A stretch of 64,000 nt of DNA from a virus. The number at the start of each line of letters is the position of its first letter. Within the stretch, counting starts at the first letter, position 1. This document shows, one piece after another, positions 1 to 64,000 of this stretch. Both the position numbers and the translations under genes were made by a program. The stretch lies in the IMG/VR virus record IMGVR_UViG_3300032117_000015, positions 1-64,000 of that record. One strand, written 5' to 3'. Under the pieces are notes generated by a model, which was not told the origin of the DNA, did not search any database, and worked only from the letters and a program-made list of their open reading frames with translations.

Positions 1-2
1 TA

Positions 3-71
3 TTTGGCGCACCTATGGAAACCATGAAAAACAAAACAGGTAAAAAGTTAGCAATAATCAAAAGACGCTAA
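3..71 (+). CDS. C-terminal end of an unidentified protein (partial)
   Basis: An open frame enters from the left edge and ends with TAA at 69-71; only 22 codons are visible, ending in a basic tail (GKKLAIIKRR). It sits directly upstream of two head-associated proteins, so it may be another head morphogenesis protein, but the visible part is too short to identify. The stop codon overlaps a candidate late promoter box. Confidence 0.5.
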   Translation, partial: FGAPMETMKNKTGKKLAIIKRR

Positions 72-74
72 ATA
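67..74 (+). promoter_or_regulatory. candidate late promoter box (GCTAAATA)
   Basis: GCTAAATA differs at one position from the GATAAATA box seen before the tail genes. It lies about 26 bases before the start codon at 100, with a CGGAG ribosome binding site between. Confidence 0.35.
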
Positions 75-99
75 TATAAAGATAACGGAGTTACATAAC

Positions 100-1554
100 A
101 TGTCAGATTTAGATCAATTGAACCCAGAAATGGGCGCAACAGAAGAACTAGGAGCAGGCATTCCTGACAGTTCTGCTGGCGGCGACGCACACATGGGTGG
201 GGAAGAACACCACCATTTAGAAGTTTCGCCTGAAGAAAAAGAACAACAAGGTAAAATGGCCAAGGCTGATTTGTACAAATTAGCTAGCTATTCACACAAG
301 CTATTCAAGCAGTTACACGATGACGACGAGTTAGAGAATTGGGTCGAAGCTAAGATTACAAAGGCGGCAGATTATATTGCTACTGTGTATCACTACTTAG
401 AATATGAGATGAAAGTAAACGAATTTGGTAAGCATTTAAATGATGCTGAAATTACCAATGAGCAACGTGCTCAACTCCAAAACATGTTATCGGAAGCCAA
501 AATGAAAATTAAAGAACTAAAATTAACGCAAGCTGAGAAGGTTACTAAGAAGCTTCATGAGTCTCATGGGTTAGAGCGTCCTTGCGCGGAATGCGGTGGT
601 ACTGGTAAAGTTGCGTATGCACTTCCAGAAGAAACAAAAGAAAAAGTAGCAAAATACAATCGTCTTGTGAAGGCAACTAAAGCCGCTCACAAGCGTTTAG
701 ATGCTAACCACAACGGTATTCCAGATGATATGGAAGGCGGAGAAGTTGATGAAAACTTCGACGGTGAGCGTGGTGGCGATCAAGAAACACCAAGCAAGTT
801 TAACAAACAAAAAACTGGTCCAAACAGCACACGTTATACACGTAAGTCAAGCACATTTAGCGACGAACACGACGGTGGCGACGGTCAAAAGAGCCACGCT
901 AAAGCTAAATCAAGCGACGAAAAGAAAGCTGACAAATCTAACGATATCAAATTACCTAAGCATGACAAACCAACATGGGGTATGAAAGGTGGCGAGAAGT
1001 TTGGTAAGAAAGACGAATCAGTAGCTGAAGCTAAGAAAGCTAAACCAGACTTTTTAGACATGGACAAAGATGGCGATAAAAAAGAGCCAATGAAGAAAGC
1101 AGTTGCTGATAAAAAGAAAAATCCATTCGGTAAGAAAGTCGACGAAGCTAAGAAAGAAAAAGCACCAGAAGGTAGCGTTTCTTCTAAGCGTTTCGAAACT
1201 GATGCCCAACGTGTATCACGTTTAGCTAAAGAAAAGAAACAAGCTGAAAAGAAAACAGAAAGCATTGTTTCTAAAGCTAAGTCAATGTGGAATAACATTA
1301 AAGAAACTGAATCTTATATTGCTGAAAAGTCTAAAAAAGCTAAACCAGACTTTTTAGACATGGATAAAGACGGTAACAAGTCTGAGCCAATGAAGAAAGC
1401 AGTTGCTGATAAAAAGAAAGAAACTGTTAACGAATCATCAGAAGTTAGTCGCATGCGCGAACTAGCGGGTCGTTTGAATCGCAATGAAAATATTATTAAC
1501 GAATCACGCGAAGCTGATACTTTCCGTAAATTAACAAACATCCTTAAAGGGTAA
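100..1554 (+). CDS. virion (head-associated) protein with acidic Ca-binding-like repeats
   Basis: A 484-residue, highly charged protein. Residues 60-105 hold a helical segment (WVEAKITKAADYI) of a type I associate with head/virion proteins of T4-like marine phages. Residues 162-169 read CAECGGTG, a DnaJ-like zinc-knuckle half, and residues 201-210 read DANHNGIPDD, like a calcium-binding loop. From residue 230 on the chain is rich in Lys, Asp, Glu and Ser, probably disordered, and carries two copies of a 30-residue unit (311-340 and 411-440) centred on FLDMDKDG..EPMKKA, again EF-hand-like. The next gene starts six bases after its stop with related low-complexity features, so both probably belong to a head or scaffold operon. 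A scaffold or core role like T4 gp22/gp67 is possible but unproven. Confidence 0.6.
   Translation: MSDLDQLNPEMGATEELGAGIPDSSAGGDAHMGGEEHHHLEVSPEEKEQQGKMAKADLYKLASYSHKLFKQLHDDDELENWVEAKITKAADYIATVYHYLEYEMKVNEFGKHLNDAEITNEQRAQLQNMLSEAKMKIKELKLTQAEKVTKKLHESHGLERPCAECGGTGKVAYALPEETKEKVAKYNRLVKATKAAHKRLDANHNGIPDDMEGGEVDENFDGERGGDQETPSKFNKQKTGPNSTRYTRKSSTFSDEHDGGDGQKSHAKAKSSDEKKADKSNDIKLPKHDKPTWGMKGGEKFGKKDESVAEAKKAKPDFLDMDKDGDKKEPMKKAVADKKKNPFGKKVDEAKKEKAPEGSVSSKRFETDAQRVSRLAKEKKQAEKKTESIVSKAKSMWNNIKETESYIAEKSKKAKPDFLDMDKDGNKSEPMKKAVADKKKETVNESSEVSRMRELAGRLNRNENIINESREADTFRKLTNILKG
1030..1119 (+). repeat. direct repeat copy 1 inside the head-associated gene
   Basis: This 90-base unit encodes residues 311-340 and recurs exactly 300 bases downstream at 1330-1419. 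Differences are few and partly synonymous. Each copy encodes one DMDKDG acidic loop. Confidence 0.8.
1330..1419 (+). repeat. direct repeat copy 2 inside the head-associated gene
   Basis: Second copy of the 90-base unit at 1030-1119, encoding residues 411-440. The last 33 bases are identical between the copies. Confidence 0.8.
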
Positions 1555-1559
1555 TTCCC

Positions 1560-3215
1560 GTGGACATGAAGCGTATTCTGCAGGCGATGGACGGCGTTGC
1601 CTCCAAGCCTGTAGTAGGCGCTAGTGAAATGTCTAAATTTCTTCGTATTATCGACGAAGATCCTTATCAACGTTCAGGCGAATATGTCGACCTCGACGAT
1701 CCTAAATACAAAAATGCTGTAGATGCAAGAGACGGCCAAGTTCAAGGCGGTTCCGGTGAATGGGGCATGCAACAGATGTATCATGGATTTGGTTATTGTA
1801 CTCAAGATAGTACTATGCGAGCTCAAGAACTTGCCAAGGCCATGAAAATAGACTGGAACAAAATTGGTCAGGAACTAGATGCATACAATAAAGACCATGT
1901 TAAAAAAGGTTCTAGATTTATACGATATGCAACTTTAAACACAATACCAACCGAGCTCCTTGTTAACGGTGAATGGATTCCTATTCCTAAAAATCTGTAT
2001 ACTGGTGCTGAACGCGAAGTATTAGCAATGGGCGGTAGCCCTGAACTCGATAGAATTGGTATGGACGATCCTGGAGTAGGGTGTGAAGACGATGCACCGT
2101 TAGGAAAAGCTCACCCTCTACGTGGTAATCGTTATGTAAAACCAGGAACTAAATTGTTTTCCAAGGATCAAAACGGGCAACCTAATCAAAGTGCATCGCC
2201 TACAGGTACTACTGCTCCGGCAGATCCTAAGATTATGCAGTTACAAAAAGAATTAATATCCGCGGGAGAAAGCGGAAAACTAGGTCCTTTTGGACCAAAT
2301 CATGATGGAGTTGATGGAGTAATGGGAAAATATACTAAGGCCGCTGTAAATCGTCATCCTGATATTGCAAAGAAATATTTTCCAACAAGTACAGATGAAA
2401 GTATAAACAAATTTTTATCTATCATTGATAAGAATGATGTTAAGATTCTAAAAGAAGAAGTTAACAATAATACAGTCTTAAACGAAGGCGCTAATCCTCA
2501 TAAAGTATCTTTGCCAGTACAAATGGCAATGCAACACTATCAACAGCCTGTTGAAAAGAAAGTAACAAAACCAAGTCTACTTAAAACATATTTCCAAGCA
2601 GAAGAACAAAAGCAAGAAGAAGTTATTTCTGAAAAGAAACAACTAATGCGCCAATATGCGGCACAAATTGCTGAACGTGTTTTAATGAAGGAAGGCAAGG
2701 ATCCTTGCTGGAAAGGCTACAAACAAATCGGAATGAAAAAGAAGGGCGGTAAAAAAGTTCCTAATTGTGTTCCGACAGAAGGCGTAGCAGAAGCCGCCAA
2801 TGCCGCACAACAAGCCGCTATTGCTATTGCTAAAAAGAAAGATGTTTCAGAAAACGAAATTCCCGGTCATAGCATGGGCTTTACTGGTGGAGTAGGTCCA
2901 GGGTTACAAAGCAATGAACCAATGGAAGATGCAAAATCAATTATGCATCCAACTAAACGTTATCGTATGATGCGCCGTTTGAGCAAAAAAGGCGGATACG
3001 ATTTAAGCGATTTGGAACACGCAAGTGATGAAGAATTACACCAGTTATATGCACAACATAACTTACGTGAAGATATTCCTCCTCCAGCAAAAGTTAAACC
3101 TATCAAAGCAAAGAAAAAATCGCACGGTTGCAAAGCTGGGCAAACACAAACAGGTATGCAGAACAAGAACGGTAAAATGGTTCCAAAATGTTCTGTAAAG
3201 CAAGCCGCAAAATAA
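1560..3215 (+). CDS. virion (head-associated) protein with Cys-rich repeats and a peptidoglycan-binding-like segment
   Basis: A 551-residue protein starting at GTG 1560 behind AAAGGG; an ATG two codons later (1566) is the alternative. The motif KFLxIID occurs twice (residues 26-31 and 284-289). Residues 225-262 resemble a peptidoglycan-binding fold (LQKEL..AG..G.DGVMGKYTKAAV). Two Cys-bracketed units follow, CWKGYKQIGMKKKGGKKVPNC at residues 383-403 in outline and a second one near 525-545 ending MVPKC. I associate such units with virion proteins of T4-like marine phages. Position beside the repeat-rich protein upstream suggests a joint head or decoration role. No catalytic residues are evident. 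Confidence 0.6.
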   Translation: MDMKRILQAMDGVASKPVVGASEMSKFLRIIDEDPYQRSGEYVDLDDPKYKNAVDARDGQVQGGSGEWGMQQMYHGFGYCTQDSTMRAQELAKAMKIDWNKIGQELDAYNKDHVKKGSRFIRYATLNTIPTELLVNGEWIPIPKNLYTGAEREVLAMGGSPELDRIGMDDPGVGCEDDAPLGKAHPLRGNRYVKPGTKLFSKDQNGQPNQSASPTGTTAPADPKIMQLQKELISAGESGKLGPFGPNHDGVDGVMGKYTKAAVNRHPDIAKKYFPTSTDESINKFLSIIDKNDVKILKEEVNNNTVLNEGANPHKVSLPVQMAMQHYQQPVEKKVTKPSLLKTYFQAEEQKQEEVISEKKQLMRQYAAQIAERVLMKEGKDPCWKGYKQIGMKKKGGKKVPNCVPTEGVAEAANAAQQAAIAIAKKKDVSENEIPGHSMGFTGGVGPGLQSNEPMEDAKSIMHPTKRYRMMRRLSKKGGYDLSDLEHASDEELHQLYAQHNLREDIPPPAKVKPIKAKKKSHGCKAGQTQTGMQNKNGKMVPKCSVKQAAK

Positions 3216-3227
3216 TCTTTGCCACTG

Positions 3228-3250
3228 CATACACAGATAATTAGTGTATG
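3228..3250 (+). promoter_or_regulatory. hairpin overlapping the start codon of the oxygenase gene
   Basis: CATACAC (3228-3234) pairs perfectly with GTGTATG (3244-3250) around a 9-base loop. The 3' arm contains the ATG at 3248. No clear ribosome binding site is visible, so the hairpin probably limits initiation. Confidence 0.45.
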
Positions 3251-3847
3251 TACAAAACAATCACAAATAACACTTACCTACGGTTACGTTATTTGCCGGT
3301 ATATGCGGCAGACGATACCGCATTTACTGCCGAAGAAATAGATCGTATTATTACTTACACGGATACACTAGGTTTACAAAAGGGCATGGATCGTAGTAAT
3401 GTAAGAAACAGCGATATCAATTTCATGCATAAAAATCCAGACAACACTTGGATATTTGAACGCTTAAATAAAGTGTTAGAAAACATGAATGAAAAGTATT
3501 TCAATTTTGAAATTAATGGTTACGACTATATTCAATATTCTGTTTATGAAGCCGCCAAAGATGGAAGATATGATTTTCATATAGACATGGGTTTAGGCGA
3601 AATGGAGCGTTCGTGGTTTGAAAATCGAAAACTTTCCATGACATTATTACTAACCGAACCGGGAGTAGATTTCAAAGGTGGAGATCTCGAATTTAACGTT
3701 TCTAACGAAAACAACGTACAACGCCCAAGACTTCGAAAAGGTACACTAGTGTTGTTTCCTAGTTTTTTATTACACAGAGTTACACCAGTAACAGAAGGCA
3801 TAAGAAAGAGTTTAGTTATTTGGCTAACTGGACCGAAATTTAAATAA
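3248..3847 (+). CDS. PKHD-type 2-oxoglutarate/Fe(II) dioxygenase
   Basis: A 199-residue protein with the double-stranded beta-helix signature of prolyl-4-hydroxylase-like oxygenases. Iron ligands are H111 and D113 (FHIDMG) and H176 (LLHRVTPV); R186 is placed to bind 2-oxoglutarate, and the strand GTLVLFPS just before H176 is typical. Such enzymes hydroxylate protein side chains or nucleic acid bases; the substrate is not shown here. A second, different oxygenase lies at 4164-4691 with only the DsbA gene between. The start codon sits in a hairpin, so translation may be regulated. Family assignment is firm. Confidence 0.85.
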   Translation: MYKTITNNTYLRLRYLPVYAADDTAFTAEEIDRIITYTDTLGLQKGMDRSNVRNSDINFMHKNPDNTWIFERLNKVLENMNEKYFNFEINGYDYIQYSVYEAAKDGRYDFHIDMGLGEMERSWFENRKLSMTLLLTEPGVDFKGGDLEFNVSNENNVQRPRLRKGTLVLFPSFLLHRVTPVTEGIRKSLVIWLTGPKFK

Positions 3848-3855
3848 AAAATGTG

Positions 3856-3884
3856 TTGCTCTTACAACATAAATAATTTATAAT
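3856..3884 (+). promoter_or_regulatory. sigma-70-like promoter before dsbA
   Basis: TTGCTC (3856-3861), a 17-base spacer and a perfect TATAAT (3879-3884), 20 bases before the start at 3905. The spacer also holds CATAAATA (3868-3875), one mismatch from the presumed late box, so the gene may be served by both host-type and late transcription. Confidence 0.55.
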
Positions 3885-3904
3885 AGGCTTATAAGGAGAG
3901 AAAT

Positions 3905-4162
3905 ATGGCAGGCAGAAATTACGGCGCAGAAGAAAAAGCAAAATTGGAACGTTTGATTAGCGAAGGTTCTACAGTATTGCGTGAAGTAGAAGACTTACAA
4001 GAAGGCTTAAAAGAAACTGTTAAAGCAGTTGCAGAAGAATTACAAATCAAACCGTCAGTTATTAACAAGGCTATTAAGATTGCACATAAAGGCGATTGGA
4101 GTCAGTATAACGAAGACTGGGAAGAGATTGAAGCTATTTTGGATATTACTAAACGTATCTAA
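3905..4162 (+). CDS. dsbA: DsbA-like double-stranded DNA-binding protein (late transcription accessory)
   Basis: An 85-residue charged helical protein with an AAGGAGAG ribosome binding site. The pattern VKAVAEEL.I.....NKAIKIAHKG.W matches DsbA-like proteins of T4-like phages; T4 DsbA binds dsDNA and late promoter regions and stimulates late transcription. An N-terminal coiled-coil (E..K.E.LI..G) is followed by the basic helix. The gene is followed without space by an oxygenase gene (stop at 4162, ATG at 4164). Assignment rests on remembered family resemblance, so the function is likely rather than shown. Confidence 0.65.
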   Translation: MAGRNYGAEEKAKLERLISEGSTVLREVEDLQEGLKETVKAVAEELQIKPSVINKAIKIAHKGDWSQYNEDWEEIEAILDITKRI

Positions 4163-4163
4163 T

Positions 4164-4691
4164 ATGCGAGTAATAGATCAACCTAATGCATTTTTAATCA
4201 CTAAGTTAGATCAGCATGAGCTTATTAAAGAGAGCATGCTGATGCTTATTGATAAATTAGGTGAACATAGTATTATCGAAGAGCATGGAAAAATTCCGCA
4301 ACGTATTTCAAATACAGACTGGTTTTTAACATTAAATGAAACCCCGGCATATTTTAATATGTTTAGTCCAATGGTTGCAGAACATTGCAGACAAGTTAAA
4401 AATATGTTAAAATTGCCAGTTGATATTAAGTGTGTCGATTATTGGTTTCAACAATATCGAACCGGTGACTATCATAGCTGGCATACTCATGCAAATTGTT
4501 TGTATTCGAATATATACTATTTAGATTTACCAGAAGGCACTAGTAAAACAACTTTTAAATTTATCGATAAAGAGTTTGAAGTAGACGTAGAAGAAGGCGA
4601 TATACTAACGTTTCCAGGTTCAATGCTACATTGTTCTAAACCGAACACAAGCGAACATACAAAAACTGTTATTGCTTTCAACACAAGATAA
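4164..4691 (+). CDS. 2OG-Fe(II) oxygenase-like protein (PF13759 type)
   Basis: A 175-residue protein. I place the start at ATG 4164, two bases after the DsbA stop; the longer open frame reaching back to 4029 would run through dsbA. The motif WHTHANC..SNIYYL (H107, H109) is the signature of the putative 2OG-Fe(II) oxygenase family PF13759, and H156 in FPGSMLHCSKPN supplies the distal ligand; the usual 2-oxoglutarate Arg is probably R175 at the very end (IAFNTR). It is distinct from the PKHD oxygenase at 3248. The substrate is unknown: protein prolines, lipids or nucleobases are all possible. Confidence 0.75.
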   Translation: MRVIDQPNAFLITKLDQHELIKESMLMLIDKLGEHSIIEEHGKIPQRISNTDWFLTLNETPAYFNMFSPMVAEHCRQVKNMLKLPVDIKCVDYWFQQYRTGDYHSWHTHANCLYSNIYYLDLPEGTSKTTFKFIDKEFEVDVEEGDILTFPGSMLHCSKPNTSEHTKTVIAFNTR

Positions 4692-4724
4692 AGGTCAGCG
4701 AGCCAATAAATCGCAGAAATGGTA

Positions 4725-4746
4725 TTTGTCAGCCAGAATTGACAAA
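4725..4746 (+). promoter_or_regulatory. hairpin before the DNA polymerase gene, candidate autogenous translational operator
   Basis: TTTGTCA (4725-4731) pairs with TGACAAA (4740-4746) around an 8-base loop GCCAGAAT. The 3' arm overlaps the AAGGAG ribosome binding site (4745-4750) of the polymerase gene. In T4, gp43 represses its own translation by binding a stem with an 8-base loop at the same place. Confidence 0.6.
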
Positions 4747-4760
4747 GGAGAAGAAAATTT

Positions 4761-7430
4761 ATGTCTTATGTAGACGCATGGTTTGACCGCGATAATGATA
4801 TTATCAAGATTGTCGAACGTAACAAAAAAGGTGAAAGGGAATTTAGAGATATTCCTGTACGCCACACATTCTATGTAAAAGACCCAAGAGGGAAATTTAC
4901 GTCAATATACGGCGATCCATTATTAAGAATCGTTTGTAAAAACACAAAAGAACTTCGTAAAGAACAAGCCATTAACAGTGGCAAAGAGTTATACGAAGCT
5001 GATATTAATCCAATATTTGTAACACTAAGCGAAAACTATCTTAATCAAGATGCTCCAAAATTAAATGTAGCGTTTTTCGATATTGAGGTAGACTTTGATC
5101 CAGAGCGTGGCTACGCTAGTCCAGACGATGCGTTCATGCCAATTACTGCGATTGCTGTCTACCTACAATGGTTGGAAACTATGGTCTGTTTGGCTATTCC
5201 TCCTAAGAAACTTAGCATGGAAGATGCCAAAGAAATGGTCAAAGATTTTCCTAACACATATTTGTTTGATAACGAAGCAGATTTGTTAAATATGTTTTTG
5301 GATCTAATTAAAGATGCAGATGTTATTAGCGGTTGGAACAGTGAAGGATTTGATATTCCGTACACCACTAATCGTGTAACAAAAGTATTGAGTAAAGAAG
5401 ATACTAGACGTTTTTGTTTGTTTAATCAATTTCCAAAACGTAGAGAATACGAAAAGTTTGGTCGAAATAGTGTAACCTATGACTATATTGGTCGCGTTCA
5501 TTTAGACTATCTCGAATTATACCGTAAGTATACGTATGAAGAACGCCACAGTTATAGACTTGATGCGATTGCAGAATATGAGCTAGGTGAACGTAAAACA
5601 CAATACGAAGGTACATTAGATCAATTATATAACAATGACTTTAAAACATTCGTTGAATATAACATCAATGACTGTATGCTTCTTGAAAAATTAGATAGAA
5701 AATTAAAATTCATGGATCTTGCCAATACACTGGCACATGAAAATACAGTATTGCTACAGACTACAATGGGTGCGGTAGCTGTTACTGAGCAAGCTATTAT
5801 TAACGAGGCACATCGTAGAGGTTTTCAAGTACCTAATCGTACTAAGATGAGTGACCGTGATGAAAACACAGCGGCGGCTGGTGCGTATGTAGCACATCCT
5901 AAAGAAGGTATTCAAGACTGGGTAGGATCATTAGACATTAACTCACTTTATCCGTCAGCGATTCGTGCGCTTAACATGGGTCCAGAAACTATCGTAGGTC
6001 AATTACGTCAGACACGCACAGAAGAATTTATCGAAACCCAGATGGCAAAAGGTAAGAGTTTTGCGGCATCTTGGGAAGGTAAATTTGGTACTGATGAATA
6101 TGAATCAGTAATAAATCAAGAAATTGGCACTGACATTACTATCGATTGGGAAAACGGTGACACTGATGTGTTGAGTGCGGCCGAGGTATATAAATTAATT
6201 TACGAAAGCAATCAGCCTTGGATGCTTTCGGCAAATGGTACAATCTTCAGCCACGAAAATGAAGGTATAATTCCAGGGCTACTGAAAAGGTGGTATGCAG
6301 AACGCAAGGAAATGCAGGCCAAATTAAAAGATGCTATCAAAGCTGGAAACAAAGTTGAAGAAGAATATTGGGACAAACGACAACTCGTTAAGAAGATTAA
6401 TCTTAACAGTCTTTATGGCGCTATTCTTAATAGTGGTTGTCGCTTTTTTGATAAACGAATCGGACAAAGTACCACACTCGTCGGACGTCAGATTGCCAAG
6501 CATATGGCGAGTAAAGTAAATGAAATTATTACAGGCGAATATAATCATGTAGGTAAAGCAGTTATCTACGGTGATACTGACTCTTGTTATTTTAGTGCTT
6601 ACAGCACACTAAAGAAAGACATCGATGCAGGACAAATTCCTTGGACCAAGGAAACTGTTATTCAACTGTATGACACTATCGGCGATGAAGTAAATGCTAC
6701 ATTTCCACAGTTTATGTTAGATGCATTCCATGTGCCTAAGAGTCGTGGAGAAGTTATTAAAGCTGGACGTGAAATTGTTGGATCTAAGAGTTTGTTCATT
6801 ACTAAGAAACGTTATGCAGTTCTTTACTACGATAAAGAAGGCAAGCGTACAGACGTAGATGGCAAAGCTGGTAAGATTAAAGCTATGGGCTTGGATCTTA
6901 AACGTAGTGATACTCCGGAATTTATTCAAAACTTCTTGAGTGATGTACTCGAAATGGTTCTAATGGGTAAGCCTGAACAAGAAGTTCTAGATCATATCAG
7001 CGAGTTTAGAATTAGATTTAAAGCTCGTCCAGGCTGGGAAAAAGGTTCACCTAAACGTGCTAACAACATTACAGAATACGAAGCTAAAGAAAAGAAAGCT
7101 GGTAAGATTAATATGCCAGGTCATGTTCGTGCAAGTATTAACTGGAATACATTAAAGCGTATGTTCGATGACAAATATTCTATGGGTATTACAGACGGTG
7201 CTAAAGTTATTGTATGTAAACTCAAACCTAATCCGTTAGGTTACACATCAGTCGCTTACCCTGTAGACGAACTGAGATTACCACAATGGTTTAAAGACTT
7301 ACCATTTGATCATGCCGAAATGGAGGCAACAATTATCGATAATAAATTATCAAATTTAATCGGTGTATTGAAGTGGGACCTAAATAGCACAGAAGAAAAA
7401 ACAACATTTAACAGTTTATTCGAGTTTTAA
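4761..7430 (+). CDS. 43: DNA polymerase, family B (T4 gp43-like)
   Basis: An 889-residue replicative polymerase, close to the 898 residues of T4 gp43. The exonuclease domain shows Exo I FFDIEVDF (D107, E109), Exo II GWNSEGFDIP (191-200) and Exo III YNINDCMLL (300-308). The polymerase domain shows motif A DINSLYPSAIR (392-402), motif B KKINLNSLYGA (544-554) and motif C YGDTDS (603-608), all intact. The C-terminus FNSLFEF resembles the clamp-binding tail of RB69/T4 polymerases. A probable sliding clamp gene follows at 8248. The ribosome binding site is partly inside a hairpin that may be an autoregulatory operator. Function is certain. Confidence 0.98.
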   Translation: MSYVDAWFDRDNDIIKIVERNKKGEREFRDIPVRHTFYVKDPRGKFTSIYGDPLLRIVCKNTKELRKEQAINSGKELYEADINPIFVTLSENYLNQDAPKLNVAFFDIEVDFDPERGYASPDDAFMPITAIAVYLQWLETMVCLAIPPKKLSMEDAKEMVKDFPNTYLFDNEADLLNMFLDLIKDADVISGWNSEGFDIPYTTNRVTKVLSKEDTRRFCLFNQFPKRREYEKFGRNSVTYDYIGRVHLDYLELYRKYTYEERHSYRLDAIAEYELGERKTQYEGTLDQLYNNDFKTFVEYNINDCMLLEKLDRKLKFMDLANTLAHENTVLLQTTMGAVAVTEQAIINEAHRRGFQVPNRTKMSDRDENTAAAGAYVAHPKEGIQDWVGSLDINSLYPSAIRALNMGPETIVGQLRQTRTEEFIETQMAKGKSFAASWEGKFGTDEYESVINQEIGTDITIDWENGDTDVLSAAEVYKLIYESNQPWMLSANGTIFSHENEGIIPGLLKRWYAERKEMQAKLKDAIKAGNKVEEEYWDKRQLVKKINLNSLYGAILNSGCRFFDKRIGQSTTLVGRQIAKHMASKVNEIITGEYNHVGKAVIYGDTDSCYFSAYSTLKKDIDAGQIPWTKETVIQLYDTIGDEVNATFPQFMLDAFHVPKSRGEVIKAGREIVGSKSLFITKKRYAVLYYDKEGKRTDVDGKAGKIKAMGLDLKRSDTPEFIQNFLSDVLEMVLMGKPEQEVLDHISEFRIRFKARPGWEKGSPKRANNITEYEAKEKKAGKINMPGHVRASINWNTLKRMFDDKYSMGITDGAKVIVCKLKPNPLGYTSVAYPVDELRLPQWFKDLPFDHAEMEATIIDNKLSNLIGVLKWDLNSTEEKTTFNSLFEF

Positions 7431-7431
7431 T

Positions 7432-8208
7432 ATGAAAATTATAATTGCAGGATATGGCTTTGTCGGCAAAGCTGTTTACAATTCGCTGATAGATAAAAAC
7501 AATGTTTACATTGTAGATCCAAAATATACCACTGCTGAAATAGAACACTATCCAGATGCAGATGGTATTATTATTTGTGTGGGAACTCCTAGTACTGAGC
7601 TAGGAGATTGTGATGTTAGTCAAGTATATGCAGTAATGAAAAAGGTTCCTGAAACGTTGCCTGTATTAATCAAGTGTACAGTACGTCCAGACTATTTGAA
7701 TAAGATTATTACCGATTTTCCTAAACACAATATTGCCTATAGTCCAGAGTTTTTACGTGCGGCTACTGCTAACGAAGACTTTGCCAATCAGGAATATATG
7801 ATTTTAGGCGGAAGTAATCCCGGAAATATTTGGAGTAATTTATTCACCGATTCACTTAAACACCTAAATAACATTGAACATTGTACACTAACAGAAGCAA
7901 GCATGGTAAAATATGCCACTAATTGTTTCCTAAGTGTCAAAGTAGCGTTCTTTAATCAGTTATATGATATGTGCCAAATAAACGGCGCTGATTATAATAC
8001 AGTTATCGAACTACTGCAAATGGATGACAGGATTGGCAATAGTCATATGCAAGTCCCCGGTCCTGATGGATCACGTGGTTTTGGCGGTGCTTGTTTCCCC
8101 AAAGACACTAGTGCATTTGTACATTATGCTGATAAAGTTGGAATAATTCATACTCTAGTAGAATCGGCAATAAAATATAACAAAAAAATTAGAAAAACAT
8201 TGACATAG
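7432..8208 (+). CDS. UDP-glucose/GDP-mannose 6-dehydrogenase family protein, short form
   Basis: A 258-residue protein beginning one base after the polymerase stop. It has the Rossmann motif GYGFVG (7-12), the VGTPS segment (50-54), YSPEFLR (103-109), the lysine region MVKYATN (K160) and the catalytic Cys motif GFGGACFPKD (C221). Full enzymes of this family oxidise a sugar nucleotide to the uronic acid and have about 390-430 residues; here the C-terminal nucleotide-binding domain is missing. The reading frame ends in a clean TAG that overlaps the next promoter, and no remnant follows, so this looks like a stable short form. It may dimerise for UDP binding, or act on a different substrate such as a virion or surface sugar precursor. 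Confidence 0.8.
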   Translation: MKIIIAGYGFVGKAVYNSLIDKNNVYIVDPKYTTAEIEHYPDADGIIICVGTPSTELGDCDVSQVYAVMKKVPETLPVLIKCTVRPDYLNKIITDFPKHNIAYSPEFLRAATANEDFANQEYMILGGSNPGNIWSNLFTDSLKHLNNIEHCTLTEASMVKYATNCFLSVKVAFFNQLYDMCQINGADYNTVIELLQMDDRIGNSHMQVPGPDGSRGFGGACFPKDTSAFVHYADKVGIIHTLVESAIKYNKKIRKTLT

Positions 8209-8227
8209 TCACAAAAGAAAGTATAAT
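8200..8227 (+). promoter_or_regulatory. sigma-70-like promoter before the clamp gene
   Basis: Perfect TTGACA (8200-8205), 16-base spacer, perfect TATAAT (8222-8227). The -35 box overlaps the stop codon of the preceding dehydrogenase. The predicted start of transcription (about 8234) leaves a short leader. Confidence 0.85.
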
Positions 8228-8247
8228 AGAAAAACATGGAGAATCAT

Positions 8248-8979
8248 ATGAAAGACTTTTTACAAGATTTAGTTGCACATACACATAGCTTAGGTTTCTT
8301 ACCTTTGGTTAGAATTAGTTCAACTACCAAAGAAACTAAGATTGAAACAATGGCAGAAGATCGTACTGTTATTGTAGATGGCAAGACTCATAATGCTGTA
8401 GACCAATTAGAAGGTACATTCGGTATGCCAAATCTAAATAAACTAGATTTGCATTTAAAGTGTCCAGAATACAAAGAAGGTGCTGGCATTAGTGTTGTTG
8501 TACAGAATCGCAACGGAGAAGATGTGCCAACTGGATTGCACTTTCAAAACGCATTAGGCGATTTTGAAAATGATTATCGTTTTATGAATCAAGAAATCAT
8601 TAACGAAAAAATGAAGAGTGTTAAATTCAAAGGTGCTAACTGGGAAGTAGTGTTTGAACCAAGTGTTGCAAGTATTCAAAAGTTAAAGTATCAAGCGGCC
8701 GCACACACTGAAGAAACTACATTCCAAGTTAAGACTGAAAATGGTAATTTAGTATTCAGTTTCGGTGATGCAAACACACACGCAGGTTCATTTATTTTCC
8801 AATCAGGTATTACTGGTAAACTAAAACAACAATGGGCTTGGCCTGTTGCACAAGTACAAAGCATTTTAAACTTAGCAGGTGACAAAACTATACGTATTGC
8901 AGATGTTGGTGCAATGCAAATTACAGTAGATAGCGGAATCGCTGTTTACAACTATACATTACCAGCACAGAGCAAGTAA
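8248..8979 (+). CDS. 45: probable sliding clamp (gp45-like DNA polymerase processivity factor)
   Basis: A 243-residue protein. I place the start at ATG 8248, which has GGAG six bases upstream; ATG 8236 would be nearly leaderless. The chain has a clamp-like pattern: an N-terminal helix, FGMPNLNKL in the first domain, a middle SVASIQKLKYQ helix and a C-terminal IRIADVGAMQITVDSG..VYNYTLPA ending that recalls PCNA/gp45 beta strands. Size fits T4 gp45 (228 residues). It has its own strong promoter, as expected for a protein needed in excess over polymerase. The identification rests on fold pattern and context next to the polymerase, not on invariant residues. Confidence 0.6.
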   Translation: MKDFLQDLVAHTHSLGFLPLVRISSTTKETKIETMAEDRTVIVDGKTHNAVDQLEGTFGMPNLNKLDLHLKCPEYKEGAGISVVVQNRNGEDVPTGLHFQNALGDFENDYRFMNQEIINEKMKSVKFKGANWEVVFEPSVASIQKLKYQAAAHTEETTFQVKTENGNLVFSFGDANTHAGSFIFQSGITGKLKQQWAWPVAQVQSILNLAGDKTIRIADVGAMQITVDSGIAVYNYTLPAQSK

Positions 8980-9152
8980 TGGACTCGAAAAAACGAAGCA
9001 TGGTAAAGATGGTTAGTTTTAAAATACTAACCATTGCAGTTACTATTCCTATCACTGGACTAGGTACTGCACTAGCCGTACACGCATTAACAACTATTTG
9101 CTTTTATGTGCATGAAAGAGTATGGAACAAAATTAATTGGGGTCAACTTTGA
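8979..9152 (+). CDS. small membrane protein, DUF2061-like
   Basis: A 57-residue protein whose ATG overlaps the clamp stop codon (TAATG). After a basic N-terminus (MDSKKRSMVK) come two hydrophobic stretches around residues 15-30 and 30-43, then the ending HERVWNKINWG, which is characteristic of DUF2061 membrane proteins found in bacteria and phages. It should sit in the host inner membrane with both ends in the cytoplasm. The function of the family is unknown. It is translationally linked to both neighbours. Confidence 0.75.
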   Translation: MDSKKRSMVKMVSFKILTIAVTIPITGLGTALAVHALTTICFYVHERVWNKINWGQL

Positions 9153-10852
9153 ATCGTAACTTAACAGCTACACAAAACGATTACGCATATTTTTTGCCAG
9201 CGACTAGTGGTTTCTATAGTACCTATATAGGTAAACAACGCTATGGAAATTATGTAGATCCTGCAAGAGTGCCGGCTAGTTTTAAAAATGGTGTAGAAAG
9301 TCTTAACTACTTAGAGCCGGATAAAGGTGCATTTTATTATGATCATTGCTTATATTCAGCAGGTCATGCTAATTTAGACTTGACTAAACAGGACGACAGC
9401 GAAGACATGTTTCGCAATAGAGATCGTACAACTAGTTGGGTACTAGGTGATTCAGGTGGATTCCAAATTGGTAAAGGTGTATGGGCCGGAGAATGGAGAG
9501 ATCCCACCGGTCCAGAAGTTGCGGCCAAGTGGGTAGAAGTTAATGCTAAAGGTATCGAACTAGTTCCGCAACTAGATGCTACTGGTAATCCTAAATTAGA
9601 TAAAAATGGTAATCCAAAGATGTCTAAGATAGATCACCCTAAGTTGTATCAAGCACAATTAGATGCGGCACAAAAGAAACGTGAGCAAGTGCTTGCGTGG
9701 ATGGATGCGTTAATGGACTATGGTATGGTGCTTGATATTCCAGCGTGGGTAGCTCGTAGTCCGGATGGTATGAAAGCCACTGGTATTACATCATACGACC
9801 AAGCTGTTAACGCTACAATATACAATAATGAATATTTTATTAAACATCGTACAGGTGCTTGCAAGTTCTTAAACGTTCTGCAAGGGGAAAACCATAGCCA
9901 AGCCGAAGATTGGTATCAAAAGATGAAACATTTTTGCGATCCAACTAAATTCGACAAACCATTTAATGGTTGGGCAATGGGTGGACAAAATATGTGTGAT
10001 GCACACCTTGTTTTAAAAAGGGTCGTGGCATTGAAGTTCGACGGATTACTAGAAAAAGGTCATCAAGACTGGATGCACTTTCTTGGAACTAGTAAATTAG
10101 AGTGGGCGTTACTGCTCACAGACATTCAACGTGCTGTAAGGAAATATCATAATGAAAACTTTACCATATCTTTTGACTGCGCCTCACCGTTCCTTGCAAC
10201 GGCAAACGGACAAATCTACGTTCAAACAGAAATCACAGACAGACAAAAGTGGCTCTACAGAATGTTGCCGTCTATTGACAACAAGAAATACGCCTCTGAC
10301 ACACGACTCTTCCAAGATGCAGTAGTACAAGACGGTCATTTTAAGAACTTTGAAACTAGCCCAGTGATGGACGGTGTTGAAGTTAATAAAATTTGTATCT
10401 ACGGACCTAATGATGTTAATAAATTAGGTAAAATTGGTAAGACAAGTTGGGATAGTTTCACTTATGCTATTATGATGGGTCATAATGTTTGGATGCATAT
10501 TAATGCCGTCCAAGAAGCCAACCGTCAATATGATGCTGGATTATGCCCAACTATGTTAGTTCAAGAAACATTTGATAGATTATATGCTAAAGATGTAATT
10601 GATGCTATTATTGGCGCACCGGATCGCGATACTGCCAATGCTATTATCGATGAATTTAGCAAATTTTGGATGGCTATCCCGGGCACACGAGGTTACACCG
10701 GCAAGAAAACAGTTAACTCAAGTACCAAATACTTCGAATTGTTTGACGAAGAGGATGCAGATACTGTACAATCAGAAGATGAAACAGAATTTTCTGAAGA
10801 CGTTATTGATAAACTTGACGAACTCGAGGCCAGTGTACATGACATTACCTGA
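9149..10852 (+). CDS. dpdA: DpdA-like DNA guanine transglycosylase (TGT family)
   Basis: A 567-residue protein of the queuine tRNA-ribosyltransferase superfamily. The substrate loop is DSGGFQIGKG (residues 101-110) and the second catalytic aspartate lies in SFDCASPF (D343), matching TGT DSGGFQ and DS.DC..P. Phage members of this size act on DNA rather than tRNA, exchanging guanine for a 7-deazaguanine base. FolE, QueE and a QueD-like protein in the same region support this. An insertion near 140-160 and a very acidic C-terminal tail (530-567) are unusual. I choose TTG 9149, which overlaps the preceding TGA; TTG 9137 is the other option, adding four residues. Which DpdA subfamily it belongs to cannot be decided here. 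Confidence 0.8.
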   Translation: MNRNLTATQNDYAYFLPATSGFYSTYIGKQRYGNYVDPARVPASFKNGVESLNYLEPDKGAFYYDHCLYSAGHANLDLTKQDDSEDMFRNRDRTTSWVLGDSGGFQIGKGVWAGEWRDPTGPEVAAKWVEVNAKGIELVPQLDATGNPKLDKNGNPKMSKIDHPKLYQAQLDAAQKKREQVLAWMDALMDYGMVLDIPAWVARSPDGMKATGITSYDQAVNATIYNNEYFIKHRTGACKFLNVLQGENHSQAEDWYQKMKHFCDPTKFDKPFNGWAMGGQNMCDAHLVLKRVVALKFDGLLEKGHQDWMHFLGTSKLEWALLLTDIQRAVRKYHNENFTISFDCASPFLATANGQIYVQTEITDRQKWLYRMLPSIDNKKYASDTRLFQDAVVQDGHFKNFETSPVMDGVEVNKICIYGPNDVNKLGKIGKTSWDSFTYAIMMGHNVWMHINAVQEANRQYDAGLCPTMLVQETFDRLYAKDVIDAIIGAPDRDTANAIIDEFSKFWMAIPGTRGYTGKKTVNSSTKYFELFDEEDADTVQSEDETEFSEDVIDKLDELEASVHDIT

Positions 10853-11090
10853 TGAAAGATACCGAGCAGTAGTAGAGACTCAAAAGTTTTTAGCTGAGAT
10901 CCTTATTACTCCTCGGGTTCCCAAAGCAATTAAAGACCGAGCAAGGGCATGTTTGCGTCACTATCCTAACGAATACGATATGCATCATGCGGCAGGACTA
11001 GCACCAGAAATATTTGCTAAACGCATGGAAGATGTAACACGTATGTTTAAGCAATACGAACAATCAAAGGCAGAAAAGAATGAAAACTAG
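10839..11090 (+). CDS. BPSL0761-family small protein
   Basis: An 83-residue protein beginning MTLPDERYRAV with RVPKAIKDRARACLRHYP in the middle, the typical pattern of the BPSL0761 family (named from Burkholderia). The family has no known function. ATG 10839 lies inside the end of dpdA (14-base overlap), so the two are coupled; the longer frame extending to 10599 is an antisense-free overlap with dpdA and unlikely. Charged and probably helical. The family is mainly seen in beta-proteobacteria, the best host hint in the window. Confidence 0.7.
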   Translation: MTLPDERYRAVVETQKFLAEILITPRVPKAIKDRARACLRHYPNEYDMHHAAGLAPEIFAKRMEDVTRMFKQYEQSKAEKNEN

Positions 11091-11961
11091 TCTTATTGTA
11101 GGTATGGGCATTGGCAACTTATATGCTACTGTACTAGATAAACTCGGACACGGTATTATTACTGTAGATAGCAATCCTTCTAAAGGTGCCGACTTCTTAA
11201 CTGTAGATGCGGCTATCGAAGAATGCCGTATGTTTGATACTGTACATATTTGTACTCCTAATTTTACACACTTTGAAATTGCACGTAAACTTGCTCCAGT
11301 AAGCGATATTGTTTTTATCGAAAAGCCAGGTGTTGCTAGCTCTAATGTATGGGAAACTTTAGTTAAATCATTTCCTAAGACACGCTTCATGATGGTTAAG
11401 AACAATCAGTGGCGTAGTAACATTGCAGAATTAAAAGAATCTGCAAATAAAGCTAAAAGTGTAAACATTGAATGGACTAGAAAGAACTGTATTCCTAGCC
11501 CCGGTAGTTGGTTTACTACACGCGAATTAGCGTTCGGCGGTGTTAGTCGTGATTTAATGCCACACTTGTTGAGCCTGTATATTGCTATGAACCCCAATTG
11601 GCGTAACGATCAAGTAAACGGGCAGGGCGCACAGATGATGTGGGAATTAAAAGACATCGACAGCACTGAATATGGTGTTGTTAATCCAAACGGTACATAT
11701 GATGTAGATGATAAATGCCACATTGACTTTGGTAATAAATGGCATTGTAGTGCTAATTGGCGTAGCATGAGCTATGAAAATAGTGCCATCGAATTTATAA
11801 TGCAAAATAACACAGTAGAACGTTTTGAATTAGGATGGTGTCCAGAGGATGCTTACCTAAATATGATTAAAGATGCTGTTGAAAACCTAAATAATAACGA
11901 CTTCTGGCAAGAACAACTAGAACAAGATATATGGATACACAAACGAATCGAAGTTTTATGA
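11080..11961 (+). CDS. Gfo/Idh/MocA-family oxidoreductase
   Basis: A 293-residue NAD(P)-dependent oxidoreductase. The N-terminal Rossmann motif is GMGIGN (8-13), HICTPNFTH (57-64) forms the next strand-loop, and EKPG (81-84) is the family's signature lysine motif. The C-terminal half (from about 110) fits the substrate-binding alpha/beta domain. The family oxidises or reduces sugars, inositols and sugar nucleotides. It overlaps the preceding gene by 11 bases and the following zinc dehydrogenase by four (ATGA), so the two dehydrogenases are likely made together and may act in sequence. Substrate unknown. Confidence 0.75.
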   Translation: MKTSLIVGMGIGNLYATVLDKLGHGIITVDSNPSKGADFLTVDAAIEECRMFDTVHICTPNFTHFEIARKLAPVSDIVFIEKPGVASSNVWETLVKSFPKTRFMMVKNNQWRSNIAELKESANKAKSVNIEWTRKNCIPSPGSWFTTRELAFGGVSRDLMPHLLSLYIAMNPNWRNDQVNGQGAQMMWELKDIDSTEYGVVNPNGTYDVDDKCHIDFGNKWHCSANWRSMSYENSAIEFIMQNNTVERFELGWCPEDAYLNMIKDAVENLNNNDFWQEQLEQDIWIHKRIEVL

Positions 11962-12863
11962 TGGTCAAATGCTTACAAACTGTTAGCGATGGCGTATTTA
12001 AAGAAGTAGATTATGCCAAACCTGATATAGCGTTTAACGAGATCGAAGTTAAAGCAGTTATGACTGGTGTTTGTCGCAGTGACATCGACATGATGTTAGG
12101 CGACTTTGGTCCGTTGCCATTACACATGCAAGGTCACGAAGGCATTGGTCAAGTAACAAAGATCGGGTCGCAAGTGAATAACGTTAATATCGGTGACTTT
12201 GTTGCTACACGTGGTGAACCTGCGTATGCAGACTATTACAATGTTAAAGAAGATGAGTATGTCAGAGTACCAAAAGCCGAACCTAAGTATATTTTAGAAC
12301 CAGTAGCTTGCGGTATTAACCTTATTAATCAAGCAAAAGACCAAATTGAACATAGACAAGGTCGTGGTGAAAACACACGTATGCTAATTATTGGTAGTGG
12401 TTTCCTTGCGTGGGTTGCGTATCATACTATGCGCTTAAATGGCTACATATATCACGTAGATGTGCTAGGACATAGTAATAAAGAGCTTTGGCAAGACAAG
12501 TTATTGCCCAGTACTATCGAAAACTATGATGTAGTTATCGACCTTAGCGGTAATTTTGAACTAGGCCCACAGATTAACCTAAATAACAATGCCTTAATAA
12601 TCGACGGTGTCGGTAAGGCTGTATCAAAACAAGAGGCACAAGTCCAACTTTGGAAAGCTGTTACCACTATCAAACCAAGCCCACGTAATCCTCAGTTTAT
12701 CGATTGCATGTATATGGCAAAATATTGGATTGAAAAAGGCTATCTAGAGGTTGATTCCTTCTGGACAAAGTGTTACAATCGTACTACAGAATGGGAACAA
12801 GCGTTTGCGGACGGCGTTAATCGTCCGAGTGGTTATAGCAGAGGTTATATTAAATGGGATTAA
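11958..12863 (+). CDS. medium-chain dehydrogenase/reductase (zinc alcohol dehydrogenase-like)
   Basis: A 301-residue protein. I start at ATG 11958, in an ATGA overlap with the preceding gene. The catalytic zinc motif is GVCRSDID (C39) and GHEGIG follows (H60, E61); V..GD.V..R gives the usual beta turn. The structural-zinc four-Cys loop of classical alcohol dehydrogenases is absent, as in many sugar dehydrogenases. The nucleotide-binding part (around 135-145, IIGSGFLA) is short. The pairing with a Gfo/Idh protein suggests a small sugar or cyclitol conversion pathway, whose product might feed glycosylation of DNA or virion. That role is inferred only from neighbourhood. Confidence 0.75.
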   Translation: MMVKCLQTVSDGVFKEVDYAKPDIAFNEIEVKAVMTGVCRSDIDMMLGDFGPLPLHMQGHEGIGQVTKIGSQVNNVNIGDFVATRGEPAYADYYNVKEDEYVRVPKAEPKYILEPVACGINLINQAKDQIEHRQGRGENTRMLIIGSGFLAWVAYHTMRLNGYIYHVDVLGHSNKELWQDKLLPSTIENYDVVIDLSGNFELGPQINLNNNALIIDGVGKAVSKQEAQVQLWKAVTTIKPSPRNPQFIDCMYMAKYWIEKGYLEVDSFWTKCYNRTTEWEQAFADGVNRPSGYSRGYIKWD

Positions 12864-13381
12864 ACACTGACGAAAGACAAAACATTGTCTATTTTACAGG
12901 TTATGAAGTAGAGCATACTATTTGTCATGGTATGTATACACTATTTGTGGTAGGTACCCCTCCTTTAGAAGAAATTCTAATGCATGCAACTTGCGGTTCA
13001 GATAAAGTTACACACATTTACTTTGGCACTAGTCAGAGTTTTAATCCAAAATCTATTTCACAAGAAGAATATAAAGCGTGGGATGAAGTTATTATCGGTT
13101 GTTTAAAGAAAGACTTTTGGGTAACGCTAGACTTTGGCGTTGAACACATCGAAGGTGTTTTAGAATCTGCTTATAATGAATATCCTCGCTTTGTTCCTAT
13201 GATTAGTGTCAAGCTACCTTACATTAATCAACTTAACTATAACGCCACACTTAAACTAGATGATCGCACTTGGGGTGCTACTAATCCAGGTGTGTGGACT
13301 CATCAACTCCATGATCTAATGCGTATGGACAAATATACGCACTGGGATCAATATACACAAGATACACCACATGATTATTAA
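12854..13381 (+). CDS. conserved phage protein of unknown function next to the QueD-like gene
   Basis: A 175-residue soluble protein without a signal or membrane segment. Notable motifs are FTGYEVEHT near the N-terminus, THIYFGTSQSF around 54-64, VTLDFGVEHIEG and a Trp-rich ending (WGATNPGVWTHQLHDL). I do not recognise a catalytic family. Overlap by ten bases with the zinc dehydrogenase upstream and 11 bases with the QueD-like gene downstream shows translational coupling, so a role in the deazaguanine pathway (for instance a missing late step) is an attractive guess, not a finding. Confidence 0.7.
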   Translation: MGLNTDERQNIVYFTGYEVEHTICHGMYTLFVVGTPPLEEILMHATCGSDKVTHIYFGTSQSFNPKSISQEEYKAWDEVIIGCLKKDFWVTLDFGVEHIEGVLESAYNEYPRFVPMISVKLPYINQLNYNATLKLDDRTWGATNPGVWTHQLHDLMRMDKYTHWDQYTQDTPHDY

Positions 13382-13760
13382 ACAAGACATCCGTCCTTTA
13401 AAGATGATTTGGGTTACCTTTCAGAAAGAAGGTATGCACAAATATCCGGCCGCACTTACAGATCCAACACTTGCAACAGGTGATGAATATGATGTAAGTT
13501 TTCTAGGCTATCCGCATCGTCACATATTCCATTTTAAAGTATGGATTAGTGTTACACACGATGATCGCGATATCGAATTTATTCAGTTTAAACGCTGGTT
13601 GGAAAATCTGTACAAAGAAGGTACACTCCAACTAGACTACAAGAGTTGCGAAATGATGTCAGGTGATTTATATGACAGCATTTCCAATAAGTATCCAGGC
13701 CGCGAGGTGTGGATTGAAGTCTCCGAAGATGGAGAAAATGGTTCATTTATCAAATATTAA
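13371..13760 (+). CDS. queD: QueD-like T-fold protein (6-carboxytetrahydropterin synthase-like), divergent
   Basis: A 129-residue protein whose layout fits the QueD/PTPS T-fold. F17..H23 (TFQKEGMH) corresponds to the first zinc ligand, H49 and H51 (YPHRHIFHF) to the HGH pair, DIEFIQFKRWL (67-77) to the DF..LK helix, and IEVSEDGENG (115-124) to the pterin-binding glutamate strand. QueD converts dihydroneopterin triphosphate to CPH4, the step between FolE and QueE, both encoded nearby. The catalytic Cys normally four residues before HGH is absent (Leu here), though C93 is present. So it may be a functional variant or a T-fold paralogue acting elsewhere in the pathway. Assignment is by pattern only. 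Confidence 0.55.
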   Translation: MIIKQDIRPLKMIWVTFQKEGMHKYPAALTDPTLATGDEYDVSFLGYPHRHIFHFKVWISVTHDDRDIEFIQFKRWLENLYKEGTLQLDYKSCEMMSGDLYDSISNKYPGREVWIEVSEDGENGSFIKY

Positions 13761-13774
13761 AACAAGAGGCTACA

Positions 13775-14032
13775 ATGGCTAAAAATTACAAAGACTATTC
13801 TTATTTCGAAAACCGTCCAGATGTTGTTAAAATCTTCGATGATTTAGATTCATTCCGCGATTGGTGTCGTTTAGAGATGGCTCCATTTGACGAAGCTCAC
13901 CTGTACAACAGAGAAAGCTGGGCATGGAGAAACTTTGAAAAATCACGTCGTCCTAAGAAGCCGTTCACAGGCGAACGCAAACCTTACTTAGGCAAAAACC
14001 CACGTTACAACAATGACCGTATTTCTAATTGA
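13775..14032 (+). CDS. conserved small basic phage protein
   Basis: An 85-residue protein with a good ribosome binding site (AGAGG). It has a central aromatic stretch (YNRESWAWRNF) and a basic, proline-rich C-terminus (SRRPKKPFTGERKPY) suited to nucleic acid binding. No family function is known to me. It overlaps the glycosyltransferase gene by 20 bases. Confidence 0.7.
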   Translation: MAKNYKDYSYFENRPDVVKIFDDLDSFRDWCRLEMAPFDEAHLYNRESWAWRNFEKSRRPKKPFTGERKPYLGKNPRYNNDRISN

Positions 14033-15080
14033 TCTAGAAGCAGTTGAGACAAGGTACACTGGCGAATGGAAACGCCATGTACCTGCTCTTTTACGAAAGG
14101 AAGGACACAATGTTCAAATTATATCTGGTCCTACGGATATTCCTCAAGCTACTACTCCTGGTGCCTTTCTTAATTTTGGTGGTACCAATATTTACAAGTC
14201 TAGTCAAGTTGAGCAAATGGGCCGTTTATTTTGTAACGGATCCGTTCATCCCGGTGATCACTTTATCTTTACTGATGCTTGGCACCCTGGTATCATAAAC
14301 TTAAAGTACATGAGTGAGTTACTGGGCATTCCAGTAACAACACATGGCTTATGGCATGCTGGCAGTTATGATCCTCAAGACTTTCTCGGACGCTTAGTCG
14401 GAGATAAGCCTTGGGTAAGATATGCCGAACAAAGTTTCTATCACGCATTTGATCACAACTACTTTGCTACAACATTCCATATTGAAATGTTTGGTAAGAA
14501 TTTACTAGGCAAAGGAGGTTATGTTCCAGAAGCTAATGTAACTAAGAAAGTTGTTCGCACAGGTTGGCCAATGGAGTATATGGACGATACATTAACCATG
14601 TATAAGAATATGCCCAAACGTGACCTTATTCTTTTCCCCCATCGCATCGCGCCCGAGAAGCAAGTTGAGATTTTTCGAGACTTAGCTACACACTTACCGC
14701 AGTATGAATTTGTAGTGTGTCAGGATCAACAGCTAACAAAAAATGAATATCATAACTTGTTAGGCGAAGCGAAGATGGTGTTTAGTGCTAACTTACAAGA
14801 AACTTTAGGCATTAGTTGCTATGAAGGTGCGGTAGTTGATGCTATTCCACTAGTGCCTGATAGATTAAGTTATACAGAAATGTATTACGACACATTCAAA
14901 TATCCAAGTAAATGGACAGAAGATTTTAATGCTTATAATGTATTTAGACCAGACTTGTGTGGAAAGATTATACAATTAATGGATAACTATCAAAGCATGA
15001 TTCCTTCTGTTAGAAAACAAGCAAAGGATCTACATGAGTACTTCTTCAGTGCCAGTGAATTACTATCAAACATCAAGTGA
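14013..15080 (+). CDS. GT-B fold glycosyltransferase
   Basis: A 355-residue protein. The C-terminal half has the classic GT-B/GT4 order: LFPHRIAPEKQ (phosphate-contacting loop, about 207-217), a strand EFVVCQDQ, and the EAKMVFSANLQETLGISCYEGAVVD region, whose E..G.S..EA-like pattern binds the sugar nucleotide. The N-terminal half begins FLIDLEAVETRYTGEW and has GLWHAGSYD. T4-like phages use GT-B enzymes to glucosylate DNA; others decorate virion proteins. Here it lies within the modification-gene region and overlaps the following structural-type gene by 47 bases. Acceptor unknown. Confidence 0.75.
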   Translation: MTVFLIDLEAVETRYTGEWKRHVPALLRKEGHNVQIISGPTDIPQATTPGAFLNFGGTNIYKSSQVEQMGRLFCNGSVHPGDHFIFTDAWHPGIINLKYMSELLGIPVTTHGLWHAGSYDPQDFLGRLVGDKPWVRYAEQSFYHAFDHNYFATTFHIEMFGKNLLGKGGYVPEANVTKKVVRTGWPMEYMDDTLTMYKNMPKRDLILFPHRIAPEKQVEIFRDLATHLPQYEFVVCQDQQLTKNEYHNLLGEAKMVFSANLQETLGISCYEGAVVDAIPLVPDRLSYTEMYYDTFKYPSKWTEDFNAYNVFRPDLCGKIIQLMDNYQSMIPSVRKQAKDLHEYFFSASELLSNIK

Positions 15081-15447
15081 CGACGTGGGCATAATAGCAC
15101 AAGATATATGTTCGCTTGATAATATTACCATTTCCAATGGCGGTAGTAGTTATTATATTTCAAATCCAGGCGCATTAACTGGAACTATTGGATCGGGATT
15201 GACGTACTCCACTGGAAGTGTTACTATAGCCAGTGGTGCATCAATTTCAATCGCAGATATTAAAGTATCAGATTTTACATGGAAAATGCCGGAAGAGTTT
15301 GTAGATAGTTTTCCAGACTATGACCGTGTACAAAAGATGTGTGAAGAATATCCCGGATTGAAAATAGCATACGAAAAATTTGTAACAACTTATAAACTAG
15401 TGAAAGACCACTATGACACTCCAGAAGATCAAAGACCAATTCCTTAA
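15034..15447 (+). CDS. small mosaic phage protein with Gly/Ser/Thr-rich N-terminus
   Basis: A 137-residue protein with an AAGGAT ribosome binding site. Residues 1-75 are rich in Gly, Ser, Thr and Ile, like a beta-stranded virion module (GSGLTYSTGSVTIASGAS). Residues 80-137 form a charged helical domain (MPEEFVDSFPDYDRVQKMC). The same two-part build recurs in the protein at 15855, with a different C-terminal domain. This suggests minor virion proteins, but they sit in the middle of metabolic genes. Function unknown. Confidence 0.6.
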   Translation: MSTSSVPVNYYQTSSDDVGIIAQDICSLDNITISNGGSSYYISNPGALTGTIGSGLTYSTGSVTIASGASISIADIKVSDFTWKMPEEFVDSFPDYDRVQKMCEEYPGLKIAYEKFVTTYKLVKDHYDTPEDQRPIP

Positions 15448-15937
15448 TTTCTTAGACAAGCACGGACGCAAACGTGTCGTTTTAGACAGACAAAGTAAAG
15501 AACCATATTTGGAACGTTATTATCTTTTCCTGAAAGATCGTAAATCATTTCCATTTAATATTTTCTTACATAAATTTTTAAAAGGCGATCCTGGCGATGT
15601 ACACGATCACCCATGGCCATATGCTACCTTAATCTTAAAAGGTGGATATTGGGAATGGACACCTTTATTCAATTCCGATGGTCTCCAAGTCGGAGAAAAA
15701 GCACAATGGCGTGGCCCTGGCCACTTTAGATTTTGTAAATCTAATAGCTATCACCGCATTGAATTAGAAGACGGTGTTACGCCTTGGACCTTGTTTATGC
15801 CTGGTCCACAAAAACGGGAATGGGGCTTTCTCGTAAAAAATAAATGGATACACAATGGCGATTATATCGAATCCCGTAGTAAACCTACCGTACCCGCAAG
15901 GGTTGTCGGGACAGGTGTTAACGGCGTCCGGTTCTAA
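15413..15937 (+). CDS. cupin-fold protein
   Basis: A 174-residue protein. The metal-binding cupin motif 1 is GDVHDHPWPYATLILKGGYWE with H64 and H66, and motif 2 contributes H114 (SNSYHRIEL) followed by GVTPWTLFMPGP. The fold resembles cysteine dioxygenase-like and aspartyl/asparaginyl-type cupins, so it should bind Fe or another divalent metal and may be a dioxygenase. Substrate unknown. It overlaps the genes on both sides by 35 and 83 bases, the longer being unusual. Confidence 0.7.
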   Translation: MTLQKIKDQFLNFLDKHGRKRVVLDRQSKEPYLERYYLFLKDRKSFPFNIFLHKFLKGDPGDVHDHPWPYATLILKGGYWEWTPLFNSDGLQVGEKAQWRGPGHFRFCKSNSYHRIELEDGVTPWTLFMPGPQKREWGFLVKNKWIHNGDYIESRSKPTVPARVVGTGVNGVRF

Positions 15938-16259
15938 CGGAACAACAACTGCATGGGCAAATACAAATACCAATTTCAATGATGGTACTAATGCTGTAAT
16001 GACTATTCCCCACGGTAGTAAAACTGTGGAAATAGCCGAGGCGGCAACATTAGATGTTAAAGGTACTGTAAAAATAAACGGAGTTGACTTGGAAGAACGG
16101 TTAAAAACAATTGAAACACTCTTGCAAATTCCAACAAGAGATGTTACAATGGAAGCTGAACATCCAAAGCTCAAAGCATTATACGAAGAGTATATGCATG
16201 AATTGGAAAAATATAAAACATGGCATCGTATTAAAGGAGATAATGATGGAACTACATGA
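15855..16259 (+). CDS. small mosaic phage protein (coiled-coil C-terminus)
   Basis: A 134-residue protein. The N-terminus LPYPQGLSGQVLTASGSNGTTTAW is of a kind common in phage virion proteins (read here in outline), and residues 75-134 (GVDLEERLKTIETLLQIPTRDVTM then charged helix) form a probable coiled coil common in phages. The start ATG 15855 lies 83 bases inside the cupin gene; the well-formed N-terminus makes this overlap believable. Likely a minor virion or tail-associated protein, function unknown. Confidence 0.65.
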   Translation: MAIISNPVVNLPYPQGLSGQVLTASGSNGTTTAWANTNTNFNDGTNAVMTIPHGSKTVEIAEAATLDVKGTVKINGVDLEERLKTIETLLQIPTRDVTMEAEHPKLKALYEEYMHELEKYKTWHRIKGDNDGTT

Positions 16260-16476
16260 ATCAGTTAGAGATACATTTAAAACAATGGTTATCAAAGAAC
16301 ACGAAGGCTTTCGCTTGACTCTTAACAAACATGAAGTACTAAGCCCTAAAGGTTTGTTTAGTATTGATATGGTTCAAGAGTCTCTGAAAGACGGTGAAGT
16401 TGTCGACTCACAAACTTATAACTTCTTTATGACTAAGGAAGAATGTCAAGCATTGGCATACGGACTAACTGCATGA
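16246..16476 (+). CDS. small hypothetical protein
   Basis: A 76-residue protein starting at ATG 16246, six bases after GGAG. Acidic and basic residues alternate; SPKGLFSIDMVQESLKDG in the middle. I do not recognise it. Its stop overlaps the start of the phosphoribosyltransferase (ATGA). Confidence 0.6.
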   Translation: MELHESVRDTFKTMVIKEHEGFRLTLNKHEVLSPKGLFSIDMVQESLKDGEVVDSQTYNFFMTKEECQALAYGLTA

Positions 16477-16967
16477 AGAAAGTTTATTACAGTTGGAAGG
16501 ACATCCAAGGAGCAGTTTTAGAAATTGCTCGTCAAATGAGTATTGATGATCAGTGGCGTCCTGATTATATTGTAGGCATTACACGTGGTGGGTCAGTGCC
16601 TGCTGTGTTACTAAGCCAATACACAGGTATTCCTATGAAATCCTTAGATGTAAGCCTGCGTGATGGCGGAGACCTTGTTAGTAACTGCGGTATGGCAGAG
16701 GATGCTTACGATGGTAAAAATATTCTTGTTGTAGATGATATTAATGATCAAGGCAGTACTATTGCTTGGATCAAACAAGATTGGCGTTCAAGTGCTTTAC
16801 CTAGTGCTATTCGTTGGGATAACGATATATGGCATAAGACTGTTCGCTTTGCTACGCTTACAAACAATCTAGCTAGCAAAGAATCTGTTGACTATAACGT
16901 ATGGGAAGTCAACAAAGCAGAAGAAGATTGTTGGTTAGTTTACCCTTGGGAGGATTTTTGGAAATGA
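16473..16967 (+). CDS. phosphoribosyltransferase-family protein
   Basis: A 164-residue type I PRTase fold. The PRPP-binding loop is ILVVDDINDQGST (84-96), preceded by the flexible-loop start YIVGITRGGSVPA (32-44). Xanthine, hypoxanthine or orotate phosphoribosyltransferases look like this; the closest overall pattern is xanthine/hypoxanthine (gpt-like). It would link a free base to PRPP, a plausible purine or deazapurine salvage step beside FolE and QueE. Start at ATG 16473 overlaps the preceding stop. Confidence 0.8.
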   Translation: MKKVYYSWKDIQGAVLEIARQMSIDDQWRPDYIVGITRGGSVPAVLLSQYTGIPMKSLDVSLRDGGDLVSNCGMAEDAYDGKNILVVDDINDQGSTIAWIKQDWRSSALPSAIRWDNDIWHKTVRFATLTNNLASKESVDYNVWEVNKAEEDCWLVYPWEDFWK

Positions 16968-17155
16968 CATCAGCATTAATTAAATTACTGTTCGGCATTG
17001 CATTTATTGTAATTGCCATTGCACTCGGTCCTATTTTAGGTATCTGGGCATTAAACACATTATTTCCAGTTTTGCATATCGAACTTACATGGCAAACTTG
17101 GTTAGCGTTTAATATCTTGTTTAGTGGTACACTTGCTACTAGGATAAAAAAATGA
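16964..17155 (+). CDS. small two-helix membrane protein
   Basis: A 63-residue protein starting at ATG 16964 in an ATGA overlap. Residues 5-30 (LIKLLFGIAFIVIAIALGPILGIW) and 43-57 are hydrophobic enough to span the membrane; the C-terminus is basic (TRIKK). Function unknown. It lies between a phosphoribosyltransferase and a helical micro-protein, all with overlapping stops and starts. Confidence 0.65.
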   Translation: MTSALIKLLFGIAFIVIAIALGPILGIWALNTLFPVLHIELTWQTWLAFNILFSGTLATRIKK

Positions 17156-17313
17156 AAGAACTTACAGTAACAGAAATTAAAGAAAAACTCGAAAAAGTCG
17201 AAGGTGACTTAATGCGAGCTGATTCGGAAAATGCACGTACTGTTTTAGCAAGTTATATCGAATATTTGAAAGACGAACTTAAAGAGGCAGAGCGAAATGA
17301 GCTTCGACGTTAG
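17152..17313 (+). CDS. small coiled-coil protein
   Basis: A 53-residue protein, ATGA-overlapping the previous stop. The chain is almost wholly helical and charged (EIKEKLEKVEGDL, YLKDELKEAERNEL), so probably a short coiled coil. No known family. Its end overlaps the next start by 17 bases. Confidence 0.55.
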   Translation: MKELTVTEIKEKLEKVEGDLMRADSENARTVLASYIEYLKDELKEAERNELRR

Positions 17314-17494
17314 AGTTGATTGGAATAATCAGCATAACGAATGGTGGAATGAAACTTGCATTAGTGTTGTAGAAGTATACGGGCTACCTGGAAATAGATG
17401 GACATATCATCCTCACGAAGATTATATGTTGTTTAAATTTAAATCACAAAAGGATTCAGAGTTATGCAAAATATTATTAAGCGAGAAGATTTAG
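17297..17494 (+). CDS. small conserved hypothetical protein
   Basis: A 65-residue protein with many aromatic residues (VDWNNQHNEWWNETC, LPGNRWTYHPHEDYMLFKF). Looks like a small beta domain. Function unknown. It overlaps both neighbours (17 and 31 bases). Confidence 0.6.
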   Translation: MSFDVRVDWNNQHNEWWNETCISVVEVYGLPGNRWTYHPHEDYMLFKFKSQKDSELCKILLSEKI

Positions 17495-17682
17495 ACGTCA
17501 TATTTGTAGTTGTTTTTGCTACAATAGCTTTTACTTTTTTGTTTTGGTACAATTGGAGTCATCCAAAACTTGAAATAAGATACGATTGTTCAATTGCCGA
17601 AATTAGTCCAGATTATCCTGTGCAAGTTAAAGAAGGCTGTCGCAAACTTCGAGCAGAAAAAATATTGCAATTGCCTAAATAA
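17464..17682 (+). CDS. small single-span membrane protein
   Basis: A 72-residue protein with one clear transmembrane helix at residues 12-29 (VIFVVVFATIAFTFLFWY). The C-terminal part has two Cys (C42, C58) that could form a disulfide outside the cytoplasm. A role in lysis or in the envelope is possible, but the position is not in a lysis cassette. Confidence 0.6.
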   Translation: MQNIIKREDLDVIFVVVFATIAFTFLFWYNWSHPKLEIRYDCSIAEISPDYPVQVKEGCRKLRAEKILQLPK

Positions 17683-17693
17683 ACCTATATAAT
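17665..17693 (+). promoter_or_regulatory. sigma-70-like promoter before folE
   Basis: TTGCAA (17665-17670), 17-base spacer, TATAAT (17688-17693), 18 bases before the ATG at 17711. The -35 is imperfect. Just downstream CCTAT and ATAGG can pair weakly over the AGGAG binding site. Confidence 0.5.
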
Positions 17694-17710
17694 AACACAT
17701 AGGAGTAATA

Positions 17711-18442
17711 ATGACTGAATCCATGACATATAAAAATATAGACGAAACAGAAGGCAGACCGCTACACGTGGTCATTCGCGAACAAATGAAATCGCAAGGT
17801 CAACGCTTTTGGGCTGGTGACAATATTAGCGATTACATCGACGAAGAACAAAAAGAAGTCTTAATCGAAGAAGCTACTGTGGCTTTTGAAAAAGTATTGG
17901 ATGCTCTGTTAATTGATAGAGAAACAGATCCAAACTCGCATGGTACTGCGAAGCGTCTAGCTAAAATGTACTTTAACGAAATTATGGCAGGTAGATATGA
18001 ACCAGCACCAGATGCAACAGCATTTCCAAATGATTCGGAGGACCGTTACGAAGGTATGTTGGTTGTCCGTAGTGAGCTTCGCAGTATGTGTAGTCATCAT
18101 CACCAACCCGTTACTGGTGTTGCTTATATTGGCATTATTGCCGCTCAAAAACTTATCGGACTTAGCAAGTACACAAGAATCGCACAGTGGTGTGCAAGAC
18201 GTGGTACTCTCCAGGAGGAACTTTGTAATGACATTGCTAGGGAAATCCAAAAAGCCACAGGAGCATCAGACTTAGGTGTGTATATTCAAGCTACACACGG
18301 ATGCTGTGAGAATCGCGGTATTATGGCCAAGAGTAGTTTAACACAGACTACAGTATTGCGTGGTGCGTTTAATACAGATATGGGTACAAAGAAAGAGTTC
18401 TTTGACAATATTAAACTACAACAAGACTGGGCATCAAAATAA
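17711..18442 (+). CDS. folE: GTP cyclohydrolase I (FolE)
   Basis: A 243-residue enzyme converting GTP to 7,8-dihydroneopterin triphosphate, first step of both folate and 7-deazaguanine synthesis. Zinc ligands are C127 and H130 (SMCSHHHQP) and C198 (HGCCENRGI); GTAKRLAKMYFNEI (78-91) is the usual N-terminal family helix and IGLSKYTRIAQWCARR the substrate region. All are intact. It probably opens a transcription unit with its own promoter, continuing to QueE through two small genes. In a phage with DpdA and QueE its product is best explained as precursor for DNA base modification. Confidence 0.95.
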   Translation: MTESMTYKNIDETEGRPLHVVIREQMKSQGQRFWAGDNISDYIDEEQKEVLIEEATVAFEKVLDALLIDRETDPNSHGTAKRLAKMYFNEIMAGRYEPAPDATAFPNDSEDRYEGMLVVRSELRSMCSHHHQPVTGVAYIGIIAAQKLIGLSKYTRIAQWCARRGTLQEELCNDIAREIQKATGASDLGVYIQATHGCCENRGIMAKSSLTQTTVLRGAFNTDMGTKKEFFDNIKLQQDWASK

Positions 18443-18789
18443 TGGAAGCGCAAGTACCTGCCGAAGGCATTTTAATGAAAAAAGACTGGGGCGATGCCAA
18501 AGTCTATAAAATTGTATGCGAGTGTGACGACTGCGATCATTCTCATAACGTGTGGATAGAAGCAGATGAAACAGGTGTTAGCGTTACTGTCTATACTCAA
18601 CAAAAAACAAAGTGGTGGGCACTTAATCGTTGGCAAAAGATTTGGACGTTGTTAACTAAAGGTTACATCGAAGTTGAATCTAATCTCATTATGGGTGAGC
18701 AACAAGCACTTAATTACGCAGAAACTTTAAAAAGTGCTGTTAAAGATGTTAAGGAATTTAGAGATGCAAAACGCCAAAGACATAACTGA
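18442..18789 (+). CDS. conserved phage protein between folE and queE
   Basis: A 115-residue protein starting on the last base of the folE stop (TAATG). The N-terminal half has a Cys pair (CECDDCDHSH, C30/C32/C35) that might bind zinc, next a Trp cluster (KWWALNRWQKIWTLL) and a charged C-terminal helix. Not recognised as a pathway enzyme. Position between two pathway genes makes a role in the pathway worth testing. Confidence 0.65.
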   Translation: MEAQVPAEGILMKKDWGDAKVYKIVCECDDCDHSHNVWIEADETGVSVTVYTQQKTKWWALNRWQKIWTLLTKGYIEVESNLIMGEQQALNYAETLKSAVKDVKEFRDAKRQRHN

Positions 18790-18994
18790 CAATTTAATAC
18801 ATCGTTTACGCAACTCAACATTGCAGTTGTTTGAAATTAAACGAGAAGTAGGACCAGGATGGTTGCCGCAAGGCACCATCCCTTTTGACATTAGAGCTAG
18901 TAACGGTGTTGCTACATTTAAAGTATATGCAGAATTTTTACAAGATGCTGAAGATCAAGTAACACAATTTTTAGAACAGGACGAAGATGAGTAA
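18764..18994 (+). CDS. small hypothetical protein before queE
   Basis: A 76-residue protein; I choose ATG 18764, eight bases after AAGGA. It contains VGPGWLPQGTIPFDIRASNG and ends in an acidic tail. Function unknown. Overlaps queE by eight bases. Confidence 0.6.
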   Translation: MQNAKDITDNLIHRLRNSTLQLFEIKREVGPGWLPQGTIPFDIRASNGVATFKVYAEFLQDAEDQVTQFLEQDEDE

Positions 18995-19835
18995 GATTAA
19001 AATCGCAGAATTATTTTATAGTATCCAAGGAGAAGGACGTTACATGGGTGTGCCGTCTGTTTTCTTGCGTACATTTGGTTGCAACTTTAAATGTGCTGGA
19101 TTTGGTATGCCAAAGGGTCAACTAAGTACAGAAGCAGACGAAATTTCAGAAGTAGTTCATTTATATAACAAATATGAAGAACTGCCACTGGTTAGCACAG
19201 GATGTGATAGTTATGCTAGCTGGCATCCTAGTTTTAAAGATCTTAGTCCAATGCTTACTAGTGATGCAATCGCAGATAGAATTACAGAAATTTTACCGCA
19301 CAATGAATGGCTAGATGAACACTTGGTTATTACCGGTGGCGAGCCATTATTGGGTTGGCAACGTGCTTACCCAGACTTGCTTAATCATCCTAAAATGTCA
19401 GGATTGAAAGAAATTACATTTGAAACAAATGGTACACAGGGACTAAGCGAAGAGTTCTTTAACTATCTAAATGCATGGAAACGTGCATACGATGATAGAG
19501 AAATTACATTTAGTGTAAGTGCTAAACTTCTATGTAGTGGCGAAAAGTGGGAGGAAGCAATTCGCCCAGAAGTAGTTTGCGAGTACGAACAAGTTGGCAC
19601 AGCATATTTGAAGTTTGTTATTGCTACCGAAGAAGATAGAGACTATGCATTAAAAGCCGCTAGTGAATATCGTGCGGCAGGTTTTAAAGGTCATGTTTAC
19701 TTTATGCCAGTTGGAGGCGTTGAAAGTGTGTATAACCTAAATGCTAAATCTGTAGCACTAATGGCAATGAAGCATGGTTTGCGATACAGTGATCGATTGC
19801 AAGTGCCGTTATTTAAAAATGAGTGGGGAACCTAA
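18987..19835 (+). CDS. queE: 7-carboxy-7-deazaguanine synthase (QueE), radical SAM
   Basis: A 282-residue radical SAM enzyme that turns CPH4 into 7-carboxy-7-deazaguanine. IQGEGRYMGVPSVFLRTFGCN is the QueE N-terminus; the cluster ligands are C32 and C36 (GCNFKC) and C73 (TGCDSYASW). Instead of CX3CX2C the third Cys is 37 residues away, in the CD(S/T) motif used by QueE. TGGEPLL (116-122) binds the SAM amino group. Length is above the usual 210-250, because of the insertion between C36 and C73. The gene lies downstream of folE in the same direction, and dpdA is 8 kb upstream, so CDG for DNA modification is the likely product. Confidence 0.88.
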   Translation: MSKIKIAELFYSIQGEGRYMGVPSVFLRTFGCNFKCAGFGMPKGQLSTEADEISEVVHLYNKYEELPLVSTGCDSYASWHPSFKDLSPMLTSDAIADRITEILPHNEWLDEHLVITGGEPLLGWQRAYPDLLNHPKMSGLKEITFETNGTQGLSEEFFNYLNAWKRAYDDREITFSVSAKLLCSGEKWEEAIRPEVVCEYEQVGTAYLKFVIATEEDRDYALKAASEYRAAGFKGHVYFMPVGGVESVYNLNAKSVALMAMKHGLRYSDRLQVPLFKNEWGT

Positions 19836-19836
19836 A

Positions 19837-20193
19837 ATGAGAAAAATAGTTTATAGTATCGAGTTTGATAAAGAAAACTTTTCTTCTTTCCTTAATATTA
19901 AAATGAAAGACAAAGATGGAAAAGTTAGTGTGTTATTCAGAGAAGAGATGTCAAGAAAACCTGATAGCAAATATACTCCTGAACAACAGGCTAAGATTAA
20001 CCAAGTTAATCAAATATTAAGCATGAATGGCGATTCGCCGATGACCGAAGAAGAATGCGACTATATGTTAGATCCAAATGGCTACAAAGCCTATATGGAA
20101 TCTAAGCTAGCGGAAGAAGAATTACAAAGACTAGCTGGGTTTAAGGTAGAAAAGAAGATTACATACTTTAACGATTTCCACGAGGAAAGCTAA
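19837..20193 (+). CDS. hypothetical protein
   Basis: A 118-residue charged protein, start at ATG 19837 (GGGGA seven bases before). ATG 19819 upstream is an alternative. Residues 1-30 look like beta strands (KIVYSIEFDKENFSSFLNIK), the remainder is helical and acidic. No recognised family. Confidence 0.6.
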   Translation: MRKIVYSIEFDKENFSSFLNIKMKDKDGKVSVLFREEMSRKPDSKYTPEQQAKINQVNQILSMNGDSPMTEEECDYMLDPNGYKAYMESKLAEEELQRLAGFKVEKKITYFNDFHEES

Positions 20194-20194
20194 T

Positions 20195-20338
20195 ATGTTC
20201 GAAATGATTATAGCACTATTACTAGTTTTAGTACTTGTAGGTGTTGTGGCTCGTTTTAGTAAAAATGACGGGTGTACAGGTAATTGTAGACAAGGAAGAA
20301 ATTGTAACTGTAAGGATAATGATGAAAAACTTAATTAA
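20195..20338 (+). CDS. small Cys-rich membrane-anchored protein
   Basis: A 47-residue protein: one hydrophobic helix (residues 4-19, MIIALLLVLVLVGVVA) and a short tail with four Cys (GCTGNCRQGRNCNCK). The tail pattern CxxxCxxGRxCxC is seen in short bacterial and phage proteins of unknown function. Start two bases after the previous stop, with GAGGAAAG as binding site. Its end overlaps the next gene by 17 bases. Confidence 0.55.
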   Translation: MFEMIIALLLVLVLVGVVARFSKNDGCTGNCRQGRNCNCKDNDEKLN

Positions 20339-20771
20339 ACGACTATTTGGCATCGATAAAATCGAAGCTCAAAAGGATCAAGCATTGGCTGAAGCCGCGG
20401 TTGCTGAAAAATTAGCTAAACAAAAATTAGAAGAAGTTGTTGAAGCTGAAAAGGCCGCGGAACTTGCTAAAATGAGTCCAAAAGAACGTGCTACTGCACG
20501 TGGCGAACCGTGGGTAGCAGTATTAGATACTCATGTGAACAAAGAAAATGTTCGTAATGGTTTCTTTGAGCTTGACTGGAATGAAATATTTGTGTTACAA
20601 TTGAAACAAGCTGGATACGGTTTTGACGGTGATCCAGACGAAGAAATCGTAGATCGCTGGTTTAGAGATCTTGCCAGAAATATGCTAGCAGATGAAGGGC
20701 AAGACATGAATCGCGGTATGGGTTATATTAACGTAAGTAAACTCGGTAACGGGAAAGCATCTGTAGAATGA
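20322..20771 (+). CDS. conserved phage protein with coiled coil
   Basis: A 149-residue protein; I choose ATG 20322, five bases after AAGGA. Residues 15-60 form a strongly helical Ala/Glu/Lys coiled coil, and residues 65-149 a conserved acidic domain (GEPWVAVLDTHVN, GFFELDWNEIF, GFDGDPDEEIVDRWFRDLA). Function unknown; it is directly coupled to the flap nuclease (4-base overlap). Confidence 0.65.
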   Translation: MKNLIKRLFGIDKIEAQKDQALAEAAVAEKLAKQKLEEVVEAEKAAELAKMSPKERATARGEPWVAVLDTHVNKENVRNGFFELDWNEIFVLQLKQAGYGFDGDPDEEIVDRWFRDLARNMLADEGQDMNRGMGYINVSKLGNGKASVE

Positions 20772-21787
20772 CATATATTATAGTTGATACTGCTAACACA
20801 TTCTTTCGTGCTAGACACGTAGTTCAAGGCTCTGCTGATATCAAACTCGGCATGGCATTTCACATTACTTTTAACAGTATCAAAAAGGCTTGGCAAGACT
20901 TCGGTGGCACTCATGTAGTGTTCTGCCTTGAAGGTCGTAGCTGGCGCAAAGACTACTACAAGCCATACAAGGCTAACCGTGCTGAAAATCGTGCGGCTAT
21001 GACACAACGAGAACAAGATGAAGATAAATTGTTCTGGGAAGCATTTGACGAGTTTAAAAATTTCATTACAGAAAAAACTAACTGTACTGTAATGCAACAT
21101 CCCAATCTAGAAGCAGATGATTTAATTGCTGGCTGGGTACAAGCACATCCAGATTCCAAACATGTTATTATTTCGACAGATGGAGATTTTGCACAATTAG
21201 TAAGTCCTACAGTTAGTCAATATAACGGTGTTGCAGATCATCACATTACACACGAAGGAACATTTGATGCAAAAGGTAAACCTGTTAAAGACAAGAAAAC
21301 AGGCGAGCCTAAGCCTGCACAAGATCCAGAGTGGATGCTATTCGAAAAATGTATGCGAGGCGACACATCGGATAATGTCTTTTCGGCTTATCCAGGTGTT
21401 CGAACAAAAGGGTCAAAGAATAAAGTTGGTCTCCAAGAGGCATTTGCCGATCGTAAGACTAAAGGATTTAATTGGAACAATCTCATGTTGCAACGTTGGG
21501 TCGACCACAATGGACAAGAACACAGAGTCTTAGAAGATTACCAACGCAATGTGCAGTTATGTGACTTAACAGCACAGCCCGACGACATTAAAGCTAAGAT
21601 TAGAGAAACTATCAACACTCACGCTGTGCCTAAGACTGTTGATCAGGTAGGAATTCGTATGCTCAAGTTTTGCAATGCTTGGGATATGAAAAAGATTGCT
21701 GATAATATTCAGCAATATGCAGAACCATTCCAAGCAAAATATCTTGAGAAAGATGTTACTTGGCGTAAACTAACCGAGGAAAATTAA
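20768..21787 (+). CDS. rnh: 5'-3' exonuclease / RNase H (T4 Rnh-like flap nuclease)
   Basis: A 339-residue FEN1-family nuclease that would remove RNA primers and flaps on the lagging strand. Acidic metal-binding residues appear in order: D7 (IIVDTANTFFRA), LEADDLIAGW (about 118-127), STDGDFAQLV (about 138-147) and CMRGDTSDNV (about 195-204); KPYKANR is the conserved basic loop. A long helical C-terminal part follows, as in T4 RNase H (305 residues). It shares four bases with the preceding gene. Confidence 0.9.
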   Translation: MTYIIVDTANTFFRARHVVQGSADIKLGMAFHITFNSIKKAWQDFGGTHVVFCLEGRSWRKDYYKPYKANRAENRAAMTQREQDEDKLFWEAFDEFKNFITEKTNCTVMQHPNLEADDLIAGWVQAHPDSKHVIISTDGDFAQLVSPTVSQYNGVADHHITHEGTFDAKGKPVKDKKTGEPKPAQDPEWMLFEKCMRGDTSDNVFSAYPGVRTKGSKNKVGLQEAFADRKTKGFNWNNLMLQRWVDHNGQEHRVLEDYQRNVQLCDLTAQPDDIKAKIRETINTHAVPKTVDQVGIRMLKFCNAWDMKKIADNIQQYAEPFQAKYLEKDVTWRKLTEEN

Positions 21788-21788
21788 A

Positions 21789-21983
21789 ATGAGTGCAATT
21801 TCAGAAAAATTAACAAAAGTAAACGAAAGTTTCACAATCAATCGCTACGACAACGGTTTTATGATCGAAGTCGGTGGTCGTAACGAAGACGACGATTGGA
21901 AAACAGCTAAAGTTATTGTAGGTACAGAAGAAGAATTAATTGAACTAATTCAAGAAACTCTATCACTACCAGTAGCAGAATAA
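21789..21983 (+). CDS. small acidic hypothetical protein
   Basis: A 64-residue protein starting one base after the nuclease stop. Pattern: helix, beta-hairpin (TINRYDNGFMIEVGGR) and acidic helix (TEEELIELIQETL). Likely part of a replication operon; function unknown. Confidence 0.65.
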   Translation: MSAISEKLTKVNESFTINRYDNGFMIEVGGRNEDDDWKTAKVIVGTEEELIELIQETLSLPVAE

Positions 21984-22717
21984 TGTTTTTCTTTTTCAGA
22001 CCTTCCACAATTACGGTAGACGTTTTTTGTGCAGATGAAATTATATTCCATAATTTCAAACCAGAACGTGCAAATAAATTCCTTCCTAAATTTTGGAAGG
22101 AACTGCCGCCATATTTAGATCAAAAGGCAATACAAAATCCTCATAGTAAATTAATGACTAAAGTTGGCACATTGAAAAAGTGTGTCGGTTTTACAGATTT
22201 ATTTTCTAATGGATTTATTTTGCCTAATTGGGCAGACTGGCAAAACGAAGTGTTACCAAGCGGAGTAAGTGTTACTGCAAACTTTAATAGTGAAGATGTT
22301 AACAGCACATTCTCAGGCCATGGTCGTACACAATTCGGCGAACCACTTTACAAAAATTGTGGGCATATTAAAATAGACAGTCCATGGTTGTTTAAAGAAA
22401 AAACTGGTGTTAAGTTTACATGGAATGGATGTCCTTGGCATAACACAGATGCATTAGAAAATTTTTATGTGTTGTCTGCTATTGTAAATTATAAAAATCA
22501 AATCGGTACTAATGTTAACGCATTCCAGCGTAAAGGTTCGATTGTGCAGTTTACAGCAGGTGATCCGTTAATACATCTAGTTCCTATGAGTGAGAAGAAA
22601 GTTAAAATTGCACATCATCAAATTTCTCAACAAGAATGGCATAATATGAATTCTCGAGAAATGATTGCACTACGTTATAAAGATTCAAGAGCAGTTAAAG
22701 CAAAATGCCCATTTTAG
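21983..22717 (+). CDS. conserved phage protein of unknown function
   Basis: A 244-residue protein; its ATG shares one base with the preceding stop. It begins with a hydrophobic MFFFF and contains FWKELPPYL, TLKKCVGFTDLFSNG, FTWNGCPWHNTD, then a beta-rich half with IVQFTAGDPLIHLVPMSE and a basic end. The mixture of short conserved blocks suggests a jelly-roll or cupin-like fold, but I recognise no catalytic residues. The pattern is one I associate with T4-like phages. Confidence 0.65.
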   Translation: MFFFFRPSTITVDVFCADEIIFHNFKPERANKFLPKFWKELPPYLDQKAIQNPHSKLMTKVGTLKKCVGFTDLFSNGFILPNWADWQNEVLPSGVSVTANFNSEDVNSTFSGHGRTQFGEPLYKNCGHIKIDSPWLFKEKTGVKFTWNGCPWHNTDALENFYVLSAIVNYKNQIGTNVNAFQRKGSIVQFTAGDPLIHLVPMSEKKVKIAHHQISQQEWHNMNSREMIALRYKDSRAVKAKCPF

Positions 22718-22726
22718 GAGAGTATT

Positions 22727-23227
22727 ATGGCACTATGGACCGTTAAAACACATTACAAAAAATCTTGTCAAGAAATTGAACATTGGATTCGAAGCGAAAG
22801 CGAGGGTAAAATCACAGTTACTAACGGGTTCCGTTGGGGCGAATGGACAGTAGAAACTTCAGATGACAATCCTCCAGAGTTTGAGTTTACTTTTGTTCCC
22901 GGTGGCGATGGCAAGAAAGACAGCATCAATATGCTAGATTGCGAAGTTAACAATATCGAAAGCGTTGAGCTTGTTAGCATGGATGATGGCGGTTGCTGGT
23001 ATGATGTTGATTTTGAAGATCTTACCGAGGAAGAGGAAGAAGAGATTCAAGAGTTTATTGATGAAAATAGCATCTATGAATTAGAAGAACGCGAAGACTC
23101 TTGGTATCAAGATGATAGCGAATGGTGGGTCTGGGGCCCTATTGAAATTCAAAATGAAGCCGGTGAAACTGTACGAATTATTTGTGCAGATGCAGACGGT
23201 AATGTAGTAGACTTTAAGGAAGAATAA
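22727..23227 (+). CDS. strongly acidic hypothetical protein
   Basis: A 166-residue protein with a run of six Glu (EEEEEEIQEF), many Asp/Glu-Trp/Tyr clusters (EDSWYQDDSEWWVWG) and few basic residues outside the N-terminus. This composition is typical of proteins that mimic DNA charge, such as phage anti-restriction proteins, but it is equally consistent with a structural adaptor. GGAGAG ribosome binding site. Function unknown. Confidence 0.6.
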   Translation: MALWTVKTHYKKSCQEIEHWIRSESEGKITVTNGFRWGEWTVETSDDNPPEFEFTFVPGGDGKKDSINMLDCEVNNIESVELVSMDDGGCWYDVDFEDLTEEEEEEIQEFIDENSIYELEEREDSWYQDDSEWWVWGPIEIQNEAGETVRIICADADGNVVDFKEE

Positions 23228-23706
23228 TGACAGAGATACACGCTAAACCAATTGTAGATGGAAAATTTTGGATTGTCGAGCAAGACGGTGCCAAAATAGC
23301 TACCTTACATAAAAAAGAAAATAATAAATTTGTTCTTAGCAGTACACAAGGAGAAGTCTTTTTTAACAAAAAAGACGATTTGACTAAACAATTTGGATTA
23401 GATTTTTTCTTGTCGAGTACTAAGGTTAAAGTTACTAAACAAGACATACATGAATGCCACGGGTTTCCTACTAGTGTAAAACCTTATAATGCTATGTATG
23501 ATGTAAGACACAAACTACCATTGTTTACCAAAAGTAATGCTAGTAAAAGTTTGTATTGTGCAGGCTATTATACCATTCAATTTAATAAAGGTTGGGTTAA
23601 GAGTTTTTGCCCTAAATTAATTACATTGGAACGTAACCCATACAAAGGTCCGTTTAAAACTGAAATCGAAATGAAACAGGTACTGTCTAATGCAAAATCA
23701 GATTAA
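23227..23706 (+). CDS. conserved phage protein
   Basis: A 159-residue protein. N-terminal beta domain (VDGKFWIVEQDGAKIATLHK) and a well conserved C-terminal block SLYCAGYYTIQFNKGW..SFCPKLITLERNPYKGPF, which I associate with many T4-like phages. Function not known. Start overlaps the preceding stop; end overlaps the next gene by 17 bases. Confidence 0.65.
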   Translation: MTEIHAKPIVDGKFWIVEQDGAKIATLHKKENNKFVLSSTQGEVFFNKKDDLTKQFGLDFFLSSTKVKVTKQDIHECHGFPTSVKPYNAMYDVRHKLPLFTKSNASKSLYCAGYYTIQFNKGWVKSFCPKLITLERNPYKGPFKTEIEMKQVLSNAKSD

Positions 23707-23932
23707 TCTAACACCAATCACAAACCTTATTCAAGTAATCAGAAGTGCTGAACTTGCTCAACAAAAAGAAGTAAGAATACCTATTCAAGCCGCTAGATTA
23801 CTAAGTTTAGCACTTGCTGAAATACAAGATAAACTACTACAAGACTATGAAAGCATGTTTAATCAGCTTAAAAACAGTTCTGCAACAGAAGTAGTACAAA
23901 TACAGTTAGACGGCGGAAGTTTTAAAGACTAA
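23690..23932 (+). CDS. small helical hypothetical protein
   Basis: An 80-residue protein, nearly all helix, with KEVRIPIQAARLLSLALAEIQDKLL in outline. Probably coiled coil. Function unknown. Confidence 0.6.
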   Translation: MQNQINLTPITNLIQVIRSAELAQQKEVRIPIQAARLLSLALAEIQDKLLQDYESMFNQLKNSSATEVVQIQLDGGSFKD

Positions 23933-23935
23933 TAG

Positions 23936-23943
23936 GATAAATA
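23936..23943 (+). promoter_or_regulatory. late promoter box GATAAATA
   Basis: Exact GATAAATA. By analogy with T4 late promoters, transcription would start about six bases downstream (about 23949), inside the 5' arm of the hairpin at 23945-23968. Confidence 0.6.
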
Positions 23944-23944
23944 T

Positions 23945-23968
23945 ATGCGTATATAATTGGATACGCAT
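23945..23968 (+). promoter_or_regulatory. hairpin between late promoter and start codon
   Basis: ATGCGTAT (23945-23952) and ATACGCAT (23961-23968) pair perfectly around an 8-base loop ATAATTGG; the ATG of the next gene is at 23970. A read-through transcript can fold it; a late transcript starting near 23949 cannot. Confidence 0.6.
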
Positions 23969-23969
23969 T

Positions 23970-24254
23970 ATGAGTCGACCTAAACCTAAAGTACTATTAG
24001 AGCACGTCAATAAAAAGACCTATAAGGCCGAGCAGATTTTAGAAGCCGACGCAATATGGGCTGTGTTCTATAAAAACGAACCGTTTAATTTAAAATCGTT
24101 TAATAGCCTTGTTAATTATCCTGGACCTAAATATAAAAAGGTCTCCTTTAGTAATCCAGGACATGCTCGCAATCTAGCTAAAAAGCTCAACATGACATTT
24201 GGATGTGATGATTTCCAAGTTGTTATGCTGACCACTGGCACAGTAGTAAAATGA
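23970..24254 (+). CDS. conserved small basic protein
   Basis: A 94-residue protein with many Lys and a compact pattern (AIWAVFYKNEPFNLKS, SFSNPGHARNLAKKLN). Possibly a nucleic-acid-binding domain. There is no clear ribosome binding site; its translation may depend on the hairpin arrangement just upstream. ATGA overlap with the next gene. Confidence 0.6.
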   Translation: MSRPKPKVLLEHVNKKTYKAEQILEADAIWAVFYKNEPFNLKSFNSLVNYPGPKYKKVSFSNPGHARNLAKKLNMTFGCDDFQVVMLTTGTVVK

Positions 24255-24658
24255 TAACCAGAGATGCATTAACCAAAATATTTTTACAACAGTGGGGCAA
24301 AAGCATAGATGATGCCAATGTTAAAATATTTGGTCGTAAATGGTGGCAAAGTACAAGAGCAGGTAAGCAAAATAACTTTCGGTTAAGTGACGAAGGTTAC
24401 GAATTTTTAACTCAAGAATTGGATTTGAAAGCGTACGAAGTTCCGTTTACTGAACCAATCGAACTAAGTCCACAAACAATTATATTTTTAGAAAGATACG
24501 TGGACTGCCCTTACTATCTTACCCCCATGTCAATCACTGTCTTCTCAGAACGCAAAGGTTTTGAGCTAATGTTGTTTTCAGACGACATCAGAAAATTCGG
24601 CTTAATTAAAGCTATGAATGAGCGAGAAAAAGAACTCGCAAGTCAAAATAATAGTTGA
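24251..24658 (+). CDS. conserved phage protein
   Basis: A 135-residue protein with FGRKWWQSTRAGKQNNFRLSDEGYEFL in outline (basic, aromatic), and a C-terminal alpha/beta part (PYYLTPMSITVFSERKGFELMLF). Function unknown. The stop lies over the -35 box of the MoxR promoter. Confidence 0.65.
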   Translation: MITRDALTKIFLQQWGKSIDDANVKIFGRKWWQSTRAGKQNNFRLSDEGYEFLTQELDLKAYEVPFTEPIELSPQTIIFLERYVDCPYYLTPMSITVFSERKGFELMLFSDDIRKFGLIKAMNEREKELASQNNS

Positions 24659-24683
24659 CTTAACTCCTACTCTGCCTTATAAT
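24655..24683 (+). promoter_or_regulatory. sigma-70-like promoter before the MoxR gene
   Basis: TTGACT (24655-24660), 17-base spacer, TATAAT (24678-24683). The leader before the start is about 49 bases. Confidence 0.8.
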
Positions 24684-24720
24684 ACATACTTACACAGCAT
24701 TATTCGCACAATTTTTTAAC

Positions 24721-24735
24721 TAAGTTAGGAACTTA
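24721..24735 (+). promoter_or_regulatory. tight hairpin with the ribosome binding site in its loop (MoxR gene)
   Basis: TAAGTT (24721-24726) and AACTTA (24730-24735) pair around AGG. The binding site TTAGGAAC is thus wholly in the hairpin, three bases from the ATG at 24739. Confidence 0.35.
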
Positions 24736-24738
24736 AAA

Positions 24739-25827
24739 ATGGCAGAAATCAATAGTCGCACAGTGGGCCCAAGCGGTGCCAAAAAATCTTTGCGTAAAGC
24801 ATTTAAAAATCAGCGTCCGCTTTTCCTATGGGGCCCTCCAGGCATTGGAAAATCTGACATTATTAAACAACTTGGCGATGAGCTAGAAGCTCATGTTATT
24901 GACGTTCGTCTTTCACTTTGGGAACCTACTGATATTAAAGGTATTCCATATTTTGATAGCAATGATGGTACTATGCGTTGGGCACCTCCTGCAGAACTTC
25001 CAAGCAAGGACTTTGCTTCAAATCACAAACAAATCATTTTGTTCTTGGACGAAATGAACTCTGCGGCACCTGCTGTACAAGCCGCCGCTTATCAACTTAT
25101 CCTTAACCGTAAAGTCGGTGCATATCAATTACCAGACAATGTTGTAATTGTTGCGGCTGGTAACCGTGAAACTGACAAGGGTGTTACATTCCGTATGCCT
25201 GCTCCATTGGCAAACCGTTTTGTTCACTTGGAAATGCAAGTTAACTGGGATGACTGGTTTGAATGGGCTGTTGAAAACAAAATCCACAAGGACGTTGTTG
25301 GCTATTTGACTTTCTCTAAAAAGAGCTTGTATGACTTCGATCCAAAGTCTAGCTCACGTGCATTTGCTACACCCCGCTCTTGGAGTTTTGTAAGCGAATT
25401 GCTTACAGACGACGACACAGATGTTGATACATTGACTGATCTTACATGCGGTTCTGTTGGTGAAGGTTTGGCAATCAGCTTTATGGCTCACCGTAAAGTT
25501 GCATCAAAGATGCCTAACCCAAGCGACATTTTGAGTGGTAAAGTTAAGAAAATGGACTCAAAAGAAATTTCAGCTATGTACTCGTTGACTGTGTCATTGT
25601 GCTACGAATTGAAAGATTCTTGCGAGAAGAAAGCTAAAGATTGGAATGATCAAGTTAACTACTTCTTCGAATTTATGATGAATAACTTCGAAACAGAATT
25701 GGTTATTATGGGTACTAAATTGGCTTTGAGCACTTACAAGTTGCCATTGGATCCAGATGAAATCAAATGCTTTGATGATTTCCATGCTAAGTTTGGCAAA
25801 TACATTAGTCAAGCTACTGAAAAATAA
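24739..25827 (+). CDS. MoxR-like AAA+ ATPase
   Basis: A 362-residue AAA+ protein. Walker A is GPPGIGKS (32-39), Walker B ILFLDEMN (99-106), followed by sensor-1 VVIVAAGNRE (about 134-143) and an arginine in PLANRFVHLEM. This is the layout of MoxR ATPases, which act as chaperones or metal-loading machines with VWA-domain partners. The next gene encodes a metallopeptidase-VWA protein, the usual partner. It has its own sigma-70-type promoter and a hairpin over the ribosome binding site. Confidence 0.9.
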   Translation: MAEINSRTVGPSGAKKSLRKAFKNQRPLFLWGPPGIGKSDIIKQLGDELEAHVIDVRLSLWEPTDIKGIPYFDSNDGTMRWAPPAELPSKDFASNHKQIILFLDEMNSAAPAVQAAAYQLILNRKVGAYQLPDNVVIVAAGNRETDKGVTFRMPAPLANRFVHLEMQVNWDDWFEWAVENKIHKDVVGYLTFSKKSLYDFDPKSSSRAFATPRSWSFVSELLTDDDTDVDTLTDLTCGSVGEGLAISFMAHRKVASKMPNPSDILSGKVKKMDSKEISAMYSLTVSLCYELKDSCEKKAKDWNDQVNYFFEFMMNNFETELVIMGTKLALSTYKLPLDPDEIKCFDDFHAKFGKYISQATEK

Positions 25828-25843
25828 TCGGTTTTAGCACTAT

Positions 25844-25872
25844 TTGACACCTCCTGCGGGAGGTGTTATAAT
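25844..25872 (+). promoter_or_regulatory. sigma-70 promoter with an inverted repeat filling the spacer
   Basis: Perfect TTGACA (25844-25849), 17-base spacer, perfect TATAAT (25867-25872). The inverted repeat ACACCTCC (25847-25854) and GGAGGTGT (25859-25866), loop TGCG, spans the whole spacer. It could serve as operator or, in RNA from upstream, as a hairpin ending MoxR transcripts. Confidence 0.85.
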
Positions 25873-25901
25873 ATATACTATAGTAACAATTAAGGAAAAA
25901 C

Positions 25902-27086
25902 ATGTCACATACCGATCCAGTAATTGACAAAATTATCGTAGCCCGTGTGGGTCTACTGTTGCGTCATCCGTTTTTTGGAAACTTAGCAACACGTCTTAAA
26001 ATTGAAGAAGGATCTGAATGGTTACCGACAGCCGCTACAGACGGACGTCACATCTATTTCAACAGAGAGTTTTTTGAAAAACTTACTATTAAGCAAGTCG
26101 AATTCGTTATTGCACACGAAATCTTGCATAATGTATTTGATCACATGGGCCGTCGTGAAGGACGAGATCCACAAATTTTTAACATTGCCGCAGACTATTG
26201 CGTAAACGGACAAACTGTCCGTGATCACATCGGCGATCACAATGTTCCAGACATCAAAATCTTCCATGATCCTAAATACTACGGCATGAGTGCTGAAGAA
26301 ATTTATGACAAGATTTACGATGAATATGATGAACAACAATTACAAGCTCTTGGTCAATTGTTAGATGAACACATTGACTGGGGTAAAGATGGTAAAGATG
26401 GCCAGCCAAAATATACTAAAGAACAGTTAAAAGAAATTCGTGACGAAATGCGCGAAGCAACTATCGCGGCCGCTCAAGCCGCGGGTGCGGGTAATACTCC
26501 TGCTAGCGTACAGCGCATGATTAAGGAATTCACAGAGCCTAAGATGAATTGGCGTGAAATACTACGTCAACAAATTCAAAGCACTATTAAAAATGACTTT
26601 AGTTTTATGCGTCCTAACCGCAAAGGTTGGCACATGAGTGCTATTCTTCCAGGTCAACAGTTTCAAGAAACTATTGACATCTGTGTAGCAATTGACATGT
26701 CTGGTTCTATTGGAGACGAGCAAGCAAAAGACTTCTTAACAGAGATTAAGGGTATTATGCAAGAGTACAAGGACTTTAAAATTAAAGTATGGTGCTTCGA
26801 TACTCGTGTTTACAACGAACAAGATTATGATGGTTATTCAATGGATGACTTTGATAACTACGAGCCAATGGGCGGTGGCGGAACTGAGTTCGATGCTAAC
26901 TGGGAATACATGAAGGAAAATGATATTCAGCCTAAGAAGTTTATCATGTTTACTGACGGTTATCCTTGGGGTAGCTGGGGTGATGAAAACTACTGTGATA
27001 CAGTATTCATTATCCATGGTAATGATAAGATTGTTCCACCATTTGGTGAACATGCTTATTACGAATTTAAAACTGAACACGCATAA
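25902..27086 (+). CDS. metallopeptidase-like / VWA-like protein (DUF2201 type), MoxR partner
   Basis: A 394-residue protein. The N-terminal part has a zinc-binding HEILHNVFDHMGRR motif (H72, E73, H76), as in putative metallopeptidases. A 90-residue charged linker follows, and then a VWA-like domain with MIDAS DMSGSIGD (265-272), further ligands in GGGGTEFD (about 327-334) and MFTDGYPWG. Such proteins pair with MoxR ATPases. Function in phages is unknown: processing or remodelling of a host or phage complex is possible. It has its own strong promoter despite following the ATPase gene by only 75 bases. Confidence 0.85.
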   Translation: MSHTDPVIDKIIVARVGLLLRHPFFGNLATRLKIEEGSEWLPTAATDGRHIYFNREFFEKLTIKQVEFVIAHEILHNVFDHMGRREGRDPQIFNIAADYCVNGQTVRDHIGDHNVPDIKIFHDPKYYGMSAEEIYDKIYDEYDEQQLQALGQLLDEHIDWGKDGKDGQPKYTKEQLKEIRDEMREATIAAAQAAGAGNTPASVQRMIKEFTEPKMNWREILRQQIQSTIKNDFSFMRPNRKGWHMSAILPGQQFQETIDICVAIDMSGSIGDEQAKDFLTEIKGIMQEYKDFKIKVWCFDTRVYNEQDYDGYSMDDFDNYEPMGGGGTEFDANWEYMKENDIQPKKFIMFTDGYPWGSWGDENYCDTVFIIHGNDKIVPPFGEHAYYEFKTEHA

Positions 27087-27373
27087 TGGCATTAAAATCA
27101 GGCAAACCCAATCCTTTAAACTACTTTGACTTACGTAGGGTCGAGTTTGCCTGCCCGCATTTTAAATACACTACTTTAGATAGATACACTCCACAGCTGG
27201 TTAGAGCTGTAGATAGCTGGATTCGCCAAAATCTAAACAATAGATATTACATCGGGCAGGACATAGAACTGGATAATACTAACACAATCGTGTATAATAC
27301 TACCATAGGCTTTGAATCAGAAAAAGAACTAAGTTTTTTCACAATTGCCTGTCCACATCTTCAAACGAGATAA
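27086..27373 (+). CDS. small hypothetical protein
   Basis: A 95-residue basic, aromatic protein; its ATG overlaps the preceding stop codon by one base. Pattern FACPHFKYTTLDRYTPQLVRA and ending ACPHLQTR (two CPH motifs, possible metal binding). Not recognised. Confidence 0.6.
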   Translation: MALKSGKPNPLNYFDLRRVEFACPHFKYTTLDRYTPQLVRAVDSWIRQNLNNRYYIGQDIELDNTNTIVYNTTIGFESEKELSFFTIACPHLQTR

Positions 27374-27376
27374 TTA
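27369..27376 (+). promoter_or_regulatory. candidate late promoter box GATAATTA
   Basis: One mismatch from GATAAATA, overlapping the preceding stop codon and abutting a hairpin arm exactly as at 23936. Predicted transcript start near 27382 would fall inside the hairpin's 5' arm. Confidence 0.4.
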
Positions 27377-27406
27377 TATACGTACTTTCAAAGGAGATAC
27401 GTATAT
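27376..27406 (+). promoter_or_regulatory. hairpin with ribosome binding site in loop and start codon in stem
   Basis: ATATACGTA (27376-27384) pairs perfectly, nine bases, with TACGTATAT (27398-27406). The 13-base loop holds AAGGAGA and the 3' arm covers two bases of the ATG at 27405. Confidence 0.6.
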
Positions 27407-27668
27407 GACAGATACAGTACAACAACCACAACAAGATAGCACAGATTTGACTATTAACGATTTGAACTCGTTAAAAGTAATTATCGATATTGCTAGTTCA
27501 CGTGGTGCATTCAAACCAAACGAAATGGTAGCAGTTGGACAAACTTATACCAAACTAGAAACATTCTTGAATACAGTTGCTAAACAGCAACAAGCTCAAG
27601 CACCGGCTCAAGCGCCAGCTCAAACACCAGCCGATCAAGCAGTTGCAAATACTGTAGCAGGAGTATAA
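27405..27668 (+). CDS. small protein with Gln/Ala/Pro-rich tail
   Basis: An 87-residue protein with strong binding site AAGGAGA. The helical core LKVIIDIASSRGAFKPNEM..VGQ.Y.KLETFL is of a kind found in small T4-like phage proteins; the tail repeats QAPAQAPAQTPA. Function unknown. The start region is buried in a 9-bp hairpin. Confidence 0.65.
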   Translation: MTDTVQQPQQDSTDLTINDLNSLKVIIDIASSRGAFKPNEMVAVGQTYTKLETFLNTVAKQQQAQAPAQAPAQTPADQAVANTVAGV

Positions 27669-27672
27669 TACT

Positions 27673-28314
27673 ATGGCTGAACTTAAACACATCGGCCGCG
27701 TTATTGCCACTAACAAAAAATGTGTAGTGGCATATCGCACGTTGCCAGGGGATGCTTACTATTGTTTGATTGTCCCAACAGAAAACTTGCCTGACATTTA
27801 CCATGACTCTTTGATTAATCTAGTCGAGAGTAGTGCTGGACAAGATGCTTATGAATTTGCAGAAGCGTTGGATCGTAGTCGATTCCCAGATGGTTCAAAT
27901 ATGTTACGTTGGCTACATGGTAATAACAGACTAATTAAAATTGGTACTAGTGCTGTTGAAATGACTCCAACTACTGGATTTTCGATTGTGCTTTCAGAAC
28001 TAAATCAAATCATTGCTGAACAGCGTGGTTTATCAGTTGACGATTTAGCATTGAAATCAAGTCTTGATCCTAAAGATAATGCTAATGCCAAGGTTGCCGA
28101 AAATCAGCTTGTTAAAACTACAGAAACTGCTAAGAAGCCTGAAGCTAAACCAACAGCCGAAGTTGTTAATGCCGAACCAGCAGTCGATGCAACACCAGAA
28201 GATCAAGCAAAATTTTTCCGTAGTCAAGCAGATAAGCTAGCTAAACAAGCCGCAGAAATGCGCCGTAAAGCAGAAGAATTGTCACCTACTAAGAAAAAAA
28301 CAATAGTTAAATGA
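27673..28314 (+). CDS. conserved phage protein
   Basis: A 213-residue protein. N-terminal domain (1-120) has KKCVVAYRTLPGDAYYCLIV and DALYEF-like helices; the linker is Ala/Pro/Glu-rich; the C-terminal coiled coil reads FFRSQADKLAKQAAEMRRKAEEL in outline. Reminiscent of conserved T4-like phage proteins without known role. Four-base overlap with the next gene. Confidence 0.65.
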   Translation: MAELKHIGRVIATNKKCVVAYRTLPGDAYYCLIVPTENLPDIYHDSLINLVESSAGQDAYEFAEALDRSRFPDGSNMLRWLHGNNRLIKIGTSAVEMTPTTGFSIVLSELNQIIAEQRGLSVDDLALKSSLDPKDNANAKVAENQLVKTTETAKKPEAKPTAEVVNAEPAVDATPEDQAKFFRSQADKLAKQAAEMRRKAEELSPTKKKTIVK

Positions 28315-28631
28315 CCAAATCGGGAAGACCACTTCCCAAGGACGTCATAGAACATTGGCCTGAAGTATTCGGTGAAGTACACTTAAACGTGTTACCTCTA
28401 GGGTATCTCCATACCGTTTTGGTCAATTTTAAAGATGGTAAAACTTGGGAAATAAAAATAACAGCAAAAACCAAGCGTGAGGGTTGGAAGTCTTTTGAAA
28501 AGAATCTTGGAAAACTTTGTAGAACATACGAAGAAAGAATCGACAACATAGACTTCAAACTCGACACAGAACGAGTCAAAAAAGATATTGAAAAAGAGAC
28601 TCAAAAATTTTTAAAGAGAAAGAAGTTATAG
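28311..28631 (+). CDS. small basic hypothetical protein
   Basis: A 106-residue protein: N-terminal SGRPLPKDVIEHWPEVF (helical), then a beta-hairpin (HTVLVNFKDGKTWEIKI) and a Lys-rich C-terminal helix (ERVKKDIEKETQKFLKRKK). Likely nucleic-acid-binding. The stop directly abuts the thyX start. Confidence 0.65.
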   Translation: MTKSGRPLPKDVIEHWPEVFGEVHLNVLPLGYLHTVLVNFKDGKTWEIKITAKTKREGWKSFEKNLGKLCRTYEERIDNIDFKLDTERVKKDIEKETQKFLKRKKL

Positions 28632-29315
28632 ATGAATGTCCGATTACTCAGTTTCAGCCAGCCAACACAAGAATTTGCTTCTATGGGCATTGATGATGCG
28701 CAGGAACTTATCGCATATTGCGCCCGTGTGTCCAATCCTTCCAACCAACTTAACACTGAAACATCAGAAAAGCTCATCAAATATCTCATCAAACACAAGC
28801 ACTGGAGCCCACTTGAAATGGTCAGCGCCTGCATTGAAATCACAACAACAAGAGATATTGCAAGACAAATACTCAGACACAGAAGTTTCAGTTTCCAAGA
28901 ATTTAGCCAACGCTACGCGGATCCAACGAAAGATTTATCATTCGTATATCGCGATGCACGAAGACAGGATCTTAAAAATAGACAGAACAGCATAGATTTG
29001 GATCTAACAAACGATGCTGATCGTTTCCTTGCCGCTGGTTGGGAAAACATTCAAAAAGGCGTTATTGAAAAATGCCGCGAAGCATATGAATGGGCTATTG
29101 TAAATGGCATTGCTAAAGAGCAAGCCCGTGCTGTATTGCCTGAAGGATTAATCGAAAGTAGAATTTATATGAATGGTACACTACGCAGTTGGGTACATTT
29201 TATCGAACTACGTAGTGCTAATGGTACACAAAAAGAGCATCAAGAAGTTGCTATTGCTTGTGCAAAAGTTATAGCTGAGATTTTTCCTCTTGCCAACGAT
29301 TTAGTAGCCAATTAA
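28632..29315 (+). CDS. thyX: flavin-dependent thymidylate synthase (ThyX)
   Basis: A 227-residue enzyme making dTMP from dUMP with FAD and methylene-tetrahydrofolate. The ThyX motif RHRSFSFQEFSQRY (82-95) is complete; HKHWSPLEM (55-63) is the usual preceding helix and LPEGLIESRIYMNGTLRSWVHF lies near the C-terminal active site. It supplies nucleotides for phage DNA. The last 47 bases overlap the opposing gene; the transcript would end in a strong intrinsic terminator at 29335-29360. Confidence 0.95.
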   Translation: MNVRLLSFSQPTQEFASMGIDDAQELIAYCARVSNPSNQLNTETSEKLIKYLIKHKHWSPLEMVSACIEITTTRDIARQILRHRSFSFQEFSQRYADPTKDLSFVYRDARRQDLKNRQNSIDLDLTNDADRFLAAGWENIQKGVIEKCREAYEWAIVNGIAKEQARAVLPEGLIESRIYMNGTLRSWVHFIELRSANGTQKEHQEVAIACAKVIAEIFPLANDLVAN

Positions 29316-29943
29316 AATCATTAATCTTAGCAAGTGCCTCCTTATCGGAGGCATTTTTTTCACCGTATTGTTTGCCTTGAATAGCACCCATATATGCATA
29401 ACTACCGTGTTCTGCATTGGTATTTAATTGGCACCAGACGTGTAATCTAGCTAACGATTCCTCATTATTAATCACTGCCAGTTTACAGCATTCTCTAAAT
29501 GCACTACGCCAAGTACTAAATGGATCTGTATTAAAGGCTGTAATGTTGCTTATCTTATCTATTGCTTTAAATTTACTACTGATATTTGTAGTCATATCTA
29601 CAGTATCTGTATTCATATTCATTGTAAGAAATTTTGGTAATAGTTTAACTCCGCCATAACCATATGTTAAGCTATTAATAGGATTAATACTACGCCAAAC
29701 ATGGACTACGTCTAAGTCCCATTCGCTTACTTCATAATCAAAATTAAAATCATTTAGTATAACTGCATCGGCATCTACGACCCAAAACATTTTAGTCATG
29801 GCTTTCTTTGCGGCCGCAATATGAGCTTGATGAATTCCTTTAACACCGTGTACACGCTTTGCTAAAGGAAATCGTTCTTTTAAACTAGCAAAGTTTTCAT
29901 CTGCATTTTCTTCATCATATGAAATAAAGATAATATCGTACAT
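29269..29943 (-). CDS. glycosyltransferase-like protein (GT-A type), paralogue of the next gene
   Basis: A 224-residue protein: IIFISYDEENADENF at the N-terminus, KRVHGVKGIHQAH (29-41) and VVDADAVI (about 55-62) with the DxD of nucleotide-sugar transferases. The upstream gene (29943-30842) shares SYDE.NA and AKRVHGVKG and has VDADN, so the two are tandem paralogues. It begins on the stop codon of that gene and its 3' end carries the thyX terminator and overlaps thyX. Acceptor unknown. Confidence 0.7.
   Translation of the reverse strand: MYDIIFISYDEENADENFASLKERFPLAKRVHGVKGIHQAHIAAAKKAMTKMFWVVDADAVILNDFNFDYEVSEWDLDVVHVWRSINPINSLTYGYGGVKLLPKFLTMNMNTDTVDMTTNISSKFKAIDKISNITAFNTDPFSTWRSAFRECCKLAVINNEESLARLHVWCQLNTNAEHGSYAYMGAIQGKQYGEKNASDKEALAKINDFNWLLNRWQEEKSQL
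29335..29360 (+). terminator. intrinsic terminator for rightward transcription, inside the opposing gene
   Basis: TGCCTCC (29335-29341), loop TTATC, GGAGGCA (29347-29353), then seven T. It follows thyX by 20 bases and lies within the coding region of the minus-strand gene at 29269-29943. Confidence 0.85.
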
Positions 29944-30842
29944 TATTTGCGTCTTCCAATAATACGTGGAGTATTAAGATATACAGTTTTAAAGAATTTA
30001 CTACCTGCACCATCTAAATTAGCAATTTCTAAACTACCTTGTTTAGCAAGTTCTTTTCCTAAGAAGTTAATATACTTTGACATTTCTTCTGGCTCTGCTT
30101 GCTCGTGTGTAGTGTTCCAGTATTCTGTTAACCATTCAAAATCACGAACTTGGCTGTAGTCCCAATCTGTAAACATAGTTTTATAACAGCCTTCTCTTGC
30201 ACCCATTATACTCCAAATTCCGTTTTCTACGTCGGCACCTACTGAACACCATACAAGTAATCTATGATAGTTTTGCCACCAAATCTTTTTAAGGTCATTT
30301 ACCTTATTGCCTTGATCCAATGACATTTTTACGCCTTCACGGAATCCTGCTCTCCATGCTTGGAACGGAGTAGCGTTAGTAAAGCTCTCGCTATAACTAG
30401 TATTAAATTGATAGTAGCGATTATCAAAACAAAATTCTACACGACCTTTTGCATCATTAGGATCTGCATTTTCATGTGTCTTCATTTCGTTAACAAACTT
30501 ACGTGTCCATAATTTAAGTCCACCATTACCGTACATAAGTCCGTTAACGTGTACTTTGCCACACCAGCTAAAAACATTTTCTGGAGTACATCGTATTTCT
30601 TCTAAATCTATCTCTACATTTAAAAAATCTGGATCAACAATATTGTCAGCATCGACTGTAACAAAGTATTCAGTTTCACTTAATGCGGCACAGGCTTTAT
30701 GCGCGGCATCACTGCCTTTAACTCCATGTACACGTTTAGCCCAAGGCACCTTAGTACACAAATCAGCATAATTCTTTTCAGCGTTGGGCTCATCATAACT
30801 AAGAAAGATGATGTCTTGTTCGATAATTTTAATTTTATCCAT
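29943..30842 (-). CDS. glycosyltransferase-like protein (GT-A type)
   Basis: A 299-residue protein with DIIFLSYDEPNAEKNYADL, AKRVHGVKGSDAAHKAC and TVDADNIVDPDF (DxD near residues 58-60). Middle segment LMYGNGGLKLW and AWRAGFREGVK match the paralogue's YGYGGVKLL and TWRSAFRECCK. It has an extra C-terminal domain of about 70 residues. It may glycosylate virion proteins or, less likely, DNA. Confidence 0.7.
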   Translation of the reverse strand: MDKIKIIEQDIIFLSYDEPNAEKNYADLCTKVPWAKRVHGVKGSDAAHKACAALSETEYFVTVDADNIVDPDFLNVEIDLEEIRCTPENVFSWCGKVHVNGLMYGNGGLKLWTRKFVNEMKTHENADPNDAKGRVEFCFDNRYYQFNTSYSESFTNATPFQAWRAGFREGVKMSLDQGNKVNDLKKIWWQNYHRLLVWCSVGADVENGIWSIMGAREGCYKTMFTDWDYSQVRDFEWLTEYWNTTHEQAEPEEMSKYINFLGKELAKQGSLEIANLDGAGSKFFKTVYLNTPRIIGRRK

Positions 30843-31422
30843 TTTTAATTAATCCGTAACTTTGAAAGTATATCCTTGATGATATGGATATCTTGTCTAT
30901 TTGATTTTCTATTTTGCTTGCAAAAGGAACTATTATCTTTTCCTGTTCCATCAAATCTTTAACATCAATTAGTATGCTTCTGATTAGAAAATCAAAATCA
31001 TTTTTAAGCATTACAAAAAATATAGTATTATTAGTTATACTATCAGCAAGCCTTGTTTTGGCTTTTTCAGTTAATCTAAAACACCAATTTTTTTCATTTG
31101 CATTCCACTCGACAATTAATTCTGTATTTTTATTAGGAGGATTTTTAATCCACTGAAAAACACTATTTCTAAATCCGTACAATTGGTTTGTTATTTGCAT
31201 TAATGTTAACTCTGTTTTTCCATTAATGCCTTTAGAATATCCTATTATATAATCCCTAGTGTACTTTTCTTTTTTCATAAATGCGTCATATTCTTCCGCA
31301 GATATTTCAAATGCACATTTTTCTGTAGGGGATTTTTGATTAGAAATATGTGTTATAACTCCCGACTTTTTATCGTAAATCAAATAGTATTTTTGTGGAG
31401 GAGTAAATTTAAATCTTGCCAT
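30835..31422 (-). CDS. hypothetical protein of the tail-side glycosyltransferase cassette
   Basis: A 195-residue protein. It starts with MARFKFTPPQKYYLIYDKKSG and looks beta-rich in the first 90 residues (ITHISNQKS, FEISAEEYDAFM), then helical. A tail-fibre assembly or adhesin-type chaperone would fit the place but no motif proves it. Overlaps its neighbours by 14 and 8 bases. Confidence 0.65.
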   Translation of the reverse strand: MARFKFTPPQKYYLIYDKKSGVITHISNQKSPTEKCAFEISAEEYDAFMKKEKYTRDYIIGYSKGINGKTELTLMQITNQLYGFRNSVFQWIKNPPNKNTELIVEWNANEKNWCFRLTEKAKTRLADSITNNTIFFVMLKNDFDFLIRSILIDVKDLMEQEKIIVPFASKIENQIDKISISSRIYFQSYGLIKNG

Positions 31423-32266
31423 TTATTTCCTCCAACTGTTCAATTAGTTCTGTTGTCATGAAATCTTTTTCAACATAGTGAAATACACCCTGTTGTTTTA
31501 TATTACCGACAATTAAATCTCCACGTTCATTTAAAACAAACGGTACAATATCTTGCCAGCTATCGACACCAACTGGCCAATCTTGCAAAGGAACTTTCAT
31601 ATGCACAAATCTCATAGGATTTAATACATCTAATGCTTCTTGATGTATGCCCATAATTTCGATAGCAATTGCCGAAGCAAGATCCATACTTAACCATTTT
31701 TGATAATAATTAGGGGCAAAAATGTCATAGCATCCTTCCCAGTTATTACAAATAAATTCTAGTACTTTATAAAAATTATATGCTGTATCCGATTTTTTAA
31801 AGTAGTGTAATGCAAAGTATAGGTTTGATAACTTGTTAGCAATAAATGTTTTTCTATGAAATTTATCAACAGGAATATGTTCTTGTTTGTAATTAGTAAT
31901 ATATGAACAGAATTTGATGTCAAAATTGCCGCAATATTTCCACCAGTCACTTATATCTTCTAACATTAGCATGTCTGCATCTAGTACTATTGTTTCATGG
32001 TATGGAGATACGTGATATAATTTCCAGCGGTGCTCGGCCGCAAATTGATTGCTTGCTGTATTTTCAAACCAAGGAATAGGAATGATTTGATCAAATGCTT
32101 TTCGATATTTTTTAGAAACAGCACTATTGGTAACCAGAGAAACATCCTTTACTTCAGTTTGACTATTTTTAATACTTAATGCCAATGCATAGGCTTGTTG
32201 AATATAATCAACTGTATCTGTATTTTGTGCAAAAATTAAAAATCCTTTAGACACCATAGCCTCCAT
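31409..32266 (-). CDS. glycosyltransferase family 8-like protein
   Basis: A 285-residue protein. ETIVLDADMLMLEDI supplies the DxD (about residues 96-98), after SLVTNSAVSKKYRKAFD and HRWKLYHVSPY; later the FVHMK region with its His is typical of GT8. Likely transfers glucose or galactose from UDP-sugar. The start could also be GTG at 32254, five bases after GGAGG; I keep the longer frame. It overlaps the upstream gene by 20 bases. Confidence 0.65.
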   Translation of the reverse strand: MEAMVSKGFLIFAQNTDTVDYIQQAYALALSIKNSQTEVKDVSLVTNSAVSKKYRKAFDQIIPIPWFENTASNQFAAEHRWKLYHVSPYHETIVLDADMLMLEDISDWWKYCGNFDIKFCSYITNYKQEHIPVDKFHRKTFIANKLSNLYFALHYFKKSDTAYNFYKVLEFICNNWEGCYDIFAPNYYQKWLSMDLASAIAIEIMGIHQEALDVLNPMRFVHMKVPLQDWPVGVDSWQDIVPFVLNERGDLIVGNIKQQGVFHYVEKDFMTTELIEQLEEINGKI

Positions 32267-33095
32267 CGATATAACGATTTAAACTAAATTTGTTCATAAC
32301 ATGCACATCTAACCCTGTGGTTTTTATTGCAGTATATTCTCCTAAATGATTTTTCTTTTCTACTAAAAATTTCATTTTGTTGCCATCAGTACTAATCAAT
32401 ATATCTTTGTCCGATGTATAAATCATTTTACCAGGCAATTCTACAGTAAATTCACCTTCTGTTTTTCCATTAAAGATATGTATTGCAATACTAAATGCTG
32501 TATCATTTCTAAATGCAGGAGCATCAATAGTATAAAGGGTTCTAAAATAAATCCAATTTACCTTAATATATTCTATGAGGTCAAAGAAAGATTGCATCAA
32601 AGGCGTTTTATCAAATATAAAAACTGTTGCCCAGTAAAATGGGATACTAAAAGGATTTATACGTTTAAATGCATTGAGTTCTCGTTCTGAAACTAAATCA
32701 AAACTGTTTCTGTAAATTTGAAATTCGTATTGATTATATAATGCAGGTTTAAGTACACTAGAATTTAAAATGTAATCAGTATCCATAACAAGTGTTCTAT
32801 CGTATGGTGTTAAATCATAAACACTACTACGAGAAAAGTTTTTCCATTCTGCAGTTATTCCTGTGAGAGATCCGTCATGGAATCTTCTGTGTTGTGCAGG
32901 ACCCGATTCTTCTAATTGTATAACTTTATCAAATCCGTGATCGGGGAAATTAGCCTGCAACCATTTATGGTCATCCGTTATTAGACTAACTGGAATATCT
33001 AGATATTGTTTAATTCTACTTGCGGCAAAAATTGCCATCTTAATATAATCAATACTAGAATTATTTTGTGCAATAAGCACCGCACCTATTGTCAT
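32247..33095 (-). CDS. glycosyltransferase-like protein
   Basis: A 282-residue protein of the same general plan as the next gene: an N-terminal Rossmann-like start (IGAVLIAQNNSSIDYIKMA), VSLITDD, and LVMDTDYIL (DxD, about residues 103-105). The C-terminal domain is beta-rich. Very likely a nucleotide-diphospho-sugar transferase fold; the acceptor is unknown. Confidence 0.6.
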   Translation of the reverse strand: MTIGAVLIAQNNSSIDYIKMAIFAASRIKQYLDIPVSLITDDHKWLQANFPDHGFDKVIQLEESGPAQHRRFHDGSLTGITAEWKNFSRSSVYDLTPYDRTLVMDTDYILNSSVLKPALYNQYEFQIYRNSFDLVSERELNAFKRINPFSIPFYWATVFIFDKTPLMQSFFDLIEYIKVNWIYFRTLYTIDAPAFRNDTAFSIAIHIFNGKTEGEFTVELPGKMIYTSDKDILISTDGNKMKFLVEKKNHLGEYTAIKTTGLDVHVMNKFSLNRYIDGGYGV

Positions 33096-33442
33096 AGCTC
33101 GACTATATCCGCAATCTTTCTTTTGCGTTTTAAATCATTATACTTTACAGCATAGTCGTTCGTAGATTCAAAATATATAAAAGAAATATCATCTAAAAAC
33201 TTTTGAACATCTCCAATAAGAACTGGAAAGTTATTAACATCTATAAATGCCACATCGTTAGTATAACCTAAATCTATGACTGTTTTAGTAAAGCTGATTA
33301 AATCTGGTGTGATTTTGAATGTTGCACCGTTGGTATAATACACCAATTTCTGGTTGTATTCTTCTAAAATAATTCTTCTTTGATTTGAAAGTGTAGCAGT
33401 ATAATTTGCAACTGCAAACGCTTTTTCAATTCTTTCATCCAT
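33092..33442 (-). CDS. conserved phage protein, first gene of the glycosyltransferase cassette
   Basis: A 116-residue protein with IEKAFAVANYTATLSNQRRI, YYTNGATFKITPDLI and a middle VAFIDVNNFPVLI. This is recognisably a family seen in T4-like phages near tail genes, without assigned function. It has its own strong promoter and a four-base overlap with the next gene. Confidence 0.65.
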   Translation of the reverse strand: MDERIEKAFAVANYTATLSNQRRIILEEYNQKLVYYTNGATFKITPDLISFTKTVIDLGYTNDVAFIDVNNFPVLIGDVQKFLDDISFIYFESTNDYAVKYNDLKRKRKIADIVEL

Positions 33443-33462
33443 AAGAAACTCCGTAGTGTACT

Positions 33463-33491
33463 ATGATACACTACAGTAGTTAGCTTGTCAA
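33463..33491 (-). promoter_or_regulatory. sigma-70-like promoter for the minus-strand cassette
   Basis: On the minus strand TTGACA (33486-33491), 17-base spacer and TATCAT (33463-33468), 18 bases before the start codon at 33442. Confidence 0.75.
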
Positions 33492-33495
33492 GTAA

Positions 33496-35544
33496 TTAGA
33501 GAGAAGTTATTTGGCCAATTGCTGGCAAATAATTGTATAAATTGGACACTGGTGCCATTGTTACATAGTTACCGGATGCATACGAAATATTAACTTCGCT
33601 TGCTACTGTACCTGTAACATCTTCGTCAATGTCGTAAGGATTGACTGTTGTCTTGTAGAAATCTTCTGTACCTGCCGCTTGGAATGTTGTTCCGCTTAAT
33701 GACCCGGTACTCAGGGCCACATCTGATGTAATTGGTGTAGCCGCTGTCGCATTATTATAGCTAGTAGCTAGTGTTACACTATTATTTCCAGAATTTACAC
33801 TTGCAACATAATATGTCGATCCAGGAGATCCAGCTGATAATCCATTTCCGCCTGTACCTTTAAACAAAATCACAGTACCTTGAATTATGTTTGAAACACT
33901 ACTTAAGAAGACAGTGTTTGAAGCACCTGTGGAGTTTGCAGTACCAGTTACTACAGGGAATCCACTTGATAAATCTTCAAACATAATTTGGAATGTAAGT
34001 TGATTTCCGGCACTATTTAGTTGTGCCCAAATTGTATATTGATTCGGTGCATATACACTAGAACCAGGAGCACCTACACTATTTGTAAAAATAGGAACTA
34101 ACGGACCGCCTGCATTGTTTAAGAAATATTGCCAGCCATTGCCAGTGCCTGTTCCTGAACCTGATGGGCTAGTTCCATAATAGCTAAAAGTGACTGTTCC
34201 CATACCATTTAAAATAGTATACCAAGAATAGTTCTTAGTACCAGTTGTTGGCACTGCTCCTGCTGATGTTGGAATAGTTGGAGATATAGTGCCTGGAGAA
34301 CTCATACTAGCACTAAATTGTATCGATCCGCCTGAATTGAAGAAATATTTTGCGGCTTGCGATCCAGAATATCCTGTTCCACTTGGGAATGTAACTGTAA
34401 CTGTATTAGAAATAATAGGAGTATTACTTTCAGAAACATTAAAAGTACATGTTAGTGTTTCTGGTAAAGCTAAACTAGCAACTGTTTGAGTATTATTAAC
34501 AGTATAAGAATAAGCCGAGAATGGTTGTAAACTTCCGGCACTACCAACTGTTTGGGCCGGTCCAGCAATAGTCCAAGTTGATCCGCCGCCGCCTGTAACT
34601 ATTGTACCAGCCGCTAAATTGCCGCCGCCGCCGAACAACAACATACCCCCGCTAAGTGGCCCAGTTACACCAGAAACTGTTAAAATATTTCCAACAATAT
34701 AACCAGAGAAAGTAGCAACGTTTACTGCTGTAATAACCGTTCCTGCACTTACACCAGAACCAGTGACTGTCATTCCAGCGGCAAAACTTCCGCTTGGAGT
34801 AGTAATAGTAGTCATTGTAGTTCCGCTAATATAACCACTAGCGGCTACAGATCCTGATGAAGGGTTAGTAATACTTGTGCCGCCCCATGGTCTGCTCGAT
34901 CCTTGTCTTGCAGTAATAAATGGAAAGCCGCCCGATGTTGGAGTACCAATTGTTGGAGTTGCAAGTTGTCCGTTTGGAGGAATTGCATAGCACCCTGGGT
35001 ATGTAATACCGTTAACTATACTACCAGATCCACTATTTGCCAATGCCGATGACATTGTTAAGTATGCAATTCTGTCTGTTTCTTTAATTTTTACACTTGA
35101 AGACGCAGTAGTTAGTGCAGGACTTGGAGTATTGTTTAACTGATGTTGATAAACGTTTGTAATATCTTGTTGTAATGCGTTCCATTGGGCTGTTGAAATA
35201 GTATTTCCAGAACTAACTGTACTACTATTCAGTATTTGACCGTAACCTGTTGAAGCTCTTCCAAGGATTGGAGATATTGTGTTATAAATTGTATTATAAT
35301 CGTTAGCTAAAATTAAAGGTGTTGTACCTGTAATTGTAATTTGAGATCCACTGCTACCTGATGTTTGGCTAACACTTACTGTATATGTTCCTGTTGAACC
35401 TGCACCTGAAATTCCAGAAGTAATATATGTGTTTGCAGAAATACCGCTACCGGTAATACTCATTGGAACAAGAATAGTTCCACTTGCAACAGAACTAACT
35501 GTTAATGTTGTTCCACTAATATAACCGGTAAAAATAGCTGTCAT
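33496..35544 (-). CDS. tail fibre / adhesin-like protein with beta-stranded repeats
   Basis: A 682-residue Gly/Ser/Thr-rich protein. Residues 1-75 are one copy of a module (YISGTTLTVSSVASGTI..GISA.TYITSG...GTYTV..SQTSGSS); similar ones occur near residues 228-260 and 276-330. Long beta-rich stretches and little else suggest a trimeric tail fibre. The C-terminus (IGQITSL) may be the receptor tip. The binding site AGGAAAA and an AATAAATA box precede it. Confidence 0.7.
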   Translation of the reverse strand: MTAIFTGYISGTTLTVSSVASGTILVPMSITGSGISANTYITSGISGAGSTGTYTVSVSQTSGSSGSQITITGTTPLILANDYNTIYNTISPILGRASTGYGQILNSSTVSSGNTISTAQWNALQQDITNVYQHQLNNTPSPALTTASSSVKIKETDRIAYLTMSSALANSGSGSIVNGITYPGCYAIPPNGQLATPTIGTPTSGGFPFITARQGSSRPWGGTSITNPSSGSVAASGYISGTTMTTITTPSGSFAAGMTVTGSGVSAGTVITAVNVATFSGYIVGNILTVSGVTGPLSGGMLLFGGGGNLAAGTIVTGGGGSTWTIAGPAQTVGSAGSLQPFSAYSYTVNNTQTVASLALPETLTCTFNVSESNTPIISNTVTVTFPSGTGYSGSQAAKYFFNSGGSIQFSASMSSPGTISPTIPTSAGAVPTTGTKNYSWYTILNGMGTVTFSYYGTSPSGSGTGTGNGWQYFLNNAGGPLVPIFTNSVGAPGSSVYAPNQYTIWAQLNSAGNQLTFQIMFEDLSSGFPVVTGTANSTGASNTVFLSSVSNIIQGTVILFKGTGGNGLSAGSPGSTYYVASVNSGNNSVTLATSYNNATAATPITSDVALSTGSLSGTTFQAAGTEDFYKTTVNPYDIDEDVTGTVASEVNISYASGNYVTMAPVSNLYNYLPAIGQITSL

Positions 35545-35563
35545 TTGTTTTCCTCGTCTGCGA

Positions 35564-35571
35564 TATTTATT
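35564..35571 (-). promoter_or_regulatory. candidate late promoter box AATAAATA
   Basis: Minus strand AATAAATA, one mismatch to GATAAATA, 19 bases before the fibre gene start at 35544, between the two fibre genes. Confidence 0.45.
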
Positions 35572-35572
35572 T

Positions 35573-37081
35573 TTATAGAATTACACATTCAATAATATTG
35601 ATATCATTGTATTGTGCATCTAATTTGTCTTCTAAGGCAATAGCAAATGGGTTATTTCCAGGTGAAGTAGTAGTCATATTTGGTGTAGCATTAATTGAAA
35701 AACCTGATCCATTTGATCCTGGATAAATTAAATCACCCTTATTAACAGGACCTTCAATTTTTACTGGAACACGACCTCTTAGAGCAACATAAACGCCGCC
35801 TTTTAACTCACTGTTCATCATATATGCTGGGTTAGTACTAATAACTCCTAGTGCATATCCATCAGTTGTACATGCAGTAATTTCTTTTTCACCGCCAACC
35901 ATAACAACTGTACCAGGTGCATATTCTACATCTGGAAGATATTTTTCCGCTAAGTCAGCATAGTTAGCAGATGTTGCTGTTCCTTGGAATAAATTAGCAG
36001 ATAAATTGCCATTTCCGTCACGTCCAGCGATTGTGTTTGCAGAAGCTGTCATATTAGCTTGTGCATAACCGTATCCCGGTAAATTAACTAAATTTGCCTG
36101 TGTTGCTGTTCCTACAAAAGAACTAGCATATACATTTAACCATTGATAAGACGAACTACCTAGGCTCGAAACTCCACTTTGTCCTGGAATTAAATCAGTT
36201 CCAATCAATTCCAATGGAGTAACTGTGCTTCCGTTTAGTGCAGTAGTTTGAAATAAGAATCCACCAGTACTTGTAAGAGATACAGTTGGCTGACTTACGT
36301 TAATTACATTGCCCGAGGCAATTGATAAACTCAAATTATTGTTTGCACCGACAGTAAATCCTGAAGAAAAACTTGCTTGTGTAAATGCAGAACTACTTAA
36401 TGTAACATACGAGCTTGCAGGCAATCCATTTAGCATTAATGCGTTACTTGCAGTTCCTTCAAATCTGTATCCACCAGATGTAACACCATTAGTAGATGCC
36501 TGAGTATCTACTAAAGTAATACCTTGAACAATTTGATCAAATCCTGGAACTACGTTATTTGCCATTGTGAAGGAAGAATTGCTAATAATTGCAACTACAG
36601 TTCCGTTAGCAATAGCTTGAATAACTGGGTATGAATGTAAACCTGATGAATCAGTTAAACTAACTGATTGCATTTGTGTTGTACCTGCTCCTGTGACTTC
36701 TTGTGGTCCAACAAGTGTAAGTCCGCTACCGTTATAAACATAAAGCTGGTTACTTGCTGTATTAAAAAAGAAATCGCCTTGTGTTAGACCAGCTGGCTGG
36801 GCAGTACCAACTTCTGCTCCGTTGGCTTGACGGAAATAACTACCGTCCCAAAATTTTAATTTTTTATTACCACTATCATACCAAATTTGCCCAGCAAGTG
36901 GATTAGGTGGTTGGGTAGTATTTGCAAAATTTTCAAGCAACCAAACGAAATTGTCGTTTTGTGATTGGCCGTATCCTGCATAATTCTTACCAATTAGGGT
37001 AAGATCTGTGGAAGTATCAACCGTGCCGTCCGCAACTGTTGCAAGTAATGTTCCGTTATAATGGTTAATTGTATATGACAT
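35573..37081 (-). CDS. tail fibre protein with shared N-terminal attachment domain and processing-type C-terminus
   Basis: A 502-residue protein. Residues 1-110 share the virion-anchoring domain with the next two genes ([37 protein letters not shown]). The middle is beta-rich fibre sequence. The C-terminus opens with YADLAEKYLPDVEYAPGTVV and contains GRVPVKIEGPVNKGD, features of self-processing or chaperone domains at fibre ends (Peptidase G2-like). Likely a tail or side fibre for host binding. Confidence 0.7.
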   Translation of the reverse strand: MSYTINHYNGTLLATVADGTVDTSTDLTLIGKNYAGYGQSQNDNFVWLLENFANTTQPPNPLAGQIWYDSGNKKLKFWDGSYFRQANGAEVGTAQPAGLTQGDFFFNTASNQLYVYNGSGLTLVGPQEVTGAGTTQMQSVSLTDSSGLHSYPVIQAIANGTVVAIISNSSFTMANNVVPGFDQIVQGITLVDTQASTNGVTSGGYRFEGTASNALMLNGLPASSYVTLSSSAFTQASFSSGFTVGANNNLSLSIASGNVINVSQPTVSLTSTGGFLFQTTALNGSTVTPLELIGTDLIPGQSGVSSLGSSSYQWLNVYASSFVGTATQANLVNLPGYGYAQANMTASANTIAGRDGNGNLSANLFQGTATSANYADLAEKYLPDVEYAPGTVVMVGGEKEITACTTDGYALGVISTNPAYMMNSELKGGVYVALRGRVPVKIEGPVNKGDLIYPGSNGSGFSINATPNMTTTSPGNNPFAIALEDKLDAQYNDINIIECVIL

Positions 37082-37107
37082 GGTGTCGCTTGTTCCTTAT
37101 TTCAGTG

Positions 37108-37115
37108 TATTTATC
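37108..37115 (-). promoter_or_regulatory. late promoter box GATAAATA
   Basis: Exact match on the minus strand, 26 bases before the fibre gene start at 37081 and within the spacer after the upstream fibre gene. Confidence 0.6.
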
Positions 37116-37127
37116 ATAGTTTTGCTG

Positions 37128-38462
37128 TTAGAAGGTTCCTAACGCTACTCGTTTCCAAGTAGCACTACCGCCAACGCCACCCGCAGTACACACATACATG
37201 TAACTAGAATCCCACGCTATTTGTCCTGTTACGCCTGCCGCTGTGCTAGATGCTGGTGTTGCTGTACTAATTCTAAATGTACCATTTACATCTAGGGTTG
37301 CTTGAGGTCTATTTCCCGAATTAAATCCGTTAATTCCAACGTTTCCAGTGTTTGAACTTACAAAAATTGAAGAACTGTTAGTACTAACAGGCAATGATAT
37401 TTCAAAATCTTGACTAGAAATATTTGATGCTATTTCTAGCAATGTGGAACTTACTGTAACTTGTGATTGAGCAGAAGTTCCTAATATTAAAGGTGTTGCA
37501 TTATTAATCGACAATGTCCCGCTAGTTGAGTTTTGGTAAGTGTCTGTAGATAAAAATTGTTCTGCAGATTTTAATGATCCATCTGCCGCTAGTAATTTAC
37601 TAGACTGTGATGTTGGAACATTAAAATTAATACCTGCAAAAGTACTGACATTAAATCCAATATTAATTGTTCCTTGAATCGATGTAATAGTAATCGGGCT
37701 AGCCGAACTACCAACAGTTTGGCTTGTACTTAGTGTATAGGTTCCAAGTTTTCCTTGTGCAACTCCTATTCCACCTGGGCCTGTACCAAATCCAGTAATA
37801 ATTGCTTTTGAAGATATACCTGCTCCAGATACTGATTGCCCTATACTAATAGTTCCAGATGTTACTGAAGTAACAGTCAATGTTGTTCCATTAGTGTATC
37901 CTGTAAAAACTGCTGTTGATGTAAATCCACTAATACTACTAGCAGGAACAAATGATTCTTTTGCAAAAATTCCCATTAATGTATTTGCAATGTATAGCAA
38001 GACAATAGTATGAGAAACTCCGCTAACATCTAGTATGTCTTGTACAACAAACCCAGACGGTGCTTGAGATTTAGTATAGATGGGACCAGCTAATGTTGTT
38101 TGTGTGCCATCGTTAAAAAATAACTGACTAGTAGCATTATTAATCCAGAACCCGCCAGTTGTTAATCCGCTCGGTGCAGTAGAAGCTACCAGTGTGTTTC
38201 CAGTAGGTGTAAATGTTGTGCCATTGTACACTTGCAAAAGATTTTGACTAGTATCATACCATAATTGGCCTTTAATTGGATTATTTGGCTGTGTTGTATT
38301 TGCAAAATTTTCTAACAAATGCACAAAATTATCGTTGACATACAATCCGTAACCAGATGCATTTTGTCCAATTAAGGTCAAATCTGTTGCAGTTTGGTCT
38401 ATTGTACCATTAGGAACTGCAACTAGTTTAGTTCCGTTTGTTAATAAGATTGAATAGCTCAT
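37128..38462 (-). CDS. tail fibre protein, paralogue
   Basis: A 444-residue protein. N-terminal anchoring domain as in the neighbours ([37 protein letters not shown]). The region 185-265 repeats the module [21 protein letters not shown].....[10 protein letters not shown]. The C-terminus ([11 protein letters not shown]) follows a [14 protein letters not shown] strand common at fibre tips. Overlaps the next gene by four bases. Confidence 0.7.
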
Positions 38463-40708
38463 GATAAATTAGCACCAGTAAAGATAATGTAGTTTAGAGT
38501 CAAGTAAGGATTCATAATGTTAATTGCTGATCCTAATGTTGAAGTATTGACTCCGCCAACTGATATACCTGTAACTTCTGTACTGGTATAATAGCGTGAT
38601 TGGTCGCTATCTGTTGCACTAGAACCAGCGGAGCCATATGTATTTGGAACAACATCAAACGGTACTCCACCTTCTGCATACGGATCAATGTGATGGTGGC
38701 CTGGGTCGGTAAGTTTGTGTGTATGATCTGGCAGATTAGATGTTTGCAATGTTGCTGTTTGGTATCCTGCACCTCCGCCGACTGTATCGGCAGTAGTATC
38801 GCTAACACGCTGAGCCGCACCAATTTGTCCGCCAGTGTTGATAGAATGTCCAGACCCGTCTGTTGCTTGAGTAAACCCAGTCACATCTGTAAGGTTATTC
38901 ATATTATCTCGACCTAACGGGAATCTTCCGCGCATGTCTGGTAATACAAAAGTTCCTACACCTTGTGGTATACCATATGTATTACCAATAACTTTAAATA
39001 AACTTTGATAAGTCGACTGACTAACTTCTGATCCGTCACATAATAACCAACCATTAGGTATAGCTCGAATATTTGGAATTCCTGCAAAAGGTAAAATTAC
39101 GCCAATTGGAACTCCGTATCCACTAGTTTTTAATGTTGAATCTATTTGTAGCAATACTGCTTTAGACATACTAACTAAAGAACCGCTAGAACCACTTCCG
39201 CTCGATTGATATACAAGGAATTGATCGGATGTATTAGATACTAAAGAAGTTGTTTGTGAGTTAATAACTGTTGGGCTTAATTGTGTATTCAACACAGCAT
39301 AGCCTGTTGCACTTTGTCCGTTGAATCCAGTTCCGCCGTCTGAAGACACAACATCGCCTGCTAGCTTAAATGTAATTAATTGATTAAGACTGTTTGCTGT
39401 TCCAGATACACTACCAGTAACTGTTCCTGTAAAGTTACCAGTAAAACTTCCTACAAAAGACTGTGCAAAAATATTTCTGAAAGGATGTGTTTGAGATCCG
39501 ATATCGTATTGTGGAGTTGCGTTAGTTAATGCTGGAGGTAAAATAATAGAACCAGTTGGAGCAGATGAACTAATTTGAAGGACTCCGCCTAAGTTTAAAT
39601 TATTATTAATTGTTGTTGCTAGTGAAGTAGTTACTCCGCTAGAGTTATTAACAGAAAATACAGTAGTTTGTGGAGAACCACCATCTGTTACTGCTAATCC
39701 GCCAGCTGTTCCAACTACTCCTGACGTAATTGAACCCGATACTGTTGTAGGTGCACCTACTGAAACTTTTCCAGATACATCTAAATGAAGTAAATTAGAA
39801 CCGTTTAATAAGAAATCTATATTATTTGTGCTACTTTTGCTATTGAATAAAAATGTATTTGTACCTTGACCGATTGTCAAACTTAAATCACTACCGATAC
39901 TAATACCACTTGTATTTCTAACATTAAATCCGTTATTGGTTGTACTGACTACGTCTGAACGTAGAAAGTTACTACCTGAAACTACTGTTTGAGTCGATCC
40001 AGATCCAACGACTAAAGAATTAGATTGCTGTGCAGTACCCCAAATATATGTAGTACCTTGATCGATTGAATTTGAATATAAATTTATACCAGCATTGATT
40101 GTTGAAAATCCGTTAATTGCAGATTTTGGTGTAAATGAATCAATGCTTATAATTGCTACTCTGTATGCGGCGCTGTTTGAACTGCTAGATGCATACATTG
40201 AAATTACGCTATGTGTTACGTTAGCAGTATCAACAATAGATTCCACTAAAGGACCAGTTGAAAGACCCGAACTAAACTGAGGTCCAATCAATAACCATGT
40301 TGTTCCTGAGAACAAATACAACTGACTATTATCAGTATCTACCCATAAATCGCCCGGATTACTATTAGATACATCAGGAACACCACCTGTTGTAGTTAAG
40401 GTCGATTTTCCTTCACGCTTAATTGATCCTGCTTCAGGCCAATTACCCGATCCATCATAAACTCTTAGGATATTATTTCCAGATGATGTATCATACCATA
40501 GTTGACCTTGCACTGGATTATTTGGAGCTGAAGAATTTGCAAAATTTTCTAACAAATGCAACATGTTTCCTGCAATCAGTGAAGCATATCCTGCATAAGT
40601 TTGCCCAGGAAATGATAAACTAGTTTGTTGATTAACTGTACCATCAGCAACCGTAATGGCCGGTTTTGCAGGATTAGTCGAATCTGTGTATGCAACAGAA
40701 TAAGTCAT
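38459..40708 (-). CDS. tail fibre protein with phage collar domain
   Basis: A 749-residue protein with the same N-terminal anchoring domain ([23 protein letters not shown]), a long beta-rich shaft, and a C-terminal tail-collar domain from about residue 545: [39 protein letters not shown]. The tip [12 protein letters not shown] is the histidine metal-binding type of T4 gp12 short tail fibres. Probably the main adhesin. Confidence 0.8.
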
Positions 40709-40711
40709 TTA

Positions 40712-41323
40712 TTAAACTCCTACCAAGCCAGTTAAACTTTGAATACGAACTGTATAATCAATTTGTATAAGTCTGTTTAAACTTTTTAATACTGGGTGAA
40801 AAATTACATGTGTTAGTAGTAAACTTTCACCACTTTTACTGTAACTTTGTAATCCTAATTCATCAAATACATAAGTTTGTTCGCTGTTAACTGATGTATC
40901 GTAAGCAGTTTGTCCGCTAGGCTCGCCGTAGTCTAACAAGCAGGTGCAGAAAATATCGGTATAATTTGTACCAGTTACGTGCCTAATTTCAGTAAAATTA
41001 CGTGTTGGGTCAATATTAGTTGATGCATTCGGGTCAATAACTTTAGCGTATGTTTGATTATACAAACTTGCATTTGTACCGCTAGTATTTGGCGTAAGAT
41101 ATGTAATAATCCCTGTAGGATCTACACTTGTTCCACCGTTACCAAAAGCCATATTGTAAATAAATCCGCCATCTGTGCTGTTTGACAATGATTTAGCTAA
41201 GGCTACACTGATATTTTCGTAATGAATTGCATTACGTTTGTTAATAAAAGTTTCCTTAGAAACAGGGTCATATATATGAATATGACCTTCGATATGAATT
41301 CCAGTTACGTCTTTAGTTTGCAT
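40712..41323 (-). CDS. conserved tail/virion structural protein
   Basis: A 203-residue protein with IHIEGHIHIYDPVS at the N-terminus, LLDYGEPSGQTAYD and YVFDELGLQSYS. The pattern is one I associate with T4-like phages close to the tail fibre genes. Likely a fibre- or baseplate-connecting part; exact role unknown. It is followed by only three bases before the fibre gene. Confidence 0.65.
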   Translation of the reverse strand: MQTKDVTGIHIEGHIHIYDPVSKETFINKRNAIHYENISVALAKSLSNSTDGGFIYNMAFGNGGTSVDPTGIITYLTPNTSGTNASLYNQTYAKVIDPNASTNIDPTRNFTEIRHVTGTNYTDIFCTCLLDYGEPSGQTAYDTSVNSEQTYVFDELGLQSYSKSGESLLLTHVIFHPVLKSLNRLIQIDYTVRIQSLTGLVGV

Positions 41324-41343
41324 ACTAATCTCTCTTTATCTTA

Positions 41344-41351
41344 TATTTATC
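41344..41351 (-). promoter_or_regulatory. late promoter box GATAAATA
   Basis: Exact match on the minus strand, 20 bases upstream of the start at 41323, in the short gap after the giant gene. Confidence 0.6.
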
Positions 41352-41371
41352 AACAGCTTTAAACTGCTAGT

Positions 41372-44300
41372 TTAACTTTTAAATCCTGTGTACCATACAC
41401 CCGGAGCGGCTTTAATGAAGTTAGCAACTGTGCTTGAATCGTAAATTACACTAACATCTCCGGTATACTGCTTACCGTCCCATGGGATTCCAGTCTTTTT
41501 AACTACTGTTACTTCGGTTCCAAATAATGGAGCATTGGCTAAAGTAATTGTACTTGTATTGTTTACAGTGAAATCTGCTGGGTAACTTACATCACCTGCT
41601 GGGCTGTATGGAGCTTTGTTAATATCAAATACGCTATAAGCTGATTTTTTCAAACGAACCATATCGTTTTGACCGCCAACAAACACTTCAACTTGGTCCG
41701 CAGAGCTAATTGTGTATCCGACATTTACAGAAGTTGTACCTAGTGAAGTAATTTTCTTAGTTAAGATTGTATCATTGTATGGAATAGTTTCACTTGGTCC
41801 AATTCCTTGTACAATCGTACCAGCTTTGTTTAAATTGTATACGCCGGTACCTAGCGTTCCTCTACGTAATTGTCCAAGAATATTCCCTGAAATAGTAAAA
41901 TATTCAATTCTTTCTCCGCGAATTTCAACAATACCCGGTTTATTTCCTGCAGGGTTTGGCGCATCTAACTGTGAAGCGTCGGTGACAACGATTGTAGTGT
42001 CATTCCAATTCAAATCTTGTGCAAGTTTTACTTGTTTATTAAGATTCAATCGTTTGTAACTTACACGATTTAGCATATCTTTAAATTGCATATAAGATAT
42101 ACTAGATGTTGAAAGTAAATTACTTCCAAATGTGATTAATGTGATTGTATCACCAGCCACTAACTTAATTCCTAATGTGATACTTTGTAAATCACTATTT
42201 AGAACATAATCGATGCTAGACGTTAATAATGTTGTATTTTTAATTACCCATACATAGTTGCTGTCAATAACTGCACGATCTAAATTAATAATACCACCAG
42301 CAATATTTTTATAAGTGTAGAACTGTGTTGTTCCTGGTGTAATTGAATAATTAGAACTGTATTGAACTGTAGTACGTTGAATGTCTAATACATCTTGCAC
42401 ATATGAACTAATTACTTCAACTGTACCTGTTGGAACTGTTGTAAATGTAATTTGTCCAGAACTTGCATTGTATGAATATCCATTATTGGTAACAATACTT
42501 ACAATTAATTGCTGTCCTGAATATTGTGAATAAATGTTTCTGTTAATTTTAACATTGATGCCGCTTGGATCAACAGTATAATCCGATGCTGGATTTAAAA
42601 GATTATTGCCAGCATAAACTACAACATTTCCAACAGGAACTGAATTAGGAGTAGCTTTAGACGGATCTATTGAATAATTTAATCTATTACCTTTAATAGT
42701 AAAATAACTATTATTAGGAGCTTGTAAAATACTTTGTCCAACACGTACAATCATATTACTTTCATTTGGTAAATTATTTCCAATTGGATATGATAGTGTG
42801 TAAGTCGAAGTGTTTGCAATTGGTGCAATCGTTTGTGTCGTAGTAACTGCAAATGTTTGTTGCAATCCAGAAACAATAATATAATTAATCAATGCTCCAA
42901 CTGCAGGTGCTGTTGCAAACTGAATACCAGTTTGACCTTCAATACTATATGTTGAGTCTGTTTTAAATAAAACTACTTGTGTTGCAACACCATTTACATA
43001 AACTAAACTTGTTGCGCTGTTTGTCCAACTTGCTCTTGTTACAAAATCAACAGTTGTACCGTCGCCTATAAAATAGTCAATGTCTAAAACATTAGATCCA
43101 CTAAAACCAATACTATAGATGCTTAATAATTGGTTGGCAGTTGGCGCTGTTGCAACTAGCTGATTATTAACTGTTGATACTAATTCAATTGTTGCAGTTT
43201 GGTAATTAACAACATAATCTGAATTATATGTTAAAATGTTTGAACCAAGTTTGACTATTATTGCACGTGGATTATTTGGAGTTTGGCCAATTGCATAAGT
43301 GTAAGTAGTATCATCAGTTAGATAACTAATATCTTTAATATTTGCAGATCCACTGTTAGTTTGGTCGTATACCTTAATAGCTAGTGTATCGACGACTTGT
43401 CCTGGTACTACTTCTTCAGGAGCAGGACTGTTTGTAGGAGTAATTAATCCATCTCCATCTAATACAATATCATCAGCCGCAATACCTGTTGCAGTTGTAT
43501 ATGCTAGGTTACCACCATCGAGTTTAGTATCATAATTTGCATCCGGTGTTGGTACTGAACCATCACTTGTGCTTTCTCTTAAAATAAATTGATCGCCTGC
43601 ACCAACTACAAAAGATGCTGGAATTTCAATAGTGTTGCTAACTAATTGGTCAATAATCATGCCATCTAAGGTACTTACTGGTGTACTAGAAGCCGATCCA
43701 CCGTCATCAACTGCACCAAATGAAACTGTTATCAATGCTCCGCCGCCACCTACTGATGTAGTAGTTAAGGTATTTCCAATTACAGGAGTTGGAATAATTG
43801 CGTTAGCATTAGTTTGACTCATTGTTCCAAAGTTAGGATCATCTAAACGAATTGGATTATATGTTCCTGTAACATTAATTAATGATCCAGATGCATAAGG
43901 TGTGCTTAGAGAAATAGATCCTGGCACTATAACTACATCTTTCAATTCGGTTAGATTTTCTGTAAATGTAATTTGTGTTGAATTTACAATGTTTAATAGC
44001 AGTACTTGATCCAATGTAACTGTGTTATGTGTTGTATCGATTGCTGTAATCTTAGTATCGTAACTAAAAGCCGATGCTGTCGCCGCAGTACCTGTACCTG
44101 TTCCTGGACCAGTAGCAATAAATGTTATCCCGGCTTCGTTTGATAATGCACCAATCAGCGTGAAATCAGTTGTGCCAATACTACTAATAGTATAAGTAAC
44201 TCCTGTTGTAAATGCGCCAGCTGGTACTAAAGAATTAGAAACAACTGTTCCGACTTTTAAATTTGAAACACTATTCAATGTTAAAATATATCCGCCTGCA

Positions 44301-47300
44301 ATATTTGAAAATGTAATTGTTTTGCCGTTTGCAGGTATTGAAGTGAATGTAATTGTTTCGCCGTTTGCAGGAGTAGCATCGGGTATTGCACTAATAATTA
44401 AAGTAGTTTTGTCGACTACCTTAACAACGGTTTGCCCAGAAGTAAATCCTGTTCCGCTAATTAACATTCCAGGTATAATCTTAGCAGTACTAGAAATTAC
44501 AAGTGTTGTTGTTGCACTACCTGAAGAATTATAAGAACGATAATACGATAAATTATCTGGAATTGAATCAATAATTATCGATGTTGAATTAACGATTCGA
44601 ACAACTTGCTGACGGTTTAAGAAGCCTTGTCCGTATAATTTCATTCCAGGAACAATACCTAATGTGCTACCTACATTAACTGTAAATCCGGAACTATTTA
44701 AAGATGTATATGTAGTTGTTACTCCTGCTGTAAGTGCAGTTGTTGTAACTGTAACTGTTGGCGAAATTAAGTTTTGATCAAAACTGTATGTAACTGTTGA
44801 GCCGTCACTAGTGAAAGAGAACGTTTTTTGTTTTACATAATAAATGTTAATATTTGTACCGGCCGCAGGAGTATAAGGCAATGTAAACACATGGGTGTTT
44901 GCCGCAACTTGGACAGCATAATCGTTAAACGTTGGATCTCTACTATCCCAAGTATCTGTCATATATGGAGTTGATCCCCAGCCGCCAGCAATATTAAAAT
45001 CTAGTCCGCTAACAATAGTTCCACCGTAGTCAACACCTGTCATTAACTGTGACAAATCCTTACCAAGTTGACCTGTTGTTGGATTATAATAATATTGAAT
45101 ACGATCTGTTGCACCCATAATCGATACATCTTTACTGTATGTAACAACTATAGTAGAACCAGTTGATGGCGCATCTGTGAATGTTATTGTTCCAGAATAC
45201 TGGGTGTATCCATTTGATGTTGATTTTACAATCGCCATCTTATATAATTCTCGAAGTACTGGAATTCCGTCAATAGTAACCGTTGATTCACCTACTCTTA
45301 CATCAGGCGCCCAAGTTAGGGCAAACTGCACTTTAGAAGAAGAACCAGTAAATGTATCTGTTTGTTTAATATTACTAATGTAGTATCCAGAATTAATACG
45401 GTCGAATTTTAATGCTGTTAAGTTTGAACGAATTATTCCGTCACCAATAATCGCAACGGCTGTTGCCGGAACTCCGTTATCACCAAGCCCGCCATTAAAT
45501 GCAATCGTCGGAGCACTTAAATATCCGCTTCCATTTTTATTTGTTAAAATCACAACACGATTTACTTTTCCATTAGCAATATATGCCACAGCTTCGGCTG
45601 TAATTCCGTTAATACCGGTCGGAGTCGAAATAATAACTTCTGGAATATTTGCATATCCGCTTCCGCCATTAGTGATAATAATATCTGTTACACTAAATCC
45701 TAGATTATCTGTCCAGAATTTCCATGGATAAGTTTGTAATAATCCGCTAGTCGATTCTAGTTGATTGTTAGCAACTATTACATCGATTGCAGTTGAGGTT
45801 CCATTAACAAACGTTGGTTGTAAATCAAAGTCGGTAACCGCACTTTCATTAGTATCTAGTCCGGTATAGTTACTGATATATTCTCTAACTTTTGTTCTAT
45901 AAGGTTTAACTTCTGCAACATAATCTTGGAAATTGTTTAAATTATCAACTGGGTAATTAACTGGTTGATTTAAAGTTCCTACAGTATGAGTAGCTCTTAC
46001 AAAACTTGTTTTGAATATCCAATCAATAAATGGTTGCTCGCTGTGTGCAAAACGTACACTAGTAAAGAACAAATCTAAATAATTTTGTTTTAAATCATCT
46101 ATCAATAAATTATTTTTAATTGTATTAAGAATAATTCGTAATTCTGCACTAGCTTGTACATCAAAGTCTCCGCCGTCAAATGTGTTAGAATCATACCCTA
46201 CATTTGTTCCACTAAATTCATAAAGTGAAGAATTAAACTGTATTGTTCCGTTTTGAATTCCAATTACATTATAACTTTGTGTCCAATCGATACTTGTACT
46301 ATTAGCATATTTTTCTAATAGTAACCAGCCTCCTGCATTAACTGTTGCAATCTTAACAACTTGTCCAATAGTAGGGTATATTGTATTCAAATCTGCAAAA
46401 GTCGATACTAGATAATCTGCGGCGGTATATTGATTATATCCTGTTGCAAACCAATCAGCATAACTCCAATAGTTATTAACATTATATGATTGAGTTAGTG
46501 TCTTAGACCATGTAGCAGTAGTATTATCGTAAGCATAGATACTCCAAGCACCAAGCGATGTGCTATCGGACTTAATCAATGCAGAGTAACCTCTCACAGT
46601 TGCAGTTGTACTGCTATTATATCCGACACCACTGTTAATAATATTTGCTCCAGTGATTTCTCCTAGAGCATTAATAGTTGCTCGAACTATGGCGGCTTCG
46701 CCCGAACCCGATATTTCAATATAAGGTGCAACAGCATACCCTCTTCCTGCGCTAATAACATTTATTCCAGTAATTCTACCGTTTGTTATAATCGGTGTTA
46801 ATGAAGGTGTGCTGAAAGATCCTACGTTAGCAAATCTTAATTCAGTATCTGTATCAAAAGATTTATCCCATAATCCAGAAATTTCTGTTGGAGCAGGATC
46901 AAATGTTTCTAATGGAGAAATGTCTCTCGAATTAGTAGTTTGATACGTACTTAAAACAATGTTAACTCTTTCGATAAACTCTTTTAATGCTTCGATACGA
47001 TTTACAAACATCGACTGGCGAGGACGATTTTCAATTCCATATCTTAATTTTACAGGCAATGTTGGATCTGGTACTGGGCGACCTCCTGTATCAATTCCGC
47101 ATAGACTATCGAACCATTTTTGTTCTATACCAGAAGGTAAATCAACTGCCGGATCATTACTAATTAGCTTCCACTGACTGTGAATATTTTGGTCGTTTTT
47201 ATCTATTAACCAGTATTCAATTGCTAACACAATATCTGTTGCATTTAGATATTGTGATGCATTTATTAAACTAAAACTGTTGGTGCCAGTTAATGCAAGG

Positions 47301-50300
47301 CAAGTATAATCTTGACCTCGAGGATTTGCAATTAAACTTGCAACATCATTTGCGGCCATATTTCTTCCATCGACATTAGGAATAATTTTTTTATTCTTAA
47401 CCCAGAAATAATATGTATTTTTAAATGTTTTACTTACGTTGTCATATACTTGTGTTAAACTGTATGCAGAATTTCCGTATAAACTAGTTCCGCTAATACC
47501 CAATGCTAGTCCTGTTGATGTATCTGCAAGACTATCCCATACTGCTGGTAATTGGCTGTAAGATACCCATTCATACACATCGATACTTGCACCAGACGCT
47601 AACGTATTCCAAGTGTTTGTTCCGTAAAGAGGATCGTCAAAATAATTATTAAGGAATTTAGCAGTTCTTAGATCCCACCACAATCTTCCTAAAGGTTGAT
47701 CAGACCACCATCCTTCTATTCCATTTGACGGCGCAACGTTGACAGTTACAGTTCCATCGCTATAAGAATAAGTTGCCGGATCGTAGAATGTTTGATACTT
47801 AATTTCTTCCTGAGCGGGTCCTGCTATTTTTCCTTGCAATGGATCGATAACGTCTAGATAAGTTACCAATGTTCCTAAAGATTTATTATATAAAAATGCT
47901 TTACGAATCTTCGAAACATCAGGAATATCGACTTGCTGACGAGTAATAGTCCATGTAAGGTTATTGTTTAATTTAGTATAAGCATAAACTTGTCCAGATT
48001 GTGTTCCTTGATTAAATGCAGTTGGTGCTCCAACTACAACCTGATTACTACCAACTGCAAAACCGATGCCATAACCGTCACCGACTGAATTTGAAGTTTT
48101 TAAACTTTCGCTAAAGACCCAATTAATATTGTATCTATCATAAACATCTACTCGTCCGCTACTGACTATTTTAGTAATAAAATCTGTAGATTTTTTATCA
48201 AATGTTGTTAAATTTTCATCAAATGTTGTAGTTACAGTTGTGTCTCCATTAGGACTATAAACAACAATAGTTTGATAATCATTCATAAACTCTATCTTGT
48301 TTCCAAATAGAGCATCAACTTCTGGATTAGCATTAACTAAAGTCTGTGTCAATGTATAACCGTTAGAACTATAACCGTAAACATTAACAATTCCTTGTTT
48401 TGGTTTAGTTGGTGTTCCTTGTGTATCATCAGATATTGCAATATAATCACCATATGAAGATACTGCAATACTATTGCCAAATCTTGAATCAGAACCTGTT
48501 AACACTTGAGAGGTTACAAATCCAGCTCCAGCATCTTTGTAGACATTAACTTTTCCAGAAGATGAAATTAATAAAGTACTAGAATCTAAACTTAGTTTAG
48601 TATATTGACCAAAGTTTGTAGTGTTAGATGAATCAATTGTTGAATCATATGCCCAAGTGTTGATAATAAATTGTAATTGTCCGCTTGGTAAACTATTTTT
48701 ATCAACGGGAGAATCTAACAAGATTGTATTTAATTTAATAACTGACGATACACCAAAAGTTAAATTAACATTATTATCGATTACAACTTGCGTTATAGAT
48801 GCATCAATGTCTTGCGGAGATCCGATAATAAAATAGCTCAATACTGTTTGCATTCCATTTACTAGAACAATTTCAGTTCCTTGACTTACTATTTTTGTAT
48901 TTGGAAGAATATTTGTTCCAGTAACTGTCATACTATCTAACACATTAACTGTGCTGAATACCACATTCACTAAACTATTTGCATTGACTAAAATTAATTT
49001 AGTTAGCACATAATCGACCGTTTGATTGCTAGTGTATCCGCTACCAGTTACAATCATTCCAGCACGTATTCCGCTAGTTGAATTTACTACTAGTGTGTTC
49101 AAAGAACTTCCAACAGGATTGTATTGAGTAGTAGCCATTACTATAGTTTTGTAACTTAGTTTATAAACACGGCCTGTACCGTTATTATAACCTGTTGCAC
49201 CTACATATAATGTATTGTTACCAAAGGTAATACTTGATCCAAAATTTTCACCTGTAGTGGGATTTGGACTAATAATTGTATCTACAAGATTATAATTATT
49301 ATCTAAATCTTTCTGATAGATACTAATTGCACCTTGCCCTACTATTGTTGAATTTATTCCAGAAATTTCGTTTGCTGGAATATAAGGAATTATTTGCCAT
49401 GCTAGTGTAGTAGATGATGGTGTTGTTCCCGATGTAGTTTGCAATGCTTCGTAGTATACATTGTTGTATGAAACAATATTTCCAGAAACATAAGTATTTC
49501 CGCTGTTATAAGCACCTACATAATTTGTTGCTACTCTACTCACAGCTGGGTGCCCAGTAGCTAACCATTCTCCGTTTGTACTTATTCCAATTACAGTAGC
49601 AATTTGTGTAGGTTTTACATATAACGATGGTTGTCCTGGGATATGCTGTGTAATAAATGGTTGATCTAAGGTAGAACGTTGTACCCAAGGAACTAAAATT
49701 CCAGCCTTATCAAATGTAGTTACAACTCCTGTAGACCCGCTAGTAATTGCTAAGATAGATCCTTGGCTATTCATTCCAATAGTCGAACCAAATTGGAAAG
49801 ATGTTGTTGGAGTTTGATTTGGTATACTTGATAAGTTGTATACAGGAGAATATTCCCATGTTGCCCAGTTACCAGTACCGTCATCATCTGTCCATACTAA
49901 TTCTCCTGGAGCAATATGGCTAACCGGAATTTGATCTAAATTATCTATAGAGCTTGTTCGACGTGTGACTAGCGCATATATCACTAGTTGGTTAGCTTCT
50001 GTAAAAGATACTGGGAAATTTTGAATACTTGCATTAACTGTAAAAGTATTCAAAGAAACACTAGTAACTTCATAGAATCCTTGAAGCATAGCAACTTCAG
50101 CCAATCCAATGTATTGTCCTACAACAAGTGGGTCAATATTTTGTGTTGTGATTGTTAATACCCCGTTAGTGTACGTTACACTAGATGCACGTATTTGCAA
50201 ATCAGAAAAACGATAGATATTCCAACTTGCTCCTTCAAACGCTGTCCATACATATTGACCGTTATTTAAACTACCAATGTCTTGTGTAACAATATCAGAA

Positions 50301-53300
50301 AGTTGTCCAATACTAATTGCTACATCTGCAGAATTTACATATCCTGCACTACGCAATAGTGGTTGATAATTGTCGATAGCAGGGAATGGATTTGAATTAT
50401 ATCCCAAAGGCTTAACGTAGATATCATTAGGTGTGTATTGATTGATAAATGAATTTATATTGTTGTTAATATTATTTGTTAACAAGAATCCTTGAGGATT
50501 GTTTCTAAATTTACTTTGATCTAACACAACTTCAATATCTTCAAATGCGTTGCTCGCACCGTATCGACCAGTACGTAATGCCCACTCTTCATAGAATATT
50601 AAACTTTCAGCTTTGTCTTCGCTCAACACACCAAACAAATGATTCAATACATTTTGAGTTCCTTTTTCACGAATCATCCCTTGATAGAATTTAAATTCGC
50701 TTACTGGATCTTGAATAATATTATCTAAGTATTGACGTGTTTGATATCCAATTAAATGCTGTGCAAATTTTTGTTGTTGACTACTAAAATTATCAACATT
50801 TAAACTATAAAAATCTACAAACTGTGTTGCAAGGTTAGTCCAGTTTGGCAATAATTTTGCAGATGGCTGAGATGATAAACGTGCCCAACTAGATGGAACA
50901 AATGTCGATGTACCTGCGGTAAATGCGTTTGCGCTATAATAAGATCCTTGATAGGCAACAATATCTGCCATATTATAATCTTGCCAAGGTTGCCAGTTCT
51001 CAACAGTTGCTCCGTCAAAAACAAACCCTGGAATATCCAAGCCGCCGTACCATCCAGTTGTAACATATCCAGACAATTTAATTCGATCTCTACGATATCC
51101 ACTTGGAGGATTATAAATTACATCATTAAAGATATCAACATTGTCAATAATAACTACATGTTCGTTTTGAATCAAGTAGAAACTTGCACAATAAATGCCG
51201 TCAGCAGTTCTTGGTGTATATGTAACAACATTGCCGTCTCTGTAGCTGTCTAGCTCTGTTGTTTTAAATGGTGTGCCGTCAACTTTAAAAATTTCGTAAC
51301 TATTAAATGGGTTTGATATACTGTCGACAACAGTTAACTCTGTTGTAAATGTAACCCCGCTAGCACCTGGACTTAGGCTTATCGCACTACTTCCAATGTT
51401 TGATAATCCTGGAAGTAATAACCATACATTAGTATCAAAAATAGGCGATGCCGGAATATTGTATTGAGCACTATAATAATCGCCTTCGTACTTAACAACC
51501 GTGCCATAGCTATAAACTTGGTTTGGTAACCAATCTGCCCATTTTTCTTCTCCATTAGACCAATTTTGTGTGGTCCAAAACATAAATTCTTTAACACTAG
51601 TTGACCAATTTGTTACTGCATTTAAGTTATTATTAAAATTATTAAACTGGAATCCGTTGTCAATTAGATACTGTTCGTATCCTAACATAAAATCCACAAC
51701 TTCTTGGATTGTAGATAACTGTGTGCCGTATGGTAATGTCAACAGAGCCGATTTGTCCCATGCTTCTCTGAAGGTTGCATTGACACCTCCAACTATCGGT
51801 AATGTATCTAAAGGAGAAAAATAGTCAGAATTAAAACTAATTCCAGCAGTTGAATTTACTTTGGCTCGATAATATGTTATTCCATATTTTACAATTTGCC
51901 CTGCCACATAAGACTGTCCTTGTGTCCATTGTGAAAAACTTTCTGAAATTCCTCCAACATTTATACTAATACCAGATTGCAAATAATTATAATAATTAAA
52001 ATATGGTTGAGTTTTACTATACCCTTTAATTTCATAACCTGTAGATAATTTTGTAATAATTATTCCACTATAAGTTAATTTTTTAACAGGACTAGATGTG
52101 TTTAAAAATACTTTATAACTTTCATTTGGGATGAAAACACTACCTGTTGAAAGAGGTGTTTTGCTTTCAAGTAATAATTTAAATTGATCTTGATTAGTAA
52201 ATGCACCAACTCTATAACTTAATTTAGGAACTAGATTAGACAAGTTAGATTTATAAGAATTATAAGAATCTTGGTTATTACTAAAAATAATATTTAAAAT
52301 TAAATCAACTACATAGTTAACAATACCTGCTGTTTGTGTTCTAGATGTACTAGAATAGATACTAGGAATCTGTATATCAGCTGGTCTGATACGTAATCCG
52401 GTGTCTTTATAAACAAATTGGCCAGCAACGTTTCTTTCAACTCTCGATCTGTCTAGTAATAATCCAAATGTTTTTGCAGGTGTTAATAACATCGATGTTA
52501 CTATTACACTAAACGGATAATAACTGCTACGTCTCCAAGCAGATTCAACTGGGCTAATATCGCCAAATACAAATGCATTATTCGTACTGTAATTAATTGG
52601 ACCTGTTGCTAATCCAGAAACGATTGGGCTTACTAAATTACCAAATTCATCTACTGGAATGTGCTGTGTTAAGAAAGGACGAACATAGTTAGACAATTTA
52701 ACTGCGGGTAATCCTGGTTGTTTAACTAGTCCAGCGGCAAGGTCTTGCCACATAACTAAATTATTGCTTGTATAAGGTGCAGGTCCGTACACACTAGTCC
52801 ACCAGCTCGGTTGTTGACTAAATCCTAACATTTCCCAAGGACAAAGGTGTGGTCTGTCTGTATCAAGCATCCAGCGATATATTCCTCTCCAGAATGCAGG
52901 AACTGAATTGTTGTCGGGCGAGACACTTTCTTTATAGTTAAAAGTAAATGAATTACTCTTATCGTAACTTAACGGTTGAGTAAAGTCGATACCAACTAAA
53001 CCACTCCATTGGTAAAATGACGGTGCAAGTACTTCATTAAATTCTGATAAACTGTAGTCATTGGTTCGATTGTAACCAGGAATAATGTCTGCTATATCAA
53101 AAATTGTAGTATCATATTTTACTTTAATATTATTAAAAATTCTTGTTTCTAATTCTAATATTAACGCATCTCTGTAATCGCCGTATGCTAACAAAATACT
53201 TCCGTCGTGTCCTTGAATCACATTCTGTGGTGTGATTAAAGTTGTATCTAGATACAGTTGTGGAATAAATGCTGGCCACATACCTAATTTAGAAGGTGTT

Positions 53301-56209
53301 GCTGGAATAAAGCACCCGTCTGTTGAATCATATTCAACAGTTGTAATTGTATCACCGTTAATTAATGTTACATTATTAGCGATAACAATAAAACTTTGAC
53401 TGTTAAATGTATAATCTCTTCCGTAAACTAATTGAGTTTTAATATTATTAGAAGTACGATAAACTCCTACCGCTTTATTAGATAATGTATCTAATGTAAA
53501 CACATTTGATAGAGGATATGTTTTTACTCTATAATCGACTACAGTAAGATTAGTAATTGTAGATGCACCATACGGAACCATATCACTAAAATAATATGGT
53601 GCGGTATTAGGTTTATTTGCATTAAGTTTTTGTAAGATTAAATCAACTATAGTGACTGGGTCTCCATCGATTCCTAATGTTTCAGCTGTTTTTATAAAAT
53701 TTCTTTTGAAACTATTATAGTCATCTTTTGCAGTTTCAATAGCATTAATAATATTATTCGATTGATTTGTAATATGATATAAACTTAAACTTATTGGACC
53801 ACTGTGTTGTACAAATTTTGTGCCGTATTGAGTTATATTTCCAAGATCTCGTAAATTGCTATCTCCTGGAAAAATTCCAACAAATCCTGATGGCAAATTA
53901 TCAATAATACTATTAACGTGATCTGCTACTTCGCCTAACGTAAATGTTCCAATGACATCATTCATTGGATTGTTTTGAAGATTCAATGGAATTTCATAAT
54001 AACCGTTACTATTAATAGCCTGTGAAGCAAAAGCACGAATAGTTAATACATCGCCAGTGCCTATGCTAGTATTCAATACTATTTGTTTGTATTGCGGTGT
54101 TGATATGATAGTCCACAAAGTTGAATCTAATCTAGAACTATTAACATAAACTTTTACAACTAAATCTGCTAAATTATTAATGTCATCAAAAATATCAATA
54201 TTAAAATTATTTGTTTGTGTTGATCCATCATAGATTCTAATAGCGGCTTGTACTATTGATGTATTACAAATTTGCCATCCATTTACATAACTAGACACTC
54301 CAACAAAATTATTTTTTAACAAATAACCGGTGTTAATACCTTGATTAATAACCGCCGTTGTTTCTTTATAATTAAAAGTGTCCGATGCTAAATCAAAACT
54401 AAACACAATGTCGCCAATATTTGCAACATTTAGATAACTTAGAGGAAATCCTAAACTGGAGTCATCGTTACCTGTGCCAACTTTATAGGAAAATATTTTT
54501 GTTCCTATAAAACTTGAACCGTTATACTTACTTGTATCTCCAAAGCTGATTCCTTCACTATCAAATATATCAAATAAAGGAGGCTGGTTTGTAGCTGTTT
54601 TTTGTTGCCCGGCAATCCAAGTTGTACCGTCATACCAGTATAACTGACTTTGATTTTTTATACCTTGAAGAACTAACACTATCTGATTTTCAATCGGTGT
54701 ATGTACTTGGGTCAAGTGTATTTGATTGCGTCCTTGAATGTTTATAAAACTGACTTCGTAGATATTGTTTTTAACTAAAGGATCATAGTCATTAGTGAAA
54801 AGAATACGCTGTCCTGCTGATACAGGAATTCCATCGATATTATACCCAAGCGTTCCTTCAATTGAAGAAAATACATCAGTAGTAAATGTATCTACCAAAT
54901 CAATGTCTTGTATTGCAGTTGTACCTAAATTAAATAATTTAAGTCCTGCTTCAAATTCAATAATAGGTCTTATAGCTCTTGTTGTTTGATCCAAACTTGG
55001 AGTGTCACCATTATATGTTATACTAGTTTCGATAACATCCTTATGGAACCAACGATTATAACGACTCCAAGGGTTATGGTCAGTGCTTGCTCTATTAATT
55101 ACAATATAATCTTTATTACTTGCAAATCCAGTTGAGTCGTCGAATGGTGTGGAATCGAATGGATCAGCTCCAAATTCGACTGCCTCGTTAGAAGAATAAG
55201 GGCTTACGATTTCTAAAATAGATTCTGAAATTAATTTAATTGCTGTGCCGACACCTTCAACATAATAGTGTCCTGTAGCATAACTAGAAGGTATTACATT
55301 ACCTCCAAAATTAATTTTCATGCCGTTGCTTAGTGCTGTACCGTCGGGCAAAATATAAACTTGTTTTCCAATAATATCATTTTCGACATCAAGTGTTGTT
55401 TCGTCTACAATGTCATAAATTTCAATTGCGCCGCCTACATTAATATCTGTTTCGCTTTGGTAAAATAATAAACTAGGTGCATCGATTGGAACTTCAAATG
55501 TTATTGTCCCGCTTTCTACACTATGAGCACTTACATTTTTTGTATATAGATACGCAGTTCCTAAACTACGTTCAGTCATAAAGCTGAACGGATTTCCTAA
55601 ACTAGTAATATTAAAATTATAAGTTTGTCCTCTATATAATTTTAAGGTAGGATTCAAAGTTAATCCGTCTGGGGTAAACAAATATTCATTAGTGTCCCCT
55701 TCTGACTGTAGCTGAACATTATATGTACTATTTGCACCTGTAGGTTGTCCGTAGATTGTAATAACTGTTGGACCGTTTGGTAACCAATAGTAATCTTGGA
55801 AATTAATAAACTTATCCCAGTCAATATGTGGATCCCAACTATAAAATTCTTGTTTGTTTAGTCTTGCATGATTACTTGTATTTGCACCGAATACATTTAA
55901 TTGATTAATATAATCTTGATAGTCTTTAAAAAATGTTGTGTTTCCTAAAGTATCTGTAACTGTCAACCCCGGCTCTAACTGATAATTTTGGCGAATATTA
56001 TTAGCGGCTTGAACATATACATCTGTTCCGGTAGCGGCTTTTGCATTTTTACGACCAATAAATCCACTAGTTTTAGTAATTGTTCCTGGCTGATATAATT
56101 GATCAATTGTTGCTTGCAAAAACTTTTTGTTTGCACTTGACTGATAAAAATCAGGAAGAAAATTAACACCTAATCCAGTGTTGCCGGTTGGAATGTTGTC
56201 ATTAGTCAT
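41372..56209 (-). CDS. giant virion protein (baseplate/tail-associated), 4945 residues
   Basis: One intact 14.8-kb gene directly after gp6, in the place of T4 gp7/gp8/gp10. The N-terminus (FLPDFYQSSANKKFLQATID, NHARLNKQEFYSWDPHIDW) resembles large structural proteins of other T4-like phages. Four aromatic modules with W/Y..G..V.Y...YY pattern (near residues 1430, 1560, 1740 and 2235) look like carbohydrate-binding CBM5/12 folds. Residues about 2130-2700 hold FG-GAP-like propeller blades (ENFGSSITFGNNTLYVGA, FGNSIAVSSYGDYIAISDD). Two GGxGY beta domains lie near 3140-3200 and 3500-3575. The last 1200 residues are repeated beta modules. A host-surface contact role is likely; it could replace gp7 plus gp10. 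Confidence 0.75.
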   Translation of the reverse strand: MTNDNIPTGNTGLGVNFLPDFYQSSANKKFLQATIDQLYQPGTITKTSGFIGRKNAKAATGTDVYVQAANNIRQNYQLEPGLTVTDTLGNTTFFKDYQDYINQLNVFGANTSNHARLNKQEFYSWDPHIDWDKFINFQDYYWLPNGPTVITIYGQPTGANSTYNVQLQSEGDTNEYLFTPDGLTLNPTLKLYRGQTYNFNITSLGNPFSFMTERSLGTAYLYTKNVSAHSVESGTITFEVPIDAPSLLFYQSETDINVGGAIEIYDIVDETTLDVENDIIGKQVYILPDGTALSNGMKINFGGNVIPSSYATGHYYVEGVGTAIKLISESILEIVSPYSSNEAVEFGADPFDSTPFDDSTGFASNKDYIVINRASTDHNPWSRYNRWFHKDVIETSITYNGDTPSLDQTTRAIRPIIEFEAGLKLFNLGTTAIQDIDLVDTFTTDVFSSIEGTLGYNIDGIPVSAGQRILFTNDYDPLVKNNIYEVSFINIQGRNQIHLTQVHTPIENQIVLVLQGIKNQSQLYWYDGTTWIAGQQKTATNQPPLFDIFDSEGISFGDTSKYNGSSFIGTKIFSYKVGTGNDDSSLGFPLSYLNVANIGDIVFSFDLASDTFNYKETTAVINQGINTGYLLKNNFVGVSSYVNGWQICNTSIVQAAIRIYDGSTQTNNFNIDIFDDINNLADLVVKVYVNSSRLDSTLWTIISTPQYKQIVLNTSIGTGDVLTIRAFASQAINSNGYYEIPLNLQNNPMNDVIGTFTLGEVADHVNSIIDNLPSGFVGIFPGDSNLRDLGNITQYGTKFVQHSGPISLSLYHITNQSNNIINAIETAKDDYNSFKRNFIKTAETLGIDGDPVTIVDLILQKLNANKPNTAPYYFSDMVPYGASTITNLTVVDYRVKTYPLSNVFTLDTLSNKAVGVYRTSNNIKTQLVYGRDYTFNSQSFIVIANNVTLINGDTITTVEYDSTDGCFIPATPSKLGMWPAFIPQLYLDTTLITPQNVIQGHDGSILLAYGDYRDALILELETRIFNNIKVKYDTTIFDIADIIPGYNRTNDYSLSEFNEVLAPSFYQWSGLVGIDFTQPLSYDKSNSFTFNYKESVSPDNNSVPAFWRGIYRWMLDTDRPHLCPWEMLGFSQQPSWWTSVYGPAPYTSNNLVMWQDLAAGLVKQPGLPAVKLSNYVRPFLTQHIPVDEFGNLVSPIVSGLATGPINYSTNNAFVFGDISPVESAWRRSSYYPFSVIVTSMLLTPAKTFGLLLDRSRVERNVAGQFVYKDTGLRIRPADIQIPSIYSSTSRTQTAGIVNYVVDLILNIIFSNNQDSYNSYKSNLSNLVPKLSYRVGAFTNQDQFKLLLESKTPLSTGSVFIPNESYKVFLNTSSPVKKLTYSGIIITKLSTGYEIKGYSKTQPYFNYYNYLQSGISINVGGISESFSQWTQGQSYVAGQIVKYGITYYRAKVNSTAGISFNSDYFSPLDTLPIVGGVNATFREAWDKSALLTLPYGTQLSTIQEVVDFMLGYEQYLIDNGFQFNNFNNNLNAVTNWSTSVKEFMFWTTQNWSNGEEKWADWLPNQVYSYGTVVKYEGDYYSAQYNIPASPIFDTNVWLLLPGLSNIGSSAISLSPGASGVTFTTELTVVDSISNPFNSYEIFKVDGTPFKTTELDSYRDGNVVTYTPRTADGIYCASFYLIQNEHVVIIDNVDIFNDVIYNPPSGYRRDRIKLSGYVTTGWYGGLDIPGFVFDGATVENWQPWQDYNMADIVAYQGSYYSANAFTAGTSTFVPSSWARLSSQPSAKLLPNWTNLATQFVDFYSLNVDNFSSQQQKFAQHLIGYQTRQYLDNIIQDPVSEFKFYQGMIREKGTQNVLNHLFGVLSEDKAESLIFYEEWALRTGRYGASNAFEDIEVVLDQSKFRNNPQGFLLTNNINNNINSFINQYTPNDIYVKPLGYNSNPFPAIDNYQPLLRSAGYVNSADVAISIGQLSDIVTQDIGSLNNGQYVWTAFEGASWNIYRFSDLQIRASSVTYTNGVLTITTQNIDPLVVGQYIGLAEVAMLQGFYEVTSVSLNTFTVNASIQNFPVSFTEANQLVIYALVTRRTSSIDNLDQIPVSHIAPGELVWTDDDGTGNWATWEYSPVYNLSSIPNQTPTTSFQFGSTIGMNSQGSILAITSGSTGVVTTFDKAGILVPWVQRSTLDQPFITQHIPGQPSLYVKPTQIATVIGISTNGEWLATGHPAVSRVATNYVGAYNSGNTYVSGNIVSYNNVYYEALQTTSGTTPSSTTLAWQIIPYIPANEISGINSTIVGQGAISIYQKDLDNNYNLVDTIISPNPTTGENFGSSITFGNNTLYVGATGYNNGTGRVYKLSYKTIVMATTQYNPVGSSLNTLVVNSTSGIRAGMIVTGSGYTSNQTVDYVLTKLILVNANSLVNVVFSTVNVLDSMTVTGTNILPNTKIVSQGTEIVLVNGMQTVLSYFIIGSPQDIDASITQVVIDNNVNLTFGVSSVIKLNTILLDSPVDKNSLPSGQLQFIINTWAYDSTIDSSNTTNFGQYTKLSLDSSTLLISSSGKVNVYKDAGAGFVTSQVLTGSDSRFGNSIAVSSYGDYIAISDDTQGTPTKPKQGIVNVYGYSSNGYTLTQTLVNANPEVDALFGNKIEFMNDYQTIVVYSPNGDTTVTTTFDENLTTFDKKSTDFITKIVSSGRVDVYDRYNINWVFSESLKTSNSVGDGYGIGFAVGSNQVVVGAPTAFNQGTQSGQVYAYTKLNNNLTWTITRQQVDIPDVSKIRKAFLYNKSLGTLVTYLDVIDPLQGKIAGPAQEEIKYQTFYDPATYSYSDGTVTVNVAPSNGIEGWWSDQPLGRLWWDLRTAKFLNNYFDDPLYGTNTWNTLASGASIDVYEWVSYSQLPAVWDSLADTSTGLALGISGTSLYGNSAYSLTQVYDNVSKTFKNTYYFWVKNKKIIPNVDGRNMAANDVASLIANPRGQDYTCLALTGTNSFSLINASQYLNATDIVLAIEYWLIDKNDQNIHSQWKLISNDPAVDLPSGIEQKWFDSLCGIDTGGRPVPDPTLPVKLRYGIENRPRQSMFVNRIEALKEFIERVNIVLSTYQTTNSRDISPLETFDPAPTEISGLWDKSFDTDTELRFANVGSFSTPSLTPIITNGRITGINVISAGRGYAVAPYIEISGSGEAAIVRATINALGEITGANIINSGVGYNSSTTATVRGYSALIKSDSTSLGAWSIYAYDNTTATWSKTLTQSYNVNNYWSYADWFATGYNQYTAADYLVSTFADLNTIYPTIGQVVKIATVNAGGWLLLEKYANSTSIDWTQSYNVIGIQNGTIQFNSSLYEFSGTNVGYDSNTFDGGDFDVQASAELRIILNTIKNNLLIDDLKQNYLDLFFTSVRFAHSEQPFIDWIFKTSFVRATHTVGTLNQPVNYPVDNLNNFQDYVAEVKPYRTKVREYISNYTGLDTNESAVTDFDLQPTFVNGTSTAIDVIVANNQLESTSGLLQTYPWKFWTDNLGFSVTDIIITNGGSGYANIPEVIISTPTGINGITAEAVAYIANGKVNRVVILTNKNGSGYLSAPTIAFNGGLGDNGVPATAVAIIGDGIIRSNLTALKFDRINSGYYISNIKQTDTFTGSSSKVQFALTWAPDVRVGESTVTIDGIPVLRELYKMAIVKSTSNGYTQYSGTITFTDAPSTGSTIVVTYSKDVSIMGATDRIQYYYNPTTGQLGKDLSQLMTGVDYGGTIVSGLDFNIAGGWGSTPYMTDTWDSRDPTFNDYAVQVAANTHVFTLPYTPAAGTNINIYYVKQKTFSFTSDGSTVTYSFDQNLISPTVTVTTTALTAGVTTTYTSLNSSGFTVNVGSTLGIVPGMKLYGQGFLNRQQVVRIVNSTSIIIDSIPDNLSYYRSYNSSGSATTTLVISSTAKIIPGMLISGTGFTSGQTVVKVVDKTTLIISAIPDATPANGETITFTSIPANGKTITFSNIAGGYILTLNSVSNLKVGTVVSNSLVPAGAFTTGVTYTISSIGTTDFTLIGALSNEAGITFIATGPGTGTGTAATASAFSYDTKITAIDTTHNTVTLDQVLLLNIVNSTQITFTENLTELKDVVIVPGSISLSTPYASGSLINVTGTYNPIRLDDPNFGTMSQTNANAIIPTPVIGNTLTTTSVGGGGALITVSFGAVDDGGSASSTPVSTLDGMIIDQLVSNTIEIPASFVVGAGDQFILRESTSDGSVPTPDANYDTKLDGGNLAYTTATGIAADDIVLDGDGLITPTNSPAPEEVVPGQVVDTLAIKVYDQTNSGSANIKDISYLTDDTTYTYAIGQTPNNPRAIIVKLGSNILTYNSDYVVNYQTATIELVSTVNNQLVATAPTANQLLSIYSIGFSGSNVLDIDYFIGDGTTVDFVTRASWTNSATSLVYVNGVATQVVLFKTDSTYSIEGQTGIQFATAPAVGALINYIIVSGLQQTFAVTTTQTIAPIANTSTYTLSYPIGNNLPNESNMIVRVGQSILQAPNNSYFTIKGNRLNYSIDPSKATPNSVPVGNVVVYAGNNLLNPASDYTVDPSGINVKINRNIYSQYSGQQLIVSIVTNNGYSYNASSGQITFTTVPTGTVEVISSYVQDVLDIQRTTVQYSSNYSITPGTTQFYTYKNIAGGIINLDRAVIDSNYVWVIKNTTLLTSSIDYVLNSDLQSITLGIKLVAGDTITLITFGSNLLSTSSISYMQFKDMLNRVSYKRLNLNKQVKLAQDLNWNDTTIVVTDASQLDAPNPAGNKPGIVEIRGERIEYFTISGNILGQLRRGTLGTGVYNLNKAGTIVQGIGPSETIPYNDTILTKKITSLGTTSVNVGYTISSADQVEVFVGGQNDMVRLKKSAYSVFDINKAPYSPAGDVSYPADFTVNNTSTITLANAPLFGTEVTVVKKTGIPWDGKQYTGDVSVIYDSSTVANFIKAAPGVWYTGFKS

Positions 56210-59200
56210 TAACTATTTGCCCCATAATTTGCACTTGTTACTTGTTGTAAGTTTGCTGTTGATGTCAAAGCTGTACCTGTTACTGTTTTAAGATTGCTAG
56301 ATGTTAGCCCAGAAACAACTTGAATATTATCAGTTGTTGCACAACTTAAAAATATACTGTCGCTCGGGCATTGTATTTCAAATAAACTTCCAAAATATTG
56401 TCCTGTTTGTGATGGCACAATAACAAAACTAATAATATCTGGACTTAACTGAGTCATTACATAAGTTGATAATTCTGTAAAATAAAATGTATCGCCAAAA
56501 TCCCAGTTTGCTAGAGCAAAGAATTGATTAATTGCAGTTAGTACTCTTGCCGTTACGTTGGCACTAGATACTGCTGATGATGGATTAATCATAACATCAA
56601 ATGTTGCTTGTAGACTTGCATCAGCCGCTGGGCCAAACAATAATGTATATTTCACTGGGTGATAAACAATCTCATCTGAAATAGATTTAATTAGATTTAG
56701 ATTTGGTGCTAACAAACTATTAAGACTATCCTGGCTTGGCGGTAATGGTTCTGTTCCTACTGTGCCGCCAGCTACCCATTGTCTAAATGCAGTATCGTAA
56801 CTATTAGTCAATACATACAAATCAATAATATTGCTTGCGCCTGGATCGATTCTGGAATTGTAATCGGCGCTATGTGTGTATTGGAATCGAAGACCACTTC
56901 GCCCTACATACACTTTATAATCTAAAGTTGGCTGTAATTTTTCAACAGCGTTATTTGAAGAATACTGAACAACAGTTTGTGTATCTGCAAAATAAAAATA
57001 TTGTCCGTCGGTCCATTGAGATAATGGATATGCTAAAGACTTTGTTGCTAAGATAATTACTGGGCCGCTTTGTGGATCGTTGTAAACATACTTGTAATCT
57101 TCTTGACCAGTCGTAATTGTATATTTTTGTTCAACAATATATTGTGTTAAAGATCCAGGTTGCGGATTAACAATATCTAAAAATTCTTGAGGATTATCTA
57201 CGACACCATTGTTTAAAGGATCTGCAAAAGTAATAACAATTTTCTTAGGATCAATATATCCATCTTGTCCAATGTACTCACTAACTATTTGCCATTGATA
57301 ATCTGTTGTAAACGGTGTTGAACTACCAGGTTGCGTATTAATGTTTAATACTTTAATTACGTCTGTTACTGTTGTACTTGATACAACATCGTAAATTTTA
57401 ACAGTATCGTCAAAATAGAATGATACTTCTGAATCGCTTTCAAATACATATCGAAGAGAGCGTTGTGTAATAGTATAGTTTTCTCTGTTAGTTGTAAACA
57501 ATAAGAACCAGCTTGCATCTAATTGTGTATTAGAAGTATCGCCTTGGTTTGCTAAACTGAAATCACTAGATGAATTTAAATTGTTTTCGTAAACAATTTG
57601 CCAAGTTTGTGTCACTCCGTCATAACGCAAACCAAAAGAAGCATTACCGAAGATTAAATCAATCATTTGTGTTTGCACACTTGAACTTAATGTTGTAGAA
57701 AATGCAGGAATAATCTGTGCTAAAACTGCTTTATTTGGAATTGACTTACTTAATGTAATTGGGCCAAACCCTGTAGATAATAATTTACTAGTACCATCTC
57801 CTGTTAAAGAAATAACACTAGCCCATACATAACTTACTCCGCCTTCAGGCAAAGTTGTTCCTGCTGTAAGAGCATTATTTTTATAAGTGTTAAAATAATA
57901 ACCGGTTGGAGCAATGAATTTAACTAATGCACCAGGACCAACATATTGTAAATCTGTAGAAGTATTTCCAGATCCTACTATAAGTGCAGAAGTATCCGAT
58001 GCTCCTATGTAGCCAGATGAACTATTACTATCATTTGTTTGTGCATACCAAATTGCATTGATATTTGTATTAACATAATCAATAAAATTAGAATAGAAAA
58101 AGTTTCTAAGGTTTGGATCTTCAAGTATTGGTAAAACTACATTATCTATTACTCCTTGAATATCTGTTTGAGTAACATAGGTAAATGTAGTACCTGCGGT
58201 ATATGTTTGTTGATATACAATACCGTCATCGGCAAATAAATTAGTTGAACTATACTTGCCTGTTGGGTCTGTTAAATCAAAGTAGCGACTAATACCGCTA
58301 CTTGTTCTATTAATTGATTTTACTTTTGCAACTTGTAAACTTGCCGATAGTGGACTAATATTGTAATCTTCTCCAGTAATCATACGATTTTGCGTGTAGT
58401 ATGTTTGAGGAGCATTTTGTTTAATACTTGCATTAGTTTCGGTTTGTGTTGCATTAACAACAGATGATGCCAGTCCTAATGTTATTGTTAGTGTTTCTGG
58501 TGCATTAGCAGAAGAAATGTATGGAATAGAAATTGAAATATTATTAATGTCTGTTGGGTTAACAGTATATGATAAGTTATTACTAACACGATAGTATACT
58601 TTAAAATTTCCAAGTGGTAACTGACCGAATACACCGTCTGCAAAATTCAAAGTAATAGCATCATTAGTCTGTGTAGTAACGCTATAAATTGTTGTAATTT
58701 TTTGATTTAAACTATTATAGATAACATTATTTCCAGTAGTAGCCGGTACTTGAGTCCACAACACACTTTCGTTTCCTGCAGAATCTAGTTGCCATAACCA
58801 TACATCTGTATTGTTAATATTTTGTGTGTTAATGTTTATTTGTTCGTTACTACTAGGATTTGTAATTGTAAATGTAGCAGTATTCAATGTACCTTGTGTA
58901 AAGTAAAAGAAAAACCCTGTGCCTGGGCTACCTGCACCATACCCATCATCAGTGTACACACATGCGATTTGATTTCCAGTTTTTGGAGTTTCTTCGTAAA
59001 TGAATGTATTGTTTGCAAATGTTGTGCTACCAACTTCAAAATTCATCGAACGACCAGCTACAACAGAACTAAAATCATAGACAGATAGTCCTTCATTAAT
59101 AGTATTAAATCTGTATTGTGCTGTTGGAATATTATAAATTGTTGCTTTGTCGGCAGGATTTCCAAATTTTTGTGTCTGTGGAAAAGACGCATTTAGAATT

Positions 59201-59673
59201 TTGATAAATTGATCATACCAATTGCTGTTGCTTGCATCGTTCCAAGTAACAATTTGACCCGATAAGTTTCTGTTATTACTATCAATAACATCTTCTGTTG
59301 TTGTGATATTTGCAATTTTTAATAAACCACTTGCACTTATACTTCTACTTGGAACATAACTTACCAACTGAGCAAGGTTTAATAAACTTTGTCTACGCTC
59401 TGCTGTTTCAATAAAATTTTCACGGGCGTTTAAATCAACACGGAACGCAATGCTTTGTCCGACAAATGCAATAAGGTCGATTAATGCTAGATACTCGCTT
59501 GATTCAATATAATCGTTAAAATCTTCTGGAAAATTTGTACGAATATAATCAATCATTGTACGACGCAGATTGTTAAAATCATAACTTTGAAAGTCTGCGT
59601 TGGTGAATGTTTGATAAATTTTCTTCCAATCTTCAGAAAGTAAAAGATTATTTTGTCTAGTAGTTGAACCCAT
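56209..59673 (-). CDS. 6: baseplate wedge protein gp6-like
   Basis: A 1154-residue protein. The N-terminal region with LRRTMIDYIRTNFPEDFNDY, ALIDLIAFVGQSIAFRVDLNARENF and ETAERRQSLLNLAQLVSY is characteristic of the gp6/baseplate J family, which forms the hexagonal wedge ring. T4 gp6 has 660 residues, so this one carries about 500 extra, probably the beta-rich insertion in the middle. It ends one base into the giant gene start (TAATG-type). A late promoter box lies 19 bases upstream. Confidence 0.85.
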   Translation of the reverse strand: MGSTTRQNNLLLSEDWKKIYQTFTNADFQSYDFNNLRRTMIDYIRTNFPEDFNDYIESSEYLALIDLIAFVGQSIAFRVDLNARENFIETAERRQSLLNLAQLVSYVPSRSISASGLLKIANITTTEDVIDSNNRNLSGQIVTWNDASNSNWYDQFIKILNASFPQTQKFGNPADKATIYNIPTAQYRFNTINEGLSVYDFSSVVAGRSMNFEVGSTTFANNTFIYEETPKTGNQIACVYTDDGYGAGSPGTGFFFYFTQGTLNTATFTITNPSSNEQININTQNINNTDVWLWQLDSAGNESVLWTQVPATTGNNVIYNSLNQKITTIYSVTTQTNDAITLNFADGVFGQLPLGNFKVYYRVSNNLSYTVNPTDINNISISIPYISSANAPETLTITLGLASSVVNATQTETNASIKQNAPQTYYTQNRMITGEDYNISPLSASLQVAKVKSINRTSSGISRYFDLTDPTGKYSSTNLFADDGIVYQQTYTAGTTFTYVTQTDIQGVIDNVVLPILEDPNLRNFFYSNFIDYVNTNINAIWYAQTNDSNSSSGYIGASDTSALIVGSGNTSTDLQYVGPGALVKFIAPTGYYFNTYKNNALTAGTTLPEGGVSYVWASVISLTGDGTSKLLSTGFGPITLSKSIPNKAVLAQIIPAFSTTLSSSVQTQMIDLIFGNASFGLRYDGVTQTWQIVYENNLNSSSDFSLANQGDTSNTQLDASWFLLFTTNRENYTITQRSLRYVFESDSEVSFYFDDTVKIYDVVSSTTVTDVIKVLNINTQPGSSTPFTTDYQWQIVSEYIGQDGYIDPKKIVITFADPLNNGVVDNPQEFLDIVNPQPGSLTQYIVEQKYTITTGQEDYKYVYNDPQSGPVIILATKSLAYPLSQWTDGQYFYFADTQTVVQYSSNNAVEKLQPTLDYKVYVGRSGLRFQYTHSADYNSRIDPGASNIIDLYVLTNSYDTAFRQWVAGGTVGTEPLPPSQDSLNSLLAPNLNLIKSISDEIVYHPVKYTLLFGPAADASLQATFDVMINPSSAVSSANVTARVLTAINQFFALANWDFGDTFYFTELSTYVMTQLSPDIISFVIVPSQTGQYFGSLFEIQCPSDSIFLSCATTDNIQVVSGLTSSNLKTVTGTALTSTANLQQVTSANYGANS

Positions 59674-59691
59674 GATTTATCCTAATAATGG

Positions 59692-59699
59692 TATTTATC
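59692..59699 (-). promoter_or_regulatory. late promoter box GATAAATA
   Basis: Exact match on the minus strand, 19 bases before the gp6 start at 59673, within the gap after the gp25 gene. Confidence 0.6.
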
Positions 59700-59723
59700 G
59701 AATAAAATTAAGTACGTAGTTAA

Positions 59724-60173
59724 TTAAACAGTTACTTGCGACGATGTTAAACCGTTGTTTTGATCAAATTGCAACTGTATTTTTTCGCTTAGATTGTAGA
59801 TAGTATAACTCAAAGTAAACTGTACTTGAAGACCAGTATCATACTGTGAAACTATTACATTACTAGCTTGTACTCTTGGGTCTGCGTTAAGAATAGCATT
59901 GATATTTTGCAATAACAACCCTTTAACATCTTCTGTTAATGGTTCAAATAACAAGTCCCAAATAACACAACCATACGTAGGATTCATTAATCGCTCGCCT
60001 TGACGCACGTAGAAACTGTTTAGCAAATCCTGTTTAATTAATTCAAAGTCGTATAGAGCAAAATTTTTACTATTTTTATTAAGAGTACTAAACCCCCTGT
60101 ACATCTGAGGGCCAGTAATGTCTGGGTTTTGACTAGCAGGAATTGTTATTTTTGTATGTAAACTTGTAGACAT
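59724..60173 (-). CDS. 25: baseplate wedge protein gp25-like
   Basis: A 149-residue protein of the gp25/gpW-lysozyme-like fold. DFELIKQDLLNSFYVRQGERLMNPTYG and LLFEPLTEDVK with NADPRVQ (the EPR-like motif) are diagnostic. In contractile tails it sits at the wedge core and starts sheath polymerisation. Placed between the gp5-like hub and gp6, the conserved order of many contractile systems. Confidence 0.9.
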   Translation of the reverse strand: MSTSLHTKITIPASQNPDITGPQMYRGFSTLNKNSKNFALYDFELIKQDLLNSFYVRQGERLMNPTYGCVIWDLLFEPLTEDVKGLLLQNINAILNADPRVQASNVIVSQYDTGLQVQFTLSYTIYNLSEKIQLQFDQNNGLTSSQVTV

Positions 60174-60184
60174 TATTGTCCCCT

Positions 60185-61810
60185 TTATTGGTTAGTATCC
60201 GATTGTACAGGTATGTAATCAAATACATCTGTTGCAGTTGTATATTTGTTATAAAACTCAGGAGCTAAAGCACTTCCATTACTAAACTTAATTGGAGTTG
60301 AATTTTCTCTATCAGTTTTGTCTGGTGTCATTGTTAATGGGTCTAAATTTTCATGTTGTGGCCAAGGCTCGTGTGCTGGAATCCGTTTCATTATACTGGT
60401 TAGTGTACTACCATTTGCATCGTAAATATTACTAAAAGTTGTCAATGCTACTGGTTTTGTAGTAAGTGCTTTTGGTGCAACAGGGCCGTTTTCTCCAATA
60501 GTATTTGCGGTTAATAAAATGTTATTAGTGCTGTTTATGTTTGTATCAACTGCACTAGTTAAATTAATAGATCCTGTTGTCGTTACATTGAAATCGTTCA
60601 ATACGTTAATATAATCCCCAACGACAGATACTTTGTAATTTTTTCCTACAATAACATTACGATCCCCAGCACTTTCAACTTGGATTCTTCCCGTAACACT
60701 TCCAGTTGTATTTGTTCCAGATGCTTTTACATTAATATTACGACCAGCTTCCATATTAATATCACGGTCAGCATAAAAATTCATATCTTGTTTAGTATGA
60801 ATACTAATACTGTCTTGTGCAAATATATCAATTTTACCGTTGCTTGATAATTCAATCCAAGAAGTTCCGCTAGCATTTCCAATATAAATTAAATCTTCGC
60901 TATTGTGCAATAAAATTTGATGCCCGGTACGAGTTCTAATACGAACAAGTTCATTATGCGGAATTGTTGGATCACCGTCGGTTTCTCCTCCAGACACAGA
61001 TGCATACTTAGGAGGACCTGCATTGGCTTTTTTAACTCTTCTGAATTGAGAGCTTCCGTCATCCATTACAAAAGTGCTTCCACCTAATCTACTCGACGGT
61101 ACATTGATAGATGCTCCGGATGTGCCAGACGTAGGACCGTATGGGCCTTTAGGTGCATCAGGACGTCTGTCTACTGGCCCAGGAGTACTAATACCATATA
61201 CATTACTAGGAAGTTCTCGTGCAGAACTACTTGAAGTAATTCCTCGAATATCGTCAATGTTTAAACCTTGATCGGTTAATGTTTTTGCTAATAGACTTGT
61301 AGGTTTGTTTACTTTAACAAAACTCTTATTGCCATCGTTGTCAGTACCAGCAACTACTTTGTTCACTTCTGCAACAGGAACACGCAAAAGTTGTCCTGCT
61401 GTATTCGTTCCACCGTCAACATTAAATTGTGTAGCGGCCATACCTGGAACTGCAAATCCAATATCATCGTCAGACACACATCCTAGCCAGTACGCACGAC
61501 CTGTTTCACCTCCAACAAATATTACTAATACTTGTGTGTCAATATCGGGTGGAACAAACCACATACCATAACTTTTTTGTGTACCATCGTAGTCATTATT
61601 TGAACTTCTATATCTAGCCGCTGTTTGTCCAGCAAATGGCGATAGCATATACGCATTAAAAATATTACCCTCAGTCTGAGGGCTTCCAGCTTTTTTCAAG
61701 AGCTGTACTGCTAATGTACCGTTTTTATCTATATGTCGAACTACTTTTGCCAAACGTGGCACTTCCGGTGTTAGCGGAGTCGACATTGATGTTGCTTTTA
61801 TATTTGCCAT
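60185..61810 (-). CDS. 5: baseplate central spike protein gp5-like, without a lysozyme domain
   Basis: A 541-residue hub/spike protein. Residues 1-135 form the OB domain of gp5/VgrG (LAKVVRHIDKNGTLAVQLL, ARYRSSNNDYDG, MWFVPPDIDTQVLVIF). The middle (ISTPGPVDRRPDAPKG) is a linker. From about residue 280 comes GHQILLHNSEDLIYIGNASG and then beta-helix repeats (SIHTKQDMNFYADRDINMEAGRNINV in outline) making the needle. The lysozyme domain of T4 gp5 is not visible, so another enzyme or none opens the wall. Confidence 0.8.
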   Translation of the reverse strand: MANIKATSMSTPLTPEVPRLAKVVRHIDKNGTLAVQLLKKAGSPQTEGNIFNAYMLSPFAGQTAARYRSSNNDYDGTQKSYGMWFVPPDIDTQVLVIFVGGETGRAYWLGCVSDDDIGFAVPGMAATQFNVDGGTNTAGQLLRVPVAEVNKVVAGTDNDGNKSFVKVNKPTSLLAKTLTDQGLNIDDIRGITSSSSARELPSNVYGISTPGPVDRRPDAPKGPYGPTSGTSGASINVPSSRLGGSTFVMDDGSSQFRRVKKANAGPPKYASVSGGETDGDPTIPHNELVRIRTRTGHQILLHNSEDLIYIGNASGTSWIELSSNGKIDIFAQDSISIHTKQDMNFYADRDINMEAGRNINVKASGTNTTGSVTGRIQVESAGDRNVIVGKNYKVSVVGDYINVLNDFNVTTTGSINLTSAVDTNINSTNNILLTANTIGENGPVAPKALTTKPVALTTFSNIYDANGSTLTSIMKRIPAHEPWPQHENLDPLTMTPDKTDRENSTPIKFSNGSALAPEFYNKYTTATDVFDYIPVQSDTNQ

Positions 61811-61825
61811 TATCTATTAAACCTG

Positions 61826-63982
61826 TTAACTCTTAGGTGCTAAGTTAGAAGAAAGTCCTTTCTTCGGCTGGACTCCTGACGAATTTGAGTTTGGATTATC
61901 TTGGTTCGGTCTTCTGTATGCTTGTAATTCTTGTGTGAATTGTCCGTCTTTAAAAATACTCTTAACTGTTGTTAACTTATATAATCCAGAAAATTCATAA
62001 GAAGTTTTAGCATGTAAAGTATACAAGCCAGTTGCTTGATTAATATCTACTGGTGTTTGAAAGTGAATTAAAAAATCAACTTCGCTTTGTTGATAATCCA
62101 TGTCACCGTCTGCTGTTATGTTGTGTTGGTCAGTTAAGACTGCTTGATAATTTCCCATACCGCTATTGGCAATATAATAAGGGTCTCCAGCAATTTTTAT
62201 ATGTCCGTTAATCATATCGTAGTTTTCGTGAAACGCTCTATGCATCATTTCTACTGCTCGAGTCTGTGCAACTATTCCAGGTGTTGGAGTAATTCCGTCA
62301 AATGAATTTTGCCAGTGCATATATTTCATTGTTTGAGATGTAGCTGGAGATAAATTTGATGCTTTATCACCATCAGTTGGTGCGCTAATTGTAGGCTTGC
62401 CGGCATCTTTAGTGCTTGCAATTTTAGACTGTTGATTTCTTAATAACTCGTCTTGGGTAAATGCCGCCATATCAGGCGCCATAAGACTAAGGAATGTATT
62501 TTTTATTTCAATATTAAAATCAATAACTTCGCTATTAAGACCGGTATAGATATAATTGTACACCTTAGCTACTTGTTTACTCAAGGCTTTATATCCAGGC
62601 GCGGCGGCATTAACTGCTGTCATTTTATCATCGTGCGCTTTATAAGGCAAAATTCGATAAACTACAATTCTAGGTTTAGTACCAGTTTTTGTATCGTTAG
62701 CAGTAGTTGGTATATGATATACTTGCATATCAACACGCCACCAAGGTCTAAAACCTTCATCGTTAACTGCTTGATCATCTAATGCTTTAACACCATAATT
62801 ACTCATTACAATAACTTTGTTAATGATGTCCATAACTTTGGTAGTTTGGCTAAATTGCATTTTAACAAAAGCAGGGTTAAGATTCTCTTGTTGAATTGGA
62901 TTCCAATCGTCATTTTTTTCACTCCAGACTTTTGCAATATTTTGTGGAACTTTATGGCCCTGACGACCTGGACCAAAGCCTAGTTTTGCTGTGCCGATAT
63001 CATTCAATGTACTAGGATCTTGCTGTGCAATGACCACATCTGCTGTTGCACCTGTTGCTTTTTGTAACCCTAATGTTTTAAGAAATGCCGCATCATCTGC
63101 CGATGGTGTGACTTTAGATGCCTTGGCAAATAATCCAGGAGTAGAATTTGATAAATCTTTTATTTTAGGAAATGTTATAAAAACTTGTTCTGATACTGAA
63201 ACTTTTCCTGTTTTCTTTTGTTCTGCATAATATCTATTTAAAACTGCCTGCAAACCATTTTCTCCAGTTTGTAAAATTTCCTGGATAGTCGATCCTTCTA
63301 TAGTAGTATCTTCTTTAGTTTGCATATAAACATCTGTTGCGGCTTCATAGTTAGCAACATAGCCTTTGCATTTATATGTGGCTCCTCCTGCATTTACTTT
63401 TGCATTTATACTTGTAAATCTAAAAGGAATAAATCTTGCAGTATTTGGAATATTTTGTATTGCCCCAGTTTCAGTGTTTCCCCTAAACTGTATTACTAAC
63501 AAATATACTGCATCATTGTAGTTTGCATAATTTGCTTGTCCGGCCGCGGCAGTTAACACACTTACAAAAGCCATCATACTGTATGGTTCAACTACTGTAA
63601 ATTCTAATGTTAAATTAGATGTGTTACCTATTTTTGGATTGAATGCGTAAGCACCGTTTAATACAAGATCGTTTATATAAAACTCGTACGAAGTTCCAGT
63701 GTCTGTAGATTTAAATCTATAATCAGGATTACTACCAGCACTTTTACAAATAATAGGAGGTAAGTCGCCTGTCATATAAGTTGCAGAAGGAGAATTATAG
63801 CTTGCTGTGTCTAAACAATGTAAACTAAAAGAATAATTATAACTGGCAAACCCACTTAACACATTTGGTTGCGGAAGTGTTTGAGATCCAGGAACGCCCG
63901 AAGATGCATCGCTTGTGATAGTTTTAGCCGATGCTCCAGAATTAATATCTTGCGTTGCGCCTGCTTGATTTTGATCTGCCAT
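61826..63982 (-). CDS. baseplate hub protein (gp27-like by position)
   Basis: A 718-residue protein. Beta-rich: FSLHCLDTASYNSP, YEFYINDLVLNG, LEFTVVEPYSMMAFVS, and PFRFTSINAKVNAGGATYKCKG. The C-terminal part contains YHIPTTANDTK, VYRILPYKAHDDK and YEFSGLYKLTTVKSIFKDGQFTQEL, which I associate with hub proteins of T4-like phages. Being next to the gp5-like spike it is a candidate for the gp27 hub that holds it. The start is complete, 18 bases from the window edge with AGGAA before it. Confidence 0.6.
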   Translation of the reverse strand: MADQNQAGATQDINSGASAKTITSDASSGVPGSQTLPQPNVLSGFASYNYSFSLHCLDTASYNSPSATYMTGDLPPIICKSAGSNPDYRFKSTDTGTSYEFYINDLVLNGAYAFNPKIGNTSNLTLEFTVVEPYSMMAFVSVLTAAAGQANYANYNDAVYLLVIQFRGNTETGAIQNIPNTARFIPFRFTSINAKVNAGGATYKCKGYVANYEAATDVYMQTKEDTTIEGSTIQEILQTGENGLQAVLNRYYAEQKKTGKVSVSEQVFITFPKIKDLSNSTPGLFAKASKVTPSADDAAFLKTLGLQKATGATADVVIAQQDPSTLNDIGTAKLGFGPGRQGHKVPQNIAKVWSEKNDDWNPIQQENLNPAFVKMQFSQTTKVMDIINKVIVMSNYGVKALDDQAVNDEGFRPWWRVDMQVYHIPTTANDTKTGTKPRIVVYRILPYKAHDDKMTAVNAAAPGYKALSKQVAKVYNYIYTGLNSEVIDFNIEIKNTFLSLMAPDMAAFTQDELLRNQQSKIASTKDAGKPTISAPTDGDKASNLSPATSQTMKYMHWQNSFDGITPTPGIVAQTRAVEMMHRAFHENYDMINGHIKIAGDPYYIANSGMGNYQAVLTDQHNITADGDMDYQQSEVDFLIHFQTPVDINQATGLYTLHAKTSYEFSGLYKLTTVKSIFKDGQFTQELQAYRRPNQDNPNSNSSGVQPKKGLSSNLAPKS

Positions 63983-64000
63983 ATTAAATTCCTAACACTC

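What the first reader, a model, noticed from the sequence alone, without database searches (positions are those of the whole stretch)
13371..13760. QueD-like T-fold protein lacking the catalytic cysteine
H23, H49 and H51 and the DIEFIQFK and IEVSEDGENG strands line up with QueD, but the Cys four residues before HGH is Leu. A cysteine (C93) sits elsewhere. It may be a QueD with moved nucleophile or a paralogue doing another step, such as removing the carboxyl group of CDG.
Basis: partly seen in the sequence, partly recalled or inferred. Interest (0 to 1): 0.65.

Follow-up and report, generated by a model that had tools for sequence, protein, structure and literature searches.

The report
QueD-fold enzyme acting after QueE
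A small phage protein has the fold and zinc site of the enzyme QueD but not its catalytic residues; it most likely replaces a different, later step of the pathway by which the phage builds the unusual DNA base 7-deazaguanine, probably by removing a carboxyl group.

Summary
The ORF at 13371-13760 encodes a T-fold protein of the QueD/PTPS type: AlphaFold pLDDT 94.7, and the best 28 Foldseek matches in the PDB are PTPS-fold proteins, E. coli QueD first. It keeps QueD's three zinc histidines (H23, H49, H51) and pterin-anchoring Glu (E119). In 54 non-redundant relatives (<70% identical) the residue at the catalytic-Cys place is always Leu (L45), and QueD's catalytic Asp-His is not conserved. New invariant residues appear (H63, R66, S92, E94; C93 in 53 of 54).

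It is not the phage's QueD. Ten of eleven complete phages that carry it have a separate QueD-family gene, plus FolE and QueE. QueC is almost always missing: one weak match in 11 carriers, against 13 of 13 QueD phages without this protein (p = 6e-6), and none in 219 loci. It therefore probably acts on QueE's product, CDG, where QueC otherwise would. Decarboxylation to 7-deazaguanine fits best, as predicted for DpdL (Cui et al. 2023; abstract recalled, paper not held). That DpdL is this family is my inference.

The "moved nucleophile" reading is unlikely. Unexpected: a GT4-like glycosyltransferase gene lies within 1 kb in 112 of 121 close loci.

The parts
13371..13760 (+). T-fold (QueD/PTPS-like) protein, 129 aa, invariant Leu in place of the catalytic Cys; proposed CDG-acting enzyme (DpdL-like)
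   Evidence: Zn-type His H23 (codon 13437-13439), H49, H51; family-specific invariants H63, R66, S92, E94; E119 = QueD E110
9137..10852 (+). DpdA-like DNA-guanine transglycosylase (contains the TGT motif DSGGFQ); the TTG start is uncertain
   Evidence: Sequence motif; the Magnetospirillum counterpart matches Pfam TGT only weakly (E 0.026); 13 phage records, 12 of them carriers of the T-fold protein; present in 39 of 40 loci with full flanks
12854..13381 (+). Conserved neighbour of unknown function, overlaps the start of the T-fold gene by 11 bases
   Evidence: Homologue in 39 of 40 loci with full flanks, and in Acidovorax phage ACP17
13775..14032 (+). Conserved 85-aa neighbour of unknown function
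   Evidence: 40 of 40 loci with full flanks
14013..15080 (+). GT4-like (GT-B) glycosyltransferase, candidate enzyme for decorating the modified base
   Evidence: Pfam Glycos_transf_1 in 8 of 11 relatives, best 8e-12; within 1 kb of the T-fold gene in 112 of 121 loci; all 15 phage records with a match over at least 80% of it carry the T-fold protein
16443..16967 (+). Phosphoribosyltransferase, possibly guanine salvage after base exchange
   Evidence: Pfam Pribosyltran 9.4e-13; present in 33 of 40 loci with full flanks
17711..18442 (+). FolE, GTP cyclohydrolase I (first step)
   Evidence: Pfam 1.2e-38
18987..19835 (+). QueE-like radical SAM protein (makes CDG)
   Evidence: PHROG 2076 'QueE-like radical SAM domain' 8.4e-51

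Best explanation
The protein is a T-fold paralogue of QueD that acts one step after QueE, on 7-carboxy-7-deazaguanine (CDG), in place of QueC. Its likely reaction is metal-assisted decarboxylation of CDG to 7-deazaguanine, which DpdA then puts into the phage DNA in exchange for guanine. Proposed mechanism (inferred): E119 and E94 anchor the 2-amino-pyrimidinone ring as QueD anchors its pterin; a metal on H23, H49 and H51 holds the 7-carboxylate and O6, much as iso-orotate decarboxylase (a known Zn enzyme) holds its substrate; R66 orients the carboxylate and H63, with D65, supplies the proton to C7. Invariant L45 leaves no thiol where QueD does its chemistry. Supported by computation here: the fold, kinship with QueD, conserved residues, co-occurrence with FolE/QueE/DpdA and absence of QueC. 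Inferred: substrate, product, metal and roles of residues.
For: Fold: AlphaFold pLDDT 94.7, pTM 0.84; the best 28 PDB matches are PTPS-fold proteins, E. coli QueD first (E 1.1e-5, probability 1.00, TM 0.66-0.69). Kinship: hhalign 94.7%, E 6.3e-8, with H23, H49, H51, E69-F70, E94 and E119 falling on H16, H31, H33, D54-F55, E86 and E110 of E. coli QueD (QueD sequence checked against PDB 4ntm; shuffles). Residues: 54 non-redundant members with H23, L45, H49, H51, H63, R66, E69, F70, S92, E94, E119 at 100%. Not the QueD: a separate PF01242 gene in 10 of 11 complete phages that carry it. Branch at CDG: QueC in 1 of 11 carriers (weak, D479) against 13 of 13 QueD phages without the protein, Fisher p 5.6e-6; no QueC among 219 loci, with a working positive control. 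79 of 80 distant viral loci have FolE, QueE, QueD or DpdA nearby. Two archaeal loci hold QueD-QueE-FolE plus this protein and no QueC nearby. Literature recalled, not read here: the abstract of Cui et al. 2023 (NAR 51:9214) reports 2'-deoxy-7-deazaguanine in phage DNA and a predicted CDG decarboxylase, DpdL.
Against: No activity has been measured. Absence of QueC could mean that the host supplies preQ0, so the enzyme could act on preQ0 or another derivative. Vibrio phage D479 has the protein and a weak, partial QueC match, but no detected QueD. The 13 comparison phages were picked by hand from one search, and phages share ancestry, so the Fisher value is only indicative. A glycosyltransferase next to the gene is not needed for plain decarboxylation. 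Distances between H63, R66 and the metal site were not measured in the model. The paper that names DpdL could not be read, so identity with DpdL is not confirmed.
Confidence: 0.6

Rival explanations
1. It acts on CDG (or, with host QueC, on preQ0) but does something other than simple decarboxylation: it prepares the base for the neighbouring glycosyltransferase, so that the final DNA base is a glycosylated 7-deazaguanine derivative.
For: GT within 1 kb in 112 of 121 close loci; all 15 phage records with a match over at least 80% of the GT carry the T-fold protein; GT-T-fold-DpdA-QueD cassette in Magnetospirillum genomes; a remote GT homologue lies beside a QueC-domain gene and a BshB-like deacetylase gene in Xanthomonas phage PhiXhv-12; reported fusions of a T-fold domain to an alcohol-dehydrogenase-like protein and to an AAA protein.
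Against: The GT was not detected near the gene in 26 of 80 distant viral loci, nor near it in phiST, MA9V-3, RHph_I1_18 or Bakedbeans, so the T-fold reaction does not depend on it; decarboxylation followed by glycosylation explains the same data.
Confidence: 0.2
2. It is a QueD (CPH4 synthase) whose nucleophile has moved to C93.
For: C93 is conserved in 53 of 54 relatives and the zinc histidines are kept. No PF01242 gene in the 82-kb window record.
Against: A separate QueD-family gene in 10 of 11 complete carriers; loss of the catalytic DH as well as the Cys; C93 sits where some Cys-bearing phage QueDs also have Cys; Met in one relative. The window record is a fragment: 6 of the 8 related contigs of 130 kb or more have a QueD.
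Confidence: 0.07
3. It is a non-catalytic partner that forms mixed oligomers with the phage QueD, giving the zinc site that many of these phage QueDs lack (they read FRQ..C..HGY instead of AAH..C..HGH).
For: The common phage QueD keeps Cys, Asp-His and Glu but lacks two zinc ligands, and the T-fold protein has the opposite set.
Against: The same phage QueD type occurs in many phages without the T-fold protein, with QueC; carriers Bakedbeans and Magnetospirillum have a QueD with all zinc ligands; the new invariant H63 and R66 suggest a chemistry of its own.
Confidence: 0.07
4. It is an inactive relict or a structural protein of T-fold origin without enzymatic role.
For: The known catalytic triad is gone.
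Against: Eleven invariant positions, most of them polar, kept down to 32-37% identity; stable linkage to the pathway in phages, bacteria and archaea.
Confidence: 0.04

Closest known systems
QueD / PTPS-I (6-carboxytetrahydropterin synthase, PF01242, COG0720)
   Same: T-fold, three zinc-type histidines, Glu pterin anchor, DF-type helix start, S-x-E helix start; member of the same pathway
   Different: Leu instead of the catalytic Cys, HRH instead of HGH, no conserved Asp-His, shortened loop before the second long helix; new invariant H63 and R66; coexists with a real QueD
DpdL, predicted 7-carboxy-7-deazaguanine decarboxylase (Cui et al. 2023, NAR 51:9214, PMC10516641; not held, recalled from the abstract)
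   Same: Pathway position after QueE; expected in phages whose DNA carries dDG and that need no QueC
   Different: Could not be compared sequence by sequence; membership is my inference. The glycosyltransferase neighbour is not part of what I recall of DpdL
QueC (PF06508) as the usual CDG-consuming enzyme
   Same: Same inferred substrate, CDG; the two genes almost exclude each other
   Different: Unrelated fold (PP-loop ATPase); makes preQ0 by amidation and dehydration instead of decarboxylation
QueF / QueF-L (T-fold enzymes acting on preQ0)
   Same: T-fold; a T-fold enzyme acting late in a 7-deazaguanine pathway
   Different: Structurally farther than QueD (first QueF-like match at rank 30); the nitrile-attacking Cys environment was not recognised

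Membership tests
QueD / PTPS-I | T-fold of PTPS type | tested here: met
   pLDDT 94.7; E. coli QueD 4ntk E 1.1e-5
QueD / PTPS-I | Signature CxxxHGH (PMC5041015) | tested here: not met
   LxxxHRH (HFH in two) in 54 of 54
QueD / PTPS-I | Catalytic Asp-His pair | tested here: not met
   Positions 89/90 variable; the QueD loop is shortened
QueD / PTPS-I | Sole COG0720 enzyme of the pathway in its genome | tested here: not met
   Separate PF01242 match in 10 of 11 complete phages
QueD / PTPS-I | Makes CPH4; complements delta-queD | not testable with these tools
   Needs experiment
PTPS-II / PTPS-III | CxxxxxHGH or ExxHGH signature (PMC5041015) | tested here: not met
   Position -6 never Cys; position -3 Glu in only 3 of 54
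DpdL (predicted CDG decarboxylase) | Encoded with FolE, QueD, QueE and DpdA, QueC absent | tested here: met
   in the window itself no QueD was found in the 82-kb fragment
DpdL (predicted CDG decarboxylase) | Sequence homology to the published DpdL proteins | not testable with these tools
   Paper and sequences not held; the name was not found in papers on phages
DpdL (predicted CDG decarboxylase) | CDG to 7-deazaguanine activity; dDG in phage DNA | not testable with these tools
   Needs enzyme assay and LC-MS of DNA
QueF / QueF-L | Closest structural neighbour is QueF with its Cys/Asp/Glu site | tested here: not met
   QueF-L first appears at rank 30, E 0.011; QueD and PTPS fill ranks 1-28

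The most novel reading that the evidence does not exclude
The T-fold protein, the adjacent glycosyltransferase and a divergent DpdA form a mobile cassette that makes a new kind of DNA base, a glycosylated 7-deazaguanine. CDG is first decarboxylated (or otherwise changed) by the T-fold enzyme, inserted by DpdA, and then glycosylated, perhaps directly on C7. The cassette is carried by many large environmental phages and by genomic islands of bacteria such as Magnetospirillum.
Probability: 0.3. Interest if true: 0.78.

Novelty: new member of a known kind. Interest (0 to 1): 0.47.

Why it matters
If right, a QueD-type scaffold was re-used for the next-but-one step of the same pathway by deleting its catalytic triad and keeping its metal and substrate anchor, a clean case of enzyme evolution with testable residues (L45, H63, R66, E94). 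It would supply sequences and a structure model for an enzyme that, as far as I recall, has only been predicted, and link a protein family annotated 'hypothetical' in all 26 phage records to DNA modification. The glycosyltransferase association, if functional, points to a DNA base that I have not seen described.

Tried and rejected
Pfam, NCBIfam and PDB sequence searches alone do not detect the relation; profile-profile and fold comparison do. A first AlphaFold run on close relatives gave pLDDT 80 and was repeated with a diverse alignment. Searches with the phiST and Aeromonas homologues as single queries found nothing; an alignment query did. I considered that the ordinary phage QueD (FRQ..HGY type) might itself be the decarboxylase and rejected it: it is the common QueD of phages that do have QueC. 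Moved nucleophile: rejected for the reasons under rivals. The key paper (NAR 2023) and the 2024 review are not held, and literature searches for DpdL or glycosylated deazaguanine gave nothing usable. The glycosyltransferase matched only general GT4 families and gave no hint of its acceptor.

Full report
What is there. The window is 64 kb of an 82,148-base virus record. ORF 13371-13760 (+) is 129 aa and starts inside the last codons of the gene before it. It belongs to phrog_17812, unknown function, and is 'hypothetical protein' in the matching annotated phage records (26 records).

Fold and kinship. Pfam does not match this protein. With 64 diverse relatives AlphaFold gives pLDDT 94.7 and pTM 0.84, with two long strands, two long helices and two strands in the order of a T-fold. 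Foldseek's best 28 PDB matches are PTPS-fold proteins, E. coli QueD first. Profile-profile comparison with canonical QueD sequences gives 94.7%, E 6.3e-8 over 113 columns; shuffled profiles reach less than half that score. The alignment sets H23 on H16, H49 and H51 on H31 and H33, E69-F70 on D54-F55, S92-C93-E94 on T84-S85-E86, and E119 on E110 of E. coli QueD.

What is conserved. Across 54 relatives sharing less than 70% identity, H23, L45, H49, H51, H63, R66, E69, F70, S92, E94 and E119 never change; C93 is Met once. So the missing cysteine is not an accident of this phage but a fixed feature of the family. The published QueD signature is CxxxHGH, with CxxxxxHGH for PTPS-II and ExxHGH for PTPS-III (PMC5041015); this family has LxxxHRH. 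QueD's catalytic Asp-His is not conserved either. C93 fills the slot before the conserved Glu of the second long helix, where several phage QueDs that keep their catalytic Cys also have Cys, so it is a weak candidate for a moved nucleophile.

Not the QueD of its pathway. Of 11 complete phage records that carry the family, 10 also have a PF01242 match. In phiST, ACP17, RHph_I1_18, BUCT-ZZ01 and MA9V-3 the two genes lie in the same region with FolE, and in all but RHph_I1_18 QueE is annotated there too. In the window no PF01242 gene was found in 82 kb, but 6 of the 8 related contigs of 130 kb or more have one far from this gene.

Branch at CDG. QueC normally consumes CDG (PMC13329287). Only one of the 11 carriers has a QueC match over the family cut-off, weak and partial (Vibrio phage D479). 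I then took 13 phages that have QueD but not this protein: all 13 have QueC, 12 of them strongly. Fisher p is 5.6e-6, or 9e-5 if the weak one is discounted; shared ancestry and hand selection make this indicative only. Among 219 loci around the gene no QueC homologue was found, while the same query set finds diverse QueCs. 79 of 80 distant viral loci have FolE, QueE, QueD or DpdA nearby. The simplest reading is that the protein takes over CDG where QueC otherwise would.

Proposed chemistry (inference). CDG without amidation can lose its carboxyl group to give 7-deazaguanine. 2'-Deoxy-7-deazaguanine has been reported in phage DNA, and a decarboxylase, DpdL, was predicted in the same abstract (Cui et al. 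2023; recalled, not readable here). Keeping the metal site and the Glu anchor while deleting the thiol and Asp-His fits a metal-assisted decarboxylation, with H63 and D65 as proton source and R66 for the carboxylate. The analogy to iso-orotate decarboxylase, where Zn chelates a ring carbonyl and the carboxylate, is from general knowledge.

Surroundings. In loci with full flanks the gene almost always keeps the same company: the DpdA-like gene, the gene at 12854, the gene at 13775 and the glycosyltransferase at 14013. The glycosyltransferase is GT4-like, and all 15 phage records matching at least 80% of it carry the T-fold protein. Magnetospirillum contigs, one from the isolate M. aberrantis SpK and one 1.4 Mb long, hold a compact glycosyltransferase / T-fold / DpdA / QueD cassette with an integrase gene a few kilobases away. 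A Methanoperedenaceae MAG has QueD-QueE-FolE, a linalool-dehydratase-like protein, the T-fold protein and a methyltransferase, which suggests uses beyond phage DNA. None of this shows what the glycosyltransferase acts on.

Verdict. Most likely this is a member of a predicted but, to my knowledge, untested enzyme kind. The glycosyltransferase link is the most surprising lead.

Noticed in passing
window 14013-15080: GT4-like glycosyltransferase gene that travels with the T-fold protein (within 1 kb in 112 of 121 loci; all 15 phage records with full-length matches are carriers). It may glycosylate the modified base.
   Followed up: partly
L246, L247 (Magnetospirillum), about 6800-10900: Genomic cassette glycosyltransferase - T-fold protein - DpdA-like - QueD with an integrase gene a few kilobases away; looks like a 7-deazaguanine DNA-modification island in bacteria.
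   Followed up: partly
L254 (Methanoperedenaceae), 3762-9310: Archaeal cluster QueD-QueE-FolE, linalool dehydratase/isomerase-like protein, T-fold protein, methyltransferase; possible 7-deazaguanine-derived metabolite. A second archaeal locus (L252) also has QueD-QueE-FolE.
   Followed up: partly
phage QueD genes, e.g. L081:7487-7981, L090:6262-6729: The common phage QueD type keeps Cys, Asp-His and Glu but lacks two of the three zinc histidines (FRQ..C..HGY instead of AAH..C..HGH).
   Followed up: partly
BFVD A0A6J5LEZ6 and A0A8S5V119; L091:9464-10345; L087:9212-10363: Fusions of the T-fold domain to an alcohol-dehydrogenase-like protein, to an AAA-domain protein, and to unidentified N-terminal domains.
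   Followed up: no
L262 (Xanthomonas phage PhiXhv-12), 8911-12145: A long gene with a QueC domain (annotated as an aminotransferase), a BshB-like deacetylase gene and a remote homologue of the glycosyltransferase lie side by side; possible amino-sugar on a 7-deazaguanine base.
   Followed up: no
window 18987-19835: The QueE-like protein has CxxxC followed by a long insertion before the next Cys (GCDSYAS), an unusual spacing for the radical-SAM cluster motif.
   Followed up: no
window 41372-56209 (-): A single ORF of 4945 aa between other structural-looking genes.
   Followed up: no
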